From positions 1 to 64,000 of the forward strand of contig NZ_PVBR01000012.1 in assembly GCF_002980495.1 (NCBI RefSeq): DNA of 64,000 nt. The letters run 5' to 3'. Of this stretch, positions 1 through 64,000 are shown in pieces. The notes below the pieces were generated by a model that searched no databases, was not told the origin of the DNA, and saw only the letters and a list, made by a program, of their open reading frames with translations. The translations under genes were made by a program, and so were the position numbers. The first letter of the stretch is position 1, and the number at the start of each line of letters is the position of its first letter. Origin of the DNA: Phyllobacterium phragmitis. Lineage in GTDB: Bacteria; Pseudomonadota; Alphaproteobacteria; Rhizobiales; Rhizobiaceae.

Positions 1-125
1 ACCCGATCGATTGCCGCGCCTTGCGACGCACACTCCTTGCTGTCCGGAATACGGATGAAACGGGTGCGTCACCGTCGCAAACTGCAACGAGGCAGAGGAA
101 CTGCCTGTATTTCCAACTGACCTAC
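1..125. other. Unidentified sequence abutting the truncated tape measure gene
   Basis: This edge segment replaces the expected continuation of the tape measure gene. The minus-strand reading frame runs normally through LSQLF and then into about 18 unrelated residues before a stop at 69. I see no convincing gene here. It could be the end of an insertion sequence whose body lies left of the window, or a deletion junction in the prophage. No terminal inverted repeat can be confirmed because only one side is visible. Confidence 0.35.
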
Positions 126-1016
126 AAAGAGCTGCGAAAGCGTCGCCGCCTGCATGTATCGCGGCAGCTTCTTTATCCTTGTCAGCACATCGCGCAGCGT
201 GCCGGCCGCGTTTTTCTGCATGGATTTCGAGACTTTGACCGCATCGAGGCCGAGTGTCTTGTATGCTATTCGCTGTGATTTCGTTGCCGCCTCGCCCTTG
301 GTCAATGCCCGGCCCACATTGCGGAACGAAGTGGACGCCACCTCTGCTTGTGCACCCGATGCGATCATCGCCGAGCCGATCGCCGCCGTCTGTTCGGCCG
401 TGAAGCCATACTGCTCGCCGGTGGCCCCGACGCGGTTCATATAGTCGAGGATCTGCGGGGCTTTCGCGGCCATATTGTTGGACAGATGGTTGATGGCGTC
501 GGCCAGCGCGCCGGTGTCGGCGACGGAAAGGCCGAGCGCCGTCTTGAGCAGCGCCAGCGCGTTTCCAGCCTGGCTTGCGCCGATGTCGAATGCGACGCCG
601 ACCTTGGCCGCCATTTCCGTGAATGCCAGCAACTCGCCCGCCTCCATGCCGGCCGCGCCCGCTTCGGCGGCGATTGCGGCCAGCCCGGTCGCGGCGATAG
701 GAATGCGCCGCGACATGTCGATAAGGTCGTTTCCCATCGCCTTGAAGGCCGCGGGCGTGGGGAAGTCCACCACCTTGCGCACATCGGCCATGGCCGATTC
801 GAACTCAATGGCGGCCTTGACCGGAGCGCCTACCGCCTTCGCCAAGGCGTAGCCCACCGCCGCCGCCTCGACCATGCGCCCACGCATCGCGTCCAGCTGC
901 CTGGAATTCCTTTCCTGCGCGGCCTTTAACCGGCCAAGGGTCGCCGCGATGCCCCGCGCCGGAGCCGTCACCCTGTCGATCAAAGAGACGATCAGGGAGG
1001 ATGTCATCACAGCCAT
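69..1016 (-). CDS. Phage tail tape measure protein, N-terminal part, probably truncated
   Basis: The 315-residue product resembles the N-terminal domain of TP901/P2-type tape measure proteins, which set tail length and are extruded during DNA injection. Alanine-rich helices, the stretch VKAAIEFESAMADV near residue 70 and a GLSVADTGALADAINHLS segment fit that family. Full-length members are usually well over 600 residues. After LSQLF the sequence departs from the expected GDEA-type continuation and soon stops, so the gene is probably broken by an insertion or deletion. It starts 8 bases after the stop of the frameshifted chaperone E', which is the P2 gene order (FI, FII, E, E', T). If the break is real, the prophage cannot build normal tails. 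Confidence 0.8.
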   Translation of the reverse strand: MAVMTSSLIVSLIDRVTAPARGIAATLGRLKAAQERNSRQLDAMRGRMVEAAAVGYALAKAVGAPVKAAIEFESAMADVRKVVDFPTPAAFKAMGNDLIDMSRRIPIAATGLAAIAAEAGAAGMEAGELLAFTEMAAKVGVAFDIGASQAGNALALLKTALGLSVADTGALADAINHLSNNMAAKAPQILDYMNRVGATGEQYGFTAEQTAAIGSAMIASGAQAEVASTSFRNVGRALTKGEAATKSQRIAYKTLGLDAVKVSKSMQKNAAGTLRDVLTRIKKLPRYMQAATLSQLFVGQLEIQAVPLPRCSLRR

Positions 1017-1024
1017 GATTGGAC

Positions 1025-1467
1025 CTATCGGGATTTGGAGGGTGGACGATTTTCAGCGCGGATGACGCGGGAAAGGCTCGCGGAATAGTCGAGGAGCTTG
1101 TCGATATCCCATTCCTCGATCACATCGATCGAGGTGTGGAGATGGCGGGCAACGGCAGTTATGACGTCTCGCCACTGGACGCTGACACCGCCTTCTGCAG
1201 CTGCCCGCCCGCGGACTTTCCCATGAGGGGGGCTACCTTCTCACCGATCGTTTCCATATCCTCCCAGTCCAGATTCTCGATCACCTCGAGATCGACGCCC
1301 GCGAGTGCCGCAAACAATTTGTAGCCAACCCGCGCCTGATTTTCGTCGCCCTCGCCGACATAGGCGTCCACACTCTTCATACGGCGGAAGGTTAGGCTGG
1401 TGATTTCAGCGCCGGCATGTTGCACCGGATATTCGAGGGGAACCGTGACGGTCGTGACTTTTTTCAT
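1025..1467 (-). CDS. E': Tail assembly chaperone E+E' (minus-one frameshift product)
   Basis: Reading E from 1467 and shifting minus one at the heptamer GGGAAAG (1222 to 1216) gives an open frame to a TAG at 1027-1025, predicting a 147-residue fusion. The extension contains WRDVITAVARHLHTS and IEEWDIDKLLDY, the type of C-terminal domain seen in P2 GpE'. In P2-like and lambda-like phages a minor fraction of chaperone is made as such a fusion and recruits the tape measure to the tube. The extension has no start codon of its own. It ends 8 bases before the tape measure ATG. The assignment rests on the conserved position, the in-frame X XXY YYZ heptamer and the uninterrupted minus-one frame. Confidence 0.8.
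1159..1467 (-). CDS. E: Phage tail assembly chaperone E (zero-frame product)
   Basis: This 102-residue protein has the size and composition of the phage tail assembly chaperone family (P2 GpE, Mu gp41). It begins MKKVTTVTVPLEYPV, has a conserved LTFRRMKSVD segment near residues 25-34 and an acidic helical C-terminal half. These proteins act in the cytoplasm, coating the tape measure before tube polymerisation. The gene lies between the tube and tape measure genes, as in P2. A frameshift heptamer at codons 82-84 diverts some ribosomes to the longer E+E' product. Confidence 0.85.
   Translation of the reverse strand: MKKVTTVTVPLEYPVQHAGAEITSLTFRRMKSVDAYVGEGDENQARVGYKLFAALAGVDLEVIENLDWEDMETIGEKVAPLMGKSAGGQLQKAVSASSGETS
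1216..1222 (-). promoter_or_regulatory. Programmed minus-one frameshift heptamer GGGAAAG
   Basis: On the minus strand the zero frame reads ATG GGA AAG, so the heptamer falls exactly as G GGA AAG (X XXY YYZ). This is the same slippery sequence used in the lambda G/GT tail genes. Codons 83 and 84 of E are the slip codons. I did not find an obvious strong downstream pseudoknot by eye. Confidence 0.75.
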
Positions 1468-1532
1468 TGGAGTGTCCTGTCATGTTGAGGAAAGTAGAGT
1501 TTGGCCGCTCTCATCAGAGCGGCCGATGCGGT

Positions 1533-2045
1533 TCAGGCGCCGAGCGCCCGGCGCTCCGCCGCGAAATAGTCGACGCGCTTCGACCGCAACTCGCGTTCCC
1601 AGAAATCGACGTACCAAAGCTCATCTCCGTCGAGATGGAACTCGTAGTGGGTGACTTCCTTGAAGGAATGGGTGCAGCCGACGAATTCTTCCGGGCTCGC
1701 TTCGTCGGGCTCCCATTCGGTGATGGCGCCCTCGATGACGGCGCGGGCGGGCAATGAACGGTTCGTCTTCTTGTCCCGCACCGCGCCGGCGAAGGTCCAC
1801 CGATCCCGCTGGCCGAAGCCATTGAAGATGTCGGTGTCGAAGCCCTTGATCTCGAAAGCCGGTTCGACCGGCTCGATCCGCGGAAGCGCGAAATCGACGC
1901 CCATCACGCCACCGGCCGGGTTGTGATTGGCCGTCATGAACTTGATCGCCGGGATCGTCAGCTTGGCGATTGTCAGGGCGCGAGACGAACCGGCCTGCTC
2001 GGCGCGGCGAACGTCCACCGCCGTCAGGAGGTAGAGAGACTGCAT
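1533..2045 (-). CDS. FII: Phage major tail tube protein
   Basis: The 170-residue product matches the P2 GpFII tube family in length, order and motifs: an early LTIAKLTIPAIKF strand, a glycine-rich AGGVMGVDFALPRIEP loop, KGFDTDIFNGFG and a late WYVDFWERELR segment. Tube subunits stack as rings inside the contractile sheath and form the DNA channel. The gene follows the sheath gene after about 50 bases and precedes chaperone E. It probably starts at the ATG at 2045, although internal starts are possible because the family N-terminus varies. Confidence 0.88.
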   Translation of the reverse strand: MQSLYLLTAVDVRRAEQAGSSRALTIAKLTIPAIKFMTANHNPAGGVMGVDFALPRIEPVEPAFEIKGFDTDIFNGFGQRDRWTFAGAVRDKKTNRSLPARAVIEGAITEWEPDEASPEEFVGCTHSFKEVTHYEFHLDGDELWYVDFWERELRSKRVDYFAAERRALGA

Positions 2046-2096
2046 GGTCTGGTCCTTTCAGGATGAGAAGTGAAACGCGGCTGGCGAGGAGGCGCG

Positions 2097-3320
2097 TCAG
2101 GCCGTCGCGTTGAGACGGGCGACGATCTCGGCGACCAGCCCTTCGACTGCCGGCCGGTAGCGGCGGATTTCGTGGTTCGCGACCTTGAAGGCGGGAGCCG
2201 GTTCGATGCCGAGATTGACCGTCAGACGCCCGAGCCGGATTTCTTCCGGGCTGTTCTTGTCCTCGAGGAACTGGAGATTGTAGCCGAGGATATCTTCATC
2301 GGCCTTGTGGTCGCGCAGCATGAACTTCATGGAGTTCAGCCAGGCCTCGACGCCATCGGCCGTAATGCGGCGGCCAAGAAACTGCCGCGTGATCTGCATC
2401 AGCTTCACTGTCAGATAGTCGGAGCCGCGCACCTGGTGGATCTGCTTCCACAGTTCGCCGGTATCGGCATTGTCGGTGCCGATGAAAACGAAACCGCCGT
2501 CCGAAGCGGAGCCATCCACGCCGGTTTCGCCGGGAACGACGATCGAGACATTGCCTTCCAGCATTTGCTGGCCTTCCGTCGAGCCGTCGAGGAGGGAGAA
2601 CGGGATCCGGCGCGAAAGGCCGGCGAGCCCCTGCACTGCCCTGTTGGCGATGGGATCGAACGGCTTGCCCTCATTGTCGTTGTCGACCCGGGCGAACAGA
2701 CCGGCGATCCTCGGCCCCATCGGGCGGGTGACAATATTCTCCCCTTCATAAACGCGCGCGGCCACGCCGATCGGCATCAACCGTTGCGAATTCATGGTCT
2801 CACGCGCCGAGACCGCCTTGTCTTTCGCGGTGTCATCCACATCCACCGGCGCGATCGCCAGGAGCCGTTCGCATGCAGCCGCCAGCGCAATGACGACCGG
2901 ATTGACCGTCTGCTCATCGGCGCGCCAGGCGGTGCGACCCGCCCATATGATGCGCGGTGTGGTGTTCACCGCGGAGGGAATATCGCCAGCGCTATCGAGA
3001 GCGGCCGCGATTGCCGCGGATGTTGCTGCAACATCTGCACCTTCAGCCACCCGCAAGACCGTAATGTCTGCACCGGCGTTGAGCCCGGAAAGCTGGGCGT
3101 TCACACCTTTTACGGCATCCGCCAGATATCCCGTGCCAAGGGCCGCCACCGCATCGGAATCGCTGGACGAGATCCGGACCGGCGTATCGAGCGGATAGGC
3201 TTGCGCCGACGCATCCTCGGAGGTTTCGATAAAGAGCATCTTGGAAAAATCCGCGCCGATAACGGGCAACGGCTCGTCATTTGGACGCGTGAATGTCATG
3301 CCGAACGTCGGTGCGGACAT
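2097..3320 (-). CDS. FI: Phage tail sheath protein
   Basis: This is a 407-residue contractile tail sheath subunit of the P2 GpFI type. Typical features are MSAPTFGMTFTRPNDEP at the N-terminus, an internal SGLNAGADITVLRVAEG segment, WAGRTAW, and a late VNLGIEPAPAFKVANHEIRRY strand. Sheath subunits surround the tube and contract at infection. I chose the ATG at 3320 over an upstream one at 3362 because GGAG lies at 3332-3329, eight bases before it. A terminator lies upstream at 3384-3404, so the sheath-tube-tape block may have its own transcription start or rely on antitermination. Confidence 0.9.
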   Translation of the reverse strand: MSAPTFGMTFTRPNDEPLPVIGADFSKMLFIETSEDASAQAYPLDTPVRISSSDSDAVAALGTGYLADAVKGVNAQLSGLNAGADITVLRVAEGADVAATSAAIAAALDSAGDIPSAVNTTPRIIWAGRTAWRADEQTVNPVVIALAAACERLLAIAPVDVDDTAKDKAVSARETMNSQRLMPIGVAARVYEGENIVTRPMGPRIAGLFARVDNDNEGKPFDPIANRAVQGLAGLSRRIPFSLLDGSTEGQQMLEGNVSIVVPGETGVDGSASDGGFVFIGTDNADTGELWKQIHQVRGSDYLTVKLMQITRQFLGRRITADGVEAWLNSMKFMLRDHKADEDILGYNLQFLEDKNSPEEIRLGRLTVNLGIEPAPAFKVANHEIRRYRPAVEGLVAEIVARLNATA

Positions 3321-3383
3321 CGGATAGTCTCCTTCGGGTGTTTGGTTTAGCGCCCCGCCCACGGGCCGATTTCAGGCAACAAA

Positions 3384-3404
3384 AAACCCGCGCAAAGCGG
3401 GTTT
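3384..3404 (-). terminator. Rho-independent terminator between fibre and sheath genes
   Basis: A hairpin of AAACCCG against CGGGTTT with a short loop is followed on the minus strand by a run of six T. The orientation fits termination of transcripts coming from the tail fibre genes before they reach the sheath gene. Confidence 0.7.
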
Positions 3405-3435
3405 ATAATCTTGTGTGGCCAACGGTCGGTTTGTT

Positions 3436-3537
3436 TCAAGCCGATGCGTCCACGCCGATCCCCATTTTATCGATCTCTTCCGGTGTTGCCGATGCATCGA
3501 AAATACGGCATAGCTGCCGCAATTCGGTGGGGGTCAT
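3436..3537 (-). CDS. Small uncharacterised protein, 33 residues
   Basis: A short minus-strand frame encodes MTPTELRQLCRIFDASA, then about 16 acidic and glycine-containing residues. Its ATG (3537-3535) shares bases with the ATG of the divergent acyltransferase (3536-3538), so the two start codons overlap head to head. Composition is protein-like and it lies in line with the fibre operon, before the terminator. It could equally be the remnant of a larger gene displaced by the acyltransferase insertion. I do not recognise a family. Confidence 0.35.
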   Translation of the reverse strand: MTPTELRQLCRIFDASATPEEIDKMGIGVDASA

Positions 3538-4663
3538 GTCAAACAACACTCTCTATTCTGTGCAGTGCGCGCGGGGGCTGGCGGCCTTTATGGTCGCGAT
3601 CTTCCATATGCTTCCGATCGAAACGAAGTATGTGGCGCAGCAAGTTCTTCCATCTTTCTTCTCCTTCGGTCAGATCGGGGTGGATATTTTCTTTGTGATC
3701 AGCGGCTTTGTGATGGTGCTTACGACCGAGCAATCCCATCAGAGCATCGGTGCAATCGGCGAATTCATCCGTCGCCGGGCGACCCGGATTTTTCCCCTGT
3801 ACTGGTTTTACCTATTGCTACTCCTGCCGATCTATTTCGCCGCTCCGCAGATGATAAATTCGGCACAGGGCAATCAGGTCGATTTAGTTGCATCGTTCCT
3901 GCTCCTTCCAAGCAACAAACTTCCGCTGCTCAATGTGGGATGGTCCCTGGTATTCGAACTATGGTTTTATATCGCCTTCGCGGCCATCTTGTTGATGCCT
4001 CGAAAATGGCTCGTTCCTACCCTTTTTGGTTGGGCGGCCCTTATCATTGCCAACTCGCTGCACGTTCGAAGCGGAGCTTCGCCCACCATCGATCTCGTGC
4101 TCAGCGCGTATTCTCTTGAGTTCATTTCCGGTGCAATCGGCTGCTGGCTCCTGCCGAAGGTTTCGCTTGGCACCGCACGTGCAGCCATCGTTGCAGGTTT
4201 TGCGGCACTGGCGGGGACACTGTGGTTCTTCGCGGCAGCTATCGACGTGATCTCCGTTGAACGATGCATTGCGTTAGGCGCGTCCATTGCGCTGGTCCTG
4301 ACCGGCGCCGCCGCTTGGGAGCGCCATGGCGGATTGCGGAGCCTATCGCGACTAAAATGGACAGGTGATATTTCCTACTCGGTTTATCTGTCGCACGTTC
4401 TGGTACTGTCTGTGGTCGGAAGGACGTGGTTGCTGCTCACGGATCGAGCTGAAACCGGTATGCTTGCCACCTTCCTGTTCTGGTCCGCAGCCGGCATTCT
4501 TGTGATTGCAGCGGGACTATTCAGTTATCATTTGGTTGAGCGCCCTTTGATGGGCTTTTTTAATACCCGGAAGGTGAGCTCAACCGATCGTTCTCTTAAA
4601 CCTCTGCAAATTCCGTCCAAACGGTATCGACTTGCTCGTCGGTCAATTCAAGGCCCGGAATAA
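3536..4663 (+). CDS. Membrane O-acyltransferase (acyltransferase 3 family), prophage cargo
   Basis: This 375-residue polytopic protein belongs to the acyltransferase 3 family (OafA/Oac type). Family marks are the early ARGLAAFMVAIFHMLP with the catalytic-type His, the VDIFFVISGFVMVLTT segment, the basic RRRATRIFPLYWFY motif, and about ten hydrophobic segments ending with SYHLVERPLMGFF. Such enzymes acetylate O-antigen or other cell-surface glycans at the inner membrane. Within a prophage they typically change phage receptor properties of the lysogen (seroconversion). It stands alone on the plus strand among minus-strand tail genes, next to the fibre genes. The ATG at 3536 follows GGTGGGGG. 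The last 25 codons overlap the fibre assembly gene convergently. Confidence 0.88.
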   Translation: MSNNTLYSVQCARGLAAFMVAIFHMLPIETKYVAQQVLPSFFSFGQIGVDIFFVISGFVMVLTTEQSHQSIGAIGEFIRRRATRIFPLYWFYLLLLLPIYFAAPQMINSAQGNQVDLVASFLLLPSNKLPLLNVGWSLVFELWFYIAFAAILLMPRKWLVPTLFGWAALIIANSLHVRSGASPTIDLVLSAYSLEFISGAIGCWLLPKVSLGTARAAIVAGFAALAGTLWFFAAAIDVISVERCIALGASIALVLTGAAAWERHGGLRSLSRLKWTGDISYSVYLSHVLVLSVVGRTWLLLTDRAETGMLATFLFWSAAGILVIAAGLFSYHLVERPLMGFFNTRKVSSTDRSLKPLQIPSKRYRLARRSIQGPE

Positions 4664-5051
4664 GCTGCACGATGAGAGGGTGGAGGCGCCGAAACTCGGT
4701 TGCATACTGCCACTCGATCTGCGCTTGGCTCCGATCGGGTTCGGGTAACAATTCAATTGCAACTGATACCCCCTCCAGCTTGCCAAGGCTCAACAGGCCG
4801 AGCCTCAGTTGTCGAGCCGTAAGGTTTGGCATGACCGCTCTGGCTTCTTCGGGTGTCAGAGGAAGAAACTCCGAAATAGGGCCATACTCTCCGGCAACTC
4901 CCTTCTCCCAAATCTCCCGGCCATATTCGGTATCGCTATCTGGCACGGCGGTGAATGGCACCAGGCCGATGCCGTCCAGTTCCACCAGGGCATCAAATGC
5001 AGTCTGGTCATGTCTGGACCACTTAAGGTTTGAAACCGAAATCACCTCCAT
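4596..5051 (-). CDS. Putative tail fibre assembly protein
   Basis: The 151-residue protein directly follows the tail fibre gene: the fibre stop TAA abuts its ATG, with AGGAGG nine bases upstream. That is the usual position of fibre assembly chaperones. It has an acidic N-terminal FDALVELDGIGLVPFTAVPDSD region and a segment PLTPEEARAVMPNLTARQLRLGLLSLG, typical of phage fibre-associated proteins. It would act in the cytoplasm on fibre trimerisation. The 3' end overlaps the convergent acyltransferase by 68 bases. The functional call rests mainly on position and size. Confidence 0.6.
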   Translation of the reverse strand: MEVISVSNLKWSRHDQTAFDALVELDGIGLVPFTAVPDSDTEYGREIWEKGVAGEYGPISEFLPLTPEEARAVMPNLTARQLRLGLLSLGKLEGVSVAIELLPEPDRSQAQIEWQYATEFRRLHPLIVQLIPGLELTDEQVDTVWTEFAEV

Positions 5052-6638
5052 TTATGCGATCCTCCTGAACAAGCCCGCCAATACACTTGAAGAACTTGTG
5101 TCATTGTATGCTGGCCCGAGGTATCGCCAAGTTCCAGACGGCGTGTACAGGCTATAGCTTCCACCGTTTCCGCCGAGAGCAGTACCAGCGACCGGAATAA
5201 GACTGCTTCCAGCAATGATCGTGTTGGGGGCGATTGAACCTAGCGGTCCATTACCCTTCAAAATCGCCACGCATCCGACGCCATTCGTAGTGATCCCGGT
5301 AATTGTCGGCATGATAGCCGCGATCGCTGCGGCCTTCCGGTCGTCCGCGAATTCACGGGCGCGAAGCTCGATGCGGGCGCTAATAGCCGCCTTTGCGTTG
5401 GTTGATCCCCAATCTGACCATCCGCTGCCGACGACATTGCCATCGGTGTTGAGATAAGCGTCTCCGTCGGCGGCGTGTACGCGTCCCTGGACTACTATGT
5501 CACCGTTGAACCGATGGCCGATGAAGCCATTATCAGCGAAGTGGCTGATACGAGTTCCGCTGGCGTGGCCGATATAACCCGCTCTGGTCCCATCAGGTTT
5601 CAGAAATTCGACACGGCCGGGAGTGCCGCCGGCAACGACAAGCCGAGCCCCGCCAAGGTCCGAACGCTTCGCGGTTATGTTGCCGGTCGAACTAACGGTT
5701 GAGGCACTGAAATTCGTAATGGTGCCGCTGGCGGCACGGAGGCTATTAACCTCAAACTCGCCATTGGTGTTGAAATTAAAATACCTACTCCCGGCAACAC
5801 GTATGCGCATCGCGCCGCTGGCGGTATCGCTATACAGTAGCCCCTTTTCATTGCCGTCTGCGTCTGTAAACCAGAAATGGCGATTGCCGTTGTTCTTTAC
5901 CTGGAAGGCATTTCCCGTAGTAGTTAGGCTACCAGTTATCGTGCCGCCAGTCAGATTGAGCTTGGCATTGAGCGCCGCCTGAAGCCCGCCAATATCGCCG
6001 ATGACAAGAGCCACCGCCCCGGTCCTGCCGGCGACCGAAAGCACGGCGTCGCTCGGCGTGCGCAACTCGACCCAATTGGCAAATGATGTCGCCGGAGAAC
6101 GCGCCAGCACGAAGCACTTGTTGATGTCGGAGCGCACCGCGATATCGCCGCGCTGGACATTGAGCGCCAGCATCTGAGCCTGCGAGGACACGACGTAGGT
6201 ATCAGTGATCGCCACTGCCGGAAGATAGGCTTCCGGGATCTTGGTATCGGCCCCGAGCGGAGCCACGCCATCGGCAGCACCACGCATCGCCTGGGTGAGG
6301 ACCGGCGAACCGGCCGAGGTGATCGCGCCCGTCGCGGACATCGTGCCCTCGACGGTCAACGATGTCTGGATGGTCGGCGCTGTCCGCCTTGCAAAACGAT
6401 CGTCGAGAAACTCCTGCAGGAGCCGTTCCTGCAACTGACTGTCGGGCACCACAGCGTTTTCGTCCAGCCCGGCATAGCCGTTCGCCTGCCCTTTCTCGGC
6501 CCGCGCCTGCCGCTCGTCCGAGATCTGCTTGACCGCCTCGTCAAACGCCGTCAGCGCGTCGGCGATCTTCTGGACCTCCTCACGCTGGATGCCGCTTGGG
6601 TTTGGCAGCGGTACTTTGAAATTCGGTGTTTCAGCCAT
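5052..6638 (-). CDS. Phage tail fibre protein
   Basis: The 528-residue product has a conserved N-terminal attachment region (residues 1-90, beginning MAETPNFKVPLPNPSG), a DDRFARR segment, and repetitive G/S/T/N-rich beta segments such as LNLTGGTITGSLTTTGN near residues 225-245. A C-terminal variable region probably determines receptor binding. It starts one base after the DUF4815 gene ends, so they are co-transcribed. Neighbouring genes supply the assembly factor and a surface-modifying acyltransferase, a grouping that makes sense for host-range control. Confidence 0.85.
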   Translation of the reverse strand: MAETPNFKVPLPNPSGIQREEVQKIADALTAFDEAVKQISDERQARAEKGQANGYAGLDENAVVPDSQLQERLLQEFLDDRFARRTAPTIQTSLTVEGTMSATGAITSAGSPVLTQAMRGAADGVAPLGADTKIPEAYLPAVAITDTYVVSSQAQMLALNVQRGDIAVRSDINKCFVLARSPATSFANWVELRTPSDAVLSVAGRTGAVALVIGDIGGLQAALNAKLNLTGGTITGSLTTTGNAFQVKNNGNRHFWFTDADGNEKGLLYSDTASGAMRIRVAGSRYFNFNTNGEFEVNSLRAASGTITNFSASTVSSTGNITAKRSDLGGARLVVAGGTPGRVEFLKPDGTRAGYIGHASGTRISHFADNGFIGHRFNGDIVVQGRVHAADGDAYLNTDGNVVGSGWSDWGSTNAKAAISARIELRAREFADDRKAAAIAAIMPTITGITTNGVGCVAILKGNGPLGSIAPNTIIAGSSLIPVAGTALGGNGGSYSLYTPSGTWRYLGPAYNDTSSSSVLAGLFRRIA

Positions 6639-6639
6639 C

Positions 6640-9600
6640 TCAAGCCACCTTCGAAGTTATCATGCGCAGGGATGAAAGCTCCGGCCGTGCGGCCGGCGTT
6701 CCGGTGAGCGTGATGCGGGTGCGGGCGTCCAGATTGGCCGCAGGATAGGCGGCGCGGACATAGGTCTGCTCGACCAGGCCGTCGCCGAGCTGCGTGGCGC
6801 TGAAGACATTCACGACAGCGTAATTGCCGGGCACACCGATCTCGACCTTGACGGACGAGCCGGTCGGCAGCAGCGCGTCGAACGTCGTCATCACCTTGTC
6901 GGCGTCAGTGGCTGTTACCGCGCGGGTCACATAATCGGCGGTCGGCTGCAGCTCGCCCTCGATGATCTGCACGGTCGGGAACAGGAAAGGCGTGACCTCG
7001 GCCGTGCCGCGCAGTAACGCCGAGACCTCGATCGTCTCGTTCTGGATATATTCGTCCAGACGGTGCGTCTGCGATGGCGAAGAGCGGATCACCTGCCCGT
7101 TGGGCCGCTTCAACAGGATCTCGATATCGGCCACCGGAGAGGGATATTCGACACCTGCCGAAACAATGATGTCGGACATCTTGGTCGGCTGGAAAGTGCC
7201 GATCGTCACCGTTCGTTCGGACGGCTCAAAGCGACAGGCGATGAGCTGGAAGACGAGATCGGCATCATTGTGCACCGTCCAGGTGCTGGCATTCGACGAT
7301 GACAGCAGTACGCCGACGGTGAAGGGTTGGCCGGTGATGATCTCGTTGGTCGCCACGTCGATCTTACCGATCTGGGCAATCGCCAATGCGTGGTCGCCGT
7401 CATCGGTGAGCGCCACGAAGCAATATTCCCGCGCCGGCTCGAGATAGACGGGATAGCGGAAGCGGGCGGTGAAGAACGCACCTTCCTGAAGTTCAGCACC
7501 CGACACGAAGGCTTCGGCCAGCACCGTGCTCGTCGGCAGTCCGACATCCGTGGTTCTGATCTGCAAGAAAATCGCATTGGAGCGCGCCCCGATCGCCGCG
7601 CATTTCAACCTGACACCGGCGATGCAGCGGCCGCGCGTCAACGTGAATGTCTGCGCCAATGGATCGTGGTCGCCGCCGCTGCCGAACTCCGGTCTGGTCG
7701 GGCTGCGGGTCGAGGTGACCGGCGTGACATTGTTCACCTGCGTGACGTTCGTGGTGTTGTTGGTGACATTGGTGATGTTGTTGATCACCGTCGTCTGGTT
7801 GATCGGCTGCGGCATCACCTCGGTGGTGGTGGAGAGCGACGACGCAAGGCGCTGCTCCTCGACCGTGATCGTGCCGCGTCCTACATAGGAGCCAGCCGCC
7901 ACCGTGCCGACGCTGCCCTGGAAATAGACCGTCTTGGTGCCGGTCGGCACCCCGGCCGGGATGGTGAACGTGCCGGTGATGACACCTGTTTCATCGGCAG
8001 GAAGGATGCCGGCCGGGACCACCTCGACATCGTCGAACCACATCTTTTCGAGAAGCTCGCCCTCGATAAAGCCCTCCAGCCGGAAATTCACGGCGCGGGC
8101 GCGGACAAACTCCGCCGCGCGCGTCGTCGTCCGTACCGTCTCGATGCGCTGCTCAAGCGATATGCCGGTGATGTACTCGCCATCGGCCGCCTCAAAGCTC
8201 TGCGTTTCCGGCGAGGTCCAGACGGTCTCGGTTTCCGTCCAGATGTCGGTCGAAGGCTCCAAGCTTGCTCGACCGGGCATCGGTGTGAAGGTCTGGTACG
8301 GATTGATCTTCATCGATCCGCTCTCGCGCAGCTGGCTGATGATGACCTCTTCCGTGAAGACGAGGTGCTCGATATCGGTAAGCGCCGGGAACTCATGCAC
8401 CCTGGCATGGATCGGCAGGCGGAGCTTGCCGCCGAACGACGCCGCCGTCTGCGCAATGCCCTGGTCGCGCATATCGTCGTCGAGGAACGGATCGACGAAG
8501 ACGCCGCGCTTTGCCGCGACCTCGCGCGAACTGGCGTCCGTCTTGAGCCGCTCCTGGGCAACAAGGTCGAAGAGGTCGATGACCATTTCCTTCAGGTCGG
8601 TCAGCTCCGAATACGGGATATTGCGCACCGCCGACTGGATCACATCAGGGGCAACGCCCCACTTGTTGACCACACGGGCAAGCTCCAGCCGGTTGCCGGG
8701 CACCACGGGCGGGCGGGCGCGTGACGTGGCGGAGGTGCCCTTGATGTAGACGAGCTGGCCGGTCGGCTCCATCGCGATCACATCGATGCGCGGCAGCTTA
8801 TAGGTATAGTCGACAAGGATATTGGTGCCCTGCGCCGCGCCGGTCACCTTGATGCTGTCGCGCGTGACCTGATCTGGATCGATGTTCTCGTAATAGCGGT
8901 ATTTGACCGTATAGGAGGTGCCGGGTGCCGGCTCGGCTCCGCCCGGCGACCAGTCGATCTCACCTTGGGAGAGAAGCCAGCTTGCCGGCGAAGTGTAAAC
9001 CGTCGATCCAGCCTTGACCTCGATGATGCGCTCGGCGGAGGGATGCTGGAGCGGGTCAGACACGCCGGAGAACGCGCCATGCAGCACATTTTCGGTCACC
9101 TCCTTGATGATGGTGACGCGCTGCACCGCCGCGATCGGCGACTTCGACAGGGTAAAATCCTGCGTTCCGCCCGATGCCGTGGTGAAGGCGTGCGGCTCGG
9201 CCGAGATGGCACGCAGGTCCGGCTCCTCGGCAATGGCAAATCGCAGGCTCTGTGCGCGCGGCACACGGCGGCCATTGACGTAGGCAACACCTTCGGCGAT
9301 CGAAAAGACCTGCTTTTCCTCGCCGTCGATCCCGAGCGCCGTAACGCTGCAGCCGGAATTGACAAAGCTCCCATTGCTCTCGCGGCTGTAGTTCTCGATC
9401 GCCTTGTAGATCTCGGAATAGTCAATGTTGGTTTCGGTCGTGATAATGGTGCCGTCCTGGACGGCATAGACGGCGATCAGCGGCAGGTCCGAGAGCTCGA
9501 CCGAATGTCCCCATTCAACCGACATGGAGACACGCGCCGCGCCCGGCTCCATATAGGCTTCCGTACCTGTGATATCGCCTTTGAGCTCCGGCTCTTCGAC

Positions 9601-9963
9601 ATCGGTCACCAGCGCCTCGGAGCGGCGGACGCCGATCGCGTGACTGCCGGTGGCGGATAGCACGATAGTGCGCGCCGGCACGTCATGGACGAGGCCGGCA
9701 ATATATATAGAGACGGCAGGCAGATCGACGCGGATCGTGCCATCTTCGAGCGGCGTCACCACCGGGTCGGGACCATCGACGATGCGGCCGTCCTGAAGGA
9801 TATAATCCGAGACGCGCCGCAGCTTGTCGTCGGAAAGCGACTGCAGCTCGTTGAGTTCGGAGGACTGGAGAAAGCGCGGCTCGTCGGCGAAGGCGACCGC
9901 GAATTGCTTCCTCGCACGGTCGAAGCGATCAGAGAAACCGGGGCGTTTGATGATGCTGCTCAT
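6640..9963 (-). CDS. DUF4815-type phage structural protein
   Basis: This 1107-residue protein opens with IIKRPGFSDRFDRARKQFAVAFADEPRFLQSSELNELQS, characteristic of DUF4815 proteins in tailed phages, which are thought to be baseplate or fibre-proximal structural proteins. The middle has an Asn/Thr-rich repeat of INN/TNV units near residues 735-765. The C-terminal third is beta-rich with segments such as DPLAQTFTLTRGRCIAGVRL. It lies directly upstream of the tail fibre gene and downstream of a small tail-type protein, so an adaptor between baseplate and fibre is a reasonable inference. No enzymatic motif is evident. Confidence 0.8.
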   Translation of the reverse strand: MSSIIKRPGFSDRFDRARKQFAVAFADEPRFLQSSELNELQSLSDDKLRRVSDYILQDGRIVDGPDPVVTPLEDGTIRVDLPAVSIYIAGLVHDVPARTIVLSATGSHAIGVRRSEALVTDVEEPELKGDITGTEAYMEPGAARVSMSVEWGHSVELSDLPLIAVYAVQDGTIITTETNIDYSEIYKAIENYSRESNGSFVNSGCSVTALGIDGEEKQVFSIAEGVAYVNGRRVPRAQSLRFAIAEEPDLRAISAEPHAFTTASGGTQDFTLSKSPIAAVQRVTIIKEVTENVLHGAFSGVSDPLQHPSAERIIEVKAGSTVYTSPASWLLSQGEIDWSPGGAEPAPGTSYTVKYRYYENIDPDQVTRDSIKVTGAAQGTNILVDYTYKLPRIDVIAMEPTGQLVYIKGTSATSRARPPVVPGNRLELARVVNKWGVAPDVIQSAVRNIPYSELTDLKEMVIDLFDLVAQERLKTDASSREVAAKRGVFVDPFLDDDMRDQGIAQTAASFGGKLRLPIHARVHEFPALTDIEHLVFTEEVIISQLRESGSMKINPYQTFTPMPGRASLEPSTDIWTETETVWTSPETQSFEAADGEYITGISLEQRIETVRTTTRAAEFVRARAVNFRLEGFIEGELLEKMWFDDVEVVPAGILPADETGVITGTFTIPAGVPTGTKTVYFQGSVGTVAAGSYVGRGTITVEEQRLASSLSTTTEVMPQPINQTTVINNITNVTNNTTNVTQVNNVTPVTSTRSPTRPEFGSGGDHDPLAQTFTLTRGRCIAGVRLKCAAIGARSNAIFLQIRTTDVGLPTSTVLAEAFVSGAELQEGAFFTARFRYPVYLEPAREYCFVALTDDGDHALAIAQIGKIDVATNEIITGQPFTVGVLLSSSNASTWTVHNDADLVFQLIACRFEPSERTVTIGTFQPTKMSDIIVSAGVEYPSPVADIEILLKRPNGQVIRSSPSQTHRLDEYIQNETIEVSALLRGTAEVTPFLFPTVQIIEGELQPTADYVTRAVTATDADKVMTTFDALLPTGSSVKVEIGVPGNYAVVNVFSATQLGDGLVEQTYVRAAYPAANLDARTRITLTGTPAARPELSSLRMITSKVA

Positions 9964-9970
9964 TTCACGC

Positions 9971-10456
9971 TCACAAGGTCAGGATAAAGTTGAAAGACTG
10001 CTCAAGCGTGCCGTCGCGGATAATCGAGTTGAAGCGATCAACCTGGATGAGCGTGCCGGTGACCGCCACATCGGCGAGCGGGATATACATCTGGCCGGCC
10101 GGCACATCCGGGTCGATTTCCACGCCGACCAGAATGCCTGTCTCGCGCAAGGTCGAACCGTTGGCATCGGAAAGGTCGAGCTTGAACTCCAGATATAGGT
10201 AGCGGGTCGGGTCATCGACGCGCAAGAATCGAGAGGTGTCCGCCATGATGATGTCGCCGGCATCATCGGGGGCGACAAATGAAATTTCCCGCAGCCGCGT
10301 CACGCCGACAGGGGCGACCAGCGCCGTATCGGTTGCCAAGGGTTCGGCGGGCACCGTATCCCAGGCGATATCGCCCGAGCCGACCCCGAGAAAGACCGGC
10401 ACCTCTTTGAGAAGAGACGCCAGTGTCTTGCGTCCGCCGAGAGTGAATATCGCCAT
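9971..10456 (-). CDS. Phage tail/baseplate-region protein, 161 residues
   Basis: A beta-rich protein starting MAIFTLGGRKTLASLLKE, with DTSRFLRVDDPTRYLYLEFKLD and DGSTLRE-like turns. It is positioned between a regulator-like gene and the DUF4815 structural gene, seven bases from the latter. Composition and co-transcription with tail genes suggest a minor tail or baseplate component. I do not recognise a named family with confidence. Confidence 0.65.
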   Translation of the reverse strand: MAIFTLGGRKTLASLLKEVPVFLGVGSGDIAWDTVPAEPLATDTALVAPVGVTRLREISFVAPDDAGDIIMADTSRFLRVDDPTRYLYLEFKLDLSDANGSTLRETGILVGVEIDPDVPAGQMYIPLADVAVTGTLIQVDRFNSIIRDGTLEQSFNFILTL

Positions 10457-10459
10457 GTT

Positions 10460-11125
10460 CTAAGAGCCTTTCTGGACGCGGATGGCCGGAACGCCGAACG
10501 GCTCATCGAGCCATGGAGCGTTCGAGAACGGAACCGAGGTGGGATTTTCGTAGTCGGCAAGCGCCGGCGCGTTGGAAACGGTGCGCGAGGAGCGCTGGAC
10601 GGTAGGAGCAGCGGCGTCGATGATGTCGGTCATCCGCATCCGCGAAGTTTCGATCACGCCAATGTCGCCGCCGCCCCACACATCAACGAGCTCGCGATGG
10701 TGATATCGCAGCGACAGCACCGGCTCGCCGGATGCGCGGCGGACACCGGACCATGAATTGAGCAACGCGCCGCCATTGAGGCGATGCTGGTTCAGCCGGA
10801 AACCGCGCTTGTCGTATCCGGCAGTGACGCGGGCGAACTCCGACCGCAATGGCTTCGAGGCTTTGGAGAGCGCCGTCATCGACGTCACGAAATCGGTATT
10901 GCGCACCTCGAACGGCAGGTGAACCTGGATCCACATGCCCGGTGATGAACGATCCCGATCGACCATTGCCATCAGATCGGCAAATTCCATGATCTTGCCC
11001 CAGGACGAAGCCTGCATCTGGCGCCAGGCCGAATGCAAATTGTCGAGCCCGTCGACGCCGCCGCCCTTGGTCAATTCATCCGTGAAGGCCCAAGTCAGCA
11101 ATTCCTCAATCGTCTTCGTTTTCAT
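10460..11125 (-). CDS. Conserved phage protein of unknown function, 221 residues
   Basis: The product begins MKTKTIEELLTWAFTDELTKGGG and is a soluble alpha/beta protein with a basic mid-region (AGYDKRGFRLNQHRL). It lies between the repeat field at 11,155-11,410 and the tail genes, four bases upstream of the 161-residue gene, so it heads the late block as transcribed leftwards. Position next to the replication origin candidate leaves open a regulatory or DNA-binding role. No catalytic motif is evident. Confidence 0.6.
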   Translation of the reverse strand: MKTKTIEELLTWAFTDELTKGGGVDGLDNLHSAWRQMQASSWGKIMEFADLMAMVDRDRSSPGMWIQVHLPFEVRNTDFVTSMTALSKASKPLRSEFARVTAGYDKRGFRLNQHRLNGGALLNSWSGVRRASGEPVLSLRYHHRELVDVWGGGDIGVIETSRMRMTDIIDAAAPTVQRSSRTVSNAPALADYENPTSVPFSNAPWLDEPFGVPAIRVQKGS

Positions 11126-11154
11126 TTTCCAGACCTTTCACCACTTGGCAGTAG

Positions 11155-11410
11155 TTTTTCGATAGTTTGCGATAGTTTGTATTGCCGTCGTTTGTTGAAT
11201 GATTTCAGTTGGTTGCAGTTTAATTGCAGGAGTTGCGATAGTTTTGTCCCTAAAGTCGCATGGGAAATTTCATCCCCGCACCCCTTCTCACATCCCTTAG
11301 CCCTCCAAAAACTGGTGCAAACTATCGCAAGTCATTGATTTTCCTTCACTATTCTCGCTGTCTGAAGTGTCGCAAACTGGCGCAAACCGTCGCGACTATC
11401 GCAAAGCGAA
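11155..11410. repeat. Iteron-like repeats, candidate replication origin or control region
   Basis: This intergenic stretch (no gene from 11,126 to 11,488) holds repeated copies in both orientations of a motif close to TTGCGATAGTTTG. Copies lie at 11167-11179, 11233-11246 and, inverted, at 11316-11330 (GCAAACTATCGCAA), with a denser degenerate run at 11370-11405 (CGCAAACTGGCGCAAACC, then ACTATCGCAAA). A half copy is at 11161-11169. It lies directly downstream of a P4-type primase/helicase gene. P4 alpha protein recognises iterated sites at its origin, which makes an origin likely; operators are the alternative. Confidence 0.55.
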
Positions 11411-11488
11411 ATCCAACAAAATCAATACGTTGCCAGTTTTCAGGCGAAAACGGCTGGACAAGAAAGGGGTTGCGGGGAACGCGGGCGG

Positions 11489-13306
11489 TCATCGCAAATG
11501 CGCCTCCAAATCCTCGACGCTGTTGCCCGGCCTCTCCTGCGATTTCGGCACAGCGTCGAGTTTCAGGCCGTGATAGTTGACGATGCGCCCGTCCTCGCGC
11601 CGGTATTTCTTTTTCATGATCAGCCCGAAGCGGGTGAGCGTCACCGGCTTGCCGCCCTGATCGAGCGTGAAGTCGACATAGGCCTGATAGAACTCCTTGG
11701 CGGTCACCGAGCCATGCTCGTCCGGCATCACACAGCGGGCGCAGAAAGCCGCTGTCGGGTCCATCTCGTCGCGGTACTCCTGCGTCTTCGCCTTGACCGA
11801 TTCCGGGATCACCAGCCCTTCGCGCAGGAAGATCTTCACCCCCTCGATCAGCCAGTTGAGGATGCCGGAATATTCCGGCTGGAATTCGGTCACCACATCT
11901 TCGAATTCACGCTGCTCCTTTTCCGCGAGCGTCACCGGCCAATGCACCACGGCCATGCGCCGCCAGATGCCGTTATCGGTGCCGCTGATGCGCGGATAAC
12001 CATTTCCCGACATATGGCCGGTAAAGATCGGCTTGAAATCGAAATAGCCCTGGAAGAGATCGCGCACGGTGAAATCCTCGCCGCCCGTCAGATCCTTGAC
12101 CAGGTTCTCGCGCAGATCCTCGCCTTCGGGCAATTCCTTGACGCGCAGGAAGCGGCGGCCATAGAGCCGCGCCATGTCAGGGTTTGCCGCGCCGGCGCCC
12201 TTGCCTTCCCCGATGAACGATTCGGAGGGAAGCGTCACAGCCGAATCTCCAAGCAGCCGGCACAGCGTCTCCATGTAGACGGATTTGCCGTTCGCACCGA
12301 AGCCATAGTGGAAGAACAGCTTTTGCACCGTCAGCCCGACCAGCCCCAGCCCCGATGCGATCTGCACCATGCGGCGCACATCGTCGATCGGCAGCATGCG
12401 CTCCATGAAGGCGTCCCATTTCGGGCATCTCGCCTCCGGATCATAGGCGACCGGCACGATCTGCGTGATCAGATCGCCGCGCTGGTGGCCCGGGATAACG
12501 TCGAGCGAGGCGCCGGTCGCCATGATGTATTCCGGCAGGTCTTCGCGAATATCGTCGGGATCGTCGAATGCCGGGTTGCGCTGCCGCTCGGCCGACTTGC
12601 TGAAGATCAGCGTATGCCCCCGCACCGCCACCTTGAGCGGATCGGCGTTGAAGGCATCGGGATTGCGCATGATATGTGGCGCTGCGCAGACCAGCATCGC
12701 TTCCAGCCGCCCCTTGTTCTTCGAAGAGACGGCATGATCCATCCGCCGCTTGCGCCGTTTGGCGAGGTTCTCCAGGGCATTCTCGGCGGATTTCGCCAGC
12801 TTCTTTTCCGCAGCCGTCCGCTCTTCCTCCGCCTTGTCCAGCGCCTTTCTGCCCTTGTCGACCGCCGCCTGCTCCGCAGGCGTCATCTGGATGAACTCGG
12901 CCTCCATCGCGATGCGCCCGCCCAGGCGCTGCGCCACGGCGAGTGAGCGGGGATCGCCCGTATCGATATCCCAATGGGTTCCATCCCAGACGGCATAGGC
13001 GGCCTTGCGGGCTTTCGATTGCGCCACGACAAGCAGGTCCTCGCCGAAATGCCTCAAAAGCCGCTCCGCATTGTCGGTATCGGAATGGTCGAGGCCGGCG
13101 CAATATTCGACGATTTCCTTGTCGACCTTGCCGTCCTCGCGCATGGTGGCTTCCGGCTCACCATCATAACCTTCCGACTGCCAGTCTGCAGGCCGCGCTC
13201 CTTCTGAAACGGGGTTGCGGGGATTGTCCGCCGCCCGCGCCTGCCGCTCGGCCTCGTCAAGCATGGCCTTCACCGCGGCGGGAATGTCACTCTTGTCTTT
13301 CTTCAC
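11489..13306 (-). CDS. P4-family phage/plasmid helicase (SF3, D5-type)
   Basis: The 605-residue protein contains a charged coiled-coil-like region (residues 150-195), then a D5/SF3 helicase domain. The Walker A motif GFGANGKS lies near residues 335-342, followed by GEGKGAGAANPDMARL, RFLRVKELPEGEDL and an arginine-finger region near NGIWRRMAVVHWP. SF3 hexamers unwind phage origins. In P4 the primase, helicase and origin-binding functions lie in one alpha protein. Here the primase half is a separate upstream gene with an ATGA overlap at 13306-13303, so the two are translationally coupled. The iteron field lies just downstream. Confidence 0.88.
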   Translation of the reverse strand: MKKDKSDIPAAVKAMLDEAERQARAADNPRNPVSEGARPADWQSEGYDGEPEATMREDGKVDKEIVEYCAGLDHSDTDNAERLLRHFGEDLLVVAQSKARKAAYAVWDGTHWDIDTGDPRSLAVAQRLGGRIAMEAEFIQMTPAEQAAVDKGRKALDKAEEERTAAEKKLAKSAENALENLAKRRKRRMDHAVSSKNKGRLEAMLVCAAPHIMRNPDAFNADPLKVAVRGHTLIFSKSAERQRNPAFDDPDDIREDLPEYIMATGASLDVIPGHQRGDLITQIVPVAYDPEARCPKWDAFMERMLPIDDVRRMVQIASGLGLVGLTVQKLFFHYGFGANGKSVYMETLCRLLGDSAVTLPSESFIGEGKGAGAANPDMARLYGRRFLRVKELPEGEDLRENLVKDLTGGEDFTVRDLFQGYFDFKPIFTGHMSGNGYPRISGTDNGIWRRMAVVHWPVTLAEKEQREFEDVVTEFQPEYSGILNWLIEGVKIFLREGLVIPESVKAKTQEYRDEMDPTAAFCARCVMPDEHGSVTAKEFYQAYVDFTLDQGGKPVTLTRFGLIMKKKYRREDGRIVNYHGLKLDAVPKSQERPGNSVEDLEAHLR

Positions 13307-14634
13307 GCCGCACCCTCAAACTCTGATCCGGCCTCGGCCATCATTTCCGCGAAATCCTTGCCATGGCGCCCCCAGACGATCGGGATCAGCCGTCCCGGCC
13401 GGGAGAGCCGCTTGCGCGCCCGCGCCATGGCCGAAGCCGTCATGATCCGTTCCGAATCGGGATCGCCGAGCAGCACGAGCTGGTCGACGTGGTCCGCGAC
13501 CCACATGGCATCGTCCGGCGTCTGATCCGGTTTCGGCACAGGCCCGGCGACCATCAGCGGCCGCTCGCGGCCTTTGCGGTCGGTCACCGTCAGCGTCGGG
13601 TGTGCAAACCGTGATTTCGGATCGGCCGGTCCCGCAAGATTGCCGAGATCGCCGGCCGCGAAATAGAACGTGTCGGGCCGGAACTTCTCCCACCGCCCAA
13701 ACGCGGCCCCGTTCTCGATCCCCTCGCCGCCGACCCAGCGCCTGGCCGAGGGATCGCCGGCAAGCGGGATCAGCCCGCCCTTTTTGGAGCCGCGCATCTT
13801 CTTGGCCGGCAGATGCTCGTAGAGCTTCACCTCGACATCGGCAGCGGAAGGCGCTGCATCTCCGAAGGCCCAGGGCGCAATCCCGGCCTTCTCGCCCTCT
13901 TTCGTCAGGCCATAGAGCACCGGCCGGTACTTCGGAGGGCGGTCGAGATCGATCCAAGTGATGTGGCAGCCGATGATCTCTGCATCAGGGCCGATGAATG
14001 GCGCAATCATCGCCGCACCGGCATAGAGCGAATGCGGCTGGCCGTTCTGGTCTTGCCCGTGCCAATAGGTGACAGACGGCGCGACCCTCAACCAGTCGTC
14101 ATCGGTATAACCCGCCCCGCGACGCTGCAGGTAGAACCGGCCATGCATCATGCCGGCTTTCCAGAGCGGTTCGGCCCGGCCGTATATGCCGCGCGCCTTC
14201 TTGCGCTCCGCCTCGCGGAAATCATGGGCCTGGCGTTCCTGCTCTTCACGTGCATTCGCGTTCTCGCGCCGCTTCTGCTCGACACGGTCCAGTCTTGCCG
14301 CCCGATCTTCCTCGCTTTCGCGCTCGCCGCCTTCCGGAACGGGCCGGCCGGTCAGGATGGAACACGCCTCGAGGAAGCCATCGCGGCGTCTGATGTCGAG
14401 CCCATGAACATGCGCGGCCATGCCGATCGCATCGCTGCCGCCCACTCCTCCATGCCGGCAGTTCCACTTGTTCTTCTGCGAATTGAAGGCGAAGCCATCC
14501 CGGCCACCGCATAGCGGGCATGGCTGCGGATGCTCGTTTCCCCGCGCCCGAAACTTGAGCCCGAGCGCCTGCGCGGCGTCTCCGATAGAAACGCCGCACG
14601 CTTCCTCAATGAATTCATCGATGGCCGAGGTCAT
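13303..14634 (-). CDS. Phage DNA primase, zinc-binding and TOPRIM domains
   Basis: The N-terminus carries a CHC2-like zinc site, CPLC (residues 39-42) with C59 and H61 in KWNCRHGG, as in phage primases. The middle has ITWIDLDRPPKYRP and a conserved Arg-rich region. The C-terminal part has a TOPRIM-like segment with LVLLGDPDSE. The protein should synthesise RNA primers for phage replication together with the coupled SF3 helicase. I chose ATG at 14634 rather than GTG at 14640 because GGGGGAG is correctly spaced only for the former. Splitting of the P4 alpha architecture into two genes is common in alphaproteobacterial prophages. Confidence 0.85.
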   Translation of the reverse strand: MTSAIDEFIEEACGVSIGDAAQALGLKFRARGNEHPQPCPLCGGRDGFAFNSQKNKWNCRHGGVGGSDAIGMAAHVHGLDIRRRDGFLEACSILTGRPVPEGGERESEEDRAARLDRVEQKRRENANAREEQERQAHDFREAERKKARGIYGRAEPLWKAGMMHGRFYLQRRGAGYTDDDWLRVAPSVTYWHGQDQNGQPHSLYAGAAMIAPFIGPDAEIIGCHITWIDLDRPPKYRPVLYGLTKEGEKAGIAPWAFGDAAPSAADVEVKLYEHLPAKKMRGSKKGGLIPLAGDPSARRWVGGEGIENGAAFGRWEKFRPDTFYFAAGDLGNLAGPADPKSRFAHPTLTVTDRKGRERPLMVAGPVPKPDQTPDDAMWVADHVDQLVLLGDPDSERIMTASAMARARKRLSRPGRLIPIVWGRHGKDFAEMMAEAGSEFEGAA

Positions 14635-14696
14635 GACCACTCCCCCTGCAATTCCGTCATTGCAGTAGGTGCTGCCCGCCTGCTAATCATCGGCGC

Positions 14697-15683
14697 ATGG
14701 GGGCGGTCAATAACGGCAACGATGACAAGAATCAGGACGCCAATGGCGCCGATGTGACGATGGTGGTGATTGTCGCCATCGTCGCGGCATGCGGCGTTGC
14801 CGTTTTGGCTCACATCTACGAACTTCCAGGACTTGCGCTTCGGGAACGGTACGAAATCCTCCGTAATGTCGGTCTTCTGGTTCTTGGTTTTATCGGCCTT
14901 CCTCTCGCTATCTGGCGAAGCGTTGTTGCCGCGCGGCAAACAACAGAAGCGATCAAACAAGGCAGGCGTGTCGAAAAGCAAATGCTCTTTACCGAGCAGC
15001 AGATAGCTGCCGCAGAAGAGAATAACCTCGCCGGTATCCTCGAAAAAGCTGCCTCGTTGGTCGCGGAGAAGAACAATGCGCGAATATCTGCGGGCATCGG
15101 ACTGCTCCACTATGTGGCGACGGCGAATAAAGCTACATTTTCCCGCGAAGCAACCGACCTTCTCACTGATTTTGTCGATGGCAAAGAGCTTATAGATGGC
15201 GAACCGCGTGTACTTTTGCGGGCACTTGAATATTTGAATGAAATCGGACGCAAACGCCCTACGCCTGTTATTGTATCCGTTACCGTCAAATCGGGAGATG
15301 TGCCTTTCCGCCATCTGGCGGGCGTCGCATACAACGATTGCGAATTCGATGGAGAGAACCTCCCTTTGGACGGCACAAACACTCTGAAAGATTGCCGCCT
15401 TACAGACTGCCGAATTGGCGGTTGGAACTATATGGTCGGTGATATCAAAATCGAGAGAAGCGCAATCAGAACTCTGCGCATCCAGCAGTTGAGGACAACC
15501 AAAGTTGTTCTGGATTACTGCGACTTTACCGGATGTCGGCACATCACACCCGGAGCGAGCCTTCAATTCAAGAATTGCTATTATGATGTCGATCATCCGC
15601 CTGTGAGGAAAATACTCAAGGAATTCGGAGGTCAACTCGTGGCACGGGATCCGAGTGACGAATTCGAAGATATCGACGAATAG
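14697..15683 (+). CDS. Pentapeptide-type membrane protein, prophage cargo
   Basis: This 328-residue protein has two predicted membrane segments (about residues 20-39 and 56-74). A helical region contains EAIKQGRRVEKQMLF, a domain carries ISAGIGLLHYVA, and the C-terminal part (about 205-310) has pentapeptide-like tandem steps such as YNDCEFDGENLPL, TLKDCRLTDC and VVLDYCDFTGC. Bacterial proteins with this layout often begin with two membrane helices followed by RLGGIYAL-like and pentapeptide regions; their role is unknown. It stands alone on the plus strand between minus-strand replication and early genes, so it is probably cargo expressed in the lysogen. Superinfection exclusion or defence is a guess from location only. 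Confidence 0.75.
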   Translation: MGAVNNGNDDKNQDANGADVTMVVIVAIVAACGVAVLAHIYELPGLALRERYEILRNVGLLVLGFIGLPLAIWRSVVAARQTTEAIKQGRRVEKQMLFTEQQIAAAEENNLAGILEKAASLVAEKNNARISAGIGLLHYVATANKATFSREATDLLTDFVDGKELIDGEPRVLLRALEYLNEIGRKRPTPVIVSVTVKSGDVPFRHLAGVAYNDCEFDGENLPLDGTNTLKDCRLTDCRIGGWNYMVGDIKIERSAIRTLRIQQLRTTKVVLDYCDFTGCRHITPGASLQFKNCYYDVDHPPVRKILKEFGGQLVARDPSDEFEDIDE

Positions 15684-15685
15684 TT

Positions 15686-16516
15686 TCATTCGGCCGCCTC
15701 CGCCGCGCAATGAAGGCCGCACTCAGTGTCGTATTCCTCATTCTGCGGATCGAAGAGTTCGGGAGAACGGCGCACCTCATTGAGGAGCGCTGCATAGCGG
15801 TCGCGTCTATCGAAGAAGCCGCCCGTGAGGCGCTCCTGTTCAGCCCACCAGTCGGCGCGGCGTGGATTGTCGCGGATAATGCGCTTGCGGAGACCGCGGC
15901 CCTTCAGGAAGCACAGATCACAGTTCCCTTCCCACGGCTCCAGGCCGAGATCGAACGGCTGATCAGCCCAGAAGGCCATGACATCAGCCTTGGTGATCTT
16001 TGCCTTCGACAAGGGGTAGAGGCAGCGGCGGTTGAACTTCTCTGCGTTCTCCAACCCCTTGAGGGTGCGCATTCCCTCGTCATAGCGAAGTCCGATGACT
16101 TCGGAATATTCACCGGATGGCCAGCCGAGCGATGCAGCGAAGTCATTGAGGACCTCAATTTTGAGGTGTTGGGTGCAAAAGCGAGCCTGCCAGTTAGGCA
16201 GATAGCTTTTCCCCTTCACCAGTTCGGCGAACGGTTCTCCGTTGCGACTGGCACTGTTGAACCCAACCTCTTCGAATGAGGGTTTGCCTCGCCGCCATTC
16301 AAGCCAATGCACCTGGACGCCCCACCGGCTTCCGCACTCATAGACGAACCGCAGCGTTTCCTCGCGTTCCTTGCCTGTATTGGCAAAGGCGACGATCACG
16401 TCGTCCGGCAGCTTTCCGTCATGGGCGCGTAGGATCTCGTGCAGCATGTAAGCTGATGTACGGCCGCCGCTGAAGCTAACGCGCGCTGGGCCGGTAATGA
16501 GGTAAGGGTTCGTCAT
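15686..16516 (-). CDS. Phage PAPS-reductase-like PP-loop protein
   Basis: The protein has an ATP-pyrophosphatase PP-loop, SFSGGRTS (residues 14-21), CTQHLK, GNCDLCFLKGRG, and near the C-terminus DTECGLH, matching the ECGLH motif whose cysteine is catalytic in CysH sulfonucleotide reductases. Known family roles are reduction of (P)APS to sulfite or sulfur/adenylate chemistry on nucleic acids (DndC-type). Its place in an operon with two DNA methyltransferases favours a nucleic-acid role, but this is inference. Start chosen at ATG 16516, which overlaps the stop of a 24-residue ORF (ATGA). The C-terminal AAE codons form a GGAGG ribosome site for a start codon at 15689. Confidence 0.8.
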   Translation of the reverse strand: MTNPYLITGPARVSFSGGRTSAYMLHEILRAHDGKLPDDVIVAFANTGKEREETLRFVYECGSRWGVQVHWLEWRRGKPSFEEVGFNSASRNGEPFAELVKGKSYLPNWQARFCTQHLKIEVLNDFAASLGWPSGEYSEVIGLRYDEGMRTLKGLENAEKFNRRCLYPLSKAKITKADVMAFWADQPFDLGLEPWEGNCDLCFLKGRGLRKRIIRDNPRRADWWAEQERLTGGFFDRRDRYAALLNEVRRSPELFDPQNEEYDTECGLHCAAEAAE

Positions 16517-16587
16517 GCTGTCCCCATCAGCCTGAACATCGCGCACATGGCGCTAGAGATCGTTGCATATACGACAAAGCGTTTCAT
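16513..16587 (-). CDS. 24-residue miniprotein between methyltransferase and PAPS reductase genes
   Basis: This short frame encodes MKRFVVYATISSAMCAMFRL and four more residues. Its ATG (16587-16585) overlaps the methyltransferase stop as ATGA, preceded by GGAGG seven bases upstream. Its own stop overlaps the next ATG at 16516 in the same way. The double coupling suggests it is translated. It is hydrophobic with a basic start, so it might be a tiny membrane peptide. It may instead only act as a ribosome relay linking expression of its neighbours. Confidence 0.45.
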   Translation of the reverse strand: MKRFVVYATISSAMCAMFRLMGTA

Positions 16588-18716
16588 TCCGCCGCCTCCC
16601 GAAACGTGGTTTCAGCCCAGTGAAGCGGCGGTCTATAGTTGGCTACGATCACGGCAGCCGCAGGCTTCTCGCAAACGGAATTGCCGATTTTGTGCCGCTG
16701 CTCTGTTTCGGACAGCGGCTTGCCATTGAAGATGGGATCAAGGATGAAACTATCCGGGAAATCCTGCGCCCGGGCGAGTTCGCGCGGCACCAGCATGCGC
16801 ATGCCGATATCGACGATGACGAACACGGTCCCTCGGATTGAAATCGTCACGATCTCGCCGCCGTCCCAACATCCGTGCGCACGCAAGAATTCGGCAACCT
16901 GACGCGCTCGCGCCATCTGAGCCTCGGAAATCGGGGGAACGGCAGCGTCCGCCTCGGTCAAGCCGAACCGCGCCTTGGTCGGCACGGTAAGCGATGGGGC
17001 GTCGACCCGCGCATGCTGACCGCCGGTCGAATAATAGGCCGTCATCAATGGAAGTGTCACAACGGCAGAATGCTGACCGGAGGCGCATACCGCAGGGTGC
17101 GCGTCTTCGCATGAGCCGTCCCGGCGTTCACTGCCCTTCAGTGAAAGCATATGGGCGGCGACCACCCCTTGTTGCGCGCCTTCGAATGTAATCGTCGAGA
17201 GTGGCACTCCGGCCGGTCGCCCCGGATTGACGCCAGTAGCACGGCGGCTGTCGCTGTTATGCTGCGCCAAATAGACGGCCGCCAGGCTCCCTTGGTTGCC
17301 ATCCGGCACCGGCGTCGGCGTTGGCCGCTCCACGCTTGCCGTTCGGGGTTCTTGGCCATCTCTCTCGCCGTATCGCGGAACAAGGTACGGTACGACAACC
17401 TGGTTCTGATCACCGTCGGATGCAGAAATCGTGTGAAGCGGCTCCTTCGCGGAACGATTGCCGCCCCCGTGCTGGCCGCGAGAGACGAACGGCACAGCTG
17501 CAGTTTCAACGACGCCTATCGGCGACGCTCCGCCCGGACGCTTCAAGAAGCTATTGGCCGTCACAGTTGCCAGCGGTTCCATTGGGGATCTTCCGGTGCT
17601 GTCGCCTCTAAAGATGGCGACATGTGGAACCACAAGCCCACGCGCATCGCGCGCAACTATGAAGGCTTCATCACCGGCATCAATCACATGGCGCTTCACA
17701 CCAAAAGCAAGTCTAGCATCCGTCTTCGGGGCCAATGGCCGCACGACGCGCCTGCCCGTTCGTTTGGCGTATTCCCGCCCTTCTTCCTTTGTCATGAAGA
17801 TCGAAGGGCAATCCAGCGACCAATCCAAGATGTCGGCTGCTACTGGCCATGGCTTGCGCTCGCCAGACAAGACGAAGTGAGACTTCGGATCGCCATGCGT
17901 CGGCTCAGGCCATTCGACGGGCATCCCGTCTCTTCGCGCCACAAGTTTGAGCCTCTTGCGAATGGTCGGTGAGCCATATTCACAGGCAACAACCTCTTTC
18001 CAGCCTATCGAATAGCCGAAGCGCGAGAGTGCATGCACGAACTGGTGGAAGGTCCAACCCAACCGATCAGGATCGCGCATGAACCCTTGGCCGTCCGGAC
18101 GCTCGATCAGCGGTGACCATTTCGCAAAGGCGCTGACATTTTCGAGACAAATGATCCATGGACGTTGCCAATCGGGCAATTCCTTGAGCCATTTTACCGC
18201 GACCCACGCAAGGTCGCGGACGGCGCGGGACGTGATCGGGCCACCCTTGGCCGGGGAATGATCGCGGCAATCGGGAGAAAGCCATAGCAGCCCGAACAAA
18301 TCGTCGCCCAGCGTCTCGCGCATCGAGACCTGCCAAACATTGACGGGAAGATGGGTGGTGTCCGGATGGTTCACAGCATGCATGCAGAGCGCGGCGTCGT
18401 CGTGGTTTACTGCGAAATCCACGTCGAGTGGGTGCCCTGCCGGCAGCAATTCCATGCCGTGGAGTTGCTGGAGAGCCAGCCGTATACCATTCGATGCACC
18501 GCCCCCACCCGCGAAGCTGTCGACCACACGAACGCGCCGCGTTGCATTCTTCGCGGGCGGAACCTCCGGAAACGGCGCCTTTGCAGCAGGATAGGAGCCA
18601 GGGCATGGGAGGCAGCGCCAGCGAGCAGGTACGGCAGCTCTTGCCTCTCCGAAGAGATCAGCGACATGCGTTGCGTCGCCCCTGGCGAAGGAATCGATGA
18701 TCAGCGGCCGGGTCAT
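16584..18716 (-). CDS. DNA cytosine-5 methyltransferase with large repetitive target domain
   Basis: C5-methyltransferase motifs occur in order: motif I VVDSFAGGGGASNG (residues 64-77), motif IV SPDCRDHS with C150, motif VI LENV (191-194), motif VIII-like RKRLKLVARRD, and C-terminal ELARAQDFPDSF plus KIGNSV (IX/X). Between VIII and IX lies an unusually long region (about 270-600) with repeated TVTANSF, TISASDGD, TITFEG and LTVPTKA-type units, probably the target recognition part. The catalytic loop reads SPDCR rather than the usual PPCQ. The product probably protects phage DNA or alters regulation. It is ATGA-coupled to the preceding 79-residue gene and the following 24-residue ORF. Confidence 0.9.
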   Translation of the reverse strand: MTRPLIIDSFARGDATHVADLFGEARAAVPARWRCLPCPGSYPAAKAPFPEVPPAKNATRRVRVVDSFAGGGGASNGIRLALQQLHGMELLPAGHPLDVDFAVNHDDAALCMHAVNHPDTTHLPVNVWQVSMRETLGDDLFGLLWLSPDCRDHSPAKGGPITSRAVRDLAWVAVKWLKELPDWQRPWIICLENVSAFAKWSPLIERPDGQGFMRDPDRLGWTFHQFVHALSRFGYSIGWKEVVACEYGSPTIRKRLKLVARRDGMPVEWPEPTHGDPKSHFVLSGERKPWPVAADILDWSLDCPSIFMTKEEGREYAKRTGRRVVRPLAPKTDARLAFGVKRHVIDAGDEAFIVARDARGLVVPHVAIFRGDSTGRSPMEPLATVTANSFLKRPGGASPIGVVETAAVPFVSRGQHGGGNRSAKEPLHTISASDGDQNQVVVPYLVPRYGERDGQEPRTASVERPTPTPVPDGNQGSLAAVYLAQHNSDSRRATGVNPGRPAGVPLSTITFEGAQQGVVAAHMLSLKGSERRDGSCEDAHPAVCASGQHSAVVTLPLMTAYYSTGGQHARVDAPSLTVPTKARFGLTEADAAVPPISEAQMARARQVAEFLRAHGCWDGGEIVTISIRGTVFVIVDIGMRMLVPRELARAQDFPDSFILDPIFNGKPLSETEQRHKIGNSVCEKPAAAVIVANYRPPLHWAETTFREAAE

Positions 18717-18952
18717 TGGGCAGCCTCACTGGCGGCATCGTTGGGACGCATTCCATCAATCTTGAAGGGGCTGAAAATGGTATTGAGGCAGTCGCGGATC
18801 TTGTCTTCAGACATGCCGCTCGCCTCGCGCATCTGCTTGCGCGTCAGGCCCATTTCCTGAAGGAGAAGCAGCCCTTCGATCTTCATGGCAATGTGCAGGT
18901 CCTGGAAACTGGCCGGCGTGATGCAGCCGGGCTGACCGAATGTCGCGCTCAT
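18713..18952 (-). CDS. Small HTH-like early protein, 79 residues
   Basis: The central region QEMGLTRKQMREASGMSEDKIRDCL has the pattern of a helix-turn-helix. Both ends overlap neighbours as ATGA: the upstream XRE-type gene at 18952-18949 and the methyltransferase at 18716-18713. The C-terminal EAAQ codons provide a GAGG ribosome site for the methyltransferase. It is likely a small DNA-binding regulator; no closer family is recognised. Confidence 0.6.
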   Translation of the reverse strand: MSATFGQPGCITPASFQDLHIAMKIEGLLLLQEMGLTRKQMREASGMSEDKIRDCLNTIFSPFKIDGMRPNDAASEAAQ

Positions 18953-19218
18953 AGGTAAGCCATCCTTCTGGATTTCAGATCGTCATGGAGGAAAAATTCA
19001 GGGGACCGGTCGAGCCATCGGCATATCGCCTCAAGCGCCTCGCGCCCGATGCCGCGCCCACGGATTACCCGGTGGATATCGTCGGGCGGCACATCGCAGA
19101 TCTTCGCCAGCGCGCCGATGGACAGGCCGGCCCGTATCCGCGCGGCATCCGCAAACATGCCGAGCACTGCAAAATCGATCCGGTCTATCGGAAATGTCAC
19201 GTCCCCCTCGCCAAGCAT
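18949..19218 (-). CDS. XRE-type HTH protein
   Basis: An 89-residue helix-turn-helix protein: residues about 15-60 contain MFADAARIRAGLSIGALAKICDVPPDDIHRVIRG and then EALEAICRWLDRSPEFFL, the Cro/C1 fold including the fifth-helix LDRSPEFFL motif. ATG 19218 was chosen because GAGG lies eight bases upstream; an alternative is 19236. It is followed by ATGA-coupled early genes. The palindrome at 19239-19260 lies immediately upstream and could be its own operator or that of hicAB. Confidence 0.75.
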   Translation of the reverse strand: MLGEGDVTFPIDRIDFAVLGMFADAARIRAGLSIGALAKICDVPPDDIHRVIRGRGIGREALEAICRWLDRSPEFFLHDDLKSRRMAYL

Positions 19219-19238
19219 TATGGTTCCTCGCCCCAATA

Positions 19239-19260
19239 ATTCGGATAAAAAAATCCGAAT
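19239..19260. promoter_or_regulatory. Palindromic operator ATTCGGAT-N6-ATCCGAAT
   Basis: A perfect 8-bp inverted repeat lies between the XRE-type gene (start 19218, minus) and hicA (start 19339, plus). Further ATCCGA-like half sites follow at about 19304 and 19275. HicB antitoxins and XRE proteins both bind such palindromes, so either neighbour may be the ligand. Confidence 0.55.
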
Positions 19261-19285
19261 TCCGGAAAATAACGTCCGATTTCAT

Positions 19286-19314
19286 TTGACAATGGGTCAA
19301 AAATATCCGATTGT
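19286..19314 (+). promoter_or_regulatory. Probable hicAB promoter
   Basis: TTGACA (19286-19291) is followed after 17 bases by GATTGT (19309-19314), 24 bases before the hicA ATG, with GGAGAGG as ribosome site at about 19330. The minus-ten box is weak. ATCCGA operator-like half sites overlap it. Confidence 0.5.
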
Positions 19315-19338
19315 CTATTTATCGAAACGGAGAGGTAA

Positions 19339-19536
19339 ATGGACAAACGGGACCGCTTCATCGCCGAATTGAGAGACGAAGCAAAAGCGCTGGGGCTCAT
19401 CTTCAAAGTGAGCAAAAGCAAAGGAAAAGGCGGACACGCCACGGTCTGGATAGGGGACCGCTTCACGACACTGCCAAGCCGTGAAATCGACCCCAAGACA
19501 GCCGCGAAAATCAGGAAAGGGCTGGGGCTCAAGTGA
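19339..19536 (+). CDS. hicA: HicA toxin (mRNA interferase)
   Basis: The 65-residue protein has the HicA dsRBD-like fold signature: KSKGKGGHATVWIGDRFTTLP with the catalytic-type His33, then DPKTAAKIRKGLGL at the C-terminus. HicA cleaves mRNA when free of HicB. It is followed directly by hicB. The pair sits on the plus strand inside a minus-strand early operon, so it is a self-contained addiction module that may stabilise the prophage or act in defence. Confidence 0.9.
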   Translation: MDKRDRFIAELRDEAKALGLIFKVSKSKGKGGHATVWIGDRFTTLPSREIDPKTAAKIRKGLGLK

Positions 19537-19574
19537 GCCCCTCCCTCCACACCAAACACCGAAGGGCTGGAATT

Positions 19575-20003
19575 ATGAGAACTTATGCTTATGCGGCAAT
19601 CTTCGAGCCGACGGAACGCGAGGGCGGCTTTGTCGTCACCTTTCCGGACGTGCCGGAAGCCATAACGGAAGGCGACGACATGGCGGATGCGCAGGTCCAG
19701 GCGGCCGATGCGCTTGGCGTCGCGCTGCTGACCTATCTCGAAATGGGGCGCCCTCTCCCCATAGCCCGGGCGCATGGCGAACTGATCTCGCCGAATGCGG
19801 GCATCGCGACGAAAATCGCGGTGATCGAAACCTTCCGCACATCGGGCATCACCCGCGTCGAACTCGCGCGCCGGGTTGGCAAAGACGAAAAGGAGGTCCG
19901 CCGGCTGCTCGATCCGGCGACGGCAACCAAGCTGCCGCTGATGACGGCGGCGCTCGCCGCCATGGGGCAGCGTCTGGTCATCGGGCTGGAAGCCGCGGAA
20001 TAA
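19575..20003 (+). CDS. hicB: HicB antitoxin
   Basis: Residues 1-65 form the HicB partial RNase-H-like fold (YAAIFEPTEREGGFVVTFPDVPEAITEGD, then ALGVALLTYLEMGRPLP). The C-terminal part has an HTH (TRVELARRVGKDEKEVRRLLDP) for operator binding. It should neutralise HicA and repress the pair. ATG 19575 fits family N-termini (MRTYAYAAIFEP); a GTG at 19533 overlapping the hicA stop is less likely. Confidence 0.9.
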   Translation: MRTYAYAAIFEPTEREGGFVVTFPDVPEAITEGDDMADAQVQAADALGVALLTYLEMGRPLPIARAHGELISPNAGIATKIAVIETFRTSGITRVELARRVGKDEKEVRRLLDPATATKLPLMTAALAAMGQRLVIGLEAAE

Positions 20004-20011
20004 GGAGGCCG

Positions 20012-22726
20012 TCATTCGGCGGCCTCCGCGGTCCCTGCCCCGCCCTCGGGCTGATCGCTGGCGGGGTCCTCATCACGCACGCCGAGATAGTCGAACATCG
20101 ACGGCATGGCCATCTTGGCTTCCATGGCCTTGCAATGCGCCACGCCGTCGAGGAAATAGCCGGAATTAAGTTCGATCCCGACGCCGCGCCGCCCGAACTT
20201 CAGCGCGCGGTAAGGCACCGTCATCAGCCCGCCGAAGGGATCGAGCACCAGGTCTCCCGGATTGGAGAGTTGGTTTATCGGCCTGTCGACAATGTCGAAC
20301 TGCAGCGGGCAGAGGTGCATTTCCTTGCCCTTGGCATGCTGCGCGCCATTGAGCGTCAGCATGCGGGTGACATCCGACCAGACATCATCATGATTGCTGT
20401 GCGGCGGCATCAGCATGAAGGTCGGCGGCAGCGCGCCGCGCATCTCCAGCCCCTCCGCCAACATGACATGATGCTCGAAATCATAGATCGACTGGAGATT
20501 ATAGGCCTTCCAGATCTTGAACACCCGGCCAGCCGGGATGCCCTGTATCTCCTGTGCAGTCAGGAGCCGCTCGCCGGAAGACCGCGCAAAGGCATGCGCA
20601 TCGATCTGCCACCTGGCGCGGGAATAGCCGGCCTCGTTCTTCCACTGTCCCTTGTCGTGGTCAAGAATCGGCTCATCGCCCCCGATCGGATAGCCGTCCT
20701 CGTCCAACGCCGGCTCGTCACCCAGGAGCGCTGGCGCCAGCCACTCCTTCTTCGCCTTGACCACAGGCACATCTGCATAGGAGCGTGATTTATCCGTCTG
20801 GGGCTTGCGGAACAGCAGCATATATTCCGGGGTGCCGCACCCCATCTTGGTCGCATCCTTGCACTGCTCTGTCCAACCGAGCCGGTAGGTCTGATTGTTC
20901 TCGCGCACCACGTCCGTGATGATGGTCTTCATGCCCATGAAGGCGAAACCGTGCTTGCGGAAATGCTGGATGGTGTCGCAATGAAAGGTCGAGAGCGTCT
21001 GGAAGCCGAGCCCGGTAAGCCCGCCCGGGATCACGCGATCCTTGACATGGATGCAGGCCCACCGGCCGGGCTGCAGCACGCGCAGGAGCTGCGGCGTGAG
21101 GAAGTCCATCTGCGCCCAGAAATGCGGATCGTCATCGGTATGCCCGAAATCATTATAGGACGGCGTATATTCATACTGCGTCGAGAACGGGATCGAGGTG
21201 ACGATCAGCCCGACGGAGTTCTCCTCCATCCCGTGCGTTTCGATGACATTGTCATTGTTGATGCAGGTGAAATTGTCGCCCCGCACCTCGATCCGCTCGA
21301 CACCGATCGAGCGTTCCAGCGCCTTGGCCATGGCATGTTCGTTCAGCCGGTACTTGCGGATGATTTCGCTCATTTTCTCCACCAGATGCTCGTGTTTCTT
21401 CCACTTGGCGACGAGCTTCCGGCGCACTTCCCGCTCGTTTTCGGTGAAGATGATGTGTATCTCGACCGGCTTGTCCTGCAGGAATCTCAGGATGCGATGG
21501 ATCGCCTGAATGAAGTCGTTGAACTTGAAGCCGATGCCGAGAAAGATTGCCTTGTGGCAGTGCCGCTGGAAATTGCAGCCGGAACCGGCGATGACGGGTT
21601 TAGCGGCCAGATGCTGGAATTCGCCCTCGGAAAACTCGATGATCGTCGCTTCGCGGTGAGCGAGGTCCTGCGCGCCATAGACGGATCGCACGCCGCACAC
21701 CGCCACCTCGATCGCGCGCCGCTCATCTTCGAGATCATGCCAGAGAATGAAGTGATCATCCGGCGAGGCCGTCAGAATCTCTTTCATCTTGTCGACGCGA
21801 AGCTTAAGGCTGTCGCGTTTCTCGCGGGCGGCATCGACGACACCCAGCGCGGCATCGCGGAAAAGCGTATGCTGGCCGCTGCGCTCGATCTCCCTGCCCC
21901 GAATGTCGGACTTGACCTCGTGCCAGTGGACCTGCATCGGCGGCAGGTCATAACCCTCATCAGAGAAGCCGAGATCGGAAGGCTTTTGCAGGAAGATCGC
22001 CCAGGAGGAAACCCAGAGCCAGAATTCATCCTCCTTATGGGGATGCAGCACCAGCTGGTCGGCCTTTTCCGAATTGCGCTTGAAGAAGCGCGTCTTGGCC
22101 TCGCCGACATCCATGATGCCGAGATAGGCGGCATAGGCGAGAAGCTCGATATAATCGTTCGGGCTCGGCGTAGCGGTCGCCACGAATTTGTAACGGACAT
22201 TCTGGAAGAGGCGCATGAACTCGCGGAAGATCTTCGTCCCGCCGAAGCCGCGCAGGCATGAAGCCTCGTCGAGCGATGTGGCGAGGAAGAGTGCGGGATC
22301 GATCTTCCCGTCGCGCACCGTCTCGTAATTGGTGATGAAGATACGGCATTCGGGATCAGCCGCGTTCGCGGCCACGGCCTCTTCCCACGATCGGATGAAG
22401 GTCAGCTTGGTTCCAAGCGTCGCGGCATCCCGCATAAATTCCTGCCGCACGCCGAGCGGCGCGACGATCAACCCGAAGCCGGCTTCAGCGGATGCCGCAA
22501 ACACCGCCTCGATGACGCAGCGCACCGTCTCCAGCTGCATATTGGTCTTGCCCAGACCGAACGCCGCAAAGATCGCGCGGCACCCGCCATTGACGGCCCA
22601 TCTGACGATGGCGTCCTGGTGCGGCTTCAAAAGCGCATTGACCGAAACCCCATCCAGCAGGAGCCCGGCCGGTTTCGCCACCGGAGCCTTCGCCTCGAGG
22701 AATTGTTGATAGGCCCGCAGCGTCAT
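20012..22726 (-). CDS. SNF2-like helicase fused to N6/N4 DNA methyltransferase
   Basis: About 904 residues. The N-terminal half is a helicase-like ATPase: FGLGKTNM (Walker A, about 55-63), LIVAPLGVRQEF (Ia), SLDEAS (DExx, about 151-156), and a C-terminal lobe with IAGSGCNFQRHCHKAIFLG and QAIHRILRF. The C-terminal half is a beta-class methyltransferase: TSIPFSTQYEY in place of the usual DPPY motif, and DPFGG near residue 840 for AdoMet binding. Such fusions are common in phages of alphaproteobacteria and may methylate phage DNA processively. ATG 22726 overlaps the stop of a 39-residue ORF. The C-terminal EAAE codons contain GGAGG ahead of an ATGA. Confidence 0.85.
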   Translation of the reverse strand: MTLRAYQQFLEAKAPVAKPAGLLLDGVSVNALLKPHQDAIVRWAVNGGCRAIFAAFGLGKTNMQLETVRCVIEAVFAASAEAGFGLIVAPLGVRQEFMRDAATLGTKLTFIRSWEEAVAANAADPECRIFITNYETVRDGKIDPALFLATSLDEASCLRGFGGTKIFREFMRLFQNVRYKFVATATPSPNDYIELLAYAAYLGIMDVGEAKTRFFKRNSEKADQLVLHPHKEDEFWLWVSSWAIFLQKPSDLGFSDEGYDLPPMQVHWHEVKSDIRGREIERSGQHTLFRDAALGVVDAAREKRDSLKLRVDKMKEILTASPDDHFILWHDLEDERRAIEVAVCGVRSVYGAQDLAHREATIIEFSEGEFQHLAAKPVIAGSGCNFQRHCHKAIFLGIGFKFNDFIQAIHRILRFLQDKPVEIHIIFTENEREVRRKLVAKWKKHEHLVEKMSEIIRKYRLNEHAMAKALERSIGVERIEVRGDNFTCINNDNVIETHGMEENSVGLIVTSIPFSTQYEYTPSYNDFGHTDDDPHFWAQMDFLTPQLLRVLQPGRWACIHVKDRVIPGGLTGLGFQTLSTFHCDTIQHFRKHGFAFMGMKTIITDVVRENNQTYRLGWTEQCKDATKMGCGTPEYMLLFRKPQTDKSRSYADVPVVKAKKEWLAPALLGDEPALDEDGYPIGGDEPILDHDKGQWKNEAGYSRARWQIDAHAFARSSGERLLTAQEIQGIPAGRVFKIWKAYNLQSIYDFEHHVMLAEGLEMRGALPPTFMLMPPHSNHDDVWSDVTRMLTLNGAQHAKGKEMHLCPLQFDIVDRPINQLSNPGDLVLDPFGGLMTVPYRALKFGRRGVGIELNSGYFLDGVAHCKAMEAKMAMPSMFDYLGVRDEDPASDQPEGGAGTAEAAE

Positions 22727-22842
22727 GGCATCACCGCCATCACGAAAGCGATCCAGCATGCTCCGATGACGCATCCGATGCTGGCAGCAGCGGCGATGCA
22801 GACAGGGCGCGAAAGTTCACGGTCGAGCCAGGGCTGTTTCAT
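22723..22842 (-). CDS. 39-residue predicted membrane miniprotein
   Basis: The frame encodes MKQPWLDRELSRPVCIAAAA followed by a hydrophobic Ile/Ala/Cys/Val segment, consistent with one membrane helix at residues 14-37. The ATG overlaps the stop of the winged-helix gene (ATGA at 22842-22839) and its stop overlaps the helicase-methyltransferase start (ATGA at 22726-22723). The coupling on both sides supports translation. Function unknown. Confidence 0.55.
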   Translation of the reverse strand: MKQPWLDRELSRPVCIAAAASIGCVIGACWIAFVMAVMP

Positions 22843-23228
22843 GGCTGCCACCCGATCATCGCCCGGACATGCGCCAAGCCTTCGGCGCTCATCCGGTAGC
22901 CGAACCCATACAAATTGATGATCTCGATGCAGGACGGGAGCTTCTTGCGTGCGTGACAGACGAGGACGGCGATCTGTTTGTTCTCGATATGCTGGTTCCA
23001 GCGCGTGACGGCGCCGATCAAAGCCTCGAAACTCCAGTTCCGGCCATTGGCAAGACATGCCACCACAATCGCCTGCTGCGGCGTCAGGCCGAACGCATCC
23101 CTCAGCCTCAACTCATAGCCTTCGGGCGGCAGGAGCGTATCGAGGACATATTCGAGCTCCTCGATCCGGCGCGCCATCGCGTCCGGGCTCGCCCTGTCGA
23201 TATCGAACTTGCGGGCAATCGCCGTCAT
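22839..23228 (-). CDS. Winged-helix (OmpR C-terminal-like) early regulator
   Basis: The 129-residue protein has RIEELEYVLDTLLPPEGYELRLRDAFGLTPQQAIVVACLA, then a winged-helix region ending in HARKKLPSCIEIINLYGFGYRM, matching the recognition helix and wing of OmpR-type DNA-binding domains without a receiver domain. ATG 23228 overlaps the GcrA-like gene stop as ATGA. Probably a phage transcription regulator. Confidence 0.7.
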   Translation of the reverse strand: MTAIARKFDIDRASPDAMARRIEELEYVLDTLLPPEGYELRLRDAFGLTPQQAIVVACLANGRNWSFEALIGAVTRWNQHIENKQIAVLVCHARKKLPSCIEIINLYGFGYRMSAEGLAHVRAMIGWQP

Positions 23229-23701
23229 GTGCGCGGCCTCCGCTCGGTGCGCAGATGCGCCGCGCAATAAGGCTTGCGCTTCGGGTTTTCGGCGCGTTCG
23301 CAACCGCACACCGGCATCAAAGGCCCGGCTGCGCTGAATGGATCGGCGGCGAAGAACAGGCAGCGATTTTCCTGCAACGCCCGCTCGAACGACATCGGCA
23401 CGACGATGATGTCGCGCGCATCCGTGATCTCGGGAACCACTGCGCCGGCATTGGCAACCGGCTCAGTCGGTGCCTCGGGCCTGACAGCACCAGGCGCACG
23501 CAATGACGATTGCGCACCCTTCTGCTTTCGGCTCGGGCTGCCCGTCGGGCGGCTCGCAAATATATCCGGATGCCGATGCACCTTGCCCAGCACGGCGCTG
23601 CGCGAGATCGACAAAAGCGAGGCAATCTGCGCGGCGCTGTCGCCACGCCGCCAGTAGCGCTGCAATTCGGCCATTACCTGCGGGGTCCAAAGGCTTGCCA
23701 T
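23225..23701 (-). CDS. GcrA-like regulator encoded by prophage
   Basis: The N-terminal 45 residues, WTPQVMAELQRYWRRGDSAAQIASLL followed by SRSAVLGKVHRH, match the GcrA helix-turn-helix. The C-terminus VCGCERAENPKRKPYCAAH matches the conserved Cys/His end of GcrA. The linker (45-115) is Pro/Ala-rich. In Caulobacter and relatives GcrA binds sigma70-RNA polymerase and activates promoters with CcrM-methylated GANTC sites. A phage copy could tie early transcription to the host cell cycle or divert GcrA-dependent promoters. It lies in the ATGA-chained early operon. Confidence 0.8.
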   Translation of the reverse strand: MASLWTPQVMAELQRYWRRGDSAAQIASLLSISRSAVLGKVHRHPDIFASRPTGSPSRKQKGAQSSLRAPGAVRPEAPTEPVANAGAVVPEITDARDIIVVPMSFERALQENRCLFFAADPFSAAGPLMPVCGCERAENPKRKPYCAAHLRTERRPRT

Positions 23702-23704
23702 GGC

Positions 23705-24193
23705 TCAGCCCTCCACCACGCGGATATGCGCTTCCGGCGATCGAGCAGCGGCGAGCAGCTTGCGCAGATCCGAAAGGCTGCGTTCAACATCGTTCGCCAC
23801 GCGGTCCATCTGCTGGGCCTCGGCAGGCGTCAGCTTGCCATCGGCGAACGCCTTTGCCCCGGCGCTCATCAGCTCGCCCGCCTGGCGCACCGTCTCGGCA
23901 TAGCGCGCCAGAATGGTGCCCGTGCTCTTCTGCGCCTCATCCGGGTCTGCAAGCCGCCGCCCGTTCAGTTCCGCCATGACGGCGGTGACGATCGGCACGC
24001 CGCATTCGGCTTCGAGCAGCAACACGGCGTTCAATGGAATGAGATCGGTATCCTGCGTGTTGTTCCAGCGCCCGACCTGGCTTTTCGAAATCGAGGTGAT
24101 TTCCGCAACGCGCTCGATCTGGCCCGCCAGTTTGATCAGGTCGCGCTGCGCGGCTTTGAGCCGGTAGAACCATGCGTCTGAAATCTGCGTCAT
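23705..24193 (-). CDS. Phage HTH regulator heading the early operon
   Basis: A 162-residue protein beginning MTQISDAWFYRLKAAQRDL, with an HTH-like segment AEITSISKSQVGRWNN (about residues 32-47) and a helical C-terminal half. Its size, HTH position and place recall CII-like activators of alphaproteobacterial phages, though the similarity is only general. ATG 24193 has GAGGA seven bases upstream. Two palindromes at 24221-24265 lie directly upstream and are likely its control sites. The GcrA-like gene follows after three bases. Confidence 0.7.
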   Translation of the reverse strand: MTQISDAWFYRLKAAQRDLIKLAGQIERVAEITSISKSQVGRWNNTQDTDLIPLNAVLLLEAECGVPIVTAVMAELNGRRLADPDEAQKSTGTILARYAETVRQAGELMSAGAKAFADGKLTPAEAQQMDRVANDVERSLSDLRKLLAAARSPEAHIRVVEG

Positions 24194-24220
24194 GGGGGCA
24201 TCCTCGAAAAAAGGCAAAGC

Positions 24221-24265
24221 TTTCCCGTCACGGGAAAAGCCGTTGAATTTTCCCGTTAAGGGAAA
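24221..24265. promoter_or_regulatory. Tandem palindromic operators TTTCCCGT-N-A(C/A)GGGAAA
   Basis: TTTCCCGTCACGGGAAA at 24221-24237 is a perfect 8-1-8 palindrome. TTTCCCGTTAAGGGAAA at 24249-24265 is the same with one mismatch. Centres are 28 bp apart, on nearly the same face of the helix. They lie 28 to 72 bases upstream of the early regulator start at 24193, as expected for a repressor or activator that binds as two dimers. Confidence 0.65.
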
Positions 24266-24299
24266 GGGTTTTTGCTGTCAGAGTGCGTGGGTCAGATGA

Positions 24300-24854
24300 T
24301 TATGGAGGGCCACATGAAGCCCGATTGCTTAAGCGCTCGAAGGCCAGATGGAACCTTCGGAACAAAGGAGAGAAAACCCGATGCCAATACGGAACACGGA
24401 TACGAAGCTTGTGCACGAACGGACGCAACACGCCCTTTTCGCCAAGGCCCTCGAACAGCTTGCCATAGCGTTTGTTGGAAAGGATCGGCGCCGCGTTCCA
24501 CTTCTCAAGGACGTTTTCGTGCGTGCCATCGCGAGAGCAGAGATGCGCCCAGACACGACGGGCGCACAGACGAGCGCGGTCGATTTCGATTTCCTCAAGG
24601 AGCGCAGCATCCCCGAGGCGACCACCGCTCTGATGAAAGTGTTCGAGAAGATCGAACGCGGCGTCGGCAGATGATTGGAAAAACAACACATCGTCGAAAC
24701 TCTCCGCCCATTCAGCACGCCTTTCCCGGCTCGCGACAAGTCGCTGTCCAAGAAGCAGCAACCGACGCCTGCGCACACGATCCAGATCACGGCGCGAATG
24801 GCCGTGGCAGAATGCGCAAGCTGCATCATCGAAGCGGCGCAGAAGCGAACCCAT
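24300..24854 (-). CDS. Doubtful ORF after the 65-residue early gene
   Basis: An ATG directly follows the TAA of the 65-residue gene and has GGGAGG nine bases upstream. The first 60 codons (MGSLLRRFDDAACAFCHGHSRR and on) lie in otherwise unassigned DNA. The rest runs antisense to the better supported plus-strand gene at 24381-24674, so only the N-terminal part, or nothing, may be real. Confidence 0.25.
   Translation of the reverse strand: MGSLLRRFDDAACAFCHGHSRRDLDRVRRRRLLLLGQRLVASRERRAEWAESFDDVLFFQSSADAAFDLLEHFHQSGGRLGDAALLEEIEIDRARLCARRVWAHLCSRDGTHENVLEKWNAAPILSNKRYGKLFEGLGEKGVLRPFVHKLRIRVPYWHRVFSPLFRRFHLAFERLSNRASCGPP
24381..24674 (+). CDS. Conserved-type small protein, 97 residues
   Basis: A mostly helical protein with LVHERTQHALFAKALEQLAIAFVG and an acidic/basic C-terminal helix. 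The ATG at 24381 has AAGGAG about ten bases upstream, which supports expression. It lies alone on the plus strand, divergent from the early regulator, with the two palindromes (24221-24265) upstream, so it may be controlled by the same sites. Function unknown. Confidence 0.55.
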   Translation: MPIRNTDTKLVHERTQHALFAKALEQLAIAFVGKDRRRVPLLKDVFVRAIARAEMRPDTTGAQTSAVDFDFLKERSIPEATTALMKVFEKIERGVGR

Positions 24855-25052
24855 TTAGCCTGCCCTCCCCTTGCCAAAGAGCACGCGCCGCGCTTCCTGC
24901 TCGACCAGGCGGGCAAACAGCGCAGTCGGGCTTTCGCCGCGAAAGGCGCAGAGCAGTTGGAAAAGCTTCTTCGCCGTGGCGAGGCGTCGCGTTGCACGGC
25001 TATCGGATGGCTGACGCAGGGTCAGGCTGTCGGAGCTGCGGACGGCGTTCAT
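24855..25052 (-). CDS. Small early protein, 65 residues
   Basis: The product is basic with a helical C-terminal half (LFQLLCAFRGESPTALFARL). Its ATG overlaps the stop of the Cro-like gene as ATGA, with GGAGG in the last codons of that gene, so it is translationally coupled to it. Function unknown. Confidence 0.55.
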   Translation of the reverse strand: MNAVRSSDSLTLRQPSDSRATRRLATAKKLFQLLCAFRGESPTALFARLVEQEARRVLFGKGRAG

Positions 25053-25306
25053 TCGGCTGCCTCCTTTGGCACACAGACAACCGGACGGTGAACACCTTTC
25101 GGCCATTCCATACCGTCGGGCCAATTGACAGAGAACCAAAGCATTGCGTTCTCGAAAGTCGTGGTGGTGACGTCGGCCTGACCGGCGGCGATGCGATCGA
25201 GTGTCGAGCCACGGTTCAGCACGATCGTCGAAACCCTTGAACGCGAAAGCCCTGCGGCTTCGCGGTAACAATCGGAGACACGGACAAGATGAGAGCGCAT
25301 GTTCAT
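25049..25306 (-). CDS. Cro-like early repressor
   Basis: The 85-residue product begins MNMRSHLVRVSDCYREAAGL, has an HTH-like RSRVSTIVLNRGSTLDRIAAG and ends with the FENAMLWFSVNWPDG segment common to small Cro-position proteins of rhizobial prophages. It is transcribed away from the S24 repressor gene with about 87 bp between them. TTGACA at 25342-25337 is the likely minus-35. Upstream in-frame extension to 25747 is excluded because it runs antisense through the repressor gene. Confidence 0.65.
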   Translation of the reverse strand: MNMRSHLVRVSDCYREAAGLSRSRVSTIVLNRGSTLDRIAAGQADVTTTTFENAMLWFSVNWPDGMEWPKGVHRPVVCVPKEAAE

Positions 25307-25313
25307 GAAACGG

Positions 25314-25391
25314 AAAATGAGGAAATCTTTCCACACTGTCAACCGAAAAGTTTCCACGTTCCGCAAATTGATATTGCGGATTATATTCCGC
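25314..25391. promoter_or_regulatory. Divergent immunity promoter/operator region
   Basis: Between the Cro-like gene and the repressor lie GGAAATCTTTCC (25321-25332), a minus-strand TTGACA (25342-25337), GTTTCCAC (25350-25357), and an inverted repeat TCCGCAA-N7-TTGCGGA (25360-25380) followed by another TCCGC (25387-25391). The last set sits on the repressor start region, as an autoregulatory operator would. The GGAAATCTTTCC site recurs at 26899-26910, ahead of the rightward operon. Confidence 0.6.
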
Positions 25392-25393
25392 AC

Positions 25394-26107
25394 ATGATGG
25401 AAACGTTTCAGGACCGCGTTCGCCCAAGAATGCAAGAGCTGGGATTGAACCCTACCAGTCTGGCGACCAAGGCGGGTCTGGACCGGGGTACGGTCCATAA
25501 GCTGCTGGCCAATGACCAACAATTGCCGCACCCCAAAACGCTCATGAAGCTTGCCAGGGCACTTGAGGTCAGCGAACAATGGCTGTTGACAGGAGATGCC
25601 GCACCAGAGGACCCCGTGTCGCCAACGACACCGCCTTCTAATTCGTCGCTGCGCGGAGATACAAAAGCCGCAGGTGTGACGCCGCCCAACATGCGTCTCC
25701 TTCCCAACGATGTGCCTGTTCTCGGCACTGCGGCTGGCTCGCACCACGCCGGCTCATTTATTATGGAGGGAATTATCGACTACGTTCGCCGTCCACCTGC
25801 ACTGGTAGGTGCGAGAAATGTTTATGCGGTCTTTATTGAAGGCACATCGATGGAGCCTGAACACAATCCGGGCGACCTTCGATTCATTCACCCCGATCGG
25901 CCGGCCCGCGTCGGCGATTCGGTCATTATCCAGACGAGCAAGGGCGCCATGGAGAATGTGGAGGGGACCATCGGCAGGCTTGCCAAGCGCACAGCAACGA
26001 CAATTACACTGCAAAAACTAAATCCGCCCGCATTGATCGAATTTGAGATCGCGACGATCTTTGCCATGCATAAAGTACTGACAATGAACGAACTTTTTGG
26101 CATGTAG
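25394..26107 (+). CDS. CI-type prophage repressor with S24 peptidase domain
   Basis: Residues 1-65 form a Cro/C1 HTH (ELGLNPTSLATKAGLDRGTVHKLL, then ALEVSEQWLLTG). The C-terminal half is LexA/CI-like: a TAAG cleavage-type site near residue 114, the nucleophile Ser152 in EGTSMEPEHNPGDL, and a plausible Lys198 in LAKRTATT. This is the lysogenic master repressor, expected to self-cleave on RecA activation. I chose the ATG at 25394 (MMETFQDRV); a longer start at 25289 would overlap the Cro-side promoter. Confidence 0.88.
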   Translation: MMETFQDRVRPRMQELGLNPTSLATKAGLDRGTVHKLLANDQQLPHPKTLMKLARALEVSEQWLLTGDAAPEDPVSPTTPPSNSSLRGDTKAAGVTPPNMRLLPNDVPVLGTAAGSHHAGSFIMEGIIDYVRRPPALVGARNVYAVFIEGTSMEPEHNPGDLRFIHPDRPARVGDSVIIQTSKGAMENVEGTIGRLAKRTATTITLQKLNPPALIEFEIATIFAMHKVLTMNELFGM

Positions 26108-26119
26108 CGAAAAGATAAA

Positions 26120-26139
26120 GACCCGGCTGAAGCCGGGTC
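26120..26139 (-). terminator. Terminator hairpin between convergent genes
   Basis: GACCCGGC and GCCGGGTC flank a TGAA loop. On the minus strand the hairpin is followed by TTTATCTTTT, so it terminates the 26,163-26,782 transcript and may also slow the repressor transcript. Confidence 0.75.
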
Positions 26140-26162
26140 CATGAGCCGCGAAGCAGTCGCAT

Positions 26163-26495
26163 CTATTTTAGCAACCCGTTGGCCTTAGCCGATCGACGAA
26201 CCTGCATACAATGAGCAGTCTTGGCCGACCCCTTCATTTCATTGAGTTCATATTCCTGACCGCTAATCATCAAATTCATCGTCGGAGCAAAACCCGTGTC
26301 ACCGGCATCGACATGTTTTTCGATGTAAGCTTCGATTGCAGACTGGTTGAAAGCAAGGTCGCAGAACTTCTCTGAAGCGATGATAGTACCAAGCTCATTG
26401 GCGACCTTCATGCTTTTCAGGCTGTCACCCTTGGCCGACGATATGGAAAGAAGGCCTACAGCGAGGGCCGCCAGCGCTTTTGGCATCATATTCAT
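26163..26495 (-). CDS. Small secreted protein, 110 residues
   Basis: A signal peptide is visible at the N-terminus (MNMMPKALAALAVGLLSIS, then SAKGD). The mature part is about 85 residues with two cysteines (FCDLAF and AHCMQV) that could form a disulfide in the periplasm. The start overlaps the stop of the upstream membrane protein gene as ATGA. Position next to the repressor, on the opposite strand, suggests lysogen-expressed cargo. Function unknown. Confidence 0.65.
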   Translation of the reverse strand: MNMMPKALAALAVGLLSISSAKGDSLKSMKVANELGTIIASEKFCDLAFNQSAIEAYIEKHVDAGDTGFAPTMNLMISGQEYELNEMKGSAKTAHCMQVRRSAKANGLLK

Positions 26496-26782
26496 TCAAC
26501 GGTCTCCTCTATAAGGGTCTTTCTGCCACGAAAGAGAACTGCGAACAGCCCAAGGATCACCGCTCCCGCTACCCAAACGAACAACAGAAAGCCACCGCCG
26601 ATCGCTGCTCCTATTGCCCTTCCGGCCGCCTCTGCATCGCTTGCCACCGGCCCTGTCGCCGCGCTCTGAACGCCGGCGAACAGCCCAAATGCCATGAAAA
26701 TGTTAAAACCCAAGAACAACAGCAGGAAGAGCCAGCCGAGAAAGCCCCTCTTCCTGATTTCTTTGCGTATGATTTTTGCCAT
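26492..26782 (-). CDS. Two-helix membrane protein, 96 residues
   Basis: The basic N-terminus (MAKIIRKEIRKRGF) is followed by two hydrophobic segments at about residues 15-37 and 63-86, and the C-terminus is charged. GGGGGC precedes the ATG at 26782. It forms an ATGA-coupled pair with the secreted protein. In prophages such pairs near the repressor can exclude superinfecting phage, but nothing in the sequence proves it. Confidence 0.65.
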   Translation of the reverse strand: MAKIIRKEIRKRGFLGWLFLLLFLGFNIFMAFGLFAGVQSAATGPVASDAEAAGRAIGAAIGGGFLLFVWVAGAVILGLFAVLFRGRKTLIEETVE

Positions 26783-26898
26783 TTTTGCCCCCAAATAAAA
26801 TCACCCAATGCAATCGCAAATTGCCCGAGGGAAGCACGGCAATCAAGGCAAAATTTGCCGCGCGATCAGCGCTCTGGTAGGCAGAGATACATCAATAT

Positions 26899-26950
26899 GG
26901 AAATCTTTCCTCATTTTATGATTGACGCGGAATTGTTTCCACATTAGCTT
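26899..26950 (+). promoter_or_regulatory. Probable promoter/operator of the rightward operon
   Basis: GGAAATCTTTCC (26899-26910) repeats exactly the site at 25321-25332. TTGACG (26922-26927) and TAGCTT (26945-26950) are spaced 17 bp, with GTTTCCAC (26935-26942) in the spacer, as also found near the Cro promoter. This layout suggests a two-operator immunity system. The rest of 26,783-26,982 contains no gene. Confidence 0.5.
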
Positions 26951-26982
26951 TTCTCCATCGCCATTCCCGATGGAGCCACACC

Positions 26983-27600
26983 GTGAACATCCAACACACA
27001 CCACAGCAATTCTCGCCGGCCGCTCAGCGCGCCCACCAGTCGGTGGAAGCAGGGCGCGCTTTCGCCACCAGCTACCGCAACGCCGCCTTCGCCCGCGCCG
27101 ACAATCCACGTGGGCCGGACGAGAAGCCGCACCGCCGCGCCATAGAAATGGCCACGGTGATGCAGGATATCGCCGCTTCTCGAGGCGCCGCGACATTCCG
27201 CGATATGATCAGCGCCGGCTTCACAACCGCAGAGATCATCGAATTCGGCGGCCAGGCGCAGAACCTTGCCGCCGAATGGAAATCGGAAAGCCGCAGCGGT
27301 GCATTCGACTGCATCGAGGAAATGGCGATCAAGGTTCGCCAGCCTCTCCCGAACCGCCCGCCCATGACCGAGAACTACATGACCTCGCCGGGATTCTTCC
27401 TGGCATGGGGAAAATATTGCGCCGGGCGCGCCGCACTTCTCCTCGATCCATGGGCGGCCCAGCGCGAGCGCTGCCTCTGCCTGCTGCAGGAATTTCTCAA
27501 TACGCTGCCGCTCCTGCCGGCTGAACGCGCCCGCCTCGTGCAGGCGGCGGATAGCACGCTGCCGAAGATCCAGGTGCGCAATTCGAGGGCAGTCCTATGA
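26983..27600 (+). CDS. Conserved prophage protein, 205 residues
   Basis: First gene of the rightward operon, starting at GTG with GGAG nine bases upstream. The protein is helical, with MATVMQDIAASRGAATFRDMISAGFTTAEIIEFG suggesting an HTH-like region and a Cys-rich AQRERCLCLLQEFL helix. Its stop overlaps the HD-hydrolase ATG. I do not recognise a functional family. Confidence 0.65.
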   Translation: MNIQHTPQQFSPAAQRAHQSVEAGRAFATSYRNAAFARADNPRGPDEKPHRRAIEMATVMQDIAASRGAATFRDMISAGFTTAEIIEFGGQAQNLAAEWKSESRSGAFDCIEEMAIKVRQPLPNRPPMTENYMTSPGFFLAWGKYCAGRAALLLDPWAAQRERCLCLLQEFLNTLPLLPAERARLVQAADSTLPKIQVRNSRAVL

Positions 27601-28283
27601 CCGCCTTCGTACCGGCCTTTCGCCCCGACGGCACGGTCTTGAACCTTGCCGAACCACAGACCTCCGACATCGTCTGGCCGGAGATCGCCAACAGCCTTTC
27701 CAAAATCGCCCGCTTCAACGGGCGCTATTCGTGCCCGGCCTATGTCGTGGCGCAACACTGCGTCATGGGCGCCGACGCAATCTTCAACGAGACCGGCGAC
27801 GCGATCGCGGCAGGCTATTTCCTGCTCCACGATGCGCGCGAGGTGTTCATCGGCGACATGATCCGCCCCATGCAACGGCTGCTCTCGCTGCATCTCGACA
27901 CCTATCTGGAGCCCGAGCTTTCTGTGCGGCTGTGCATCGACAGGATCGGGTGGAAGATAGACGCCGCCATCTTCAAGGCCGCTCGCCTGCCCCATCTCAC
28001 AACGATGCCCGATTATCAGCACGTAGTCGACGCGATGGATGACCGGATGCTGCGCGCCGAAACGATCGCCTTCTTCGGGCAACACGCGGCGGAACATGTG
28101 CCAGCCGCCGATCTTCCGGCACCGAAGCTTACCGGCGCGCTGAAGCCATGGGGCCCGATGAAGGCGGAGGAAGCCTGGCTTGCCCGCCTCTCCCGCTATC
28201 TCGGCATCGACGCGAGGGCCGGGGTCCCCGCCAGCGACCGCAGGGAGCTTAAGGGCGGGGCAAACAATGGGGGCTCGGCATGA
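27597..28283 (+). CDS. HD-domain phosphohydrolase (YfbR-like)
   Basis: The 228-residue protein has the HD-domain layout: RFNGRYSCPAYVVAQHCVMGAD supplies the first histidine, LLHDAREVFIGD the HD pair, and a later D in VDAMDDRML completes the metal site. YfbR-type enzymes hydrolyse deoxynucleoside monophosphates; phage versions can alter nucleotide pools. It is ATGA-coupled to genes on both sides. Confidence 0.8.
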   Translation: MTAFVPAFRPDGTVLNLAEPQTSDIVWPEIANSLSKIARFNGRYSCPAYVVAQHCVMGADAIFNETGDAIAAGYFLLHDAREVFIGDMIRPMQRLLSLHLDTYLEPELSVRLCIDRIGWKIDAAIFKAARLPHLTTMPDYQHVVDAMDDRMLRAETIAFFGQHAAEHVPAADLPAPKLTGALKPWGPMKAEEAWLARLSRYLGIDARAGVPASDRRELKGGANNGGSA

Positions 28284-28561
28284 CCAAGCCGGAAACCGCA
28301 CGCGCCACCCTGAAAAAGATAGAGGCCGGAGAGCCGCTGCGCCTTCTCATCGGCCGGTTTCCCGACATGTCGGAGATCGTGCTTGAAGCCAGCTACGCGG
28401 CGCGCCTCCGAGAGAAGATCGCTATGGAAATGGCGCTACTGGCGGACGGTGACGAACCGGGCCCGGGCGCTTCGCCCGCCGCCGCAATTGCCGAGGCCGA
28501 AACAGCCGAAAGCGGGCCGCAACCATCCCAAGCCGCGACTGAAAGGACCATCCGACCATGA
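28280..28561 (+). CDS. Small conserved prophage protein, 93 residues
   Basis: The N-terminal half is helical (ATLKKIEAGEPLRLLIGRF) and the C-terminal 40 residues are low-complexity Ala/Pro/Glu. Both ends overlap neighbouring genes as ATGA, which supports expression. Function unknown. Confidence 0.55.
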   Translation: MTKPETARATLKKIEAGEPLRLLIGRFPDMSEIVLEASYAARLREKIAMEMALLADGDEPGPGASPAAAIAEAETAESGPQPSQAATERTIRP

Positions 28562-28899
28562 AACGCATCCGAGACTCCCAGGCCATCATCGGCTCGCTTG
28601 AAGGCGGCGATGCCGTTGCCGCGCTGTCCAAGGAAATCCTCGACACCCTGCTGACGCTGAAAGAGCTTTCCGGCGATCGCCCAAAATCGAAAGTGAAGGG
28701 CAGCGTCACCCTGAAGCTGGACATCGTCGTCGAGGCGGGCACCGCCACGTTCGAGGTCGACATCAGCTCGAAACGGCCCAAGCCCGTTCGCGGCTCCTCC
28801 TTCTTCTGGGTGCTCGACGACGGCTCGCTTTCAACCGAGCACCCCGAGCAGATCAACATGTTCGCCGGCCTGCGCGACGCGGCCGACATGAGCCGTTAA
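28558..28899 (+). CDS. Conserved prophage protein, 113 residues
   Basis: The product starts MKRIRDSQAIIGSLEGGDAV and contains KVKGSVTLKLDIVVEAGTATFEVDI, a beta-rich core typical of small proteins that precede DUF2303 genes in rhizobial phages. ATG overlaps the previous stop. It probably works with the next gene in replication or recombination, but this is inferred from order only. Confidence 0.6.
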   Translation: MKRIRDSQAIIGSLEGGDAVAALSKEILDTLLTLKELSGDRPKSKVKGSVTLKLDIVVEAGTATFEVDISSKRPKPVRGSSFFWVLDDGSLSTEHPEQINMFAGLRDAADMSR

Positions 28900-28930
28900 C
28901 CCCCAACTCACCCCCTAAAGGAGACCTGAA

Positions 28931-29887
28931 TTGTCCGAGAACAACCCCGCCACCGAAGCCGCCATCGTCGCCGATCCCGCATTCAGCCTTTCGACCGCCG
29001 CCGAACTTGGCGCCAGGGCGAATGGCGCGGAGCTGGTCAATGTCGTGCGCACGGACGAACTGACCGGCCTGCCCGCAAGCGTGCCCGCACTGCTCATTCG
29101 CGGCGACAATCCGCATATCAGGAGCGTGGATGCGATACTGGAGGAGCACCGCCTCTTCCCCGCCCGCAAGTCCGGCATCGCCACGGCCCAGACGCTCGAA
29201 TCGTTCATCGGGCTCACGAACCGTCACAAGATCGAAGACAGCGTCGTCTTCGCCAATACCGACTGGATCAAGCCCAGCCTGACGACCGTCATCGATTATC
29301 ACGAGAACACGAGCGGCGGCAAAGCCGCTTTTGGCAAACACAGGGTCCACTATGCCTTCCCGCTTTCCGAGGAATGGAAGGCATGGGTCAAGCTCAACAG
29401 CGCCACGATGACCCAGGAGGATTTCGCGGTATTCCTTGAAGAGCATGTGTTCGAACTGTCGGCGCCCGAGGATGGCGAGAAGCTTCGCTACGAACGCGAA
29501 TTCGCCACCACGATCGCCACGCCGGCCCAGCTCGTCGAACTCTCGCGCGGCCTGCAGGTCAACGTCGCCGCGAAGGTCAAGAACGCCTCGACGCTGCAGA
29601 CCGGCGAAGGCCAGATCATCTGGGAAGAGGAGCATCAGGGTTCGGACGGCAAGCCGATCAAGGTGCCCGGCCTCTTCATCCTGTCCGTCGCCCCGTTCTT
29701 CATGGGCGAGAAGGTTCGCGTGCCGGTCCGCCTGCGCTATCGCGTGAAGAGCGGCTCGATCGTCTGGTTCTACCAGATCTTCCGGCCCGACCAGATCATC
29801 AACGAGCGGGTCCGCACCGACCTCTTCGATGTGAAGGACAAGACCAGCCTTCCCGCTTTCGAGGGCTCACCCGAGATGCTCGCATGA
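28931..29887 (+). CDS. DUF2303 family protein (YfdQ-like)
   Basis: The 318-residue protein has the DUF2303 pattern: SVDAILEEHRLFPARKSG, TLESFIGLTNRHKIEDSVVFAN, VIDYHENTSG, and a C-terminal beta-rich domain with PGLFILSVAPFFMGEKV and VWFYQIFRPDQII. These proteins are widespread in temperate phages, near recombination or replication genes, and have no established activity. The start codon is TTG at 28931, with AAGGAGA well placed upstream. The stop overlaps the clamp gene ATG. Confidence 0.82.
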   Translation: MSENNPATEAAIVADPAFSLSTAAELGARANGAELVNVVRTDELTGLPASVPALLIRGDNPHIRSVDAILEEHRLFPARKSGIATAQTLESFIGLTNRHKIEDSVVFANTDWIKPSLTTVIDYHENTSGGKAAFGKHRVHYAFPLSEEWKAWVKLNSATMTQEDFAVFLEEHVFELSAPEDGEKLRYEREFATTIATPAQLVELSRGLQVNVAAKVKNASTLQTGEGQIIWEEEHQGSDGKPIKVPGLFILSVAPFFMGEKVRVPVRLRYRVKSGSIVWFYQIFRPDQIINERVRTDLFDVKDKTSLPAFEGSPEMLA

Positions 29888-31020
29888 CGGGCGCTCTTTT
29901 TCATCTGCCGCGGGAAGCTCTGCTTCCCGCCCTGGCCGCCGTGAATCGCGCCGTGGCGAAGCGCAACACGATCCCGCTTTTGTCCAATGTGCTGCTTTCG
30001 CATGACGACGGCGCGCTGACGATCACGGGCACCGACCTCGATGTCGAGATCAAAGCCCGTGTGGACGCGGAGGGCATCGCGCCCTTCCAGGCATTCACAC
30101 TGCCGTCTGCGCTGCTTCACGACGCCATGCGCAAGCTGCCGGATGGCGCGGATATCAGCTTTACCGGCGATCCGAACGGCGCATCCATGACGATCGCGTC
30201 CGGCCGGGCGCGCTTCCGGCTGGCCATCCTGCCGGCATCCGACTTTCCGACGATCTCCGCCGGAGAGCTCTCCCATCGCTTTTCCCTGTCCGAAAGGACT
30301 TTTGCCGCGATCATCGCGACCACGGCTTTCGCGATCTCGACCGAGGAGACGCGTTATTATCTGAACGGCATCCATCTGCATCAGGATGGTGAGAAACTCG
30401 CCGCCGTCGCGACTGACGGGCACCGTCTGGCGCTCATGCGGCTATCACTGCCGGATGGCGGAGCGGGAATGCCACCCATCATCCTGCCAAGGCGGACGGT
30501 GTTACTGCTTGCAACGCTCCTGGGCGACAAGGAGGCGATCGACGTTGCCCTTTCAGACAACAAGATCCTGTTCAGCCTGCCAGGCGGCGTGACGATCACC
30601 AGCAAGCTGGTCGACGGCACCTATCCCGATTACCAGCGTGTCATCCCGCCCGCTAACGCCAATCGGTTCAAGGTCAGCATCGAGCCGCTGGCAAAGGCGC
30701 TCGATCGCGTCCTGACCCTTTCAAGCGACAACGGGCGCGCCTGCAGCTTCGACTTCGGCGACGACGCGCTCAACCTGATCGTCATCAATCCGGATCAGGG
30801 CGAGGCCAACGACCAGGTCGACATTGAACGCATCGAGGGCGAACCGGTCAAGATCGGCTTCAACAGCCGCTACTGCCTCGACATGCTCAATGCCGCGGGC
30901 GGCGCCGAACTGATCTTCGAACTCGGCGCCCCGGGCGATCCCTCACGGATCATCCCGGCCGGGCAGGCGGACGGCGCCGCCACCGAGACGATGTTCGTCC
31001 TGATGCCGATGCGGATCTAG
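29884..31020 (+). CDS. Phage-encoded DNA polymerase III beta clamp homologue
   Basis: The 378-residue protein has all three clamp domains: ALAAVNRAVAKRNTIPLLSNVLLS, ITGTDLDVEI (domain 1), LNGIHLHQDGEKLAAVATDGHRLALMRL (domain 2), TSKLVDGTYPDYQRVIP (domain 2/3), and the C-terminal FVLMPMRI, which matches the conserved VMPMRL end. Clamps encircle DNA and tether polymerases and other partners at the replication fork. Bacterial phages of this type usually borrow the host clamp, so a phage copy suggests replication takeover or immunity to a host clamp block. Possible retention of clamp-binding grooves needs structural comparison. Confidence 0.88.
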   Translation: MTGALFHLPREALLPALAAVNRAVAKRNTIPLLSNVLLSHDDGALTITGTDLDVEIKARVDAEGIAPFQAFTLPSALLHDAMRKLPDGADISFTGDPNGASMTIASGRARFRLAILPASDFPTISAGELSHRFSLSERTFAAIIATTAFAISTEETRYYLNGIHLHQDGEKLAAVATDGHRLALMRLSLPDGGAGMPPIILPRRTVLLLATLLGDKEAIDVALSDNKILFSLPGGVTITSKLVDGTYPDYQRVIPPANANRFKVSIEPLAKALDRVLTLSSDNGRACSFDFGDDALNLIVINPDQGEANDQVDIERIEGEPVKIGFNSRYCLDMLNAAGGAELIFELGAPGDPSRIIPAGQADGAATETMFVLMPMRI

Positions 31021-31038
31021 GGACTTAGGAGAAAGCGC

Positions 31039-31221
31039 ATGAAGCTTCCCATTCCGATGGGCCGATATGGCTCCGGCATTCATTTTATCCCATGGTCCTA
31101 TTTTGGCGTCATGTTGAATGGACGCATGTATGTCCTGCGCAATAAGGGGCAATTTTGCTTCCGGCGCTGGGATAGCATCTGGCGCAAAACAGCAACGCCC
31201 GTCCGGTCGGCAGGGCGATAG
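31039..31221 (+). CDS. Small uncharacterised prophage protein, 60 residues
   Basis: Basic protein starting MKLPIPMGRYGSGIHFIPW, with AGGAGA eight bases before the ATG. It follows the clamp gene by 18 bases in the same operon. No family recognised. Confidence 0.5.
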   Translation: MKLPIPMGRYGSGIHFIPWSYFGVMLNGRMYVLRNKGQFCFRRWDSIWRKTATPVRSAGR

Positions 31222-31223
31222 CC

Positions 31224-31418
31224 ATGGCAAGCACCTCCCGCACCACGACTTGGCTGCTCGATGAAAACGAAGCGCAACACGCACTTGAGCTTTGGGGCAC
31301 CCGAAAATTCGATACCCACGACATCGCCCGCTTCCTGCGGGTTCCAGAGCACGCGGTTTGCCGGCTTATTCAGGCGACCCGCGATATCATGAGAGAACAG
31401 AAGGAGGCTGGCAAATGA
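31224..31418 (+). CDS. Small HTH-like prophage protein, 64 residues
   Basis: The central KFDTHDIARFLRVPEHAVCRLIQATRD has the pattern of an HTH with recognition helix HAVCRLIQ. It starts two bases after the previous stop. A minor DNA-binding regulator is plausible. Confidence 0.55.
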   Translation: MASTSRTTTWLLDENEAQHALELWGTRKFDTHDIARFLRVPEHAVCRLIQATRDIMREQKEAGK

Positions 31419-31463
31419 CATTTCCGATAATTAGTCCTATGGGCTGTTTTTCTGGTGGCTCCC

Positions 31464-32912
31464 ATGACTGACGCCCACACAGCAACGATAACGGACGATG
31501 CGGCAAAGGCATACCAGCGCGCCGCAGAAGTCGCCAAGAAATTGCTGGAAGTCAGCGACGGCTATTCATGGGAGAGCGCTGACGGCATCTATCACACTAT
31601 CATTGGTCTGATCGACACGCACCCTACCACCGCCCTTGCCAAGCTACCGGCAGAGCCGAGCGCGTGGCGACCGATAAAGTCGGCCCCAAGGGACGGAGAT
31701 GAGTTCATAGGCCGATGCGAACCGGGTCGAGCAGAATTTTCATGCTTTTGGGATGGTGAGGCGTTCGCGCATTATGACCATGCGGACGGCCTGATTTACT
31801 ATCCCGTCAAAGAGTGGCGACCGTTAGCCATAGCCACACCCCAAACACCCGCGCCGCAAGTGCCGCAGCACCCCGACGACATAGCCGTTGATCAGTTTGC
31901 CGCTGCGATGAAGGACAAGCTCGCCAGGAAGCGTGCAGAAGGTCGCGGCGGATGGGATGAGCCCAATCAGTGCTCGATAGCGTATCTCTCGCGGCTCCTA
32001 ACTGAGCACGTCGAAAAGGGTGACCCTGTAGACGTTGGCAACCTCGCAATGATGATCCATCAGCGCGGCGCGTCCGTTGCGGATGAGCGCGAAAGGTATG
32101 CCGATAAGGTCAAATCGCGATCCGATGTAATTGTCACACCCCAAGCCACCGCGCCGCAATCGGACATGACGGCTTTCCAAGGCTCACATGATGCCGACAG
32201 CCGCCTCCAAGCCGCAGCTCGTGAGGCTGGTTGGGCGTTGTCCCAGCTCGTGGACGGGATTGATTGGGATAAGCGGGAGCAGGTCTCCGCCATCATCGGC
32301 AGGCTAGGCCTCGCGCTTCGCCAAGCCCCCGCGCCGCAAGCGCCGGAGCACCCCGACGACATTGCCGTTGATCGGTTTGCCGCAGCCATGATCGCAGCTA
32401 GCGCCCTTCTCTCCGAACTGCTGGCCAAGGTCGAGGCTCAGAAGGCCTATTGGAATGCAAAGCAGCGCGGCCTGCCATCCATCGAAGACTACACCGACGA
32501 TGAAGGCGAGGTCTCTTTGCCAAGCGATATAGGCCCGCTCTTGGAGCAGGCATCGGCAAACGGGCGATACAGCGCCGCCGATTGGTGGCTATCAACCATC
32601 ACCGCCGTCTTTGCCAAGCTACCGGCTGCGCAGGGCGTGATGCAGCCCACGCACCGCCACAAGAAGCGCGCCACCGAATATGTGCTGATCGGCATCGGCA
32701 GGATGCAGACAAGTCACTGGCGTGATCCGAGTACGCCAGCAGACAACTGTCCCCACGGGACCTCGATCAATATGCGCGAGGTCGCCATTTATCGCAGCGT
32801 TGACGACGGCTCGTTATGGGCGCGTCCGCGCGAAGAATTTGAGGACGGGCGCTTCAAACCTCTTCCCGCTGCCCTCGCCCTGCTCGAACGCATCGGAGGG
32901 CAAGATGGCTGA
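31464..32912 (+). CDS. Mosaic modular phage protein, 482 residues
   Basis: The protein is assembled from small modules joined by Pro/Ala/Gln linkers (PQTPAPQVPQHP, PQATAPQSD, APAPQAPEHP). The module HPDDIAVDQFAAAMKDKLA recurs as HPDDIAVDRFAAAMIAASA. An early AWRPIKSAPRDGDEFIG segment resembles the DUF551-like region of many phage proteins, and a late PHGTSINMREVAIYRS segment forms a further unit. The start MTDAHTATITDD fits the N-terminal module. It overlaps the DUF5131 gene by eight bases. It looks like fusions and duplications of separate small phage genes. Function unknown. Confidence 0.65.
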   Translation: MTDAHTATITDDAAKAYQRAAEVAKKLLEVSDGYSWESADGIYHTIIGLIDTHPTTALAKLPAEPSAWRPIKSAPRDGDEFIGRCEPGRAEFSCFWDGEAFAHYDHADGLIYYPVKEWRPLAIATPQTPAPQVPQHPDDIAVDQFAAAMKDKLARKRAEGRGGWDEPNQCSIAYLSRLLTEHVEKGDPVDVGNLAMMIHQRGASVADERERYADKVKSRSDVIVTPQATAPQSDMTAFQGSHDADSRLQAAAREAGWALSQLVDGIDWDKREQVSAIIGRLGLALRQAPAPQAPEHPDDIAVDRFAAAMIAASALLSELLAKVEAQKAYWNAKQRGLPSIEDYTDDEGEVSLPSDIGPLLEQASANGRYSAADWWLSTITAVFAKLPAAQGVMQPTHRHKKRATEYVLIGIGRMQTSHWRDPSTPADNCPHGTSINMREVAIYRSVDDGSLWARPREEFEDGRFKPLPAALALLERIGGQDG

Positions 32913-33786
32913 CGGCACCCACATCGAATGGACGGACACCACCTGGAACCCGATCACGGGCTGCAGCGTCGTCTCCCCCGGCTGCACAAATTGCTATGCC
33001 ATGCGGCTTGCAGGAACGCGCCTCAAGCATATCCCGAGCCGCGCCGGCCTGACCCGAGACACGAAGGCAGGCCCGGTCTGGACCGGCGAGGTTCGCTTCA
33101 ACCCGCAATGGCTGCATCAGCCAAGCAAATGGAAGCGCCCTCGCCGCATCTTCGTTTGCGCCCATGGCGACCTCTTTGCCAAAAATGTCCCGGACCAGTG
33201 GATCCTCGATGTCTTGACCGAGATGGCGGTCAACGATCATCACGAATTTCAGGTGCTCACCAAGCGTCCGGAGAGGGCCTGCGAGGTCCTGTCACGGGAG
33301 GATCTTCTCCAGGACATATATGCCAACTGGTATGGCTTTTCCGGAAAGCCAAGGGAAGTCAATTCCTGGCCGCTCCACAACGTCTGGCTCGGCGTCTCGG
33401 CTGAAGATCAGGGCCGCTACGACGCTCGCCGGCGCTGGCTTGAGGAGACCCCGGCGAAAGTCAGGTTCTGGAGCCTCGAGCCATTGCTCGGTCTCATCGA
33501 TCTCCAGTTCGGGCGAGTTAAACCCGATTGGGTCATCGTAGGAGGCGAGAGCGGCCCAGGTGCCCGGCCGATGCATCCGGATTGGGTGCGGTCGATTCGC
33601 GACCAGTGCGCCGCCGCCGACGTGCCCTTCTTCTTCAAGCAGTGGGGCTCGCATAAGCTGACGTCCGATTGCAACGGCCCTTACATGATCCCCGCATCGA
33701 AGAAAGACGCCGGACGCGCGCTCGACGGGCGAACCCATGACGATTTCCCGGACATGACACAAATACCCGCGCGGAGGGCAATTTGA
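32905..33786 (+). CDS. DUF5131 (phage Gp37/Gp68) family protein
   Basis: The 293-residue protein starts MADGTHIEWTDTTWNPITGC, the signature of this family. A cysteine cluster VSPGCTNCYAMRLA, PRRIFVCAHGDLFA, LTKRPERA and WVIVGGESGPGARPMHPDWV follow in the expected order, and FFFKQWG is near the end. The cysteines suggest an iron-sulfur radical-SAM-like centre. The biological role is unresolved. ATG 32905 has GGAGGGC six bases upstream and overlaps the end of the mosaic gene. Confidence 0.88.
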   Translation: MADGTHIEWTDTTWNPITGCSVVSPGCTNCYAMRLAGTRLKHIPSRAGLTRDTKAGPVWTGEVRFNPQWLHQPSKWKRPRRIFVCAHGDLFAKNVPDQWILDVLTEMAVNDHHEFQVLTKRPERACEVLSREDLLQDIYANWYGFSGKPREVNSWPLHNVWLGVSAEDQGRYDARRRWLEETPAKVRFWSLEPLLGLIDLQFGRVKPDWVIVGGESGPGARPMHPDWVRSIRDQCAAADVPFFFKQWGSHKLTSDCNGPYMIPASKKDAGRALDGRTHDDFPDMTQIPARRAI

Positions 33787-34010
33787 TGACAAAGCTATCG
33801 AAAGCGCAAATCCGAGTGCTTAACCTCCTCGCCGTCTACCCTGCTGGGCATGGTGTGTTGTTGATCGGGCCGAATGTCACGGTAGCCGCCAAGCTGGAAG
33901 CAAGAAAGCTCGTAGGGTCTCACGGAAGACACTACTACAGCATCCTCAACGCAGGCCGCGCAGCACTGGCAGAGGGAGGCAAAGATGCAGACGCTTCAAG
34001 CAGCCATTGA
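33786..34010 (+). CDS. Small winged-helix-like prophage protein, 74 residues
   Basis: MTKLSKAQIRVLNLLAVYPAG followed by KLEARKLVGSHGRHYYSILNAGRAAL resembles a MarR/phage-type winged helix with a final wing. Its ATG overlaps the previous stop (TGATG), and its end overlaps the next gene by 26 bases. Confidence 0.5.
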   Translation: MTKLSKAQIRVLNLLAVYPAGHGVLLIGPNVTVAAKLEARKLVGSHGRHYYSILNAGRAALAEGGKDADASSSH

Positions 34011-34689
34011 TGCTTTCAACGCGCTCCCTCCTGAGAAACAGCGCGAAATGACGGAGGAACAACGGAAATCATGGGCCGAAGCGGAAAGCGTACTCGACCG
34101 TACCCCAGCCAATCCGGCAGACAAAGCCACCGCCGACCTGGTGCCGGTGGCGCATCTCTTTCGCTATGAAGATTCCGAACATGGAAGCTTTGAATTTTAC
34201 GACACGGTTCCAAACCCTCCGCAGGCATTCACAAGTCGCATCCCCCTCTACGGCCCCGAAGCCGCCGAGCGGATAGCGGCGCTGGGCCAAGAGCTTGCCG
34301 AAGAGAAACGCATAAATAAGCAGCTGTCTGACGAACTCGACATGCGCGAGGACGAAGGCTGCATGTTGGATGACGAGTTCCGTAAATTGACCGAACGCGC
34401 CGAGACAGCCGAAGCCTGTGTGGCGAAACGGGAAAAGGAAAACCAACAGTTCCGGGATCGCTACGAAAATTGGAAGCCGATGACTACCCCGCCTTTCGAA
34501 GGCGCACACCCTCATACGCTGCTCTGCTTTTGGACACCCCCGACAGAAGACGAAGCTGACTATTGGAGCACCGGACATTGGGATGAGCGGCCTGATAGCG
34601 CCGCTATGTGGTGCTCAATCGTAACGCCGATTGGTCCGCGTCGCGAGCAGATAGCCGCCCTTATCCAGCAGGAAGGCGAACAGCCATGA
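33985..34689 (+). CDS. Coiled-coil phage protein, 234 residues
   Basis: Residues 95-155 form a heptad-rich segment (AALGQELAEEKRINKQLSDE) typical of a coiled coil. The C-terminal part contains NWKPMTTPPFEGAHPHTLLCFW and YWSTGHWDERP, resembling the DUF551-like module found in many phage proteins. GGGAGG precedes the ATG. It is overlapped at the end by the ASCH gene as ATGA. Function unknown. Confidence 0.55.
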   Translation: MQTLQAAIDAFNALPPEKQREMTEEQRKSWAEAESVLDRTPANPADKATADLVPVAHLFRYEDSEHGSFEFYDTVPNPPQAFTSRIPLYGPEAAERIAALGQELAEEKRINKQLSDELDMREDEGCMLDDEFRKLTERAETAEACVAKREKENQQFRDRYENWKPMTTPPFEGAHPHTLLCFWTPPTEDEADYWSTGHWDERPDSAAMWCSIVTPIGPRREQIAALIQQEGEQP

Positions 34690-35150
34690 CCTCGTTTGAC
34701 CGCCTCCCCCAGCTCGCCCTATCCGTCATACAGCCATGGGGCCACGCCATCGTCCACGATTGGAAGGACATCGAGAACCGCAGCAAGCCAACGTCGGTGC
34801 GCGGTCCGGTCTGTATCCACGCCAGCCGGTTCGTGAAGCGGACCTTCAACGGCGAGGCGAATGCCTATCTCCAGACCGTGGCCGGTCTCGACGTGCCGCA
34901 ATTTGCCTTTGACGACCTCACCTTCGGCGCCATCATCGGCACGGTGGAAATCGTCGACTGCGTGACATCGAGCCCCAGCCGTTGGTTCTTCGGCACCTAC
35001 GGCTATGTGCTCCGCAATGCTCGGTCGCTCGAAGAGCCGATCCCGCTCAAGGGCGCACTCGGCTTCTTCGACTGGCGTGCCCGGCTCCCGGCCGATGTCA
35101 ATCCGGCCAGGGACGAGCCCGGCTCTCCCGCACAAGGAAGCCTGTTCTGA
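34686..35150 (+). CDS. ASCH-domain protein
   Basis: The 154-residue product begins LALSVIQPWGHAIVHDWKDIENRS, the classic ASCH start, followed by GPVCIHASR and FGAIIGTVEIVDC. ASCH domains have a PUA-like fold, often bind RNA, and some hydrolyse modified nucleosides. It is ATGA-coupled upstream and downstream. Start chosen at 34686 from that overlap. Confidence 0.8.
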   Translation: MTSFDRLPQLALSVIQPWGHAIVHDWKDIENRSKPTSVRGPVCIHASRFVKRTFNGEANAYLQTVAGLDVPQFAFDDLTFGAIIGTVEIVDCVTSSPSRWFFGTYGYVLRNARSLEEPIPLKGALGFFDWRARLPADVNPARDEPGSPAQGSLF

Positions 35151-35542
35151 TGAGCGACGAGATAGAACTCGACAGGCCAATTCGGCTCAGCAAGGCATGC
35201 AAGCTCTTCTTCGACGGAGCGCTGACACCCTCCGCCTTGCGAACAGAAGCCGCGAAGGGAAATCTTGAAATTACTCAGATTGCCCGTAAGGATTTCGTCA
35301 CGCGCCGCGCGATCGAGGAGATGATGACGAGATGCCGCAAAAAAGAAAGCCCCCACGCCTCTGGCTTAGAGCCGAAAAGCAGCGCGACGGCACAATCCGC
35401 AATACGTGGATCATCAAGGACGGCACCGCCAATATCCGCACAGGATGCCTTGAGGATCAAGTTGATGAAGCGGAGACAAAACTCGCAGAGTATCTCGCCG
35501 AAAAATATGAGGCCCCCCGCGGAGGTCGTTCATCTGAAATAA
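35150..35542 (+). CDS. Excisionase-like DNA-binding protein
   Basis: The 130-residue protein has RLSKACKLFFDGALTPSALRTEAAKGNLEITQIARKDFVTRRAIEEM, a MerR/excisionase-type winged helix, and a basic low-complexity tail. The ATG overlaps the ASCH stop (TGATG). Its last 211 bases overlap the integrase gene in another frame. It would direct excision with the integrase. Confidence 0.75.
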   Translation: MSDEIELDRPIRLSKACKLFFDGALTPSALRTEAAKGNLEITQIARKDFVTRRAIEEMMTRCRKKESPHASGLEPKSSATAQSAIRGSSRTAPPISAQDALRIKLMKRRQNSQSISPKNMRPPAEVVHLK

Positions 35543-36450
35543 AGGTCGGTGATGTCCTGACCATTTACCTCGACGAGAAGTCGGAATCGACATCCAGGCC
35601 AAAGGAAACCGAGCAGGCGATTTCCCGCCTTAACGAGTTTTTCGGCGACAAGCTTGTCTCGGAAATAAAGGGCAAGCTCTGCCGGGATTTTGCCGTCCAT
35701 CGCAAGACGCAATCGGGTTCCCGCCGCGACCTAGAAATTCTTCGTGCAGCCCTGCGTTATTATCACAAGGAATATGGGCTGGACGTTCTGCCCGCAGTGA
35801 CGCTGCCGGAAAAGAGCGTCCCGCGCGAGCGATACCTCACGCGATCGGAAGCGGCAGCACTCCTCTGGGCATGCATGGGATGGGAGAAGCACGGCGAAGG
35901 AAAGAGCGTCTTCTGGACCCGCCGACGCGATCAAAAGCGCATGCACCTTGCCAGGCTCGTCCTCATCGGCATTTACACCGGCACCCGCCTTGGCGCGATT
36001 CTCAACCTGCAATGGATGAGGAGCACCACGGGCGGCGTCGTTGATCTTGAGCGCAGCGTCATCTTCCGTCGAGCCGATGGCGAGCGTATGGCGCACAACA
36101 AGCGCAAGACCCCGGTCAAGATGGCGCGGCGCCTGGTGGCCCATGCCCACCGCTGGAAGCGGCTCGATGGCTGGTCTGACGAAAAGGCAGGGCTGCGCTA
36201 CGTGGTGAACTATCTCGGCGATCCCATCACCAAGCCCCACAAGGCGTTCCGAAGCGCGCGGGCAGCGGCCGGTCTGGGCGAGGACGTAACGCCCCACGTG
36301 CTGCGCCACACGCGCGGCACATGGCTCGCCCAGGCCGGCGTCCACTCCAGCGAGGCTGCCGCTTCGCTCGGGCTTACGGTCGAGGAGTATGAGCGCACAT
36401 ACCTGCATAATGATCCTGATTTCCAGCAAAACGCTGCCGATGCCTATTGA
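35332..36450 (+). CDS. int: Tyrosine-family phage integrase
   Basis: The 372-residue protein has an N-terminal arm-type and core-binding region and a catalytic domain with GIYTGTRLGAIL (catalytic Arg), HVLRHTRGTWLAQAG (H-x-x-R) and YERTYLHND (nucleophilic Tyr). It ends about 120 bases before the tRNA-Pro fragment, the normal position for an integrase acting at that attachment site. The gene starts inside the excisionase-like gene. Confidence 0.92.
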   Translation: MPQKRKPPRLWLRAEKQRDGTIRNTWIIKDGTANIRTGCLEDQVDEAETKLAEYLAEKYEAPRGGRSSEIKVGDVLTIYLDEKSESTSRPKETEQAISRLNEFFGDKLVSEIKGKLCRDFAVHRKTQSGSRRDLEILRAALRYYHKEYGLDVLPAVTLPEKSVPRERYLTRSEAAALLWACMGWEKHGEGKSVFWTRRRDQKRMHLARLVLIGIYTGTRLGAILNLQWMRSTTGGVVDLERSVIFRRADGERMAHNKRKTPVKMARRLVAHAHRWKRLDGWSDEKAGLRYVVNYLGDPITKPHKAFRSARAAAGLGEDVTPHVLRHTRGTWLAQAGVHSSEAAASLGLTVEEYERTYLHNDPDFQQNAADAY

Positions 36451-36567
36451 GAACAAACCCGGTGCAGCGCACTGATTGCGCACCGCTTCACGGAACATGG
36501 AGTGAACATACGTGACTAGACTGAACCAAATGGCACTGATTTCATTGAACTTTTTGCGCGCACACGC

Positions 36568-36614
36568 CGTTCGGGACGAGGGGGTCGGAGGTTCGAATCC
36601 TCTCACTCCGACCA
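36568..36614 (+). other. Attachment site: displaced 3' half of tRNA-Pro(CGG)
   Basis: The sequence from the anticodon loop onward (TTCGGGA at 36570-36576, anticodon CGG) through the CGAGG stem, variable loop, the T arm with GTTCGAATC (36591-36599) and the CACTCCG acceptor strand to CCA (36612-36614) matches a proline tRNA. The 5' half is absent: the preceding bases do not pair with the anticodon stem. This is what tyrosine-integrase insertion leaves at the distal prophage end. The reconstituted tRNA should lie at the other end, left of the window. Confidence 0.85.
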
Positions 36615-36671
36615 ATGTTTTCAATAGGTTAGCTATACGACTCCACCCCCACAGATACCTTACCCCACAGA

Positions 36672-36715
36672 ATGACGCTGAAAATTGGTTTCTTAACAGC
36701 GGTATTCGTGGCGGC
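36672..36715 (+). pseudogene. 5' fragment of a secreted nuclease-like gene split by a Mu-like element
   Basis: ATG at 36672 begins MTLKIGFLTAVFVA, a signal-peptide-like start. It is interrupted after 44 bases by the element end at 36716. Joining 36715 to 45536, which removes one GCGGC copy and the element, continues the frame as AALTTGAFSGSSCGRKICAL and then DGDT, the staphylococcal-nuclease-type start. Confidence 0.7.
36711..36715. repeat. Target-site duplication GCGGC, left copy
   Basis: Five bases directly before the element's TGTA end, repeated at 45531-45535 directly after its TACA end. Five-base duplications are typical of Mu-family transposition. Confidence 0.8.
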
Positions 36716-36841
36716 TGTAGCGCGCAAAATCGCGTGGCAGCGCGCGCAAGATCAGATGGCAACAAGTTTTTCTTTGTAAGCCTTTCCTCCATCCCATGGG
36801 GCGCTTGCGGAATCGAGCGTAAGGTGCACCTGAAGTTGCGT

Positions 36842-37609
36842 CTAGGCGACTCTCTTCCGCGCCTTCGATATACGATGCTCTTTGCGGTTCCCGAGATATT
36901 CCACATTCTGAGTATGGCGATAGGGATTGATCGGCTCGCCAATCGGATCGCCGTAATCCTTCAAAAGCTCTGTTGCTGCCCCATCGCGAGTGATCGTCGT
37001 AAGCTCGCAGACACCGCCTGCTGATGCGCCGAGCATCGGAACCTTGGTGCCCCATGTCGTTGTGTCGGGAACACCAGCAAGGCGGAAGGCCTCCATAAGC
37101 TCGACGCCTCGCAGTTCCAGGAACCGTTTATCTGATTGTGGAATTCCTTTGCTGAATGTGTGAGCTAACTCCGGCCCTAGGCGTGGACCGCCCGCCGCAA
37201 AGGACTGCTCACGGAAGCAGTATGGCGTCGGATCATCGGGATTTGTGCCTGCTACCAAAATGAAAAAACCGCGTGGTGGCGTGTAGCCGGCCACCAGCAA
37301 ATCAAAATGCGTGTCCTTTGCATCGAGGTCGGCGGTATTCTGTTCTTTCATGGTGCGAAATATCGCGGCCAGTCCTTCGATCGCAATCTCGACTGAACCG
37401 GACTTGTCGGCAATCTTCACACCGGTGCCTGCCAGTTTCTTTGTGATGGCATCATGCCCCCGGCCTGTGATCGCCAGCGGCAATGATTTTGCGCGAAAGA
37501 CCTTGCTTTCCACCTTGGCGAGATTGCCGTCCACGTCCCAAGATGCGCCGTCAGTCATGAGCCTCACGCAATCGGTATACTTTATAGCGACATAAACGCT
37601 CATATCCAT
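36842..37609 (-). CDS. Ntn-hydrolase-like phage protein, 255 residues
   Basis: The protein begins MSVYVAIKYTDCVRLMTDGASW after an initial MD and continues with SKVFRAKSLPLAITGRG and FDLLVAGYTPPRGFFILVAG, a pattern like the proteasome-fold (Ntn) proteins found beside tail genes in Mu-like rhizobial prophages. It lies eight bases after the tape measure gene and is the last gene before the element's left end. AAGGA precedes the ATG. Function unknown. Confidence 0.65.
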   Translation of the reverse strand: MDMSVYVAIKYTDCVRLMTDGASWDVDGNLAKVESKVFRAKSLPLAITGRGHDAITKKLAGTGVKIADKSGSVEIAIEGLAAIFRTMKEQNTADLDAKDTHFDLLVAGYTPPRGFFILVAGTNPDDPTPYCFREQSFAAGGPRLGPELAHTFSKGIPQSDKRFLELRGVELMEAFRLAGVPDTTTWGTKVPMLGASAGGVCELTTITRDGAATELLKDYGDPIGEPINPYRHTQNVEYLGNRKEHRISKARKRVA

Positions 37610-37616
37610 GTTTCCT

Positions 37617-39923
37617 TCAGGCTAGCGTGTCGCGGCAGGAAGCCGCCATCGTGTTTGAGAACGTCCGCTTGAGATCGTCCTTTAGGAAGTCGGTCGCGGC
37701 CTTTCCGATTCCGGCCAGGGCACCCTTCCAGTCACCACTGGTCAGGCTGTCAATTACAGAACCGATAGCGTCTTCACCAGCAGAGCGAAAGTTGCTCCAG
37801 GCATCGGTTTGGCGCTCAAGTACGTTTGTCAAATCGGACTGCTGTTTGGTCAGTTCTCGGATTTCCTGCGCCTCCCGGCTGCTCTGCCCCAAACCGCGCT
37901 GACGAATAAGTTGCTCGGCTTCCAACTGGGCGAGAACACGGGCGCGCACCTGTTCGCTCGCCCCTACTAAGCGCAGTTCCGCCTGCATCAGTTCTATGCG
38001 ATCGCTCTGAGAGCGAATATATTCTTGGGCGCTGGCGCGGCGTTCTTCCTTGGCAAGCGCCTCATAGCCTTCGACCGTCTGCGAAATGATCTTCAGGAGC
38101 CGCTGCTTTTCGTCACCCTCGGCTCGCGCAGCTGCCGTGATCAGCGGTCGCAATTCGCTCTCTGCGCGCAGATACTGCTCCGCGTCAGCCGCGCTGACCG
38201 TACCGGCCGCGATCGCGTCGTTGACCTTCGCCCGCGCTGCCGCCTCGGCTCGCATGTCGAGGATCTGCGCCGATGACTGCGCCATCGCCTCGGCCATGAC
38301 TTGATTACGGGCCTGACGAACGCGGTTCTCAGCCTCTGCCGCGTCGATCTCCATGCCGGAAAGCTGAATGCGCTCGCGCTGCGCGGTCAGTTCCGCACGC
38401 GTCAGCGGATCGCGAGCTGCCTGCAACTGGATATCCACGCGGGCGAGTTCGATCTGGCGCTGCTCCTGGGCAGTGATGCGGGCGAGCGCTTCTGCGCGTT
38501 GTCGATCGGCGTCCGATCGCTCATTGCCATCACCGGCATTGCCGCGAGCCGTGGCGTACTGATTTTCGACTTGTCGCCGATCGCTCAATTCGGGAGCGGC
38601 AATCTCCCGCAGACCGGACAAGGCTTCCTTGTAGTGGTCCATCCGCCGCGCCGCCGCCTCGACGGCATTCGCAGCGCGGATCGCTGGGGGTGATGTTTTT
38701 TCCAGAGACTCGGCGGCTTCCAGCCCGTTCTTTGCAACGCCAAGGAGCGCAAGGCCGGTTTTCAGGAGCTTTTCATTGTTCGGCTCAAGGCTCCAGCGGT
38801 CCTCGACCATCTTCCTGAACCCGAGGATATCGGGCTGGCCTTCCTTGGCCGTCATACGCAAGTGCTCAAGCGCCTCGGCAAAGGCGTTGTAAGATGGATC
38901 AACGAACCAAACGTCGGCACCATTAGTCCGCACATAAGCTTCACTCGCCACCGCATGCGAACTGTTAACGATGGCCTCGTCCAGTTCCTTGCGTGTCGAT
39001 GCGGCGGCGATACGCGAACCAGCCATTGCGCGGCGATAATACTCGTCCGCCCCGGTACCGGCATATTGGTAGGCATCGCGGAGCTTGCGCACCTGTTCTT
39101 CATGTTCACTGGTGATTTCGCTGACCTTACGGGTCTTGGTGAACATGCCGTCCAGGGCATAGCTGGCGGCGTAACCGACTGCCGTGATGCCAACCATCAG
39201 CAAGGTGGTCGGGGTGATCAGTGAGGTCATCCCCTGCAACAAAGCCGGGAAGACCTCGCCCAATCCGCGGTTTCCCATGACCTGGGCGACCTGACCGGTC
39301 TGTTGCACCATGATCATGAAAGGACTCTGCCCGGAAGCCAACATGGTCACGATATCGTTGGCCTGATAGCTCAGGATCGCCATTTCATGTGCCGCGAGTT
39401 TCGTCGATGTCGCGGCCGCAACGCCGCCCGACTGAATGGCCGCGACCTGCGCGGAATATGCAGCCTGCGCCTTTGCGATCGAGGCAACGCGTTGCTCCTC
39501 CGTGATCGCTCCAATCTTCTCGGCTGCATTCAGTTCGGCGAGCAGCGACAGATGCCGCTGCTGAGCGTCCATCAGCGGCTTGTATTGCGCCCGAACCTGA
39601 TCCAACTCCCGGCCATAAGCCTGCAACTCGCGCTGGCGCTCGACCATGGAACTATCGGTCATGCCCGAACGAATGCCGAGGAAGCCGGAGACTTTCGAAC
39701 GCAAATCGTTTTCCGCCAGCGCCTGACCGCGAGTGGCTTCCGTCGCGCGTCGGGATGACGCGGCGGCCTGGTCGTTGCTGGCGGCAAGCCCCTTCATGGT
39801 GGCGGCGGAGGCTGCTGCCGTGCTGCTGAGGCCGGCGACCGCAGCTTTCCCGTCCGTGGTCGCGCTTTTCAGACCACTGGCATCGCCGGTGATAATCATC
39901 GACAAACGCATCGGTGATGTCAT
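37617..39923 (-). CDS. Phage tail length tape measure protein, C-terminally shortened
   Basis: The 768-residue protein has a long Ala/Gln/Glu-rich helical body, an N-terminal MRLSMIITGDASGLKSATTD segment, HEMAILSYQANDIVTMLASGQSP near residues 180-200 and a hydrophobic patch LITPTTLLMVGITAVGYAASY. These fit lambda/Mu-like tape measure proteins. The C-terminal DAIGSVIDSLTSGDWKGAL segment is normal, but the final residues NTMAASCRDTLA look like an abrupt out-of-frame end, so the tail end of the gene is probably deleted. Confidence 0.8.
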   Translation of the reverse strand: MTSPMRLSMIITGDASGLKSATTDGKAAVAGLSSTAAASAATMKGLAASNDQAAASSRRATEATRGQALAENDLRSKVSGFLGIRSGMTDSSMVERQRELQAYGRELDQVRAQYKPLMDAQQRHLSLLAELNAAEKIGAITEEQRVASIAKAQAAYSAQVAAIQSGGVAAATSTKLAAHEMAILSYQANDIVTMLASGQSPFMIMVQQTGQVAQVMGNRGLGEVFPALLQGMTSLITPTTLLMVGITAVGYAASYALDGMFTKTRKVSEITSEHEEQVRKLRDAYQYAGTGADEYYRRAMAGSRIAAASTRKELDEAIVNSSHAVASEAYVRTNGADVWFVDPSYNAFAEALEHLRMTAKEGQPDILGFRKMVEDRWSLEPNNEKLLKTGLALLGVAKNGLEAAESLEKTSPPAIRAANAVEAAARRMDHYKEALSGLREIAAPELSDRRQVENQYATARGNAGDGNERSDADRQRAEALARITAQEQRQIELARVDIQLQAARDPLTRAELTAQRERIQLSGMEIDAAEAENRVRQARNQVMAEAMAQSSAQILDMRAEAAARAKVNDAIAAGTVSAADAEQYLRAESELRPLITAAARAEGDEKQRLLKIISQTVEGYEALAKEERRASAQEYIRSQSDRIELMQAELRLVGASEQVRARVLAQLEAEQLIRQRGLGQSSREAQEIRELTKQQSDLTNVLERQTDAWSNFRSAGEDAIGSVIDSLTSGDWKGALAGIGKAATDFLKDDLKRTFSNTMAASCRDTLA

Positions 39924-40060
39924 CTGAATATCCTAGCCATCGTACTTGCCGGTATAGCCATGGTCAGGCTTTTGGAGAAAGGCGCGCGGCAATGGAGAAG
40001 CAATCATTGCCGCGCTGGTCATAGAGCCTTGCCACCCTATGACCGTAGGAGATACGGGTT

Positions 40061-40996
40061 CTATGCTGCTTTGGCCCAAGCCGTGACGATGGGCTTTGCG
40101 GTGTTGGCCCATTCGTTCTGGACCGAAACAGCCGTTGTGCTTCCATCACCATTGTCAGCGATAACGACGCGAGTCCCGTTGTTCAGAAGCCGCATAGCCG
40201 CACCCTCAAGGGCTGGAGGAACAACAAGAACGGTTGGCTTTATCCCGAGCAGGCGTCCTTCATCGCCTGTCAGGTTCATCATGTATTGCCGAGCAGCTTC
40301 ATAGTTTTCGGCATTCAGTTCGGCCTTGGATGCGAAGGCAAGCTGCCATAATCCGAAGCCAGCATTCGAACGAGCGCGGATGCCGTAGATGTAATCATCT
40401 TTGAAGAACACATTGCTGTCGTTGTCATTATCGAGAGCAGTCAATTTCGGAGCAATACGTTCCTGATAGATCATCGGTTTAACGGCACGGCTGGTGTCCA
40501 GTAAATACCATGCAGGTCCGTTCCCGGCCTGCATATTCGAGACAGTGGCAGTTTCACCCTCGCCATTCCTCACCGGATGATCAGCGTCGAAGAAATTCTT
40601 CCCGTCATAGCACTTTGTGGCAAAGCCCTGGGCCAGCAATGAAAAGACCAGTTCGTCAGGTTGTTCTTTTGAGGCACGTCCAAGATCGGTAAAAAATGGC
40701 GCATAAACACCTATATTGTCGTCCTCAATGTCCGTCCGCTTGACCGAAATCGTATCTTCGAACAGCTTGTTGGTGACAGCGAAACCATGCGCTTCCAGAC
40801 TCTTGATTTCACGGTCGCCTATCCATTCGCGAAGCTTTGGAACTTGACCGAGCCAGCCGTAGCGCTCGCTGCTATTGGTTGACGGCACAATCATGGCTAT
40901 TTCGCCATAAGCGCTCCCCGCGCCTTCGAACCCAATGTTAAAATTCGCCTTGAAGCCCGTAAAAATATCCCCGAGGCTTTGTTTGTTAATGATCAT
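40061..40996 (-). CDS. Mu-like major capsid protein (gpT family)
   Basis: The 311-residue protein has the gpT pattern: MIINKQSLGDIFTGFKANFN at the start, WLGQVPKLREWIGDREIKSL, KRTDIEDDNIGVYAPFFTDLGRAS, CYDGKNFFDADHPV and the C-terminal EWANTAKPIVTAW. It forms the phage head shell. It follows the protease/scaffold gene as in Mu. Between it and the tape measure the usual tail genes are missing, which marks an internal deletion. Confidence 0.9.
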   Translation of the reverse strand: MIINKQSLGDIFTGFKANFNIGFEGAGSAYGEIAMIVPSTNSSERYGWLGQVPKLREWIGDREIKSLEAHGFAVTNKLFEDTISVKRTDIEDDNIGVYAPFFTDLGRASKEQPDELVFSLLAQGFATKCYDGKNFFDADHPVRNGEGETATVSNMQAGNGPAWYLLDTSRAVKPMIYQERIAPKLTALDNDNDSNVFFKDDYIYGIRARSNAGFGLWQLAFASKAELNAENYEAARQYMMNLTGDEGRLLGIKPTVLVVPPALEGAAMRLLNNGTRVVIADNGDGSTTAVSVQNEWANTAKPIVTAWAKAA

Positions 40997-41184
40997 ACTA
41001 ACGGCTCCGATGAGTTAGGTGCGGTCGAACTGGCATCGAAGGTTTTGCGGACTTACCAATTGACTGCGGTTAAAATCAAATTTGAAGGTCATTTGAAGGC
41101 CACTGGCGCGTTTTCTCCCTCCGGCCTTGTTCTCCCCCTTGGCATCAATGCCGTTTCGCCTTTCCGTGGGCCTGATGGCGATCT

Positions 41185-42183
41185 TCAGCTTTCCCGTGCA
41201 TTTGCAAATTGTTCGGCGCTGAGACCGAGCTTGGCACATATCGCAGCCTGCCCTTCGTCCAGCTTGCTCGCGGTCTGACTGCGGCTATGCGCCGATGTCT
41301 GCTGTCCAAACAGACCGATGAAGGCAGGACCGGTCTTTTCCACGAAACTGTCAAAGGCGGGCTTGTTTACCTTGCAGAGCGAAACAGCCCAGTCCTTCAT
41401 GAATGGAGCGACCACGCCGCGCCGAATATGGTCCGCAACGTGCGCTTCTGCGGCCGTTTCAGTCACGCCCTGGCGAAGTTGGTTTGCCTCGGCTACAACA
41501 CGTTCGAAATCACCGATCGGAACAAACTTCGAAGGATCGGGAGTTGCGCTATTTGCGGAGACAGGTGGCGTCTCACCCGTGATGGATGCGATTTCAAATG
41601 CCAGATCGACAAGCGGCTGCAACTTCTGCAAGACGGCCTTCTCATCCGACCCATCTGGAAGGCCTAGCAACTTGGCCGCGCTCGCGACCTTCTCGACATA
41701 CGCTTCCACTTTCATAACTACCTCCGAGCGCGCGAGCGCTGTCAATTGATCCAAGTTGGGAGAGTTGGTCAGGCCTGCGTTATCGATATGAAGAACGCTG
41801 CCCGATTGCGTGTGATGAAAAACCGGAGAGAGGTAACGATACTCGCGACTGGCGAGGTGTTTTGCGGCGGCTTCCGTCCATTCAACAAGCCCCCAGACAC
41901 CATCTGATCGAGCTTCCATACCGACTATCCAACCCGCAGCCGGCGCGGGCTTGCCGTTGTTGGCGGCGTTTATGCTTTGGTGCTCGTAATCGATAACGAT
42001 CTGTTTTTTACCGTGATAGGAACGCGTCCGTTTCACGATCTGCGCCGGATCATTCGCGAGATACGGGCCGCGTCCGTCAATGCCGTTGAATTTGCCTGCG
42101 GGCAGCAGGTGCACCCATGATCTAGCCTCATCTTTTGAAGCCAATATCTCGATGCGGTGCATTCCAACTCTTGCGCTCATCAA
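41185..42183 (-). CDS. Mu-like phage protease/scaffold protein (gpI family)
   Basis: The N-terminal half has the gpI protease pattern: RIEILASKDEARSWVHLLPAG, KQIVIDYEHQSINAANNGKPAPAAGWI, REYRYLSPVF and ALTNSP-like AGLTNSPNLDQL. The C-terminal part is helical and probably the scaffold; in Mu it is also made from an internal start (gpZ). It processes the head before DNA packaging. It is ATGA-coupled to the Mor-like gene. Confidence 0.88.
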   Translation of the reverse strand: MMSARVGMHRIEILASKDEARSWVHLLPAGKFNGIDGRGPYLANDPAQIVKRTRSYHGKKQIVIDYEHQSINAANNGKPAPAAGWIVGMEARSDGVWGLVEWTEAAAKHLASREYRYLSPVFHHTQSGSVLHIDNAGLTNSPNLDQLTALARSEVVMKVEAYVEKVASAAKLLGLPDGSDEKAVLQKLQPLVDLAFEIASITGETPPVSANSATPDPSKFVPIGDFERVVAEANQLRQGVTETAAEAHVADHIRRGVVAPFMKDWAVSLCKVNKPAFDSFVEKTGPAFIGLFGQQTSAHSRSQTASKLDEGQAAICAKLGLSAEQFANARES

Positions 42184-42608
42184 CCTTTGCTCCGCGCGAA
42201 ACGCTGGAGATCATCTTTTATTTTGCCGGTTCTTTCGCGCAATTGTTCGTCGCTCATGAGATACGAACGGACAGACGTGTCTGTTACGCGCAGGATGCGA
42301 GCGATTTCACTGTTGGAAAGGTTGCAGGAGCGGAAATATCGAGCGAGAAATTTCTTGGCCACCGGGATGCGATAAATGCTAACGCCCTCGAAGCGATCAT
42401 ATAAAGCCTGTGTCGCTTCTATTCCGATGAGGCGCACAATCTGATTACCAGGCGTGGCCTTGCCCGAAAAAGAGAGCGCGCTCCCGCCGAAATTGATCAG
42501 GAACGTTACGGCAACCTCAAGCCCCAAAGCTTCAATAAAGGGAATAATATGGGCTTCAATTCGCCCGGAAATTTCTTGGTTTTGGGAGTTTCGCCATGTG
42601 TGCTGCAT
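42180..42608 (-). CDS. Mor-like phage transcription activator
   Basis: The 142-residue protein has VAVTFLINFGGSALSFSG, IYRIPVAKKFLARYFRSCNLSNSEIARILRVTDTSVRSYLM and a basic C-terminus. A dimerisation half followed by an HTH with VRSYL recognition helix is the Mor/C layout of Mu-like phages, where the protein switches on middle or late genes. Its stop overlaps the protease ATG. Confidence 0.7.
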   Translation of the reverse strand: MQHTWRNSQNQEISGRIEAHIIPFIEALGLEVAVTFLINFGGSALSFSGKATPGNQIVRLIGIEATQALYDRFEGVSIYRIPVAKKFLARYFRSCNLSNSEIARILRVTDTSVRSYLMSDEQLRERTGKIKDDLQRFARSKG

Positions 42609-42709
42609 GACCGAATTTAGATCATAACCAAGGTTGGCGATCTATTTCCTAATCCTATGCAATAAGGGTTTTTGGCCACCGCACGTTCGTTGGCAGTTCA
42701 ATACATCAA

Positions 42710-42742
42710 AAGGCCACGGGAAGAAAGCTTGCCCATGGCCTT
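42710..42742 (-). terminator. Terminator downstream of the Mu-type HTH gene
   Basis: AAGGCCA pairs with TGGCCTT around a partly paired CGGG/CCC interior. On the minus strand the hairpin is followed by CCTTTT, so transcription of the 43,332-42,763 gene should stop here, separating early from morphogenesis genes. Confidence 0.6.
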
Positions 42743-42762
42743 CGATTTTGATCCTGCCCGCC

Positions 42763-43332
42763 CTAGTTGGCAAGGCCCAATCTAACGAGCACTTTTGCCG
42801 CTTCCTCGACACTTGGTAACGCGATCTCCGGCGGTAGCCGTTCCGGCAGAATGTCCCATGCTTCTGCGAGATCGCCGTTCGTTTCGGTTTTCAAAATGCG
42901 GACGAGCGGCAGGACCCATGGCGGGGCCGTGTTCTCCGCTTGCGCTTCTTCCACCCGCTCCACGTCAGGCAGGTTCGGCAAGATTGAAACAACCGCGTCG
43001 ATCGCCGGCAACTCCAGAATACGCACTATCAATTCGTCGAAGGCGCGGGCTGGCAAGCTTGAGACGTGATACGCGCAAAACCATTTACCTTTGTGTCTCG
43101 CCTTGCGTCTGCGCCAACTATCCTTGTTTGCTCTGCGGCTAATTGCTTCCGGCGTTCGAGGCAAGCCGGGTAATGCCTTGGCTGCCAGATCGGCGGCGGT
43201 GAACCATTCCTGTATGCGACTGCCGTCGCGAACGATATGCAGCAATAAGGTTTCGAGATATTTCACGCGTCGTTGATTGTAAGCCCATTCGTCAGCAGCG
43301 ACCGATACCGTAAGGATAAGGCTATCTGACAT
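42763..43332 (-). CDS. Mu-type HTH DNA-binding protein (repressor or transposase-N-like)
   Basis: Residues 40-110 contain EWFTAADLAAKALPGLPRTPEAISRRANKDSWRRRKARHKGKWFCAYHVSSLPARAF, the winged-helix domain shared by Mu repressor and MuA N-termini. No DDE catalytic core follows, and the remaining 80 residues are unrelated. It may be the element's repressor or the truncated remains of a transposase. Start chosen at ATG 43332 (MSDSLILTV); it overlaps the previous gene by 11 bases. Confidence 0.65.
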   Translation of the reverse strand: MSDSLILTVSVAADEWAYNQRRVKYLETLLLHIVRDGSRIQEWFTAADLAAKALPGLPRTPEAISRRANKDSWRRRKARHKGKWFCAYHVSSLPARAFDELIVRILELPAIDAVVSILPNLPDVERVEEAQAENTAPPWVLPLVRILKTETNGDLAEAWDILPERLPPEIALPSVEEAAKVLVRLGLAN

Positions 43333-43861
43333 GAGGCCACCTCTTTTCGAGCCAAAGCGTGGTTTGCTGCTTTTGAAGAATCCATCGAATATAAGCTGCG
43401 AAAACTCGGACAGAGGGCATGGGAGCAGTTTGAGTGCCTTCGGCATTCAATGAAACGGCCTTACCGAATTTTGCGATGCAAACCGCCCGGATCGGGGCCG
43501 CTTTACTTGTCGGAAACGTCAGAGAGTGCTCGATCCGTATCATCAACGTTATTTCACGATGCAACTCGCCGTTTTCTGCAATTTCGAGAATCTGCATCCC
43601 TCGAACTGGTTGCCAGTCCCTCCAGCCTCGACGTTTTTTCCGCCGCGCTATAGCGTCTTGAGAAAATAGACTGACATGGTACTCCATTGTCGTACCCTTT
43701 CCCGCTGCCTTTCGGCATAGGGTCGGATGCGCCGACAGCCAGTGACGCTGGATATAAAGACGCACCGCCTGATAACTACGAGACATGCCCAACAACTGCG
43801 CTTCATGGACTTGCCGCGCCGTGAGCCATTCCGTTTGGTGTGGGTTATATGATGTCGGCAT
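43322..43861 (-). CDS. Second Mu-type DNA-binding protein, 179 residues
   Basis: The N-terminal half, WLTARQVHEAQLLGMSRSYQAVRLYIQRHW and EYHVSLFSQDAIARRKKRRGW, resembles the end-binding domain of Mu-family transposases. The rest (to 179) does not match a DDE core and looks like a different domain or decayed sequence. It probably recognises the element ends or operators; catalytic transposition is not expected from this protein alone. Confidence 0.5.
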   Translation of the reverse strand: MPTSYNPHQTEWLTARQVHEAQLLGMSRSYQAVRLYIQRHWLSAHPTLCRKAAGKGTTMEYHVSLFSQDAIARRKKRRGWRDWQPVRGMQILEIAENGELHREITLMIRIEHSLTFPTSKAAPIRAVCIAKFGKAVSLNAEGTQTAPMPSVRVFAAYIRWILQKQQTTLWLEKRWPHVR

Positions 43862-43883
43862 AGTCTTTACCCCATAAACAAAA

Positions 43884-43909
43884 GAGGGCGCGGGATATGA
43901 CCGCGCCTC
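43884..43909 (-). terminator. Terminator after the 234-codon gene
   Basis: GAGGGCGCGG and CCGCGCCTC pair with one bulged G around GATATGA. On the minus strand the hairpin is followed by TTTTGTTT, so it ends the 44,598-43,918 transcript. Confidence 0.65.
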
Positions 43910-43917
43910 AAGCCGCT

Positions 43918-44598
43918 CTATTCGTTTACTACTCTTTTGAGGTCGGATTGATCCGTCTCATTTGAAAGCTCTGTTCCGCTACTACCGAGCAACTGTGCAA
44001 TCACCTTTTCGACGGTCGCGGTTTTCAGATTGAGCGTCTGGGCGATGGCGCTGGCGTCCACGCCTTCCTTGATCTTCGCCGCGATGGACTGATCGCGCGC
44101 GTTCTCGTTAAGGACTGGCTCCTGTCCGTCAGTCTCTGCATCGGACCGCGCGCTATATGCGTTCGGCAGGGCAACATGGAGCAACACGCTCCGTACGTTG
44201 TCGGGTGAAATATCGTGGATTTCGCCGACACGCTCCAATTCCGCTCTGTCGTTGATGAATTGCAGAAGAAAAGGCCTCACCATTTCATAGGCGCTCAACC
44301 CCTTGTTCTTGACGTATTCCGCCGCGTATTCTGCAGCCTGCTCATGTCTTTCCAGCCGTTTTTCATCTTCGGCGGGGCTGCGCGACTCTTTGACCATACA
44401 GCGATGAATAGTTTGCAGGTCATTCACGATGCGGTCGGGGATACGGCAGATGTCGTGACTAAGATGCTTTAATCCGCCATTTTCCCAAAGGGCCGCATGG
44501 AGAAGGTGCGTAAAACCGCGCAACTCTCCATAGGTATCTTCCAGTGTGGAAAGCGCGTCGTCCATGTCGTCGAGTTCATAGGTGACTTTGATAGCCAT
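43918..44598 (-). CDS. Uncharacterised Mu-like element protein, 226 residues
   Basis: A highly acidic helical protein (DDMDDALSTLEDTYGELRG) with a C-terminal HTH-like region IAAKIKEGVDASAIAQTLNLKTATVEKVIAQLL. ATG 44598 has GGAGG seven bases upstream; an alternative ATG at 44622 lacks one. It is the first well-supported gene after the control region at the element's right end, so a regulatory role is likely. No family is recognised. Confidence 0.6.
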   Translation of the reverse strand: MAIKVTYELDDMDDALSTLEDTYGELRGFTHLLHAALWENGGLKHLSHDICRIPDRIVNDLQTIHRCMVKESRSPAEDEKRLERHEQAAEYAAEYVKNKGLSAYEMVRPFLLQFINDRAELERVGEIHDISPDNVRSVLLHVALPNAYSARSDAETDGQEPVLNENARDQSIAAKIKEGVDASAIAQTLNLKTATVEKVIAQLLGSSGTELSNETDQSDLKRVVNE

Positions 44599-44626
44599 GT
44601 CGGCCTCCAGCATGCTTTTCAAGGCA

Positions 44627-44848
44627 TCATTCCTGCGGGCGGCGCAGAAGCCGGGAGTTGAAAACCGTGCTGGACGGCAACATGACCTTTAGGCTTTCGC
44701 CCTGGACATTCGCCATGTCCTCCCGGCCGCATCGGCAGCAAACGAAAAATTTTCGCTTGCTGAAATCTTGTGCGACCACGCCCCGGAGACAGGGCATAAA
44801 AAATGCGCCGTTCAGGCGCGGATTGATTGGAAAATAAAAGAACGACAT
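44627..44848 (-). CDS. Possible small Cys-containing protein, 73 residues
   Basis: A frame from 44848 encodes MSFFYFPINPRLNGAFFMPC and a later FVCCRCGRED, which could bind zinc. It overlaps two of the hairpins in this region and has no clear ribosome site, so it may be noncoding. Confidence 0.25.
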   Translation of the reverse strand: MSFFYFPINPRLNGAFFMPCLRGVVAQDFSKRKFFVCCRCGREDMANVQGESLKVMLPSSTVFNSRLLRRPQE

Positions 44849-45157
44849 TTTTTCGTTCTCTATCTCTCGCACCGGCCATGGTGGCGCATACCACCAGCAA
44901 GGAGTTTTCAAGCTCCGCATATACCGTAACGGCGATTGCCTGTTTCTGCAAGCCATCAACACAGAGAAAAATCAGAAGGAAAAAATTTCCTTCTGATTTT
45001 TGAGATGGCAATTTTTTCCGCTTCAAACAGAAGATGGAGTTTGCGGGTTATCTCTCCAGCGCCAGCAACGAAAGTCTTTGCCGTCGCTCGCCAGCCATCT
45101 ACCGTCCGCCTAGCAGAAAAATTGCCGTTTGCCTAAACGAAATTCTTTCGTTTAGGC
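44736..45157. repeat. Cluster of short-loop perfect or near-perfect hairpins
   Basis: Four inverted repeats lie in the right-end control region. 44736-44762: 13-bp arms, one mismatch, 1-base loop. 44839-44859: AGAACGA/TCGTTCT. 44968-45000: 15-bp perfect arms, 3-base loop. 45131-45157: GCCTAAACGAAA/TTTCGTTTAGGC, 3-base loop. Three contain CGAAA/TTTCG. They are not followed by clear T-tracts in one direction, so they are not simple terminators. Confidence 0.7.
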
Positions 45158-45205
45158 ACCTTTCCAAGCGGGGCAGCAACACTCTGATTTGGCAGTCCGA
45201 AATTT

Positions 45206-45319
45206 CCCACTTTCGCAACGCTTTATTTTCAATTATTATAAGTAAATCATTGAAATCAATATATTAAATTAAAGTGGAAAGTGATTTTAAAAGTATCGTT
45301 TCAGCGCTCCACTTTCGAA
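45206..45319. promoter_or_regulatory. Repeated CCACTTTC motifs in the element's AT-rich control region
   Basis: CCCACTTTCGC (45206-45216), AAGTGGAAAGTG (45272-45283, containing the motif inverted) and CTCCACTTTCGAA (45307-45319) lie in the most AT-rich part of the window. Spacing of about 35-65 bp and alternating orientation suggest operators for the element's repressor or transposase enhancer sites. The stretch 44,849-45,530 contains no convincing gene. Confidence 0.5.
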
Positions 45320-45393
45320 TTGTCATTTTTAATGATTTCAAGCACTTAGCACTTTGATACAGCGTAAAATTATAGCCAAAACAGGCGGTTTAT

Positions 45394-45530
45394 GCCAACT
45401 GATCTTGCGCGCGGCTTGAATGGGCTTTCCGCTCGATTTCGTTCTAATTCATTGAATTGACGTTGTTTTCGCCCGATCCCGGCCAATCCCACCTAATCCC
45501 GATTAATGCCATCTGATATTGCGGGTTACA
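45394..45530 (-). repeat. Right terminal region of the Mu-like element
   Basis: Two transposase-site-like repeats, TGCCAACTGATCTTGCGCG (45394-45412) and TGCCATCTGATATTGCGGG (45506-45524), the latter ending at TTACA (45530). Three AATCCC units lie between them. The same motif occurs inverted at the left end (36716-36765). Confidence 0.75.
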
Positions 45531-45535
45531 GCGGC
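45531..45535. repeat. Target-site duplication GCGGC, right copy
   Basis: Matches 36711-36715 across the element. Confidence 0.8.
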
Positions 45536-45758
45536 GTTGACGACAGGCGCGTTTTCCGGCTCTTCCTGTGGCAGGAAGATATGCGCGCTTGACGGCGATA
45601 CGGTCGTCATTGAACGGGAGCATATTCGCATCGCGAATATGCTCCCATCTATAGCGCCGGGCGCAAATAAAGGTGGCGGACCGTCCCCGGTGCGTGAATG
45701 CGAAGCCCCTTTGAACGAAAGGGCTTTCAAAGCCCCGACTTTTTCCAACTCGCTTTGA
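45536..45758 (+). pseudogene. 3' fragment of the interrupted nuclease-like gene, itself decayed
   Basis: In frame with the fragment at 36672-36715, it continues through GRKICALDGDTVVIEREHIR and then IANM, typical of the first strands of secreted staphylococcal-nuclease-fold proteins. After IANM the expected DAPE motif is absent and the frame runs into unrelated residues to a stop at 45758. The gene was therefore also truncated downstream, near a perfect hairpin at 45616-45646. Confidence 0.65.
45616..45646. repeat. Perfect 14-bp hairpin with 3-base loop
   Basis: GGGAGCATATTCGC, loop ATC, GCGAATATGCTCCC. It coincides with the point where the nuclease-like frame loses similarity. A 7-1-7 palindrome GGGCTTTCAAAGCCC follows at 45721-45735. 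Confidence 0.7.
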
Positions 45759-45847
45759 ATAAATTCTTTCCGATCCATTGCGAGCGCCGCCAAAGCTGGT
45801 GCTATACTATCGAAATCAGGTTCTCCACGAGCATGCTGCTCGATCAC
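45700..45847 (-). pseudogene. Fragment of a serine-hydrolase accessory domain
   Basis: About 50 codons read EQHARGEPDFDSIAPALAAL and end GALKALSFKG, resembling the domain that follows beta-lactamase-like serine hydrolase modules (a pattern of P-x-Y-x-x-M-S-P-x-L-A and then L-x-S-L-x-F-K-G). A stop lies just upstream in frame and the downstream frame is unrelated, so this is a relic. Confidence 0.4.
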
Positions 45848-46150
45848 GCGGCGCAGAAGCTCTCATTTCTGGAGAGCGTTTTGTGAGAGGTCGAATCCGC
45901 TACCCATCGCGGGTCTTTCCGACACGGACGGCGATTACCCTGCTCCGGAAGAGGATGTGCAGTTAAATCGCCTGCTTCGCAACACCCGATTCCTGCGATT
46001 GGTCAAGTGCAAGATACCAAAACTGGCAGCCCAAACGATCATCGATGGAACTTGAGGAATCGAACCCAGGCACCTAATCAAACTTTGCTGTGCTTCGGAA
46101 GTTTCAATGCCAATTTATGGTTTAGATACAGCCATCTCATAGCTGTGCAG
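45848..46150. other. Intergenic stretch without recognisable gene
   Basis: Short frames occur on both strands, but none has a ribosome site, family resemblance or conserved context. A GGTTCGATTCC-like string near 46,055 on the minus strand lacks pairing arms and is not a tRNA. Confidence 0.6.
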
Positions 46151-46912
46151 TTAAACTCCAAGGTATATTGCCGGCGCGATCAGCGACAAGCCGGACAGCA
46201 ACAGTAGCGCGAAAGCCATTTGCCTTACGGTTCTAGGCGTCAGTGGCGGAGGCCACCTCCTTGCCAGGTAGGTGGCTGCGACCACGCTCGGTAAGCCGGC
46301 AAGCGCCCAGACGAGAACATGGCTCTGCCAGTCGCCACTGACGGCGACCAGACCAAGACGCAACAAAGAGCTTATCGAGAAGATCGCGACGAGCGTTTCG
46401 CGAACCACCATGTGCGGCATCGGCTGGCGGTAAAACTGGAAGACGAGCGGCGGCCCCGCCGTCGAGAAAAGCCCACCCATCAGACCACCCAGGGCGCCGT
46501 AAACTGCAAAAGCCGCGCCAGATGACGGCCGGCGGCGCAAAACCGGACGCCGGATCAGTTGCAGGCTCGACAGAACGATCACCACGCCCAAGACGATTCT
46601 GAGGGCCGTCAGTGACGTCGATGCCAACAATTCGAGAAGTGCATAACCCACAACGATCATGGGTACGGCGCCAGCAAGCGACAGGAAGAACGGCCTTGCG
46701 GCAATGTCGCGCCAACCGCGCGCCAGAACCACAACCGCATTTGCGAGCGTCAGCAGGCTGATGACGACAGCAGCCTCGGCGAACGGAATCAGCCCTGTAA
46801 ACGCCACGGCGCCCATCAAAAGCAGTCCGAAGGCGAAGCCGGTCAGCGTCTGCACATAGGCCGCCCCGAAAGCAAGTAGACCGAACGTGACGAGCTCCGC
46901 CGTGCCGATCAT
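46151..46912 (-). CDS. TauE/SafE-family membrane exporter
   Basis: The 253-residue polytopic protein has the TauE/SafE (DUF81) duplicated layout: LLAFGAAYVQTLTGFAFGLLLMG in the first half and GALGGLMGGLFSTAGPPLVFQFY in the second, with about eight hydrophobic segments. Members export sulfite, sulfoacetate, sulfolactate or other organic anions. It is the last gene of the catabolic operon and overlaps the enolase-superfamily gene as ATGA, so it probably removes the pathway's anionic end product. Confidence 0.85.
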   Translation of the reverse strand: MIGTAELVTFGLLAFGAAYVQTLTGFAFGLLLMGAVAFTGLIPFAEAAVVISLLTLANAVVVLARGWRDIAARPFFLSLAGAVPMIVVGYALLELLASTSLTALRIVLGVVIVLSSLQLIRRPVLRRRPSSGAAFAVYGALGGLMGGLFSTAGPPLVFQFYRQPMPHMVVRETLVAIFSISSLLRLGLVAVSGDWQSHVLVWALAGLPSVVAATYLARRWPPPLTPRTVRQMAFALLLLSGLSLIAPAIYLGV

Positions 46913-48078
46913 GCCGGCTCGCCAGATGCCAGACGGAGCGTACGAAACGGTTCGAGCCGTGCCAGATCCGGCATCGCGCCGAGACCTGGTCCTTCGGGCA
47001 AGGCGACCCGCCCGTCGTTGACCACGAGCCAGGCGGGCGTGATCGCATCGCGCGACGGGTTCGCATTGACGTCGACCTCCAGCAGCCCATCCCCACCCGC
47101 CGCGGCAAGGATATGAGCGGAAGCCACGAGGCCGATGCCGGCACCGAGGAAATGCGGGCAGTAGCGGCGTCCTGCTGCGAGGGCGGCCTTGGCCACGGAA
47201 AAGCAGCCGCTGACGCCGCCCCACTTCGCGGCATCCGGCTGGATGACGGAGATATGACCGGCAGAGATCGCGGTGTTGAAGGCCGCAAGCCCAATGAGAT
47301 TTTCGCCACCCGCCAGTGGCGTTTCAGTCAGTTCCGCAAGTCCGGACCAGACCGCCTCTGTGGAATCCACCCGGACCGGCTCCTCCGTCCAACCGAGCCT
47401 TAGATCCTGCACGGCCAGCAGGAATGCGCGCGCCTGCTTAGGCGAAAAGCCCTGATTGGCATCCGCATGGAGCGTTTCACCCGGCTCAAGGCTTTCGGCA
47501 AGGTCACGGATGAGGGTAATGTCGCGCTCGAAATCGAAGCCGACCTTCACCTTGAAATCACGATAGCCAGCCGCGCGCGACTGCGCGACGGCCGTCTCCG
47601 CCTCGCGGATATGGATACCGCTGGCATAGGCACGCACCGTTGTTGCTGCGCGCGGCGAAAGCGCCTTGGCGAGCGGCTTGCCGCCTCGTCTGGCGGTGAG
47701 ATCCCAATAGGCCATGTCCAGACCCGCAATCACCTGAGCATAGGGCCCGGCCTCACCGGTCTGTAGGGCCAGAATCTCCGTGGCGGCGGTAAGCTCCCGC
47801 CACAGGCTGGGCGGGGTGGGCAGCAGCCGCCCGATGATACGCGGCGCGATATCGGTCACAAGAAGACGGGCCCGGTGCTCGGCGCCACAGGCCGGCCAGT
47901 TGCACCAGATCTCACCCCAGCCGGTGAGACCGACGTCATCCTCCAGACGGACCAGAACTGCGGGACGATCCCGCATTGTCCCGAATGACGTCGAAACGGG
48001 GCGATCGAGCGGGACGCGGAAGACGAGGGCTTCCACCTTTCTGATCGTCACCGGTGACCGGGCTGAAACGGCAGTCAT
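46909..48078 (-). CDS. Mandelate racemase/muconate lactonizing enzyme family protein
   Basis: The 389-residue enolase-superfamily enzyme has the capping domain (VFRVPLDRPVSTSFGTM) and barrel residues: KVKVG (K-x-K base), HADANQG (metal Asp), TEEPV (metal Glu), GGENL (metal Glu) and a late CPHFLGAG. Such enzymes abstract an alpha proton from carboxylates and act as acid sugar dehydratases, epimerases or lactonizing enzymes. Substrate cannot be read from the sequence. It is co-transcribed with the SDR and exporter. Confidence 0.85.
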   Translation of the reverse strand: MTAVSARSPVTIRKVEALVFRVPLDRPVSTSFGTMRDRPAVLVRLEDDVGLTGWGEIWCNWPACGAEHRARLLVTDIAPRIIGRLLPTPPSLWRELTAATEILALQTGEAGPYAQVIAGLDMAYWDLTARRGGKPLAKALSPRAATTVRAYASGIHIREAETAVAQSRAAGYRDFKVKVGFDFERDITLIRDLAESLEPGETLHADANQGFSPKQARAFLLAVQDLRLGWTEEPVRVDSTEAVWSGLAELTETPLAGGENLIGLAAFNTAISAGHISVIQPDAAKWGGVSGCFSVAKAALAAGRRYCPHFLGAGIGLVASAHILAAAGGDGLLEVDVNANPSRDAITPAWLVVNDGRVALPEGPGLGAMPDLARLEPFRTLRLASGEPA

Positions 48079-48081
48079 GCT

Positions 48082-48816
48082 TCACCCCGCGAGAAAGCCG
48101 CCATCGATGGCGAAGACCGTGCCGGTCGCATAGTGCGATGCCGGCATGGCGAGAAAGACCACGGTGCCTGCCACCTCGTCCGGCGTGCCCCAGCGCTTCA
48201 GAGCGGTGCGTGCGGCAATCCGGTCACGATGAGCTATATCCTTGCGGCCTTCGGCATTGATCGCCGTCTCGATATAGCCGGGCGCGACTGCATTGACCCG
48301 GATGCCCTCCTCGGCCCAAGCAAGCGCCAGCGCCTTGGTCAGCATGACGACGCCTCCCTTGCTGGCGCAATAGGCCGGAATGCGCGGCAGCGCGGCAAAG
48401 GCGTTCATCGAAGCAATATTGACGATCGACCCGCCGCTCGCGGCAAGATGCGGGCGGAACGCCATCGACGTACGGAAGGTACCGGTCAGGTTGACGTCAA
48501 GGACACGCTGGAAGGTCTCGATTTCGAACTCTTCGTCTCGCGCGAGGATGCCGGCACAGTTCACAAGTGCATCCACCCGTTCAAACCGGGCGGCAAAGGC
48601 ACTGACCGCCGCGTCGGACCGCACGTCGAGGGTCTCCAGCACGATATCCGGATTTGCGGACAGGGACGACCGATCGAGCGAAGACTGATCGTGGCCGGTG
48701 GCGGTCACCCGGGCTCCGCGCGCGTGAAAAAGGGAAGCGATTGCCGAACCGATATCACCAGCCCCGCCGATGACGACAGCGTTGAAATCCGGCGGAAAGG
48801 AAAACGGATCGTTCAT
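48082..48816 (-). CDS. SDR-family dehydrogenase
   Basis: The 244-residue short-chain dehydrogenase has VVIGGAGDIGSAIA (cofactor loop, TGxxxGIG variant), NCAGIL, the catalytic Ser in IVNIASMNAF, YCASK (Tyr-x-x-x-Lys) and an AIDGG ending. It oxidises or reduces a sugar or polyol hydroxyl with NAD(P). It lies three bases upstream of the enolase-superfamily gene. Substrate unknown. Confidence 0.88.
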   Translation of the reverse strand: MNDPFSFPPDFNAVVIGGAGDIGSAIASLFHARGARVTATGHDQSSLDRSSLSANPDIVLETLDVRSDAAVSAFAARFERVDALVNCAGILARDEEFEIETFQRVLDVNLTGTFRTSMAFRPHLAASGGSIVNIASMNAFAALPRIPAYCASKGGVVMLTKALALAWAEEGIRVNAVAPGYIETAINAEGRKDIAHRDRIAARTALKRWGTPDEVAGTVVFLAMPASHYATGTVFAIDGGFLAG

Positions 48817-48825
48817 TCCAGCACC

Positions 48826-50304
48826 TCAGATGCCGCCGACGGCGACGTATTTGAGCTCGAGGAAACCCTCGATACCGTATTTCGAGCCTTCCCGGCCCAG
48901 ACCCGATTGCTTAACGCCACCGAAGGGCGCTATTTCGTTGGCGAGCATGCCGGTGTTGACGCCGACCATGCCGGCTTCCAGCGCTTCGGCGACCCGCCAG
49001 ACACGGCCGAGATCGCGCGCATAGAAATACGAGGCGAGACCGAATTCACTGTCGTTTGCCATGGCAATGACCTCGACCTCGTCGCGAAAAGTGATTACCG
49101 GGGCGAGCGGTGCGAAGGTCTCTTCCTTGGCGACTTTCATCTCCTGCGTGATGCCGCTCATCACCGTCGGCTCGAAGAAAGTGCCGCCAAGCGCGCTGCG
49201 TTTGCCGCCGGCCAGCACCTTGCCGCCCTTGGAAAGCGCATCGACGACGTGTTCCTCCATCTTGGCGACGGCCCGGTCGTCGATCAGCGGTCCCTGGCTG
49301 GTGCCCGCTTCCGTACCGCGGCCGAGTTTGATTGCCGAGACCTTTGCCAGGAGCTTTTCGGTAAACTCCCCGGCAACCGCCTCCTGCACGTAGATACGGT
49401 TGGCACAGACGCAGGTCTGGCCGGCATTGCGGAATTTCGAGAGCATTGCGCCTTCGACGGCTGCATCAATATCGGCATCGTCGAAAACGATGAAGGGCGC
49501 GTTGCCGCCGAGTTCGAGTGACAACCGCTTGATGCCGTCGGCTGCTTCCTTCATCAGCCAGCGGCCGACTGCGGTCGAGCCGGTAAAGGTGATCTTCGCC
49601 ACTTTCGGGTTGTGGCAGAACTCATGGCCGATCGGCCGCGCCTCACCTGTGATCACCGAGAAGACGCCTGCCGGAACCCCTGCCCGCTCCGCCAGCACGG
49701 CAAGCGCAAAGGCAGAGAGCGGCGTCTGGGCCGCGGGTTTCAGGATCATCGTGCAGCCAGCCGCGAGCGCCGGACCGGCCTTGCGGGTGATCATCCCGTT
49801 TGGAAAATTCCACGGCGTGATTGCCGCGCAGACGCCGACGGGCTGTTTCAGCACCATGATGCGCTGATGCTGGTTGGGCGCGGGAATGATGTCGCCATCG
49901 ATGCGCTTTGCCTCTTCCGCGAACCATTCGAGATAGGCCGCATTCGAGACGATCTCGCCTTTCGCCTCGGCCAGCGGCTTGCCCTGCTCGGCGGTCAGGA
50001 TCTGGGCCAGATCATCAGCGTTTTCGATGATAAGATCGTACCATCGCTTCAGCACTGCGGATCGCTCCTTGGCGGACTGCTTCGCCCAGTCGACCTGGGC
50101 GACGGCGGCTGCATCAATTGCTTCCCGCACGGCCTCGACGCCGAGATCGGGAACATGGGCGATGAGCGAGCCGTCGAACGGGTCGGTGACGGCGATGGAT
50201 TTGCCGCCCTCGGCGCCTACCCACCGTCCGGCAACATAGGCATTGGCGGTCAGGAGGGATCTGTCCTTCAGGGCCGGAACCGGCTGGGTCGATCGTTCGT
50301 CCAT
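48826..50304 (-). CDS. GabD-like NAD(P) aldehyde dehydrogenase
   Basis: The 492-residue enzyme matches succinate-semialdehyde dehydrogenases: ITPWNFPNGMITRKAGPALAAG, ITFTGSTAVGRWLM, LELGGNAPFIVFDDAD (catalytic Glu), NAGQTCVCANR (catalytic Cys) and EIAPFGGVKQSGLGREGS. GabD-like enzymes also serve as sulfolactaldehyde dehydrogenases in some sulfosugar pathways. Next to a DHAP-type aldolase it would oxidise the aldehyde released by cleavage. SD-like GGAAGAGAGC precedes the ATG. Confidence 0.9.
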   Translation of the reverse strand: MDERSTQPVPALKDRSLLTANAYVAGRWVGAEGGKSIAVTDPFDGSLIAHVPDLGVEAVREAIDAAAVAQVDWAKQSAKERSAVLKRWYDLIIENADDLAQILTAEQGKPLAEAKGEIVSNAAYLEWFAEEAKRIDGDIIPAPNQHQRIMVLKQPVGVCAAITPWNFPNGMITRKAGPALAAGCTMILKPAAQTPLSAFALAVLAERAGVPAGVFSVITGEARPIGHEFCHNPKVAKITFTGSTAVGRWLMKEAADGIKRLSLELGGNAPFIVFDDADIDAAVEGAMLSKFRNAGQTCVCANRIYVQEAVAGEFTEKLLAKVSAIKLGRGTEAGTSQGPLIDDRAVAKMEEHVVDALSKGGKVLAGGKRSALGGTFFEPTVMSGITQEMKVAKEETFAPLAPVITFRDEVEVIAMANDSEFGLASYFYARDLGRVWRVAEALEAGMVGVNTGMLANEIAPFGGVKQSGLGREGSKYGIEGFLELKYVAVGGI

Positions 50305-50331
50305 GCTCTCTTCCTTCCGTTTCCGTCCGCC

Positions 50332-51378
50332 TCAGGCGGTGGCATAGTTGCTGGCAAAATCGCCTTCGTTGCGGATGGTCTGGAAGGCAGGTGCAGGTGC
50401 TTTCCAGCGCGGCGCCTTGGCGCCCGTCAACTTACTCAGGCTTTCGAGAACCGAGAGCCCCTCCTGCGACAGCGCCTTGGTCACCGCACCGGTATCCGGG
50501 AAATACGAACGGATGGCGTTGAGCCAGATCGTGCGGCCGGCGAGGAAGCCGCCCGCACCGGCCGCGTAGGCGTAGTCGAGCACCAGTTCGAACTTTTCCG
50601 GAGCCGCACCGCCCGACAGCAGCACCCACGGAATTCCGGCATCGGCGCAGATCTTGCCGACCGCGTCGAATTCGCGCTGGGCGGCGAGGGCTGCCGCGCT
50701 GCCGTCGCGCGCAGGCAGGCTGTTGGCCGCAAGCGGGCTTTCAAGCTTCAAGAGGTCGACGCCATATTCAGGCTTGGCGAATTCGCGCACGCTCTCGACA
50801 ACGAGTTCCGGAAGCTTCGTCGGCGATTCGACGTAGTCCGCCGTATGCTCGACGGTACCGAGGAACGGGAAGACCAGCAGTTCGAGCACATAGGCGATAT
50901 CGTGGCGGCGGCAGTCCTCACCGATCTTGCGGACGAATTCCTTCTGGTGCGCCAACACGTCGGTAGAGGCATCCGGCCGGTACCAGGCCAGAACCTTGAC
51001 CGCGTCGCCGCCAAGTCGGCGGATCTTCTCGACGCTCCAGTCGGCGATGACCTTGGATTTCCGGCCGCCTTCAGTCTCTTGCGTGCGGTGGTCCTCCAGC
51101 GTCACAATCAACCCGCAGTCCGCCGGCAACACATCGATTGCGGCCGGGATCGCATAATTGGGGTCGAACAGCATCGAGCTGCAATGGGGGGCGAGATTCT
51201 CCACCAGCAGGCGCTTGGCAGTGATCATGTCAGAGAAGGGCACGGCCGATTTGCCGATGCCGCGCGCGGCGGCGATGGCTTCGAAGAGCGGCGGGCGCTG
51301 GTCGAGCGCCACCATGCAGAAATGGCCCTCGCGATTGGCGAGACGGGCAAGGCCACGGGTTTTACCGAGTGTAAGCAT
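50332..51378 (-). CDS. LacD/YihT-type class I aldolase
   Basis: The 348-residue protein has CMVALDQRPPLFEAI near the N-terminus, LVTLEDHRT, KVLAWYRPDAS, VDLLKLESPLAAN with the Schiff-base-type Lys, PWVLLSGGAAPEKF and GAGGFLAGRTIW. These are the marks of tagatose-1,6-bisphosphate aldolase LacD and sulfofructose-phosphate aldolase YihT. The reaction releases DHAP and an aldehyde. It directly follows the PfkB kinase gene, which would supply the phosphorylated ketose. Confidence 0.85.
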   Translation of the reverse strand: MLTLGKTRGLARLANREGHFCMVALDQRPPLFEAIAAARGIGKSAVPFSDMITAKRLLVENLAPHCSSMLFDPNYAIPAAIDVLPADCGLIVTLEDHRTQETEGGRKSKVIADWSVEKIRRLGGDAVKVLAWYRPDASTDVLAHQKEFVRKIGEDCRRHDIAYVLELLVFPFLGTVEHTADYVESPTKLPELVVESVREFAKPEYGVDLLKLESPLAANSLPARDGSAAALAAQREFDAVGKICADAGIPWVLLSGGAAPEKFELVLDYAYAAGAGGFLAGRTIWLNAIRSYFPDTGAVTKALSQEGLSVLESLSKLTGAKAPRWKAPAPAFQTIRNEGDFASNYATA

Positions 51379-51390
51379 GACGTTTCCTTT

Positions 51391-52302
51391 TCAAGATGAC
51401 TTCAATTCGTCGAGGGAGGGGATCGCAGCGCGGCCGCCCGGCCGTGTGCATTTGAAAGCGGCGGCAGCACCAGCAAAGACGAGCGCCTCGGGAACCCCGA
51501 GCCCCGCACCGATGGCGAAGGCATAGGCGCCGTGAAAGACATCACCGGCCGCGGTCGTGTCGATGACCTGCACCTTGGGCGCAGGCAGATGACGTAGGCC
51601 GGCGCCATCGCGCCAGGCGACGCCGTCGGCGCCTTGCGTAACGCCCACCATTCGGCACCCGAAGGCGGCCGCACGGGAGAGCGCCGCTTCGATCTGGTCA
51701 CCGGCAAATCCGCGCAGGCCCGGCTCGGAAAAAATCGCGTGATCGGTGAGCGGCAGCAGGCGTTCGAACACCTCCACATCCGCCACGTCTCCATCAAGGA
51801 CGGTCGGAATGCCTTGGCTGCGGGCGGCGCGAAACAGTACCTCCGCACCCTCGGGCCAGCGCGGATCGGCAAGAACGCAATCCGCTGATAGGGCCGCGAG
51901 CGGAAGCCAGGAGGGGTCTGCGGGATAGCGGCCGCGAAAGTTGACGATCTGCCGCTCGCCTGCCGCATCGACGATCACGCCCGACACGGACGAGGCGCCA
52001 CCTTCGAACAGGCGGAAATTCTGAATCTCGACACCTTCGGCGGCAAAGCCGTCGGCGAGAATGTGCCCCGCGTCGTCATCCCCGGCGCGGCCCCAAAAGG
52101 ATGCTTCGCCGCCAAGCCGCGCGACGGCGACCGCGGCATTCGCCGCCATGCCCCCCGGCTCGGTCAAATGTTCGACTGCGCGGATTTTCTCGCTTCCCGG
52201 TGCAAACGGCCTTTCGACGCGCCAGATCCGGTCGAGCGCCGAAAGCCCCAGGCATATGACCTTGGGATGCGCACCTTCGGGGATGGCAACGGAACCCATC
52301 AT
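51391..52302 (-). CDS. PfkB-family sugar kinase resembling YihV
   Basis: The 303-residue kinase has the PfkB GGMAANAAVAVARLGG and DTTAAGDVFHGAYA motifs. Several segments follow the order and wording I recall for E. coli YihV (sulfofructose kinase): VLADPRWPEGA, TVLDGDV, DHAIFSEPGL, VTQGADGVAW and KCTRPGGR. Residues I recall as contacting the sulfonate in YihV (a Lys, an Asn and an Arg) have counterparts in SEKIRA, QIVNF and ADPRW. The reaction is phosphorylation of a ketose at C1. ATGA overlap with the ABC ATPase gene. Non-sulfonated ketose kinases in this clade remain possible. Confidence 0.85.
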   Translation of the reverse strand: MMGSVAIPEGAHPKVICLGLSALDRIWRVERPFAPGSEKIRAVEHLTEPGGMAANAAVAVARLGGEASFWGRAGDDDAGHILADGFAAEGVEIQNFRLFEGGASSVSGVIVDAAGERQIVNFRGRYPADPSWLPLAALSADCVLADPRWPEGAEVLFRAARSQGIPTVLDGDVADVEVFERLLPLTDHAIFSEPGLRGFAGDQIEAALSRAAAFGCRMVGVTQGADGVAWRDGAGLRHLPAPKVQVIDTTAAGDVFHGAYAFAIGAGLGVPEALVFAGAAAAFKCTRPGGRAAIPSLDELKSS

Positions 52303-53375
52303 CGGATTGCGTCTCCGCTTGCCTTGACGAAGAGGTGTGCCTTGCCGGGCTGCACGGCCAGCTCAAGCATCTGCCCTGCCTTCGGCCGGAGTTCCGGGTT
52401 TACCCGCGCCACGCTGCTGATACCAGCGAGGTCGAAATGCACCAGCGTATCCGATCCGAGCGGCTCAACCAGATTAATCGTTACCTGCAAGCCTCCCGGC
52501 TGCCCCGGTGCATGAACGAAATGCTCGGGCCGGATACCGAGCACGGCTTCGTCGGTATCGGTCGAAACAGATCCCGGTATCCCGGAGGACGGCACCGCCA
52601 CGTCCGGCGCGCCCGCAAAGCAGAAACCCTCACCCATGCGCCGTATATCGAAGAAGTTCATGGCCGGAGAGCCGATGAAGCCTGCGACGAACTGGTTCGC
52701 CGGTGTCTCGTAGACCTCTTCCGGGCGGCCATACTGCTGGATCTCGCCGCCCTTCAGCACGACAATGCGATCGGCCATGGTCATCGCCTCGATCTGGTCG
52801 TGCGTGACGAAGATCATCGTCGTCTTCAGCTCCTGCGACAGCGCCTTGATTTCAGCGCGCACCTGGCCGCGCAGCTTGGCGTCGAGATTGGAGAGCGGCT
52901 CGTCGAACAGAAAGACCTTGGGATCTCGCACGATGGCGCGGCCCATGGCGACACGTTGCCGCTGGCCGCCCGACAGAGCCTTGGGTTTGCGCTCGAGAAA
53001 CGGTTCGATATGCAAAAGGCCTGCGGCATGGCGCACTTTCCGGTCGATCTCGGCCTTGGTCATGCCGCGCAGTTCGAGTGCGAAGGCCATGTTGTCGTAG
53101 ACCGTCATGTGCGGGTAGAGCGCATAATCCTGGAAGACCATGGCGATGTCGCGTTTCGACGCCGGCACGCTGTTGACCTTCGTGTCGCCGATGAAGAGCT
53201 CGCCCGAGGTGGAGGGCTCAAGTCCGGCGATGATGCGCAGCAGGGTAGATTTGCCGCAGCCCGACGGGCCGACGAAAACGACGAATTCCTCATCAGCGAT
53301 CTCGAGGTTCAGCCCCGGAATGATGGTCAGTTCGCCGAATTTCTTGACGATGTTCTTGATTGTGATCGATGCCAT
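52299..53375 (-). CDS. Sugar ABC transporter ATP-binding protein (UgpC/MalK-like)
   Basis: The 358-residue ATPase has GPSGCGKST (Walker A), the Q-loop in VFQDYALYPHM, LSGGQRQRVAMGRAI (signature), FLFDEPLSNLDA (Walker B) and a MalK-type C-terminal regulatory domain with VLGIRPEHF. It energises the permeases at 54,384-56,098. Start at ATG 53375 (MASITIKNIV), after the ADH stop; an upstream start at 53387 would overlap that gene. Confidence 0.92.
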   Translation of the reverse strand: MASITIKNIVKKFGELTIIPGLNLEIADEEFVVFVGPSGCGKSTLLRIIAGLEPSTSGELFIGDTKVNSVPASKRDIAMVFQDYALYPHMTVYDNMAFALELRGMTKAEIDRKVRHAAGLLHIEPFLERKPKALSGGQRQRVAMGRAIVRDPKVFLFDEPLSNLDAKLRGQVRAEIKALSQELKTTMIFVTHDQIEAMTMADRIVVLKGGEIQQYGRPEEVYETPANQFVAGFIGSPAMNFFDIRRMGEGFCFAGAPDVAVPSSGIPGSVSTDTDEAVLGIRPEHFVHAPGQPGGLQVTINLVEPLGSDTLVHFDLAGISSVARVNPELRPKAGQMLELAVQPGKAHLFVKASGDAIR

Positions 53376-53379
53376 GATG

Positions 53380-54378
53380 TCACCCAAACGACAGGACCGG
53401 CTTGATGAGCTTGCCTTCGGCGAAGCGGGCGAAATTTTCGGGCAGATCGTCCAGCCCGAAGGCAGCGTCCACCAGCCTGCGGTAGCGATCCTTGTTGGCC
53501 CGCAGCAGTTCGACGTTGGGCTCGAAATCGCCCACTGGAAAATAGAAGGTCCGGATCATGTAGAAGTCCTTTCTGCGGAAGATCTTGCCTTCCTCGATGG
53601 TCCAGGGCGCGGCGTTTTCGCCTACAAGCATCAGGGCGCCGCGCGGCAGCACGAGCTCGATGCCGAGGTTGCGGGCCGCATGGGCGCCGGAGCATTCGAA
53701 GATCAGCTTGAAGCGCTTGTCGCGTGCGCCGACCGGATGTGCTTTTGCGCCGAAAGCGATGGCGATTGCCAGCCGTTCCTCGTTCGGATCGCTGACATGG
53801 ATGTCAGCGTAGCCGAGGCTCGACAGTGCCAGCACGACACCAAGCCCCACCGGGCCGGCACCGGTCACGAGGACCGGCGCCTTCCCTTCGGGAGGAACCA
53901 GTTGCATGGCAAAGCGCACCGCATGGGCGGAAGTGCCGATCGTATCGAGGAGCAGCGGCGCAAGGTCATCCTCGATGTCGTCCGGCACCGGAAGCAGGCA
54001 GTTTTCGGGAACCGGCACATATTCGGCATAACCGCCCGGCCGGTTCCAGCCGATGAGACTCGACACTTCCAAGCACATCTGCGTGTCACCGGCCCGGCAG
54101 GCATCGCAATGACCGCAATGGACGGGGATGTAGATCGCACAGCGCTGACCGTTACGCGGATGTCCCGGCTGCTCGACAACGCCGAAAATCTCGTGGCCGG
54201 CAGTAAACTCGGCGCCCTTGTGCCAGAGCTTGAAGTCGGAGCCGCAGAGTGCCGTGCGCAGCACCCTGACCAGCACTTCGCCGTCGCCGACCGGCGGCGT
54301 GTCCTGGGTCTCGATGGTGATCTCGCGGTCGCCATGAAAAACGGAGGCACGCATGCGGGCATTTTTTCGGTGGTGCAT
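53380..54378 (-). CDS. Zinc-dependent alcohol dehydrogenase (MDR family)
   Basis: The 332-residue enzyme has CGSDFKLWHKG, the GHEIFGVV catalytic zinc segment, the structural zinc cysteines in HCGHCDACRAGDTQMC and the cofactor loop VTGAGPVGLGVVLAL. Such enzymes oxidise polyols or sugars. GGGA lies eight bases upstream of ATG 54378; an ATGA-overlapping ATG at 54387 is the alternative. Placed between transporter genes, it probably acts first on the imported substrate. Confidence 0.85.
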   Translation of the reverse strand: MHHRKNARMRASVFHGDREITIETQDTPPVGDGEVLVRVLRTALCGSDFKLWHKGAEFTAGHEIFGVVEQPGHPRNGQRCAIYIPVHCGHCDACRAGDTQMCLEVSSLIGWNRPGGYAEYVPVPENCLLPVPDDIEDDLAPLLLDTIGTSAHAVRFAMQLVPPEGKAPVLVTGAGPVGLGVVLALSSLGYADIHVSDPNEERLAIAIAFGAKAHPVGARDKRFKLIFECSGAHAARNLGIELVLPRGALMLVGENAAPWTIEEGKIFRRKDFYMIRTFYFPVGDFEPNVELLRANKDRYRRLVDAAFGLDDLPENFARFAEGKLIKPVLSFG

Positions 54379-54383
54379 GTTGG

Positions 54384-55211
54384 TCATCCCTTTACGGCGC
54401 CGAGGGTGAGCCCAGCGACAAGCCAGCGCTGGACAAGGATTGCGAGGCCGAGCGGTGGCAGCGCGATCAGCGTCGCAGCGGCCATCAGCGAACCCCATTG
54501 AGTGGAACCCTCGCCGACAAAGTTGAAGGCGGCGGCGATCAGCGTCTTCGTATCGGAGTCCGACAGGATCAACGCGAAGAGGAAGAAGTTCCACGAAAAA
54601 ACGAAGGCGAGGATGGAGGCGACGGCAATACCGGCGCCGACAAGCGGCATGGCGATGCGCCAGAGAATGCGCGTCACCGAACAGCCATCCATCTGCGCCG
54701 CCTCGAAAACGCTGCGTGGAATATTGTCGAAGAACGGCAGCAGCACCCAGATGACGATCGGCATGGTGATGACCGCGTGGCTGAGGATGAGCGCCGTATA
54801 GGAACCGATCAGACCCACTTCGCGGAACATGATGTACCAGGGCAGCAGGAACAGCGTTCCCGGCGCCATGCGAGCTGCGAGCGTCAGGATCGCGGGCCAC
54901 GTCACGCGCGACCAGGAGACCGCAAAAGCCGCCGGAATGCCGAAGAGAAGGCCGAGCAGCGTGGAGCCGATCGTGACGACGAAGCTGTTCACCGCATAGG
55001 AGAGGAACAGCGTCGTCTGCCAGAGCGTCACGTAATTCTCGAACGTCGGCTGGAAGAAAAGCGTCGGCGGATAGGCGGTCACTTCGAACGAAGGCTTGAA
55101 GGACGACAGGACCATCCAGACCGTCGGAGCAAGGATCATGATGCCGGCAATGGTAAGCTGAAGCGTGTTCAGCCAATAGAGCCAGCGATCGGAGCGGGAG
55201 AGTTCGTTCAT
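54384..55211 (-). CDS. Sugar ABC transporter permease (MalG-like)
   Basis: The 275-residue inner-membrane protein has six hydrophobic segments and the EAA loop FEAAQMDGCSVTRILWRIAMPL that contacts the ATPase. It pairs with the permease at 55,223. Confidence 0.9.
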   Translation of the reverse strand: MNELSRSDRWLYWLNTLQLTIAGIMILAPTVWMVLSSFKPSFEVTAYPPTLFFQPTFENYVTLWQTTLFLSYAVNSFVVTIGSTLLGLLFGIPAAFAVSWSRVTWPAILTLAARMAPGTLFLLPWYIMFREVGLIGSYTALILSHAVITMPIVIWVLLPFFDNIPRSVFEAAQMDGCSVTRILWRIAMPLVGAGIAVASILAFVFSWNFFLFALILSDSDTKTLIAAAFNFVGEGSTQWGSLMAAATLIALPPLGLAILVQRWLVAGLTLGAVKG

Positions 55212-55222
55212 CGTCGTCTTCT

Positions 55223-56098
55223 TTACCAGGCCACTGCATTGCGCAGGCGGTTCAGCACCAGCACCGCGGCGAGCACGATGGCCGACAGCGTGATCATCAG
55301 GGCACTGGAATAACCGATGTTGAAAAATTCGAAGCCGACCCGGAAGCCGTATATGTTGAGCGTGTTGGACGCATTGCCCGGACCGCCCTGGGTCGTGATG
55401 TAGATGATGTCGAAGAAGCGCAGCAGATCGACGCTGCGCAACACTGCGGCGGTGACGATTGTCGGCAGGAGAAGCGGCAGTGTGATGCGGCGGAATATCC
55501 GGAAAGAGGAGGCGCCATCGATCTGCGCCGCCTCATAGACACTCGGCGGCAGCGACTGAAGGCCGCCGAGTACGATCAGCGCGACGTAGGGCGCCCACTG
55601 CCAGGTATCGATCAGCGCGATCGTGGGGATGACCCAGACCGGCGAGGCAAGCCATTCGGACGGGGGCAGGCCGATGGATTCGAGAATGTAGTTGGCAGCC
55701 CCCAGCGACGGATCGAGGATGACCAGCCACATCATGCCGGCCACGACGGGCGGCATCATGAAGGGCGAGATCAACAGCGAGCGCAGGAAACCGGACAGGC
55801 GTTTTGAATGAAACAGCAGCATCGCCAGATAGATGCCCGCGACCAGTTGCAGCACCATCGACAGGATATAGAGCGCGAAGGTGACGTACAGGCCGTTCCA
55901 GAACTCTCCGTCAGCCGCCAGCTTCGAATAGTTGGCAAGCCCTGAAAACGATCCCTCCCCCGTTGCCGAGAACGAGTGAAAGCCGAGCCAGACCGTATAG
56001 ACGACCGGAAAGGCGATCATCGCGACGGTGAAGACGATCGCTGGCGCGGACAGGGCAGCCAGCTGCCTTCCCTGACTGTTGGTCGAACCATGTGTCAT
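55223..56098 (-). CDS. Sugar ABC transporter permease (MalF-like)
   Basis: The 291-residue permease has six hydrophobic segments and the EAA loop YEAAQIDGASSFRIFRRITLPLL. Start at ATG 56098 (MTHGSTNSQ), after GAGAAA; upstream ATG 56113 is less likely. Located 48 bases or more after the binding protein gene, beyond a stem-loop. Confidence 0.9.
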   Translation of the reverse strand: MTHGSTNSQGRQLAALSAPAIVFTVAMIAFPVVYTVWLGFHSFSATGEGSFSGLANYSKLAADGEFWNGLYVTFALYILSMVLQLVAGIYLAMLLFHSKRLSGFLRSLLISPFMMPPVVAGMMWLVILDPSLGAANYILESIGLPPSEWLASPVWVIPTIALIDTWQWAPYVALIVLGGLQSLPPSVYEAAQIDGASSFRIFRRITLPLLLPTIVTAAVLRSVDLLRFFDIIYITTQGGPGNASNTLNIYGFRVGFEFFNIGYSSALMITLSAIVLAAVLVLNRLRNAVAW

Positions 56099-56133
56099 GA
56101 GTCGGTTTCTCAACTATTCAAAAGGAATGGTTC

Positions 56134-56157
56134 GGGCCCCGCTCGCACGGAGCCCGG
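56134..56157 (-). terminator. Intercistronic stem-loop after the binding protein gene
   Basis: CGGGCTCC pairs with GGGGCCCG (one G-U) around an eight-base loop, four bases after the binding protein stop. Such structures often stabilise binding-protein mRNA and reduce readthrough into permease genes. No T-tract follows. Confidence 0.55.
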
Positions 56158-56161
56158 ATTT

Positions 56162-57454
56162 TCACTTGCGGGCAATCAGCCCGTCGAGAGCGGTATCTGC
56201 CGCAGCGCAAGCCTCGTCGACCGGCTTCTGCCCAAGGAGCACGTCTTGAACCGCTTGACCGATGTAGTCACGCGATTCCGGGTTGGCGACGATCGGGTAG
56301 CCGACTTCCGAGGACCCGTCGGAGGCAAGCACATCGAGCGCTTCCTGCCAGCTTGCCCGGACCGGAGCTTCGCTGATCCACGCCTTGTATTCCTCGTCCG
56401 CCGCGACGGACGGGCGAGGTGCAGCCACGCCCTGAAGCGCCAGGCGCTTTTGGATTTCCGGACTGGAGGCCCACTGCACGAAGTACCAGGCTGCATCCTT
56501 CTTGGCGCTGTGATTGGAGATTGCCAGCCCCCAGCCGATCGCCGTCGGGACCATGCCTGCCTCGCCTGCCGGTAGCGGAATGACGTCGGTGTCCTTGAGA
56601 CGCTCGCCGCCTTCCATGATCGTGCGCAACTCGTTGGAGGATTCGAAGGCCATCGCCGCCCGGCCACTGCGGTAGAGCGCGGATATCTGGTAGAAGCTGT
56701 AGTTGGCCGCACCGGGCGGTCCGTATTCGCGCATCAGATCTCCATAATAGGAGATCGCCTTCTTGCCTTCCGGCGAGCAGAGCGCCGACTTGCCATCGAC
56801 GATGTAGGTTCCGCCAACATTGTGCAGGACGTTGCTGAACGTATAGGCGATGGCCGGCTTCAGGCCGCGCGATGCGAAAGGTGTCACGCCGCTTTCGCAA
56901 GCCTTCACCTTCTCAGCCGCTGCCCGGACGTCATCCAGCGATACCGGCTTGGCAATGCCGCATTTTTCGAAGATGTCAGTCCGGTAGTAGAGGAGCGGCC
57001 CTTCGAGATTGAGCGGGACGCTGGTGAGCTTATCGTCGAACGTCGCGGCCTTCACAAGTGCCGGGCTGATGCCGGCAAAATCGTATTCCGGCGCAACGGC
57101 GCTCTGCGTGTAGTCAGAAAGGTCCGCGTACCACCCGGCTGCCGCAAACTGCCGGCCTTCGCGAGACGCGAGCGTCATGAAGACATCGACCTCGTCGCTG
57201 CCCGAGTTCAGCACCGTCATCAGGCGCTGGCGCATCTGCTGCTCCTGATAGGTATCCACCTTGAGCGTGATGCCGGTCAGTTCGGTGAATTCGTCCTTGT
57301 AGGACAGCACTGCCTGGGACCAGGGATTGTTGTTCGACAGGAACGATACCGTTTCGCCCTCATGCGCCTTCCAGTCGAAAGCGAAGGCGGACGTCGCCAC
57401 GCCGGAAAGCAGAACCGATATCGCAACTGCGCGGACGGATAGAAGTCTTGGCAT
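56162..57454 (-). CDS. Extracellular sugar-binding protein of ABC transporter
   Basis: The 430-residue protein begins with a signal peptide (MPRLLSVRAVAISVLLSG, cleavage after SAFA) and continues as a family 1 solute-binding protein: VSFLSNNNPWSQAVLSYKDEFTELTG, VDVFMTLASREGRQFAA, LTSVPLNLEGPLLYYRTDIFEK. It captures the substrate in the periplasm. ATG 57454 has GGAGG eight bases upstream; the ATG at 57496 is upstream of the signal peptide and unlikely. Confidence 0.9.
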   Translation of the reverse strand: MPRLLSVRAVAISVLLSGVATSAFAFDWKAHEGETVSFLSNNNPWSQAVLSYKDEFTELTGITLKVDTYQEQQMRQRLMTVLNSGSDEVDVFMTLASREGRQFAAAGWYADLSDYTQSAVAPEYDFAGISPALVKAATFDDKLTSVPLNLEGPLLYYRTDIFEKCGIAKPVSLDDVRAAAEKVKACESGVTPFASRGLKPAIAYTFSNVLHNVGGTYIVDGKSALCSPEGKKAISYYGDLMREYGPPGAANYSFYQISALYRSGRAAMAFESSNELRTIMEGGERLKDTDVIPLPAGEAGMVPTAIGWGLAISNHSAKKDAAWYFVQWASSPEIQKRLALQGVAAPRPSVAADEEYKAWISEAPVRASWQEALDVLASDGSSEVGYPIVANPESRDYIGQAVQDVLLGQKPVDEACAAADTALDGLIARK

Positions 57455-57520
57455 TTTTTCCTCCACTAGTGGCCACCGAAATGGCGGCATCCTCAACGCT
57501 CCTCCCGAGCATCATTTGAA

Positions 57521-57560
57521 TGTAACCGGTTACATAAATTAGTTGAAGCAGAACTGTCAA
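57521..57560 (-). promoter_or_regulatory. Operon promoter with LacI-type operator
   Basis: TTGACA (57560-57555) and TATGTA (57536-57531, 18-bp spacing) form a minus-strand promoter. The perfect palindrome TGTAACCGGTTACA (57521-57534) overlaps the minus-10 box, so LacI-family binding would block transcription of the catabolic operon. Confidence 0.75.
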
Positions 57561-57639
57561 CCGGTGGGAAAGGTAAATTTCCGTTGTTCATCGGCGATTT
57601 TTTCGTTTGACTTCCGCCGATCGAACGTCAAAAAGCATA

Positions 57640-57651
57640 TGTAACGTTACA
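57640..57651 (+). promoter_or_regulatory. Second LacI-type operator before the regulator gene
   Basis: TGTAACGTTACA is a perfect 12-bp palindrome 14 bases before the regulator ATG. It shares the TGTAAC half site with 57521-57534 but lacks the central CG pair, so it is probably an autoregulatory site of different affinity. Confidence 0.65.
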
Positions 57652-57665
57652 TTCACGAGCGCGTC

Positions 57666-58688
57666 ATGAACGAAAAAATGGAAAAGACCGGAATACGGAC
57701 AGTTGCAAAACTGTCGGGCTTTTCGACGGCGACCGTATCGCGCGCACTCAACAATCCGCAGAGTGTCAGCGAAGACACGCGAACGCGTATCCAGGCCATT
57801 ATCGAACAAACGGGCTACGTGCCGCATGGCATGGCGAGAGCCTTGTCCAGCAACCGGACCCGCACCATCGGCGCGATCATCCCGACGATCGACAACGCGA
57901 TGTTTGCGCGCGGGATCGAGTCGCTGCAGAAATATCTCTCCTCGCGCGGTTACATGCTGATCCTGTCGACGAACGGCTATGATATCGACGCCGAACTGGA
58001 ACAGGCGCGCAATCTCGTCGGGCGAGGCGTGGACGGGCTGATCCTGCGGGGAGACTGCCACCATCAGGCCTTGCGTGATCTGCTCGTGACACGCGACATT
58101 CCGTTCATCAACGTCGGCATCTACAATCCGTCGCAACCCCATGCCAGCATCGGCGTCGACAACGAGGCGGCCGCGCATCGTGCCATGATGCACCTGATCG
58201 AAATCGGTCACCGGCGGATCGGCGTCGTCAGCGCGCTCCAGCGCAACAACGACAGGGCGAGCGCCCGGATCCGTGGCTTCAAGCGCGCACTTTCCGAAAA
58301 CGGCCTGAACCTGCCGACGCAATGGCATGTCGAGGTCCGCTATACGCTCGATGATGCACGGGAGGCCGCGCGCCAGATTCTGACCGGCAAGAACGTGCCG
58401 ACGGCAATCGCCTGCGGCAATGACGTGCTCGCCTACGGCGTCATGCTGGAAGCCGAACGGCGCGGCCTCAGGATTCCGACCGACCTTTCCGTCGTCGGCT
58501 TCGACGACCTCGAATGGAGCCGCCATCTCCGTCCCGCACTGACGACCCTGCACGTTCCGACCGACCTGACGTGGAAGGGCGCCGGCGAATATATTCTGGC
58601 GCGTCTTGAAGGTCATCGGGTTCCAAATCACTACGAGATCGACTATTCGCTCGTCGTCCGGGAATCTACCGGCGCCCCTCGGCGATGA
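57666..58688 (+). CDS. LacI-family transcriptional regulator
   Basis: The 340-residue protein has the LacI HTH at residues 10-35 (RTVAKLSGFSTATVSRALNN) and the hinge helix near ALSSNRTRTIGAI. A periplasmic-binding-protein-like sensor domain follows with GVDGLILRGD and SVVGFDDLEWSRHLRPALTTLHVP. It is divergent from the binding protein gene and has two palindromes between, so it should repress the operon until the sugar or a derivative binds. Confidence 0.92.
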   Translation: MNEKMEKTGIRTVAKLSGFSTATVSRALNNPQSVSEDTRTRIQAIIEQTGYVPHGMARALSSNRTRTIGAIIPTIDNAMFARGIESLQKYLSSRGYMLILSTNGYDIDAELEQARNLVGRGVDGLILRGDCHHQALRDLLVTRDIPFINVGIYNPSQPHASIGVDNEAAAHRAMMHLIEIGHRRIGVVSALQRNNDRASARIRGFKRALSENGLNLPTQWHVEVRYTLDDAREAARQILTGKNVPTAIACGNDVLAYGVMLEAERRGLRIPTDLSVVGFDDLEWSRHLRPALTTLHVPTDLTWKGAGEYILARLEGHRVPNHYEIDYSLVVRESTGAPRR

Positions 58689-58710
58689 GCGCCTGATGCT
58701 GTGGAGACCA

Positions 58711-59190
58711 TCAGTGTCCAGTCGCATACAACCAGTCATACCTTTCGACAGGTTGGAGCGAGTTGGTGGTTTTGAGTTTTTGAGCGTCCCGGGCGGCGGT
58801 CGAGCACGGCGGCGCTGAGGATGCGCGAATGGTATCGGCGAACCGGTTTTGGGTGCGATGCTGCCAGCCGTCGGCGACGGAAGCGAAAGCGTAAGAGCGG
58901 TCGCGCAACTCTTCCTGGAGATCATCGATCAATAGGTCGATGCTGCAATCCCGGCCGACGACGCGTGCCAGCGTCTCACGGGCCACCGGTTCGGTGGAGG
59001 CGAAGATTATGGCCTCGACGCGCAATATCCATTCGCGCCAGCGCAGTTCCGCCGGCAGATCCTCCAGCCCCCCGATCGAACAACACGTCATGTTGCGGAT
59101 TTCCGTCCGTCTGGTCGGGCCGGGATCGTCGCCGGGCGCGGCCAAAAGCACTGCATCGTGTAAGCCTGCTTCGTCCTCGCCCCGGCCCAT
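58711..59190 (-). pseudogene. ScpB-like segregation protein fragment
   Basis: A 159-codon frame contains LPAELRWREWILRVEAIIFA and then EPVARETLARVVGRDCSIDLLIDDLQEELRDRSYAFASVADGWQHRT, the first winged-helix domain of ScpB. The second winged helix is missing and both ends are unrelated, so this is a relic of a ScpB paralogue. It is between the LacI gene and the second ABC operon, in an otherwise geneless 560 bp. Confidence 0.6.
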
Positions 59191-59248
59191 CAGCCGGGCG
59201 GTGACCGCGGCGCACTTCAGCGCTTAGCGGGACCGGTTTCCGTTCGGA

Positions 59249-60325
59249 TCAGCCCGAAACGGCAAGTTCCGTTTCGCGATCGAATAGATGAATGTTTTCG
59301 AGAGAGATGTGGAGGCGAATGACGGCTCCCCTTTCCACGCCAGGTCTTCCGCTATGCGCCACCACCAATTGCTGTGATGCCACGCCAGCGGTGACGAATG
59401 TCATGCTCCCCGTGGATTCGACGCTTTCGACGTCAGCATTCAAGGCAAGGTCGCCCTTGACCGGCGCGAACGACAAATGTTCGGGCCGCAGGCCCGCCCA
59501 TAATCTCGATCCGGGATTAAGTTTTCGGTTGAGAACCAGAGGCTGCGCCAGATCTTGTTCGATCACAAGCGATTGCCCATCAGGTCCGACCACCACGGGA
59601 ATGAAGTTCATCGCCGGAGATCCGATGAAGCCGGCGACGAATTTGTTTGCCGGCTTGTCGTAGAGATCGAGCGGGCTGCCCTGCTGTTCCACCACTCCTA
59701 AACGCATCACCACGATATGATCAGCCATGGTCATGGCCTCCACCTGATCGTGGGTGACATAGACCGAGGTCGCTTCCAGCCGCTCATGCAGCTTGCGGAT
59801 TTCGCTGCGCATATGGACACGCAACGCCGCATCCAGATTGGAGAGCGGTTCGTCGAACAGAAACACTTTCGGATTGCGCACGATGGCGCGGCCCATGGCG
59901 ACGCGCTGCCGCTGGCCACCAGAGAGCGCTTTCGGCAACCGGTCGAGAAGCCCGCCAAGGCCCAGCGTCTCCGCCGCCGCCCGCGTGCGCGCGGCGATCT
60001 CCGGCCTGGGCCGGCGCTTCAGGCGCATCGAATAGTTCATGTTGTGCTCGACATCCATGTGCGGATAGAGCGCATAGGACTGGAACACCATGGCGACATC
60101 GCGCTCGCGCGGCGGCTTGGCGATGACGCTTGTGCCCGCGATGCGGATATCACCGGAACTGGTCTTTTCAAGCCCCGCGAGCGTGCGCAGCAGGGTGGAC
60201 TTGCCGCAGCCGGACGGCCCTACAAGCGCCACGAACGAGCCGTTCCGAATAGCGATGTCAATATTCTTCAGCGCGTGAAATCCGCCATAGTGCTTGTTGA
60301 GATTGTCGATCTCGATCTGGAGCAT
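59249..60325 (-). CDS. Sugar ABC transporter ATP-binding protein, second operon
   Basis: The 358-residue ATPase has GPSGCGKSTLLRTLAG, VFQSYALYPHM, LSGGQRQRVAMGRAI, FLFDEPLSNLDA and a MalK-like C-terminal domain with LWAGLRPEHLSF. It follows the two permease genes of the second transporter. Confidence 0.92.
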   Translation of the reverse strand: MLQIEIDNLNKHYGGFHALKNIDIAIRNGSFVALVGPSGCGKSTLLRTLAGLEKTSSGDIRIAGTSVIAKPPRERDVAMVFQSYALYPHMDVEHNMNYSMRLKRRPRPEIAARTRAAAETLGLGGLLDRLPKALSGGQRQRVAMGRAIVRNPKVFLFDEPLSNLDAALRVHMRSEIRKLHERLEATSVYVTHDQVEAMTMADHIVVMRLGVVEQQGSPLDLYDKPANKFVAGFIGSPAMNFIPVVVGPDGQSLVIEQDLAQPLVLNRKLNPGSRLWAGLRPEHLSFAPVKGDLALNADVESVESTGSMTFVTAGVASQQLVVAHSGRPGVERGAVIRLHISLENIHLFDRETELAVSG

Positions 60326-60334
60326 GGTATCACC

Positions 60335-61147
60335 TCATTTCAGCGCGCCGGCGGTGAGCCCGCTGACGATGCGCCGCTGCAGCAGCATGAAAATCACAAG
60401 GATGGGCGTCACATAGATCGCGGCATAGATCATGATGCCGTTCCAGTCATTGGCGTTGGGGCCCATGAAGCTCTGGAGGCCGACGCTCGCCGTCTGGAGT
60501 TCGTTTTTGGCGATCAGCGAGCGGGCATAGACATATTCGCCGAAGGATTGCAGGAAGATCAGCACCGAAGTGACGAGAATGCCGTTCTTCGCCAGCGGCA
60601 GCATGATGTTGAAGAACGCGCCAATGCGCGACGAGCCGTCGACCAGCGCCGCATCCTCCAGTTCGCGCGGCAACTGCACGAAAGTGGCGCGGCACAGCAC
60701 GATATAGAGCGGCAGCATCTTCGCCGTTTGCGCGAGAATCACCGCGAAACGCGGGCTCGCCAGAAGGCCCAACTGGTTGAAGGCGACGAAGATCGGCGTC
60801 ACCATCAGCGAGGACGGCAGCACCTGCATCATCAGGATGGCGAACAGCGCCATGTCCATCCAGATATTGCGCACCCGCGCCAGCACATAGGCGCAACCGG
60901 TTCCGAGCAGGGTCACCAGAGTGGTGACGCCGACGGCGATCAACAGCGAATTCCAGATATACCGGCCCATATCCCGGGCCTTCCAGACCTCCAGGAAGTT
61001 CCATTGCGGATCGCTGGGCCAGAAGCTTGGCGGATACTGGAAGATTTCCGTGCTGGCCTTGAAGGCCGTCAGATACATCCAGTAGAGCGGGAAGAGATAG
61101 ATCGCCGTAATCGTGAGACCGATTATGAGAAGGATGGTGCGTTTCAT
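60335..61147 (-). CDS. Sugar ABC transporter permease (MalG-like), second operon
   Basis: The 270-residue protein has six hydrophobic segments and the EAA loop LEDAALVDGSSRIGAFFNIMLPL. Start at ATG 61147 (MKRTILLIIG) with GGAGAG seven bases upstream. Confidence 0.88.
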   Translation of the reverse strand: MKRTILLIIGLTITAIYLFPLYWMYLTAFKASTEIFQYPPSFWPSDPQWNFLEVWKARDMGRYIWNSLLIAVGVTTLVTLLGTGCAYVLARVRNIWMDMALFAILMMQVLPSSLMVTPIFVAFNQLGLLASPRFAVILAQTAKMLPLYIVLCRATFVQLPRELEDAALVDGSSRIGAFFNIMLPLAKNGILVTSVLIFLQSFGEYVYARSLIAKNELQTASVGLQSFMGPNANDWNGIMIYAAIYVTPILVIFMLLQRRIVSGLTAGALK

Positions 61148-61158
61148 CGGCTCTCTCC

Positions 61159-62061
61159 TCAATAGCTGTGTTCGTGGTGGGTGGAGCGGACATAGACGGC
61201 GGCGACCACGATGACGAACAGGATCATCATCACGGAAACCGCGCTGCCGAGCGAAATTTCGTAAGTCTGGAAGGAGAGCTGCCACGACCAGTATTGCGCC
61301 ACGTTCGAACTGTTCGCCGGACCGCCCTGGGTGAGCGCCGCGATCAGGTCGAATTGCTGCAATGTGAAGATGACGCCAAGCGAAATCACCGCGCCAAGCT
61401 GCGCCCGCATCAAGGGAAGCGTGATCGACCGAAACCGCTCGAACGCGCCCGCCCCATCCAGCTCCGCCGCCTCATAAACATCGCGCGGGATGCCGGCGAG
61501 CCCTACCGACAGCAGCAGCATATTGAAGGGAATGCCGAGCCAGACATTGGCGATGATGACGGCATAAAGCGCGACATCGGGGTCGGACAGCCAGAAGATG
61601 CGCTCGTCCGTGACGCCTGATGACATCAGGATATAATTGATCACGCCAAAATCCCCGGCGAGCAGCCATTTCCAGATGGCGCCGACAACCAGCGCGGGCA
61701 TGATCCATCCGGCGAGAAACAGGCCGCGCAGCCAGGTGGCGCCCGGAAAATCCTGCTGAAAGAACAGCGCCAGCCCGAAACCGATCGACAGCTGGAACAC
61801 GATGGAGAGCACGACGAACTTCACCGTGTTCCAGAAAATCGTGGAGGCCAGCGGCTGCGACAGGATATCGTAATAGTTCTTCAGCCCGACGAAGGGCCGG
61901 TCAAACGAGGCGATGGTGAACATGTCGACCGTCTGCAGCGACATGATGATGTTGTAGATGATCGGGAAGGCCGAAAACGCCACGAGATAGACGAGGGCGA
62001 GAAGAAGCAGAAGAATATCAAACCCGCTGCCGTCCCGGATCGTCCTGATGATGCCTTGCAT
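61159..62061 (-). CDS. Sugar ABC transporter permease (MalF-like), second operon
   Basis: The 300-residue permease has six hydrophobic segments and the EAA loop YEAAELDGAGAFERFRSITLPLM. It follows the binding protein gene across a large inverted repeat. Confidence 0.88.
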   Translation of the reverse strand: MQGIIRTIRDGSGFDILLLLLALVYLVAFSAFPIIYNIIMSLQTVDMFTIASFDRPFVGLKNYYDILSQPLASTIFWNTVKFVVLSIVFQLSIGFGLALFFQQDFPGATWLRGLFLAGWIMPALVVGAIWKWLLAGDFGVINYILMSSGVTDERIFWLSDPDVALYAVIIANVWLGIPFNMLLLSVGLAGIPRDVYEAAELDGAGAFERFRSITLPLMRAQLGAVISLGVIFTLQQFDLIAALTQGGPANSSNVAQYWSWQLSFQTYEISLGSAVSVMMILFVIVVAAVYVRSTHHEHSY

Positions 62062-62108
62062 GTGGTCGTTCTCCCCGGTCTTTATTTTTTACGCTGGCGG
62101 GGCACAGC

Positions 62109-62267
62109 ACCCCCCTCTGTCCTGCCGGACATCTCCCCCACAAGGGGGGAGATTGGCTGACATCAACAATGGCGCTTATCCTGCAAACGTCTGCGATTGG
62201 TGCCGAACATCCATGAAGGCCAATCTCCCCCCTTGTGGGGGAGATGCCCGGCAGGGCAGAGGGGGGT
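62109..62267. repeat. Rhizobial palindromic intergenic repeat (RIME-like)
   Basis: Two 48-bp arms at 62109-62156 and 62220-62267 are inverted copies with few mismatches, separated by about 63 bp. Arms contain CATCTCCCCCACAAGGGGG. This is the layout of rhizobial mosaic palindromic elements. Transcribed, it would form a long stem-loop between the binding protein and permease genes. Confidence 0.8.
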
Positions 62268-62293
62268 TGCCTCGCGCTTTCGTTACAACAGCC

Positions 62294-63517
62294 CTACTTC
62301 CCCAACACCGCATCGATCTGCTTTTGCGCCGCCCCAAGCGCGGTCTTCGGATCGCTCTGGTGCGTCAGGGATGACTGGATCGCCGTGTAGATCGCCTTGG
62401 AGATTTTCGGCCATTCGGGATGCGGGCCGCGGTTGCGGGCGTATTTCATGCTCTCTTCGAAGACAGCGTAGATTTCCGGCGACTGCGGATTGTCCACCTG
62501 CACCTTGGACGCAGGCAGGAAACCGAAGCGGTTCCAGACTTCGGGCATTTTCGAATGGAGCCATTCGAGCAGGATGAAGGCTTCCTTCGGGTGCTTCGAG
62601 TTGGCGAGGATGACATTGTCGCCTTCTCCCAGCGCCGATGCGCGCGGCGCACCATCGTGGGGAACGGGGAGCAATGTTGCGCGATAATCGAACTTGGCGT
62701 CCGTCGCCATGCGCGGCAATTCCCACGGGCCGGAAATCGCCATGGCGGCATTGCCCGCATTGAAGGTGGCAAACGAATCGTACTGGCCGCGGATCAATGT
62801 GTCGGGCGATGCCAGCTTTTCATCGAGCAGTTTGCCCCAGGCTTCCAGCACCTTGACGCCGCCTTCGGTATCGACCTTGTCATAATCGCCGCCGGTCATC
62901 TGCAGCCAGGGCAGGAACTGGAACGTGCCCTCCTCCGTGGCGACAGCGGAAAAGGCGAGGCCGTAGACATTCTTCGCTGGATCGGTGAGCTTTTTCGCCG
63001 CCTCGTAAAGCTCGTCCCATGTCCTTGGCGGCTTGTCCGGATCGAGCCCCTTGGCCTTGAACATGTCGACATTATAGTAAAGGGCAATCGTATTGGCGCC
63101 GCGCGGAAGGCCATAGATCTTGCCGTCCCACGTCACCGAGGCGAGCGGTCCCGGAAAAATGTCGTCCTTCTTGACGATCTTCGATTCCGCAATCATCGGC
63201 GTCAGATCAAGCAGCAGCCCGCGCGAGGCGAAAAGCGCCACCTCCGGATTGTCGATATAGGTGACATCCGGTCCTTCCCCCGTCGCCGCAGCCCGCGCCA
63301 GATCGTTGACCATATTGCGGAACTCGATCGTCTTGAGATTGAGCTTGATATCCGGATGCGCCTTCTCGAACTCGTCCTTCAACAGGTAGATATACTGGTC
63401 CGCTCGGTCGATGGTCCAGATTTCCAGCGTTACCGGCTCGGCCTGTGCGGTCGCGGCGGTGAACAGCGCTCCCATAAAAGCTATTGGGCCTGCCATCCAT
63501 TTTACGATGCGTTTCAT
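62294..63517 (-). CDS. Extracellular sugar-binding protein, second operon
   Basis: The 407-residue protein starts with a signal peptide (MKRIVKWMAGPIAFMGALF, cleavage after TAQA) and continues as a family 1 binding protein: EIWTIDRADQYIYLLKDEFEKAHPDI, GPDVTYIDNPEVALFASRG, and GRNTIALYYNVDMF-like GANTIALYYNVDMF. GGAGGAG precedes the ATG. Confidence 0.9.
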   Translation of the reverse strand: MKRIVKWMAGPIAFMGALFTAATAQAEPVTLEIWTIDRADQYIYLLKDEFEKAHPDIKLNLKTIEFRNMVNDLARAAATGEGPDVTYIDNPEVALFASRGLLLDLTPMIAESKIVKKDDIFPGPLASVTWDGKIYGLPRGANTIALYYNVDMFKAKGLDPDKPPRTWDELYEAAKKLTDPAKNVYGLAFSAVATEEGTFQFLPWLQMTGGDYDKVDTEGGVKVLEAWGKLLDEKLASPDTLIRGQYDSFATFNAGNAAMAISGPWELPRMATDAKFDYRATLLPVPHDGAPRASALGEGDNVILANSKHPKEAFILLEWLHSKMPEVWNRFGFLPASKVQVDNPQSPEIYAVFEESMKYARNRGPHPEWPKISKAIYTAIQSSLTHQSDPKTALGAAQKQIDAVLGK

Positions 63518-63535
63518 GCCTTATTCTCCTCCTCA

Positions 63536-63578
63536 GCATGATCCCGAAAAGTTGCAGACTTTTCGGATAAGATCATGC
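63536..63578. repeat. Intergenic palindrome GCATGATC...GATCATGC
   Basis: GCATGATC then CCGAAAAGT on the left, ACTTTTCGG then GATCATGC on the right, with a short centre. The same kind of palindrome is common in rhizobial intergenic regions. It lies just upstream of the binding protein gene's ribosome site. Confidence 0.6.
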
Positions 63579-63624
63579 GGCTAAAATAATGCTATGAACC
63601 GGAATTCCCATCCGGCGCGGGTAA

Positions 63625-64000
63625 TCAGGGGTTGGCGATGAAATCACCGCCACGGCAATGCTTCAGATAATTGAGCGAGTGAACCTGCCCGGTCATCTCC
63701 AGATCATTGCGATAGACCGGATCGTGCCAGCCTTCGATATCGATGGAGCCGGGCCAGCCCGCCAGACGCAGTTCGGAGATCACGTCCGTCCAGTTGGTGT
63801 CGCCGAAACCCGGCGAGCGCATAAACACGAACTTCTCCTTGCCGAACACCCCATGCTCGCGGATCACCTCCCAGCGAATGGTCGCGTCCTTGCCATGCAC
63901 ATGGAAAATCTTCGAAACCCATTTGCGGATCTGCGGCATGGGATCGATCAGATAGACCATCTGGTGACAAGGCTCCCATTCAATGCCAAGATTATCGGCG
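63625..64000 (-). CDS. Sugar phosphate isomerase/epimerase, C-terminal part
   Basis: The frame is open to the window edge. The residues visible (GIEWEPCHQMVYLIDPMPQ, then VSKIFHVHGKDA, RSPGFGDTNWTDVISELRLAGWPGSIDIEGWHDPVYRN) match the AP-endonuclease-2-like TIM barrels annotated as sugar phosphate isomerases or epimerases; the start lies outside. It heads the second sugar transporter operon and likely acts on its substrate. Confidence 0.8.
   Translation of the reverse strand, partial: ADNLGIEWEPCHQMVYLIDPMPQIRKWVSKIFHVHGKDATIRWEVIREHGVFGKEKFVFMRSPGFGDTNWTDVISELRLAGWPGSIDIEGWHDPVYRNDLEMTGQVHSLNYLKHCRGGDFIANP

Follow-up and report, generated by a model that had tools for sequence, protein, structure and literature searches.

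We found that a Mu-like element at positions 36716-45530 (8,815 bp) of the window, the 64-kb stretch of Phyllobacterium phragmitis DNA analysed here, probably belongs to a family of transposable phage satellites. Its members would be moved in trans by the MuA of a helper phage, build a shell of their own and carry a tail ruler matched to the helper. Similar reduced gene kits recur in other bacterial genera, which argues for a satellite rather than one broken phage. The initial annotation had left the element as either a deletion remnant or a non-autonomous satellite; the evidence from the family favours the latter, and this single copy may be inactive.

Ends of the element and its target site

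The element starts with TGTAGCGCGCAA at 36716 and stops with TTGCGGGTTACA at 45530, between two copies of its target duplication, GCGGC at 36711-36715 and the same letters at 45531-45535. The flanks and the TGTA...TACA ends are therefore as the initial annotation had given them. Within the window, the only sites related to GCGCAAGATCAGATGGCA (up to four mismatches) are those at 36722 and 36744 on the forward strand and at 45393 and 45507 on the reverse strand, which bears out the duplicate inverted sites noticed earlier at each end. The two transposase-like sites are 22 bp apart at one end and 114 bp apart at the other. The first end (36716-36761) is of the Mu right type, with TGTA followed by the sites at 36722 and 36744; the 22-bp spacing is also present at ends in genomes G083, G182 and G179, and attR1 and attR2 of RcapMu are likewise adjacent. 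The second (45393-45530) is of the Mu left type, with an outer site at 45507, an inner site at 45393 and a TACA terminus, a layout resembled (116-118 bp) by an element and a full-length phage in genome G360.

All 64 kb were scanned for TG...CA pairs with identical 5-bp flanks, lying 5-15 kb apart and with an inverted repeat of at least 18/26. The pair described above was the sole pair in the window; 18 of 20 Markov shuffles contained no pair, and the remaining two gave three together. With its TG...CA ends, inverted predicted transposase sites and 5-bp target duplication, the element has the features of a Mu-type transposable element with intact ends, as originally proposed.

The insertion had been placed inside a secreted nuclease-like gene, and a comparison with uninterrupted homologues in related strains had been suggested. 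An uninterrupted paralogue on contig C29 (G000:C29:47205) provides an empty site, from the same genome and not from a sister strain. It matches the right flank with 97% identity over 109 bp beginning at 45532, and the left flank with 95% over 36560-36635. The 80 bp adjoining the left end, including the proposed signal peptide, have no match in it. The nuclease assignment thus holds for the right flank, and the signal-peptide segment on the left is unmatched. Nuclease homology in the window ends after 45640, so that the target is now a gene fragment (45532-45640, forward strand).

Gene content

The genes of the element are all open frames on the reverse strand. The set found comprises a MuA-type DNA-binding protein, Mor, a head protease, a capsid protein and a tape measure. 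The DNA-binding protein is a standalone protein of about 189 aa of the MuA/repressor type (42763-43332; PF02316, E=5.6e-9), hereafter HTH; its frame is open from 43446 and its start was placed by alignment. Its predicted structure resembles the DNA-binding domain of Mu transposase (1tns; Foldseek probability 1.00, E 0.0012) and the Mu repressor (1qpm; probability 1.00, E 0.011). The Mor-like late transcription activator (42180-42608; phrog_836, E=1e-13) is reminiscent of P4 delta as a satellite-borne late activator. Its frame shares 4 bp, with starts called mechanically, with that of the head maturation protease/scaffold gpI (41185-42183; PF10123, E=3.2e-68), which is followed by the major capsid protein gpT (40061-40996; PF10124, E=1.8e-121). 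For gpT and HTH, dN is well below dS, with dS saturated; for gpI, dS was not computable.

The tape measure (37617-39923, 768 aa; PHROG and Pfam tape measure) shows 85% identity to residues 1-768 of a 1220-aa protein in a Mu-like remnant on contig C2 of the same genome. Unlike those of L138, L102 and L104, it lacks the C-terminal 450 aa of its closest relative and may therefore be non-functional.

Upstream of HTH lie a 179-aa protein (43322-43861), related to a 304-aa protein at the same place in L138 that has a Mu DNA-binding domain; a 234-aa protein (43918-44622), whose relatives in other elements lie close to HTH; and a 135-aa ORF (44619-45026), which may include a non-coding leader, has no Pfam match and has weak relatives in G096, L138, L182 and L184. 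The 234-aa protein matches a 269-aa protein of L101 (E=8e-18) and proteins of L103 and L184, with a mean column identity of 29% in alignment A3. The last gene (36842-37609) encodes a 255-aa protein, possibly cargo, that could be placed in no family: it had no PHROG match (E<=0.001) and no Pfam or PADLOC match (E<=0.01), a pattern scan of IMG/VR recovered only the window's own sequence, and its fold model was too poor for use.

Among the nine ORFs scanned against PHROGs and Pfam, none has a transposase catalytic domain and one has a Mu DNA-binding domain, consistent with the initial description of an 8.8-kb element with capsid, protease and tape measure and no DDE core. The same scans gave no MuB, terminase, portal, integrase or primase, and the only tail gene that they gave was the tape measure. 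The MuA DDE core, MuB, terminase, portal and further tail genes expected of an autonomous Mu-type phage were therefore not found in the element.

Comparison with known systems

The closest known systems are the transposable siphoviruses D3112/DMS3 and RcapMu. The element shares with them its end structure, the Mor, gpI, gpT and tape measure families, and a regulator with the MuA/repressor DNA-binding fold. They are 36-39 kb long and it is 8.8 kb, in line with the earlier remark that it is far smaller than known Mu phages; their MuA catalytic part, MuB, terminase, portal, tube and tail tip were not found in it. In addition, its Mor gene directly precedes the capsid genes, whereas Mor and the protease gene are 9.0 kb apart in DMS3 and 8.5 kb in RcapMu.

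cf-PICIs are also small, with their own capsid protein and protease and with helper tails (PMC10690885); the use of helper tails is presumed for our element. The gene set of cf-PICIs also includes a portal, connectors and the two terminase subunits (PMC10690885). The nine ORFs of the element yielded no portal, connector, terminase or integrase and do include a tape measure, and the element would move by Mu-type transposition. P4-like satellites, PICIs, PLE and PICMI are similar in small size and presumed helper dependence; the element differs in its Mu-type ends and in having neither an integrase nor the primase replication module of P4-like satellites and PICIs in its nine ORFs. In the portions of PMC10690885 and PMC11389934 that deal with them, none of these satellites, cf-PICIs included, is presented as transposing in the Mu manner. 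MITEs and mini-Mu likewise have ends without a transposase gene, but the element retains a virion gene kit and MITEs are without protein genes (PMC11389934).

A family of reduced Mu-like elements

Comparable kits between their own 5-bp duplications are present in genomes G096 (8,139 bp, TGTAG), G360 (9,505 bp, CCAGA), G126 (6,042 bp, TGTAA) and G336 (8,723 bp, GCATA), the last two without a tape measure. Their terminal repeats score 19, 20, 19 and 18 of 26, respectively, and that of the window 18; the best score in 150 random trials, on the window and five other stretches, was 17. The initial annotation had proposed to look for the ends with other insertions, and in G096 and G360 the same motif recurs with other 5-bp duplications and comparable genes. 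Both the recurring ends and an empty site, the latter as the same-genome paralogue, were therefore found, where their absence had been named as evidence against the reading. By locus, the elements between their own 5-bp duplications are the window element, L101, L138, L103 and L200. Relatives that carry MuA or are unbounded are present in Phyllobacterium, Bauldia, G182, G150 and IMG/VR. For L036, L102, L037, L182, L183, L184 and L185 the search for ends gave no pair scoring above random, and the pair of L104 (14/26) is within the random range. Near L182 there are a neck gene and a tail-fibre gene, and near L184 a baseplate-hub gene; with these extra phage genes, the extent of both loci is unsure. 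We searched 50,697 records of phages and 72,556 of plasmids, from which the nearest kin of the window's genome may be absent, and found neither near-identical DNA nor a match to HTH.

Mor directly precedes the capsid/protease genes in the window element, L101, L138, L036, L103, L200, L182, L185 and L183 (at a distance of 548 bp in L183), and directly precedes gpT in L102, L104 and L037; in L184 the Mor-like match is not ahead of the capsid gene. Three capsid types follow Mor, namely gpT, the RcapMu type and, in L183 only, the phrog_10 type; phmmer comparisons between the types gave nothing better than E=0.15. Gene orders differ between elements. A tape measure was not found in L103, L200 and L036, a protease was not found in L104 and L037, and L102 has only a 193-aa protease piece.

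The gpT proteins of the window element, L036, L102, L104, L037 and L138 form one cluster (support 92/87) apart from full-length phages, within which those of the window and L036 pair (100/99); none of 500 label shuffles clustered as well. With L101 added, a single clade is weakly supported (58/16). In five elements, the RcapMu-type capsid proteins resemble one another at 49-61% and that of RcapMu at 41-43%; their resemblance to those of two phages resident in G336 is 28% or less. A recurrent reduced gene set with a lineage of its own is what characterizes a phage satellite, and these elements show it, with a set that varies between them.

These data bear on the alternative of a deletion remnant, in which internal deletions removed about 30 kb from a full-length Mu-like prophage now in decay and the similar elements arose independently. 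The absent genes are those that deletion would take, the C-terminus of the tape measure is missing, the kit differs among elements, no helper was found in the same genome, and another Mu-like phage, on C2, is clearly truncated. However, independent decay would have to yield a similar selective kit with three capsid types and differing gene orders, and capsid proteins in lineages apart from those of full-length phages. It would also have to leave the ends intact, the genes open and with the dN and dS values described above, and a standalone DNA-binding protein that is typical of types A and B and full-length in 4 of 397 genomes of the order (five other matches are parts of long MuA-size frames). 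We consider this explanation unlikely for the element and disfavoured at the level of the family.

Helper phages and proposed mechanism

The satellite reading suggests the following cycle. The element would be silent until a Mu-like helper phage becomes active. Helper MuA and MuB would then act in trans on its ends to replicate and transpose it, while its DNA-binding protein may sit on the enhancer/operator region. Its Mor would drive its own late genes and perhaps those of the helper. A head shell would be made with its own protease/scaffold, portal, terminase, tube and tail tip would be taken from the helper, and the element would supply a tape measure fitting the helper's tail. The MuA-bearing relatives would transpose themselves and borrow virion parts only.

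Several observations connect elements with Mu-like phages. In G360, the inner end sites of the element and the full-length phage are identical over 21 bp, and their outer sites are similar, with spacings of 116-118 bp. No such end sites were found in the phage co-resident with L101 (L203, L235; G096). Of 7 element-bearing genomes searched, 4 have a Mu-type portal, versus 16 among 130 genomes of the order (P=0.006); the seven are a non-random set and overlap with the 130 in G000, G126 and G182 at least.

For the window copy, no complete helper is known, since neither the C-terminal domain of MuA (PF09299) nor a Mu portal was detectable in its own genome; the latter is absent also from G126 and G150. 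This copy may therefore be inactive. The Mu-like phage on C2, which has one GCGCAAGATCAGATGGCA-type site with one mismatch, was considered as an intact helper and rejected, as it ends at the neck gene, next to an FMN oxidoreductase gene of the host.

Alternatively, the elements could be anti-phage islands, in which capsid, protease and tape measure proteins spoil the assembly of incoming Mu-like phages and the ends merely serve for spread. Structural proteins are conceivable as decoys, the tape measures resemble those of local phages, and two relatives carry putative defence genes (a 288-aa PDC-S31 in L036 and, below the cut-off, an AbiJ-like gene in L200). Interference with tail assembly is a known defence strategy (PMC11364771). 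The retention of complete capsid and protease genes from a lineage distant from the local phage, with gpT 42-48% identical, nevertheless seems to fit shell-making better, and we regard an anti-phage role as improbable. A host-domesticated module, in which at least the MuA-bearing relatives would be fixed in the chromosome and serve the host, is very improbable. Their role might be SOS-linked, for instance, since all four (L036, L102, L104 and L037) are immediately upstream of lexA (in 4/4 cases with LexA and S24 domains). However, their occurrence is sporadic, with this MuA type in 2 of 327 genomes of the order, and 5-bp duplications of their own flank the window, L101, L138, L103 and L200 elements.

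Possible exchange of the tail ruler

Returning to the satellite reading, we compared tape measures and capsid proteins with those of local phages, that is, phages of the same genome or, for L104, of the same genus. Among 19 gathered phage tape measures, the local one ranks first for the window element, L138, L102 and L104 and fourth for L101, and is thus the best match in four of five cases. The local gpT, in contrast, ranks 17, 19, 6 and 20 of 26 for L138, L102, L104 and L101, respectively. Perhaps, then, these elements represent an unrecognised polyphyletic class of satellites mobilised by Mu helpers, most of which carry only the determinants of virion dimensions (shell, protease/scaffold and usually the ruler), with the ruler exchanged repeatedly to fit the tail of the local helper and the shell kept; we put this forward tentatively. 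Such a family is apparently undescribed, with no paper on Mu-like or transposable satellites among the matches listed in the open-licence literature searched. If the proposal is correct, a satellite transposed by its helper could insert almost anywhere, and detection based on integrases or attachment sites would miss it. The class would also serve as a natural experiment showing which components of the virion a parasite has to provide for itself, and exchange of the ruler without the shell would make head-tail compatibility testable. The tape measure of L102 is shorter inside than that of the compared phage (595 versus 844 aa) and that of L138 slightly shorter (1070 versus 1166 aa). The idea that satellites always shorten their tape measure was dropped, as that of L104 is not shorter (659 versus 630 aa).

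Ends and target site of the window element

The initial annotation described a Mu-like element with a 5-bp duplication, and our analysis supports this description: the element spans 36716-45530 and GCGGC is present at either side. Paired transposase-like sites are located at 36722 and 36744 on the left and, in inverted orientation, at 45393 and 45507 on the right; elsewhere in the window, no further sites were found with up to 4 mismatches allowed. The whole window was scanned for TG...CA ends separated by 5-15 kb that have the same 5 bp on both flanks and score at least 18/26 as an inverted repeat. These ends were the sole pair, and 18 of 20 Markov shuffles of the window yielded none under the same criteria. 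A palindrome near the right end (44967-45001; 35 bp with 91% match to its own reverse complement) is a possible operator or terminator.

The annotation also placed the insertion inside a nuclease gene. The context is correct: the gene continues in the right flank, and another contig of the same genome (C29) has an uninterrupted paralogue that is open over 181 codons. Compared with each flank in turn, this paralogue is 95% identical to the left one at 36560-36635 and, from 45532 on, 97% identical to the right one across 109 bp; on C29 the two matches are only 90 bp apart and no element lies in the gap. The paralogue does not match the 80 bp adjoining the left end of the element, and nuclease homology in the window stops after 45640. 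Therefore, the target is now a gene fragment.

Gene content

The nine ORFs in the element, all on the minus strand, were searched against PHROGs and Pfam. In the order of transcription, they encode proteins of 135, 234 and 179 aa, a MuA/repressor-type DNA-binding protein (PF02316), the late transcription activator Mor, the head protease gpI (PF10123), the capsid protein gpT (PF10124), a tape measure of 768 aa and a 255-aa protein with no assigned family. The best matches of the DNA-binding protein model (227 aa, mean pLDDT 70) are the DNA-binding domains of the Mu transposase (1tns) and the Mu repressor (1qpm). A MuA catalytic domain, MuB, terminase, portal, tube and tail tip were not found among the nine ORFs in these searches. 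Compared with its closest relative, the tape measure is missing 450 aa at the C-terminus, and the AGGAA-ATG start of the next gene directly follows the end of its ORF.

A 43.8-kb IMG/VR provirus prediction, UViG_2834431274_000003 (L052, L100), contains seven of the element genes at 100% identity, from the 255-aa to the 179-aa gene. It ends where the 179-aa ORF begins, and therefore appears to cut the element and fuse the remainder to its neighbour.

Recurrence of the element

Searching 201 related genomes with the element DNA, and then the resulting loci with its proteins by tblastn, identified L101 in genome G096 and L103 in G126. A gpT search of 397 genomes of the order found 38 places in 34 genomes. 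Four of these belong to small elements (the window, L102, L104, and L138 in G360). In 29 others, the fetched sequence also includes a portal, MuF or both; three more sit on short contig ends that carry neck or adaptor genes, and for the last two no further phage genes were recognised. The DNA-binding protein matched nine of the 397 genomes; it is full-length in four (the window's genome G000, G360, G126 and G336), and in the other five the match sits within MuA-sized frames of 764-909 aa. Among 385 genomes of the class, 13 had a match, namely G000 and 12 with frames of 658-862 aa. IMG/VR contributed 19 loci: the window's own sequence, four with a standalone protein (L182-L185) and 14 MuA N-termini. 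We compared 13 loci: the window, L101, L138, L103, L200 (in G336), L182-L185 and the MuA-bearing L036, L102, L104 and L037.

Five elements have recognised ends, with inverted-repeat scores above the ceiling of 17 reached in 150 random trials: the window element (8,815 bp, GCGGC duplication, 18/26), L101 (8,139 bp, TGTAG, 19/26), L138 (9,505 bp, CCAGA, 20/26), L103 (6,042 bp, TGTAA, 19/26) and L200 (8,723 bp, GCATA, 18/26). The first three share the end motif TGTAGCGCGCAA / TGTA(A/C)CCCGCAA. L103 and L200 share a second motif with TTGCACA-like sites, and the outer ten bases of the L103 end are identical to those of the Mu-like phage RcapMu. A candidate pair in L104 (8,968 bp, TGTGT, 14/26) is inside the random range, and the remaining seven loci have no pair better than that range.

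Three architectures were observed. In the window, L138 and L101, the DNA-binding protein, Mor, protease and capsid, and tape measure are on one strand; the capsid precedes the protease in L101. A divergent arrangement, with the DNA-binding protein read in one direction and Mor, capsid and protease in the other, is seen in L103, L200, L182, L185 and L183; L184 is similar, but its Mor-like match lies elsewhere. L103 and L200 encode a DUF1804 protein, and no tape measure was found in them. Databases call DUF1804 DNA-binding; in RcapMu its gene is immediately ahead of the large terminase gene, and we infer a small-terminase role for it. L185 encodes a tail chaperone and, under the Pfam cut-off, a protein resembling a tape measure, and L183 has different capsid and protease families (phrog_10, phrog_80) and a 600-aa tape measure. 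The third arrangement contains MuA, usually MuB, GemA, Mor, gpT and tape measure (L102, L104, L037); no protease was found in L104 or L037, and only a 193-aa piece in L102. L036 also carries MuA, together with gpI, gpT and a DUF2971/PDC-S31 gene; a tape measure was not found there. With starts called mechanically, the Mor ORF and the capsid-module ORF after it share 4 bp in the window, L036, L138 and L104, unlike in phages DMS3 and RcapMu, where Mor and the protease are 9.0 and 8.5 kb apart.

Capsid lineages

A gpT tree was built from 32 proteins, 7 of small elements and 25 of full-length phages. In it, six of the seven cluster together (support 92/87), and those of the window and L036 form a cluster with support 100/99. 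All seven lie on one side of a weakly supported branch (58/16). None of 500 label shuffles clustered as tightly. Within the RcapMu-type capsid proteins of L103, L200, L182, L184 and L185, pairwise identity is 49-61%; their identity to RcapMu is 41-43%, and to two full-length G336 phages it does not exceed 28%. No phmmer match between the three capsid types was better than E=0.15, although they may have a deep fold in common.

Relation to possible helper phages

The G360 element and a full-length phage in the same genome have an inner end site identical over 21 bases and similar outer sites, with spacing of 116-118 bp. The second end of this phage was not found on the fetched part of the contig, which extends to the contig start. 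G083, G182 and G179 also have ends with this motif, in which the two sites are separated by 22 bp; these ends lie beside or within Mu-like phages.

The tape measure of the local phage is the top-ranked of 19 phage proteins for four elements: the window (where it comes from a remnant on contig C2 of the same genome), L138 and L102 (also from the same genome) and L104 (from the same genus). For L101 it ranks fourth; this phage shares the genome of L101 and shows no such end sites in its scanned parts. With no local phage available, L037 and the IMG/VR loci were outside the ranking. The local gpT ranks 17, 19, 6 and 20 of 26 full-length proteins for L138, L102, L104 and L101. Therefore, an element's tail ruler, but not its shell, tends to match that of the local phage.

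Of seven element-bearing genomes searched, four have a Mu-type portal (G096, G336, G360 and G182) and three do not (G000, G126 and G150); across the order, 16 of 130 genomes have one (P=0.006). The seven genomes were not sampled at random, and the two sets share at least G000, G126 and G182. G126 contains RcapMu-like phage remnants with MuA split over two overlapping frames.

The satellite reading is grounded in the ends, the duplications, the recurrent gene kit, the separate capsid lineage, the ruler match and the matching end sites in one genome. In such a satellite, a helper MuA would transpose the element in trans and Mor would drive expression of its genes; the element would build its own shell and borrow portal, terminase and tail from the helper. 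Against this reading, the gene kit differs between elements, the window tape measure is incomplete at its C-terminus, and a MuA C-terminal domain and a Mu portal were not detected in G000, although this assembly is in 139 contigs. The window copy may itself be stranded or dead within a family that is live. Two studies describe cf-PICIs, which likewise combine their own capsids with helper tails, but carry portal and terminases, unlike the window element (PMC10690885; PMC11389934). A 16.8-kb satellite that uses the capsids of its helper is described in another (PMC4936722). No description of Mu-like or transposable satellites was found in the open-licence literature searched.

Neighbouring genes and candidate cargo

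Just left of the window element, an integrase gene is followed by a tRNA 3' fragment at about 36580-36614 (together 35332-36614). On C29, a tRNA that by eye looks intact and has the anticodon CGG is ahead of the uninterrupted nuclease gene. The window likely contains one end of an integrase-type prophage, and a gene for DnaN, the DNA polymerase III beta clamp, with all three domains (29884-31020), is located inside this apparent prophage region. A phage-type integrase gene also lies within about 1 kb of the G096 element (L101 7103-8431).

The Mu-like remnant on C2 (L003, about 337100-352400) is a truncated siphophage with one end site, adjoining a host FMN oxidoreductase gene. It contains tail genes, a 1220-aa tape measure, tube, neck and a 269-aa putative Dam-type methylase (judged by eye); over 1,953 bp, the tape measure genes of this remnant and of the window are 91% identical.

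Candidate defence cargo is found at the distal end of L036 (DUF2971/PDC-S31, 11180-12046) and of L200 (AbiJ-like domain below the family cut-off, 2586-3476). Directly downstream of all four MuA-bearing elements is lexA, with LexA and S24 domains in each (L036 2309-3187; L104 3020-3721; L102 15824-16588; L037 3224-3970), and a comEC-type competence gene adjoins it in L036, L102 and L104. This shared position may reflect targeting, vertical inheritance or SOS coupling. The opposite flank varies, with moeA in L104, Ku/LigD about 1.2 kb on in L037 and an usher-type fimbrial cluster in L036.
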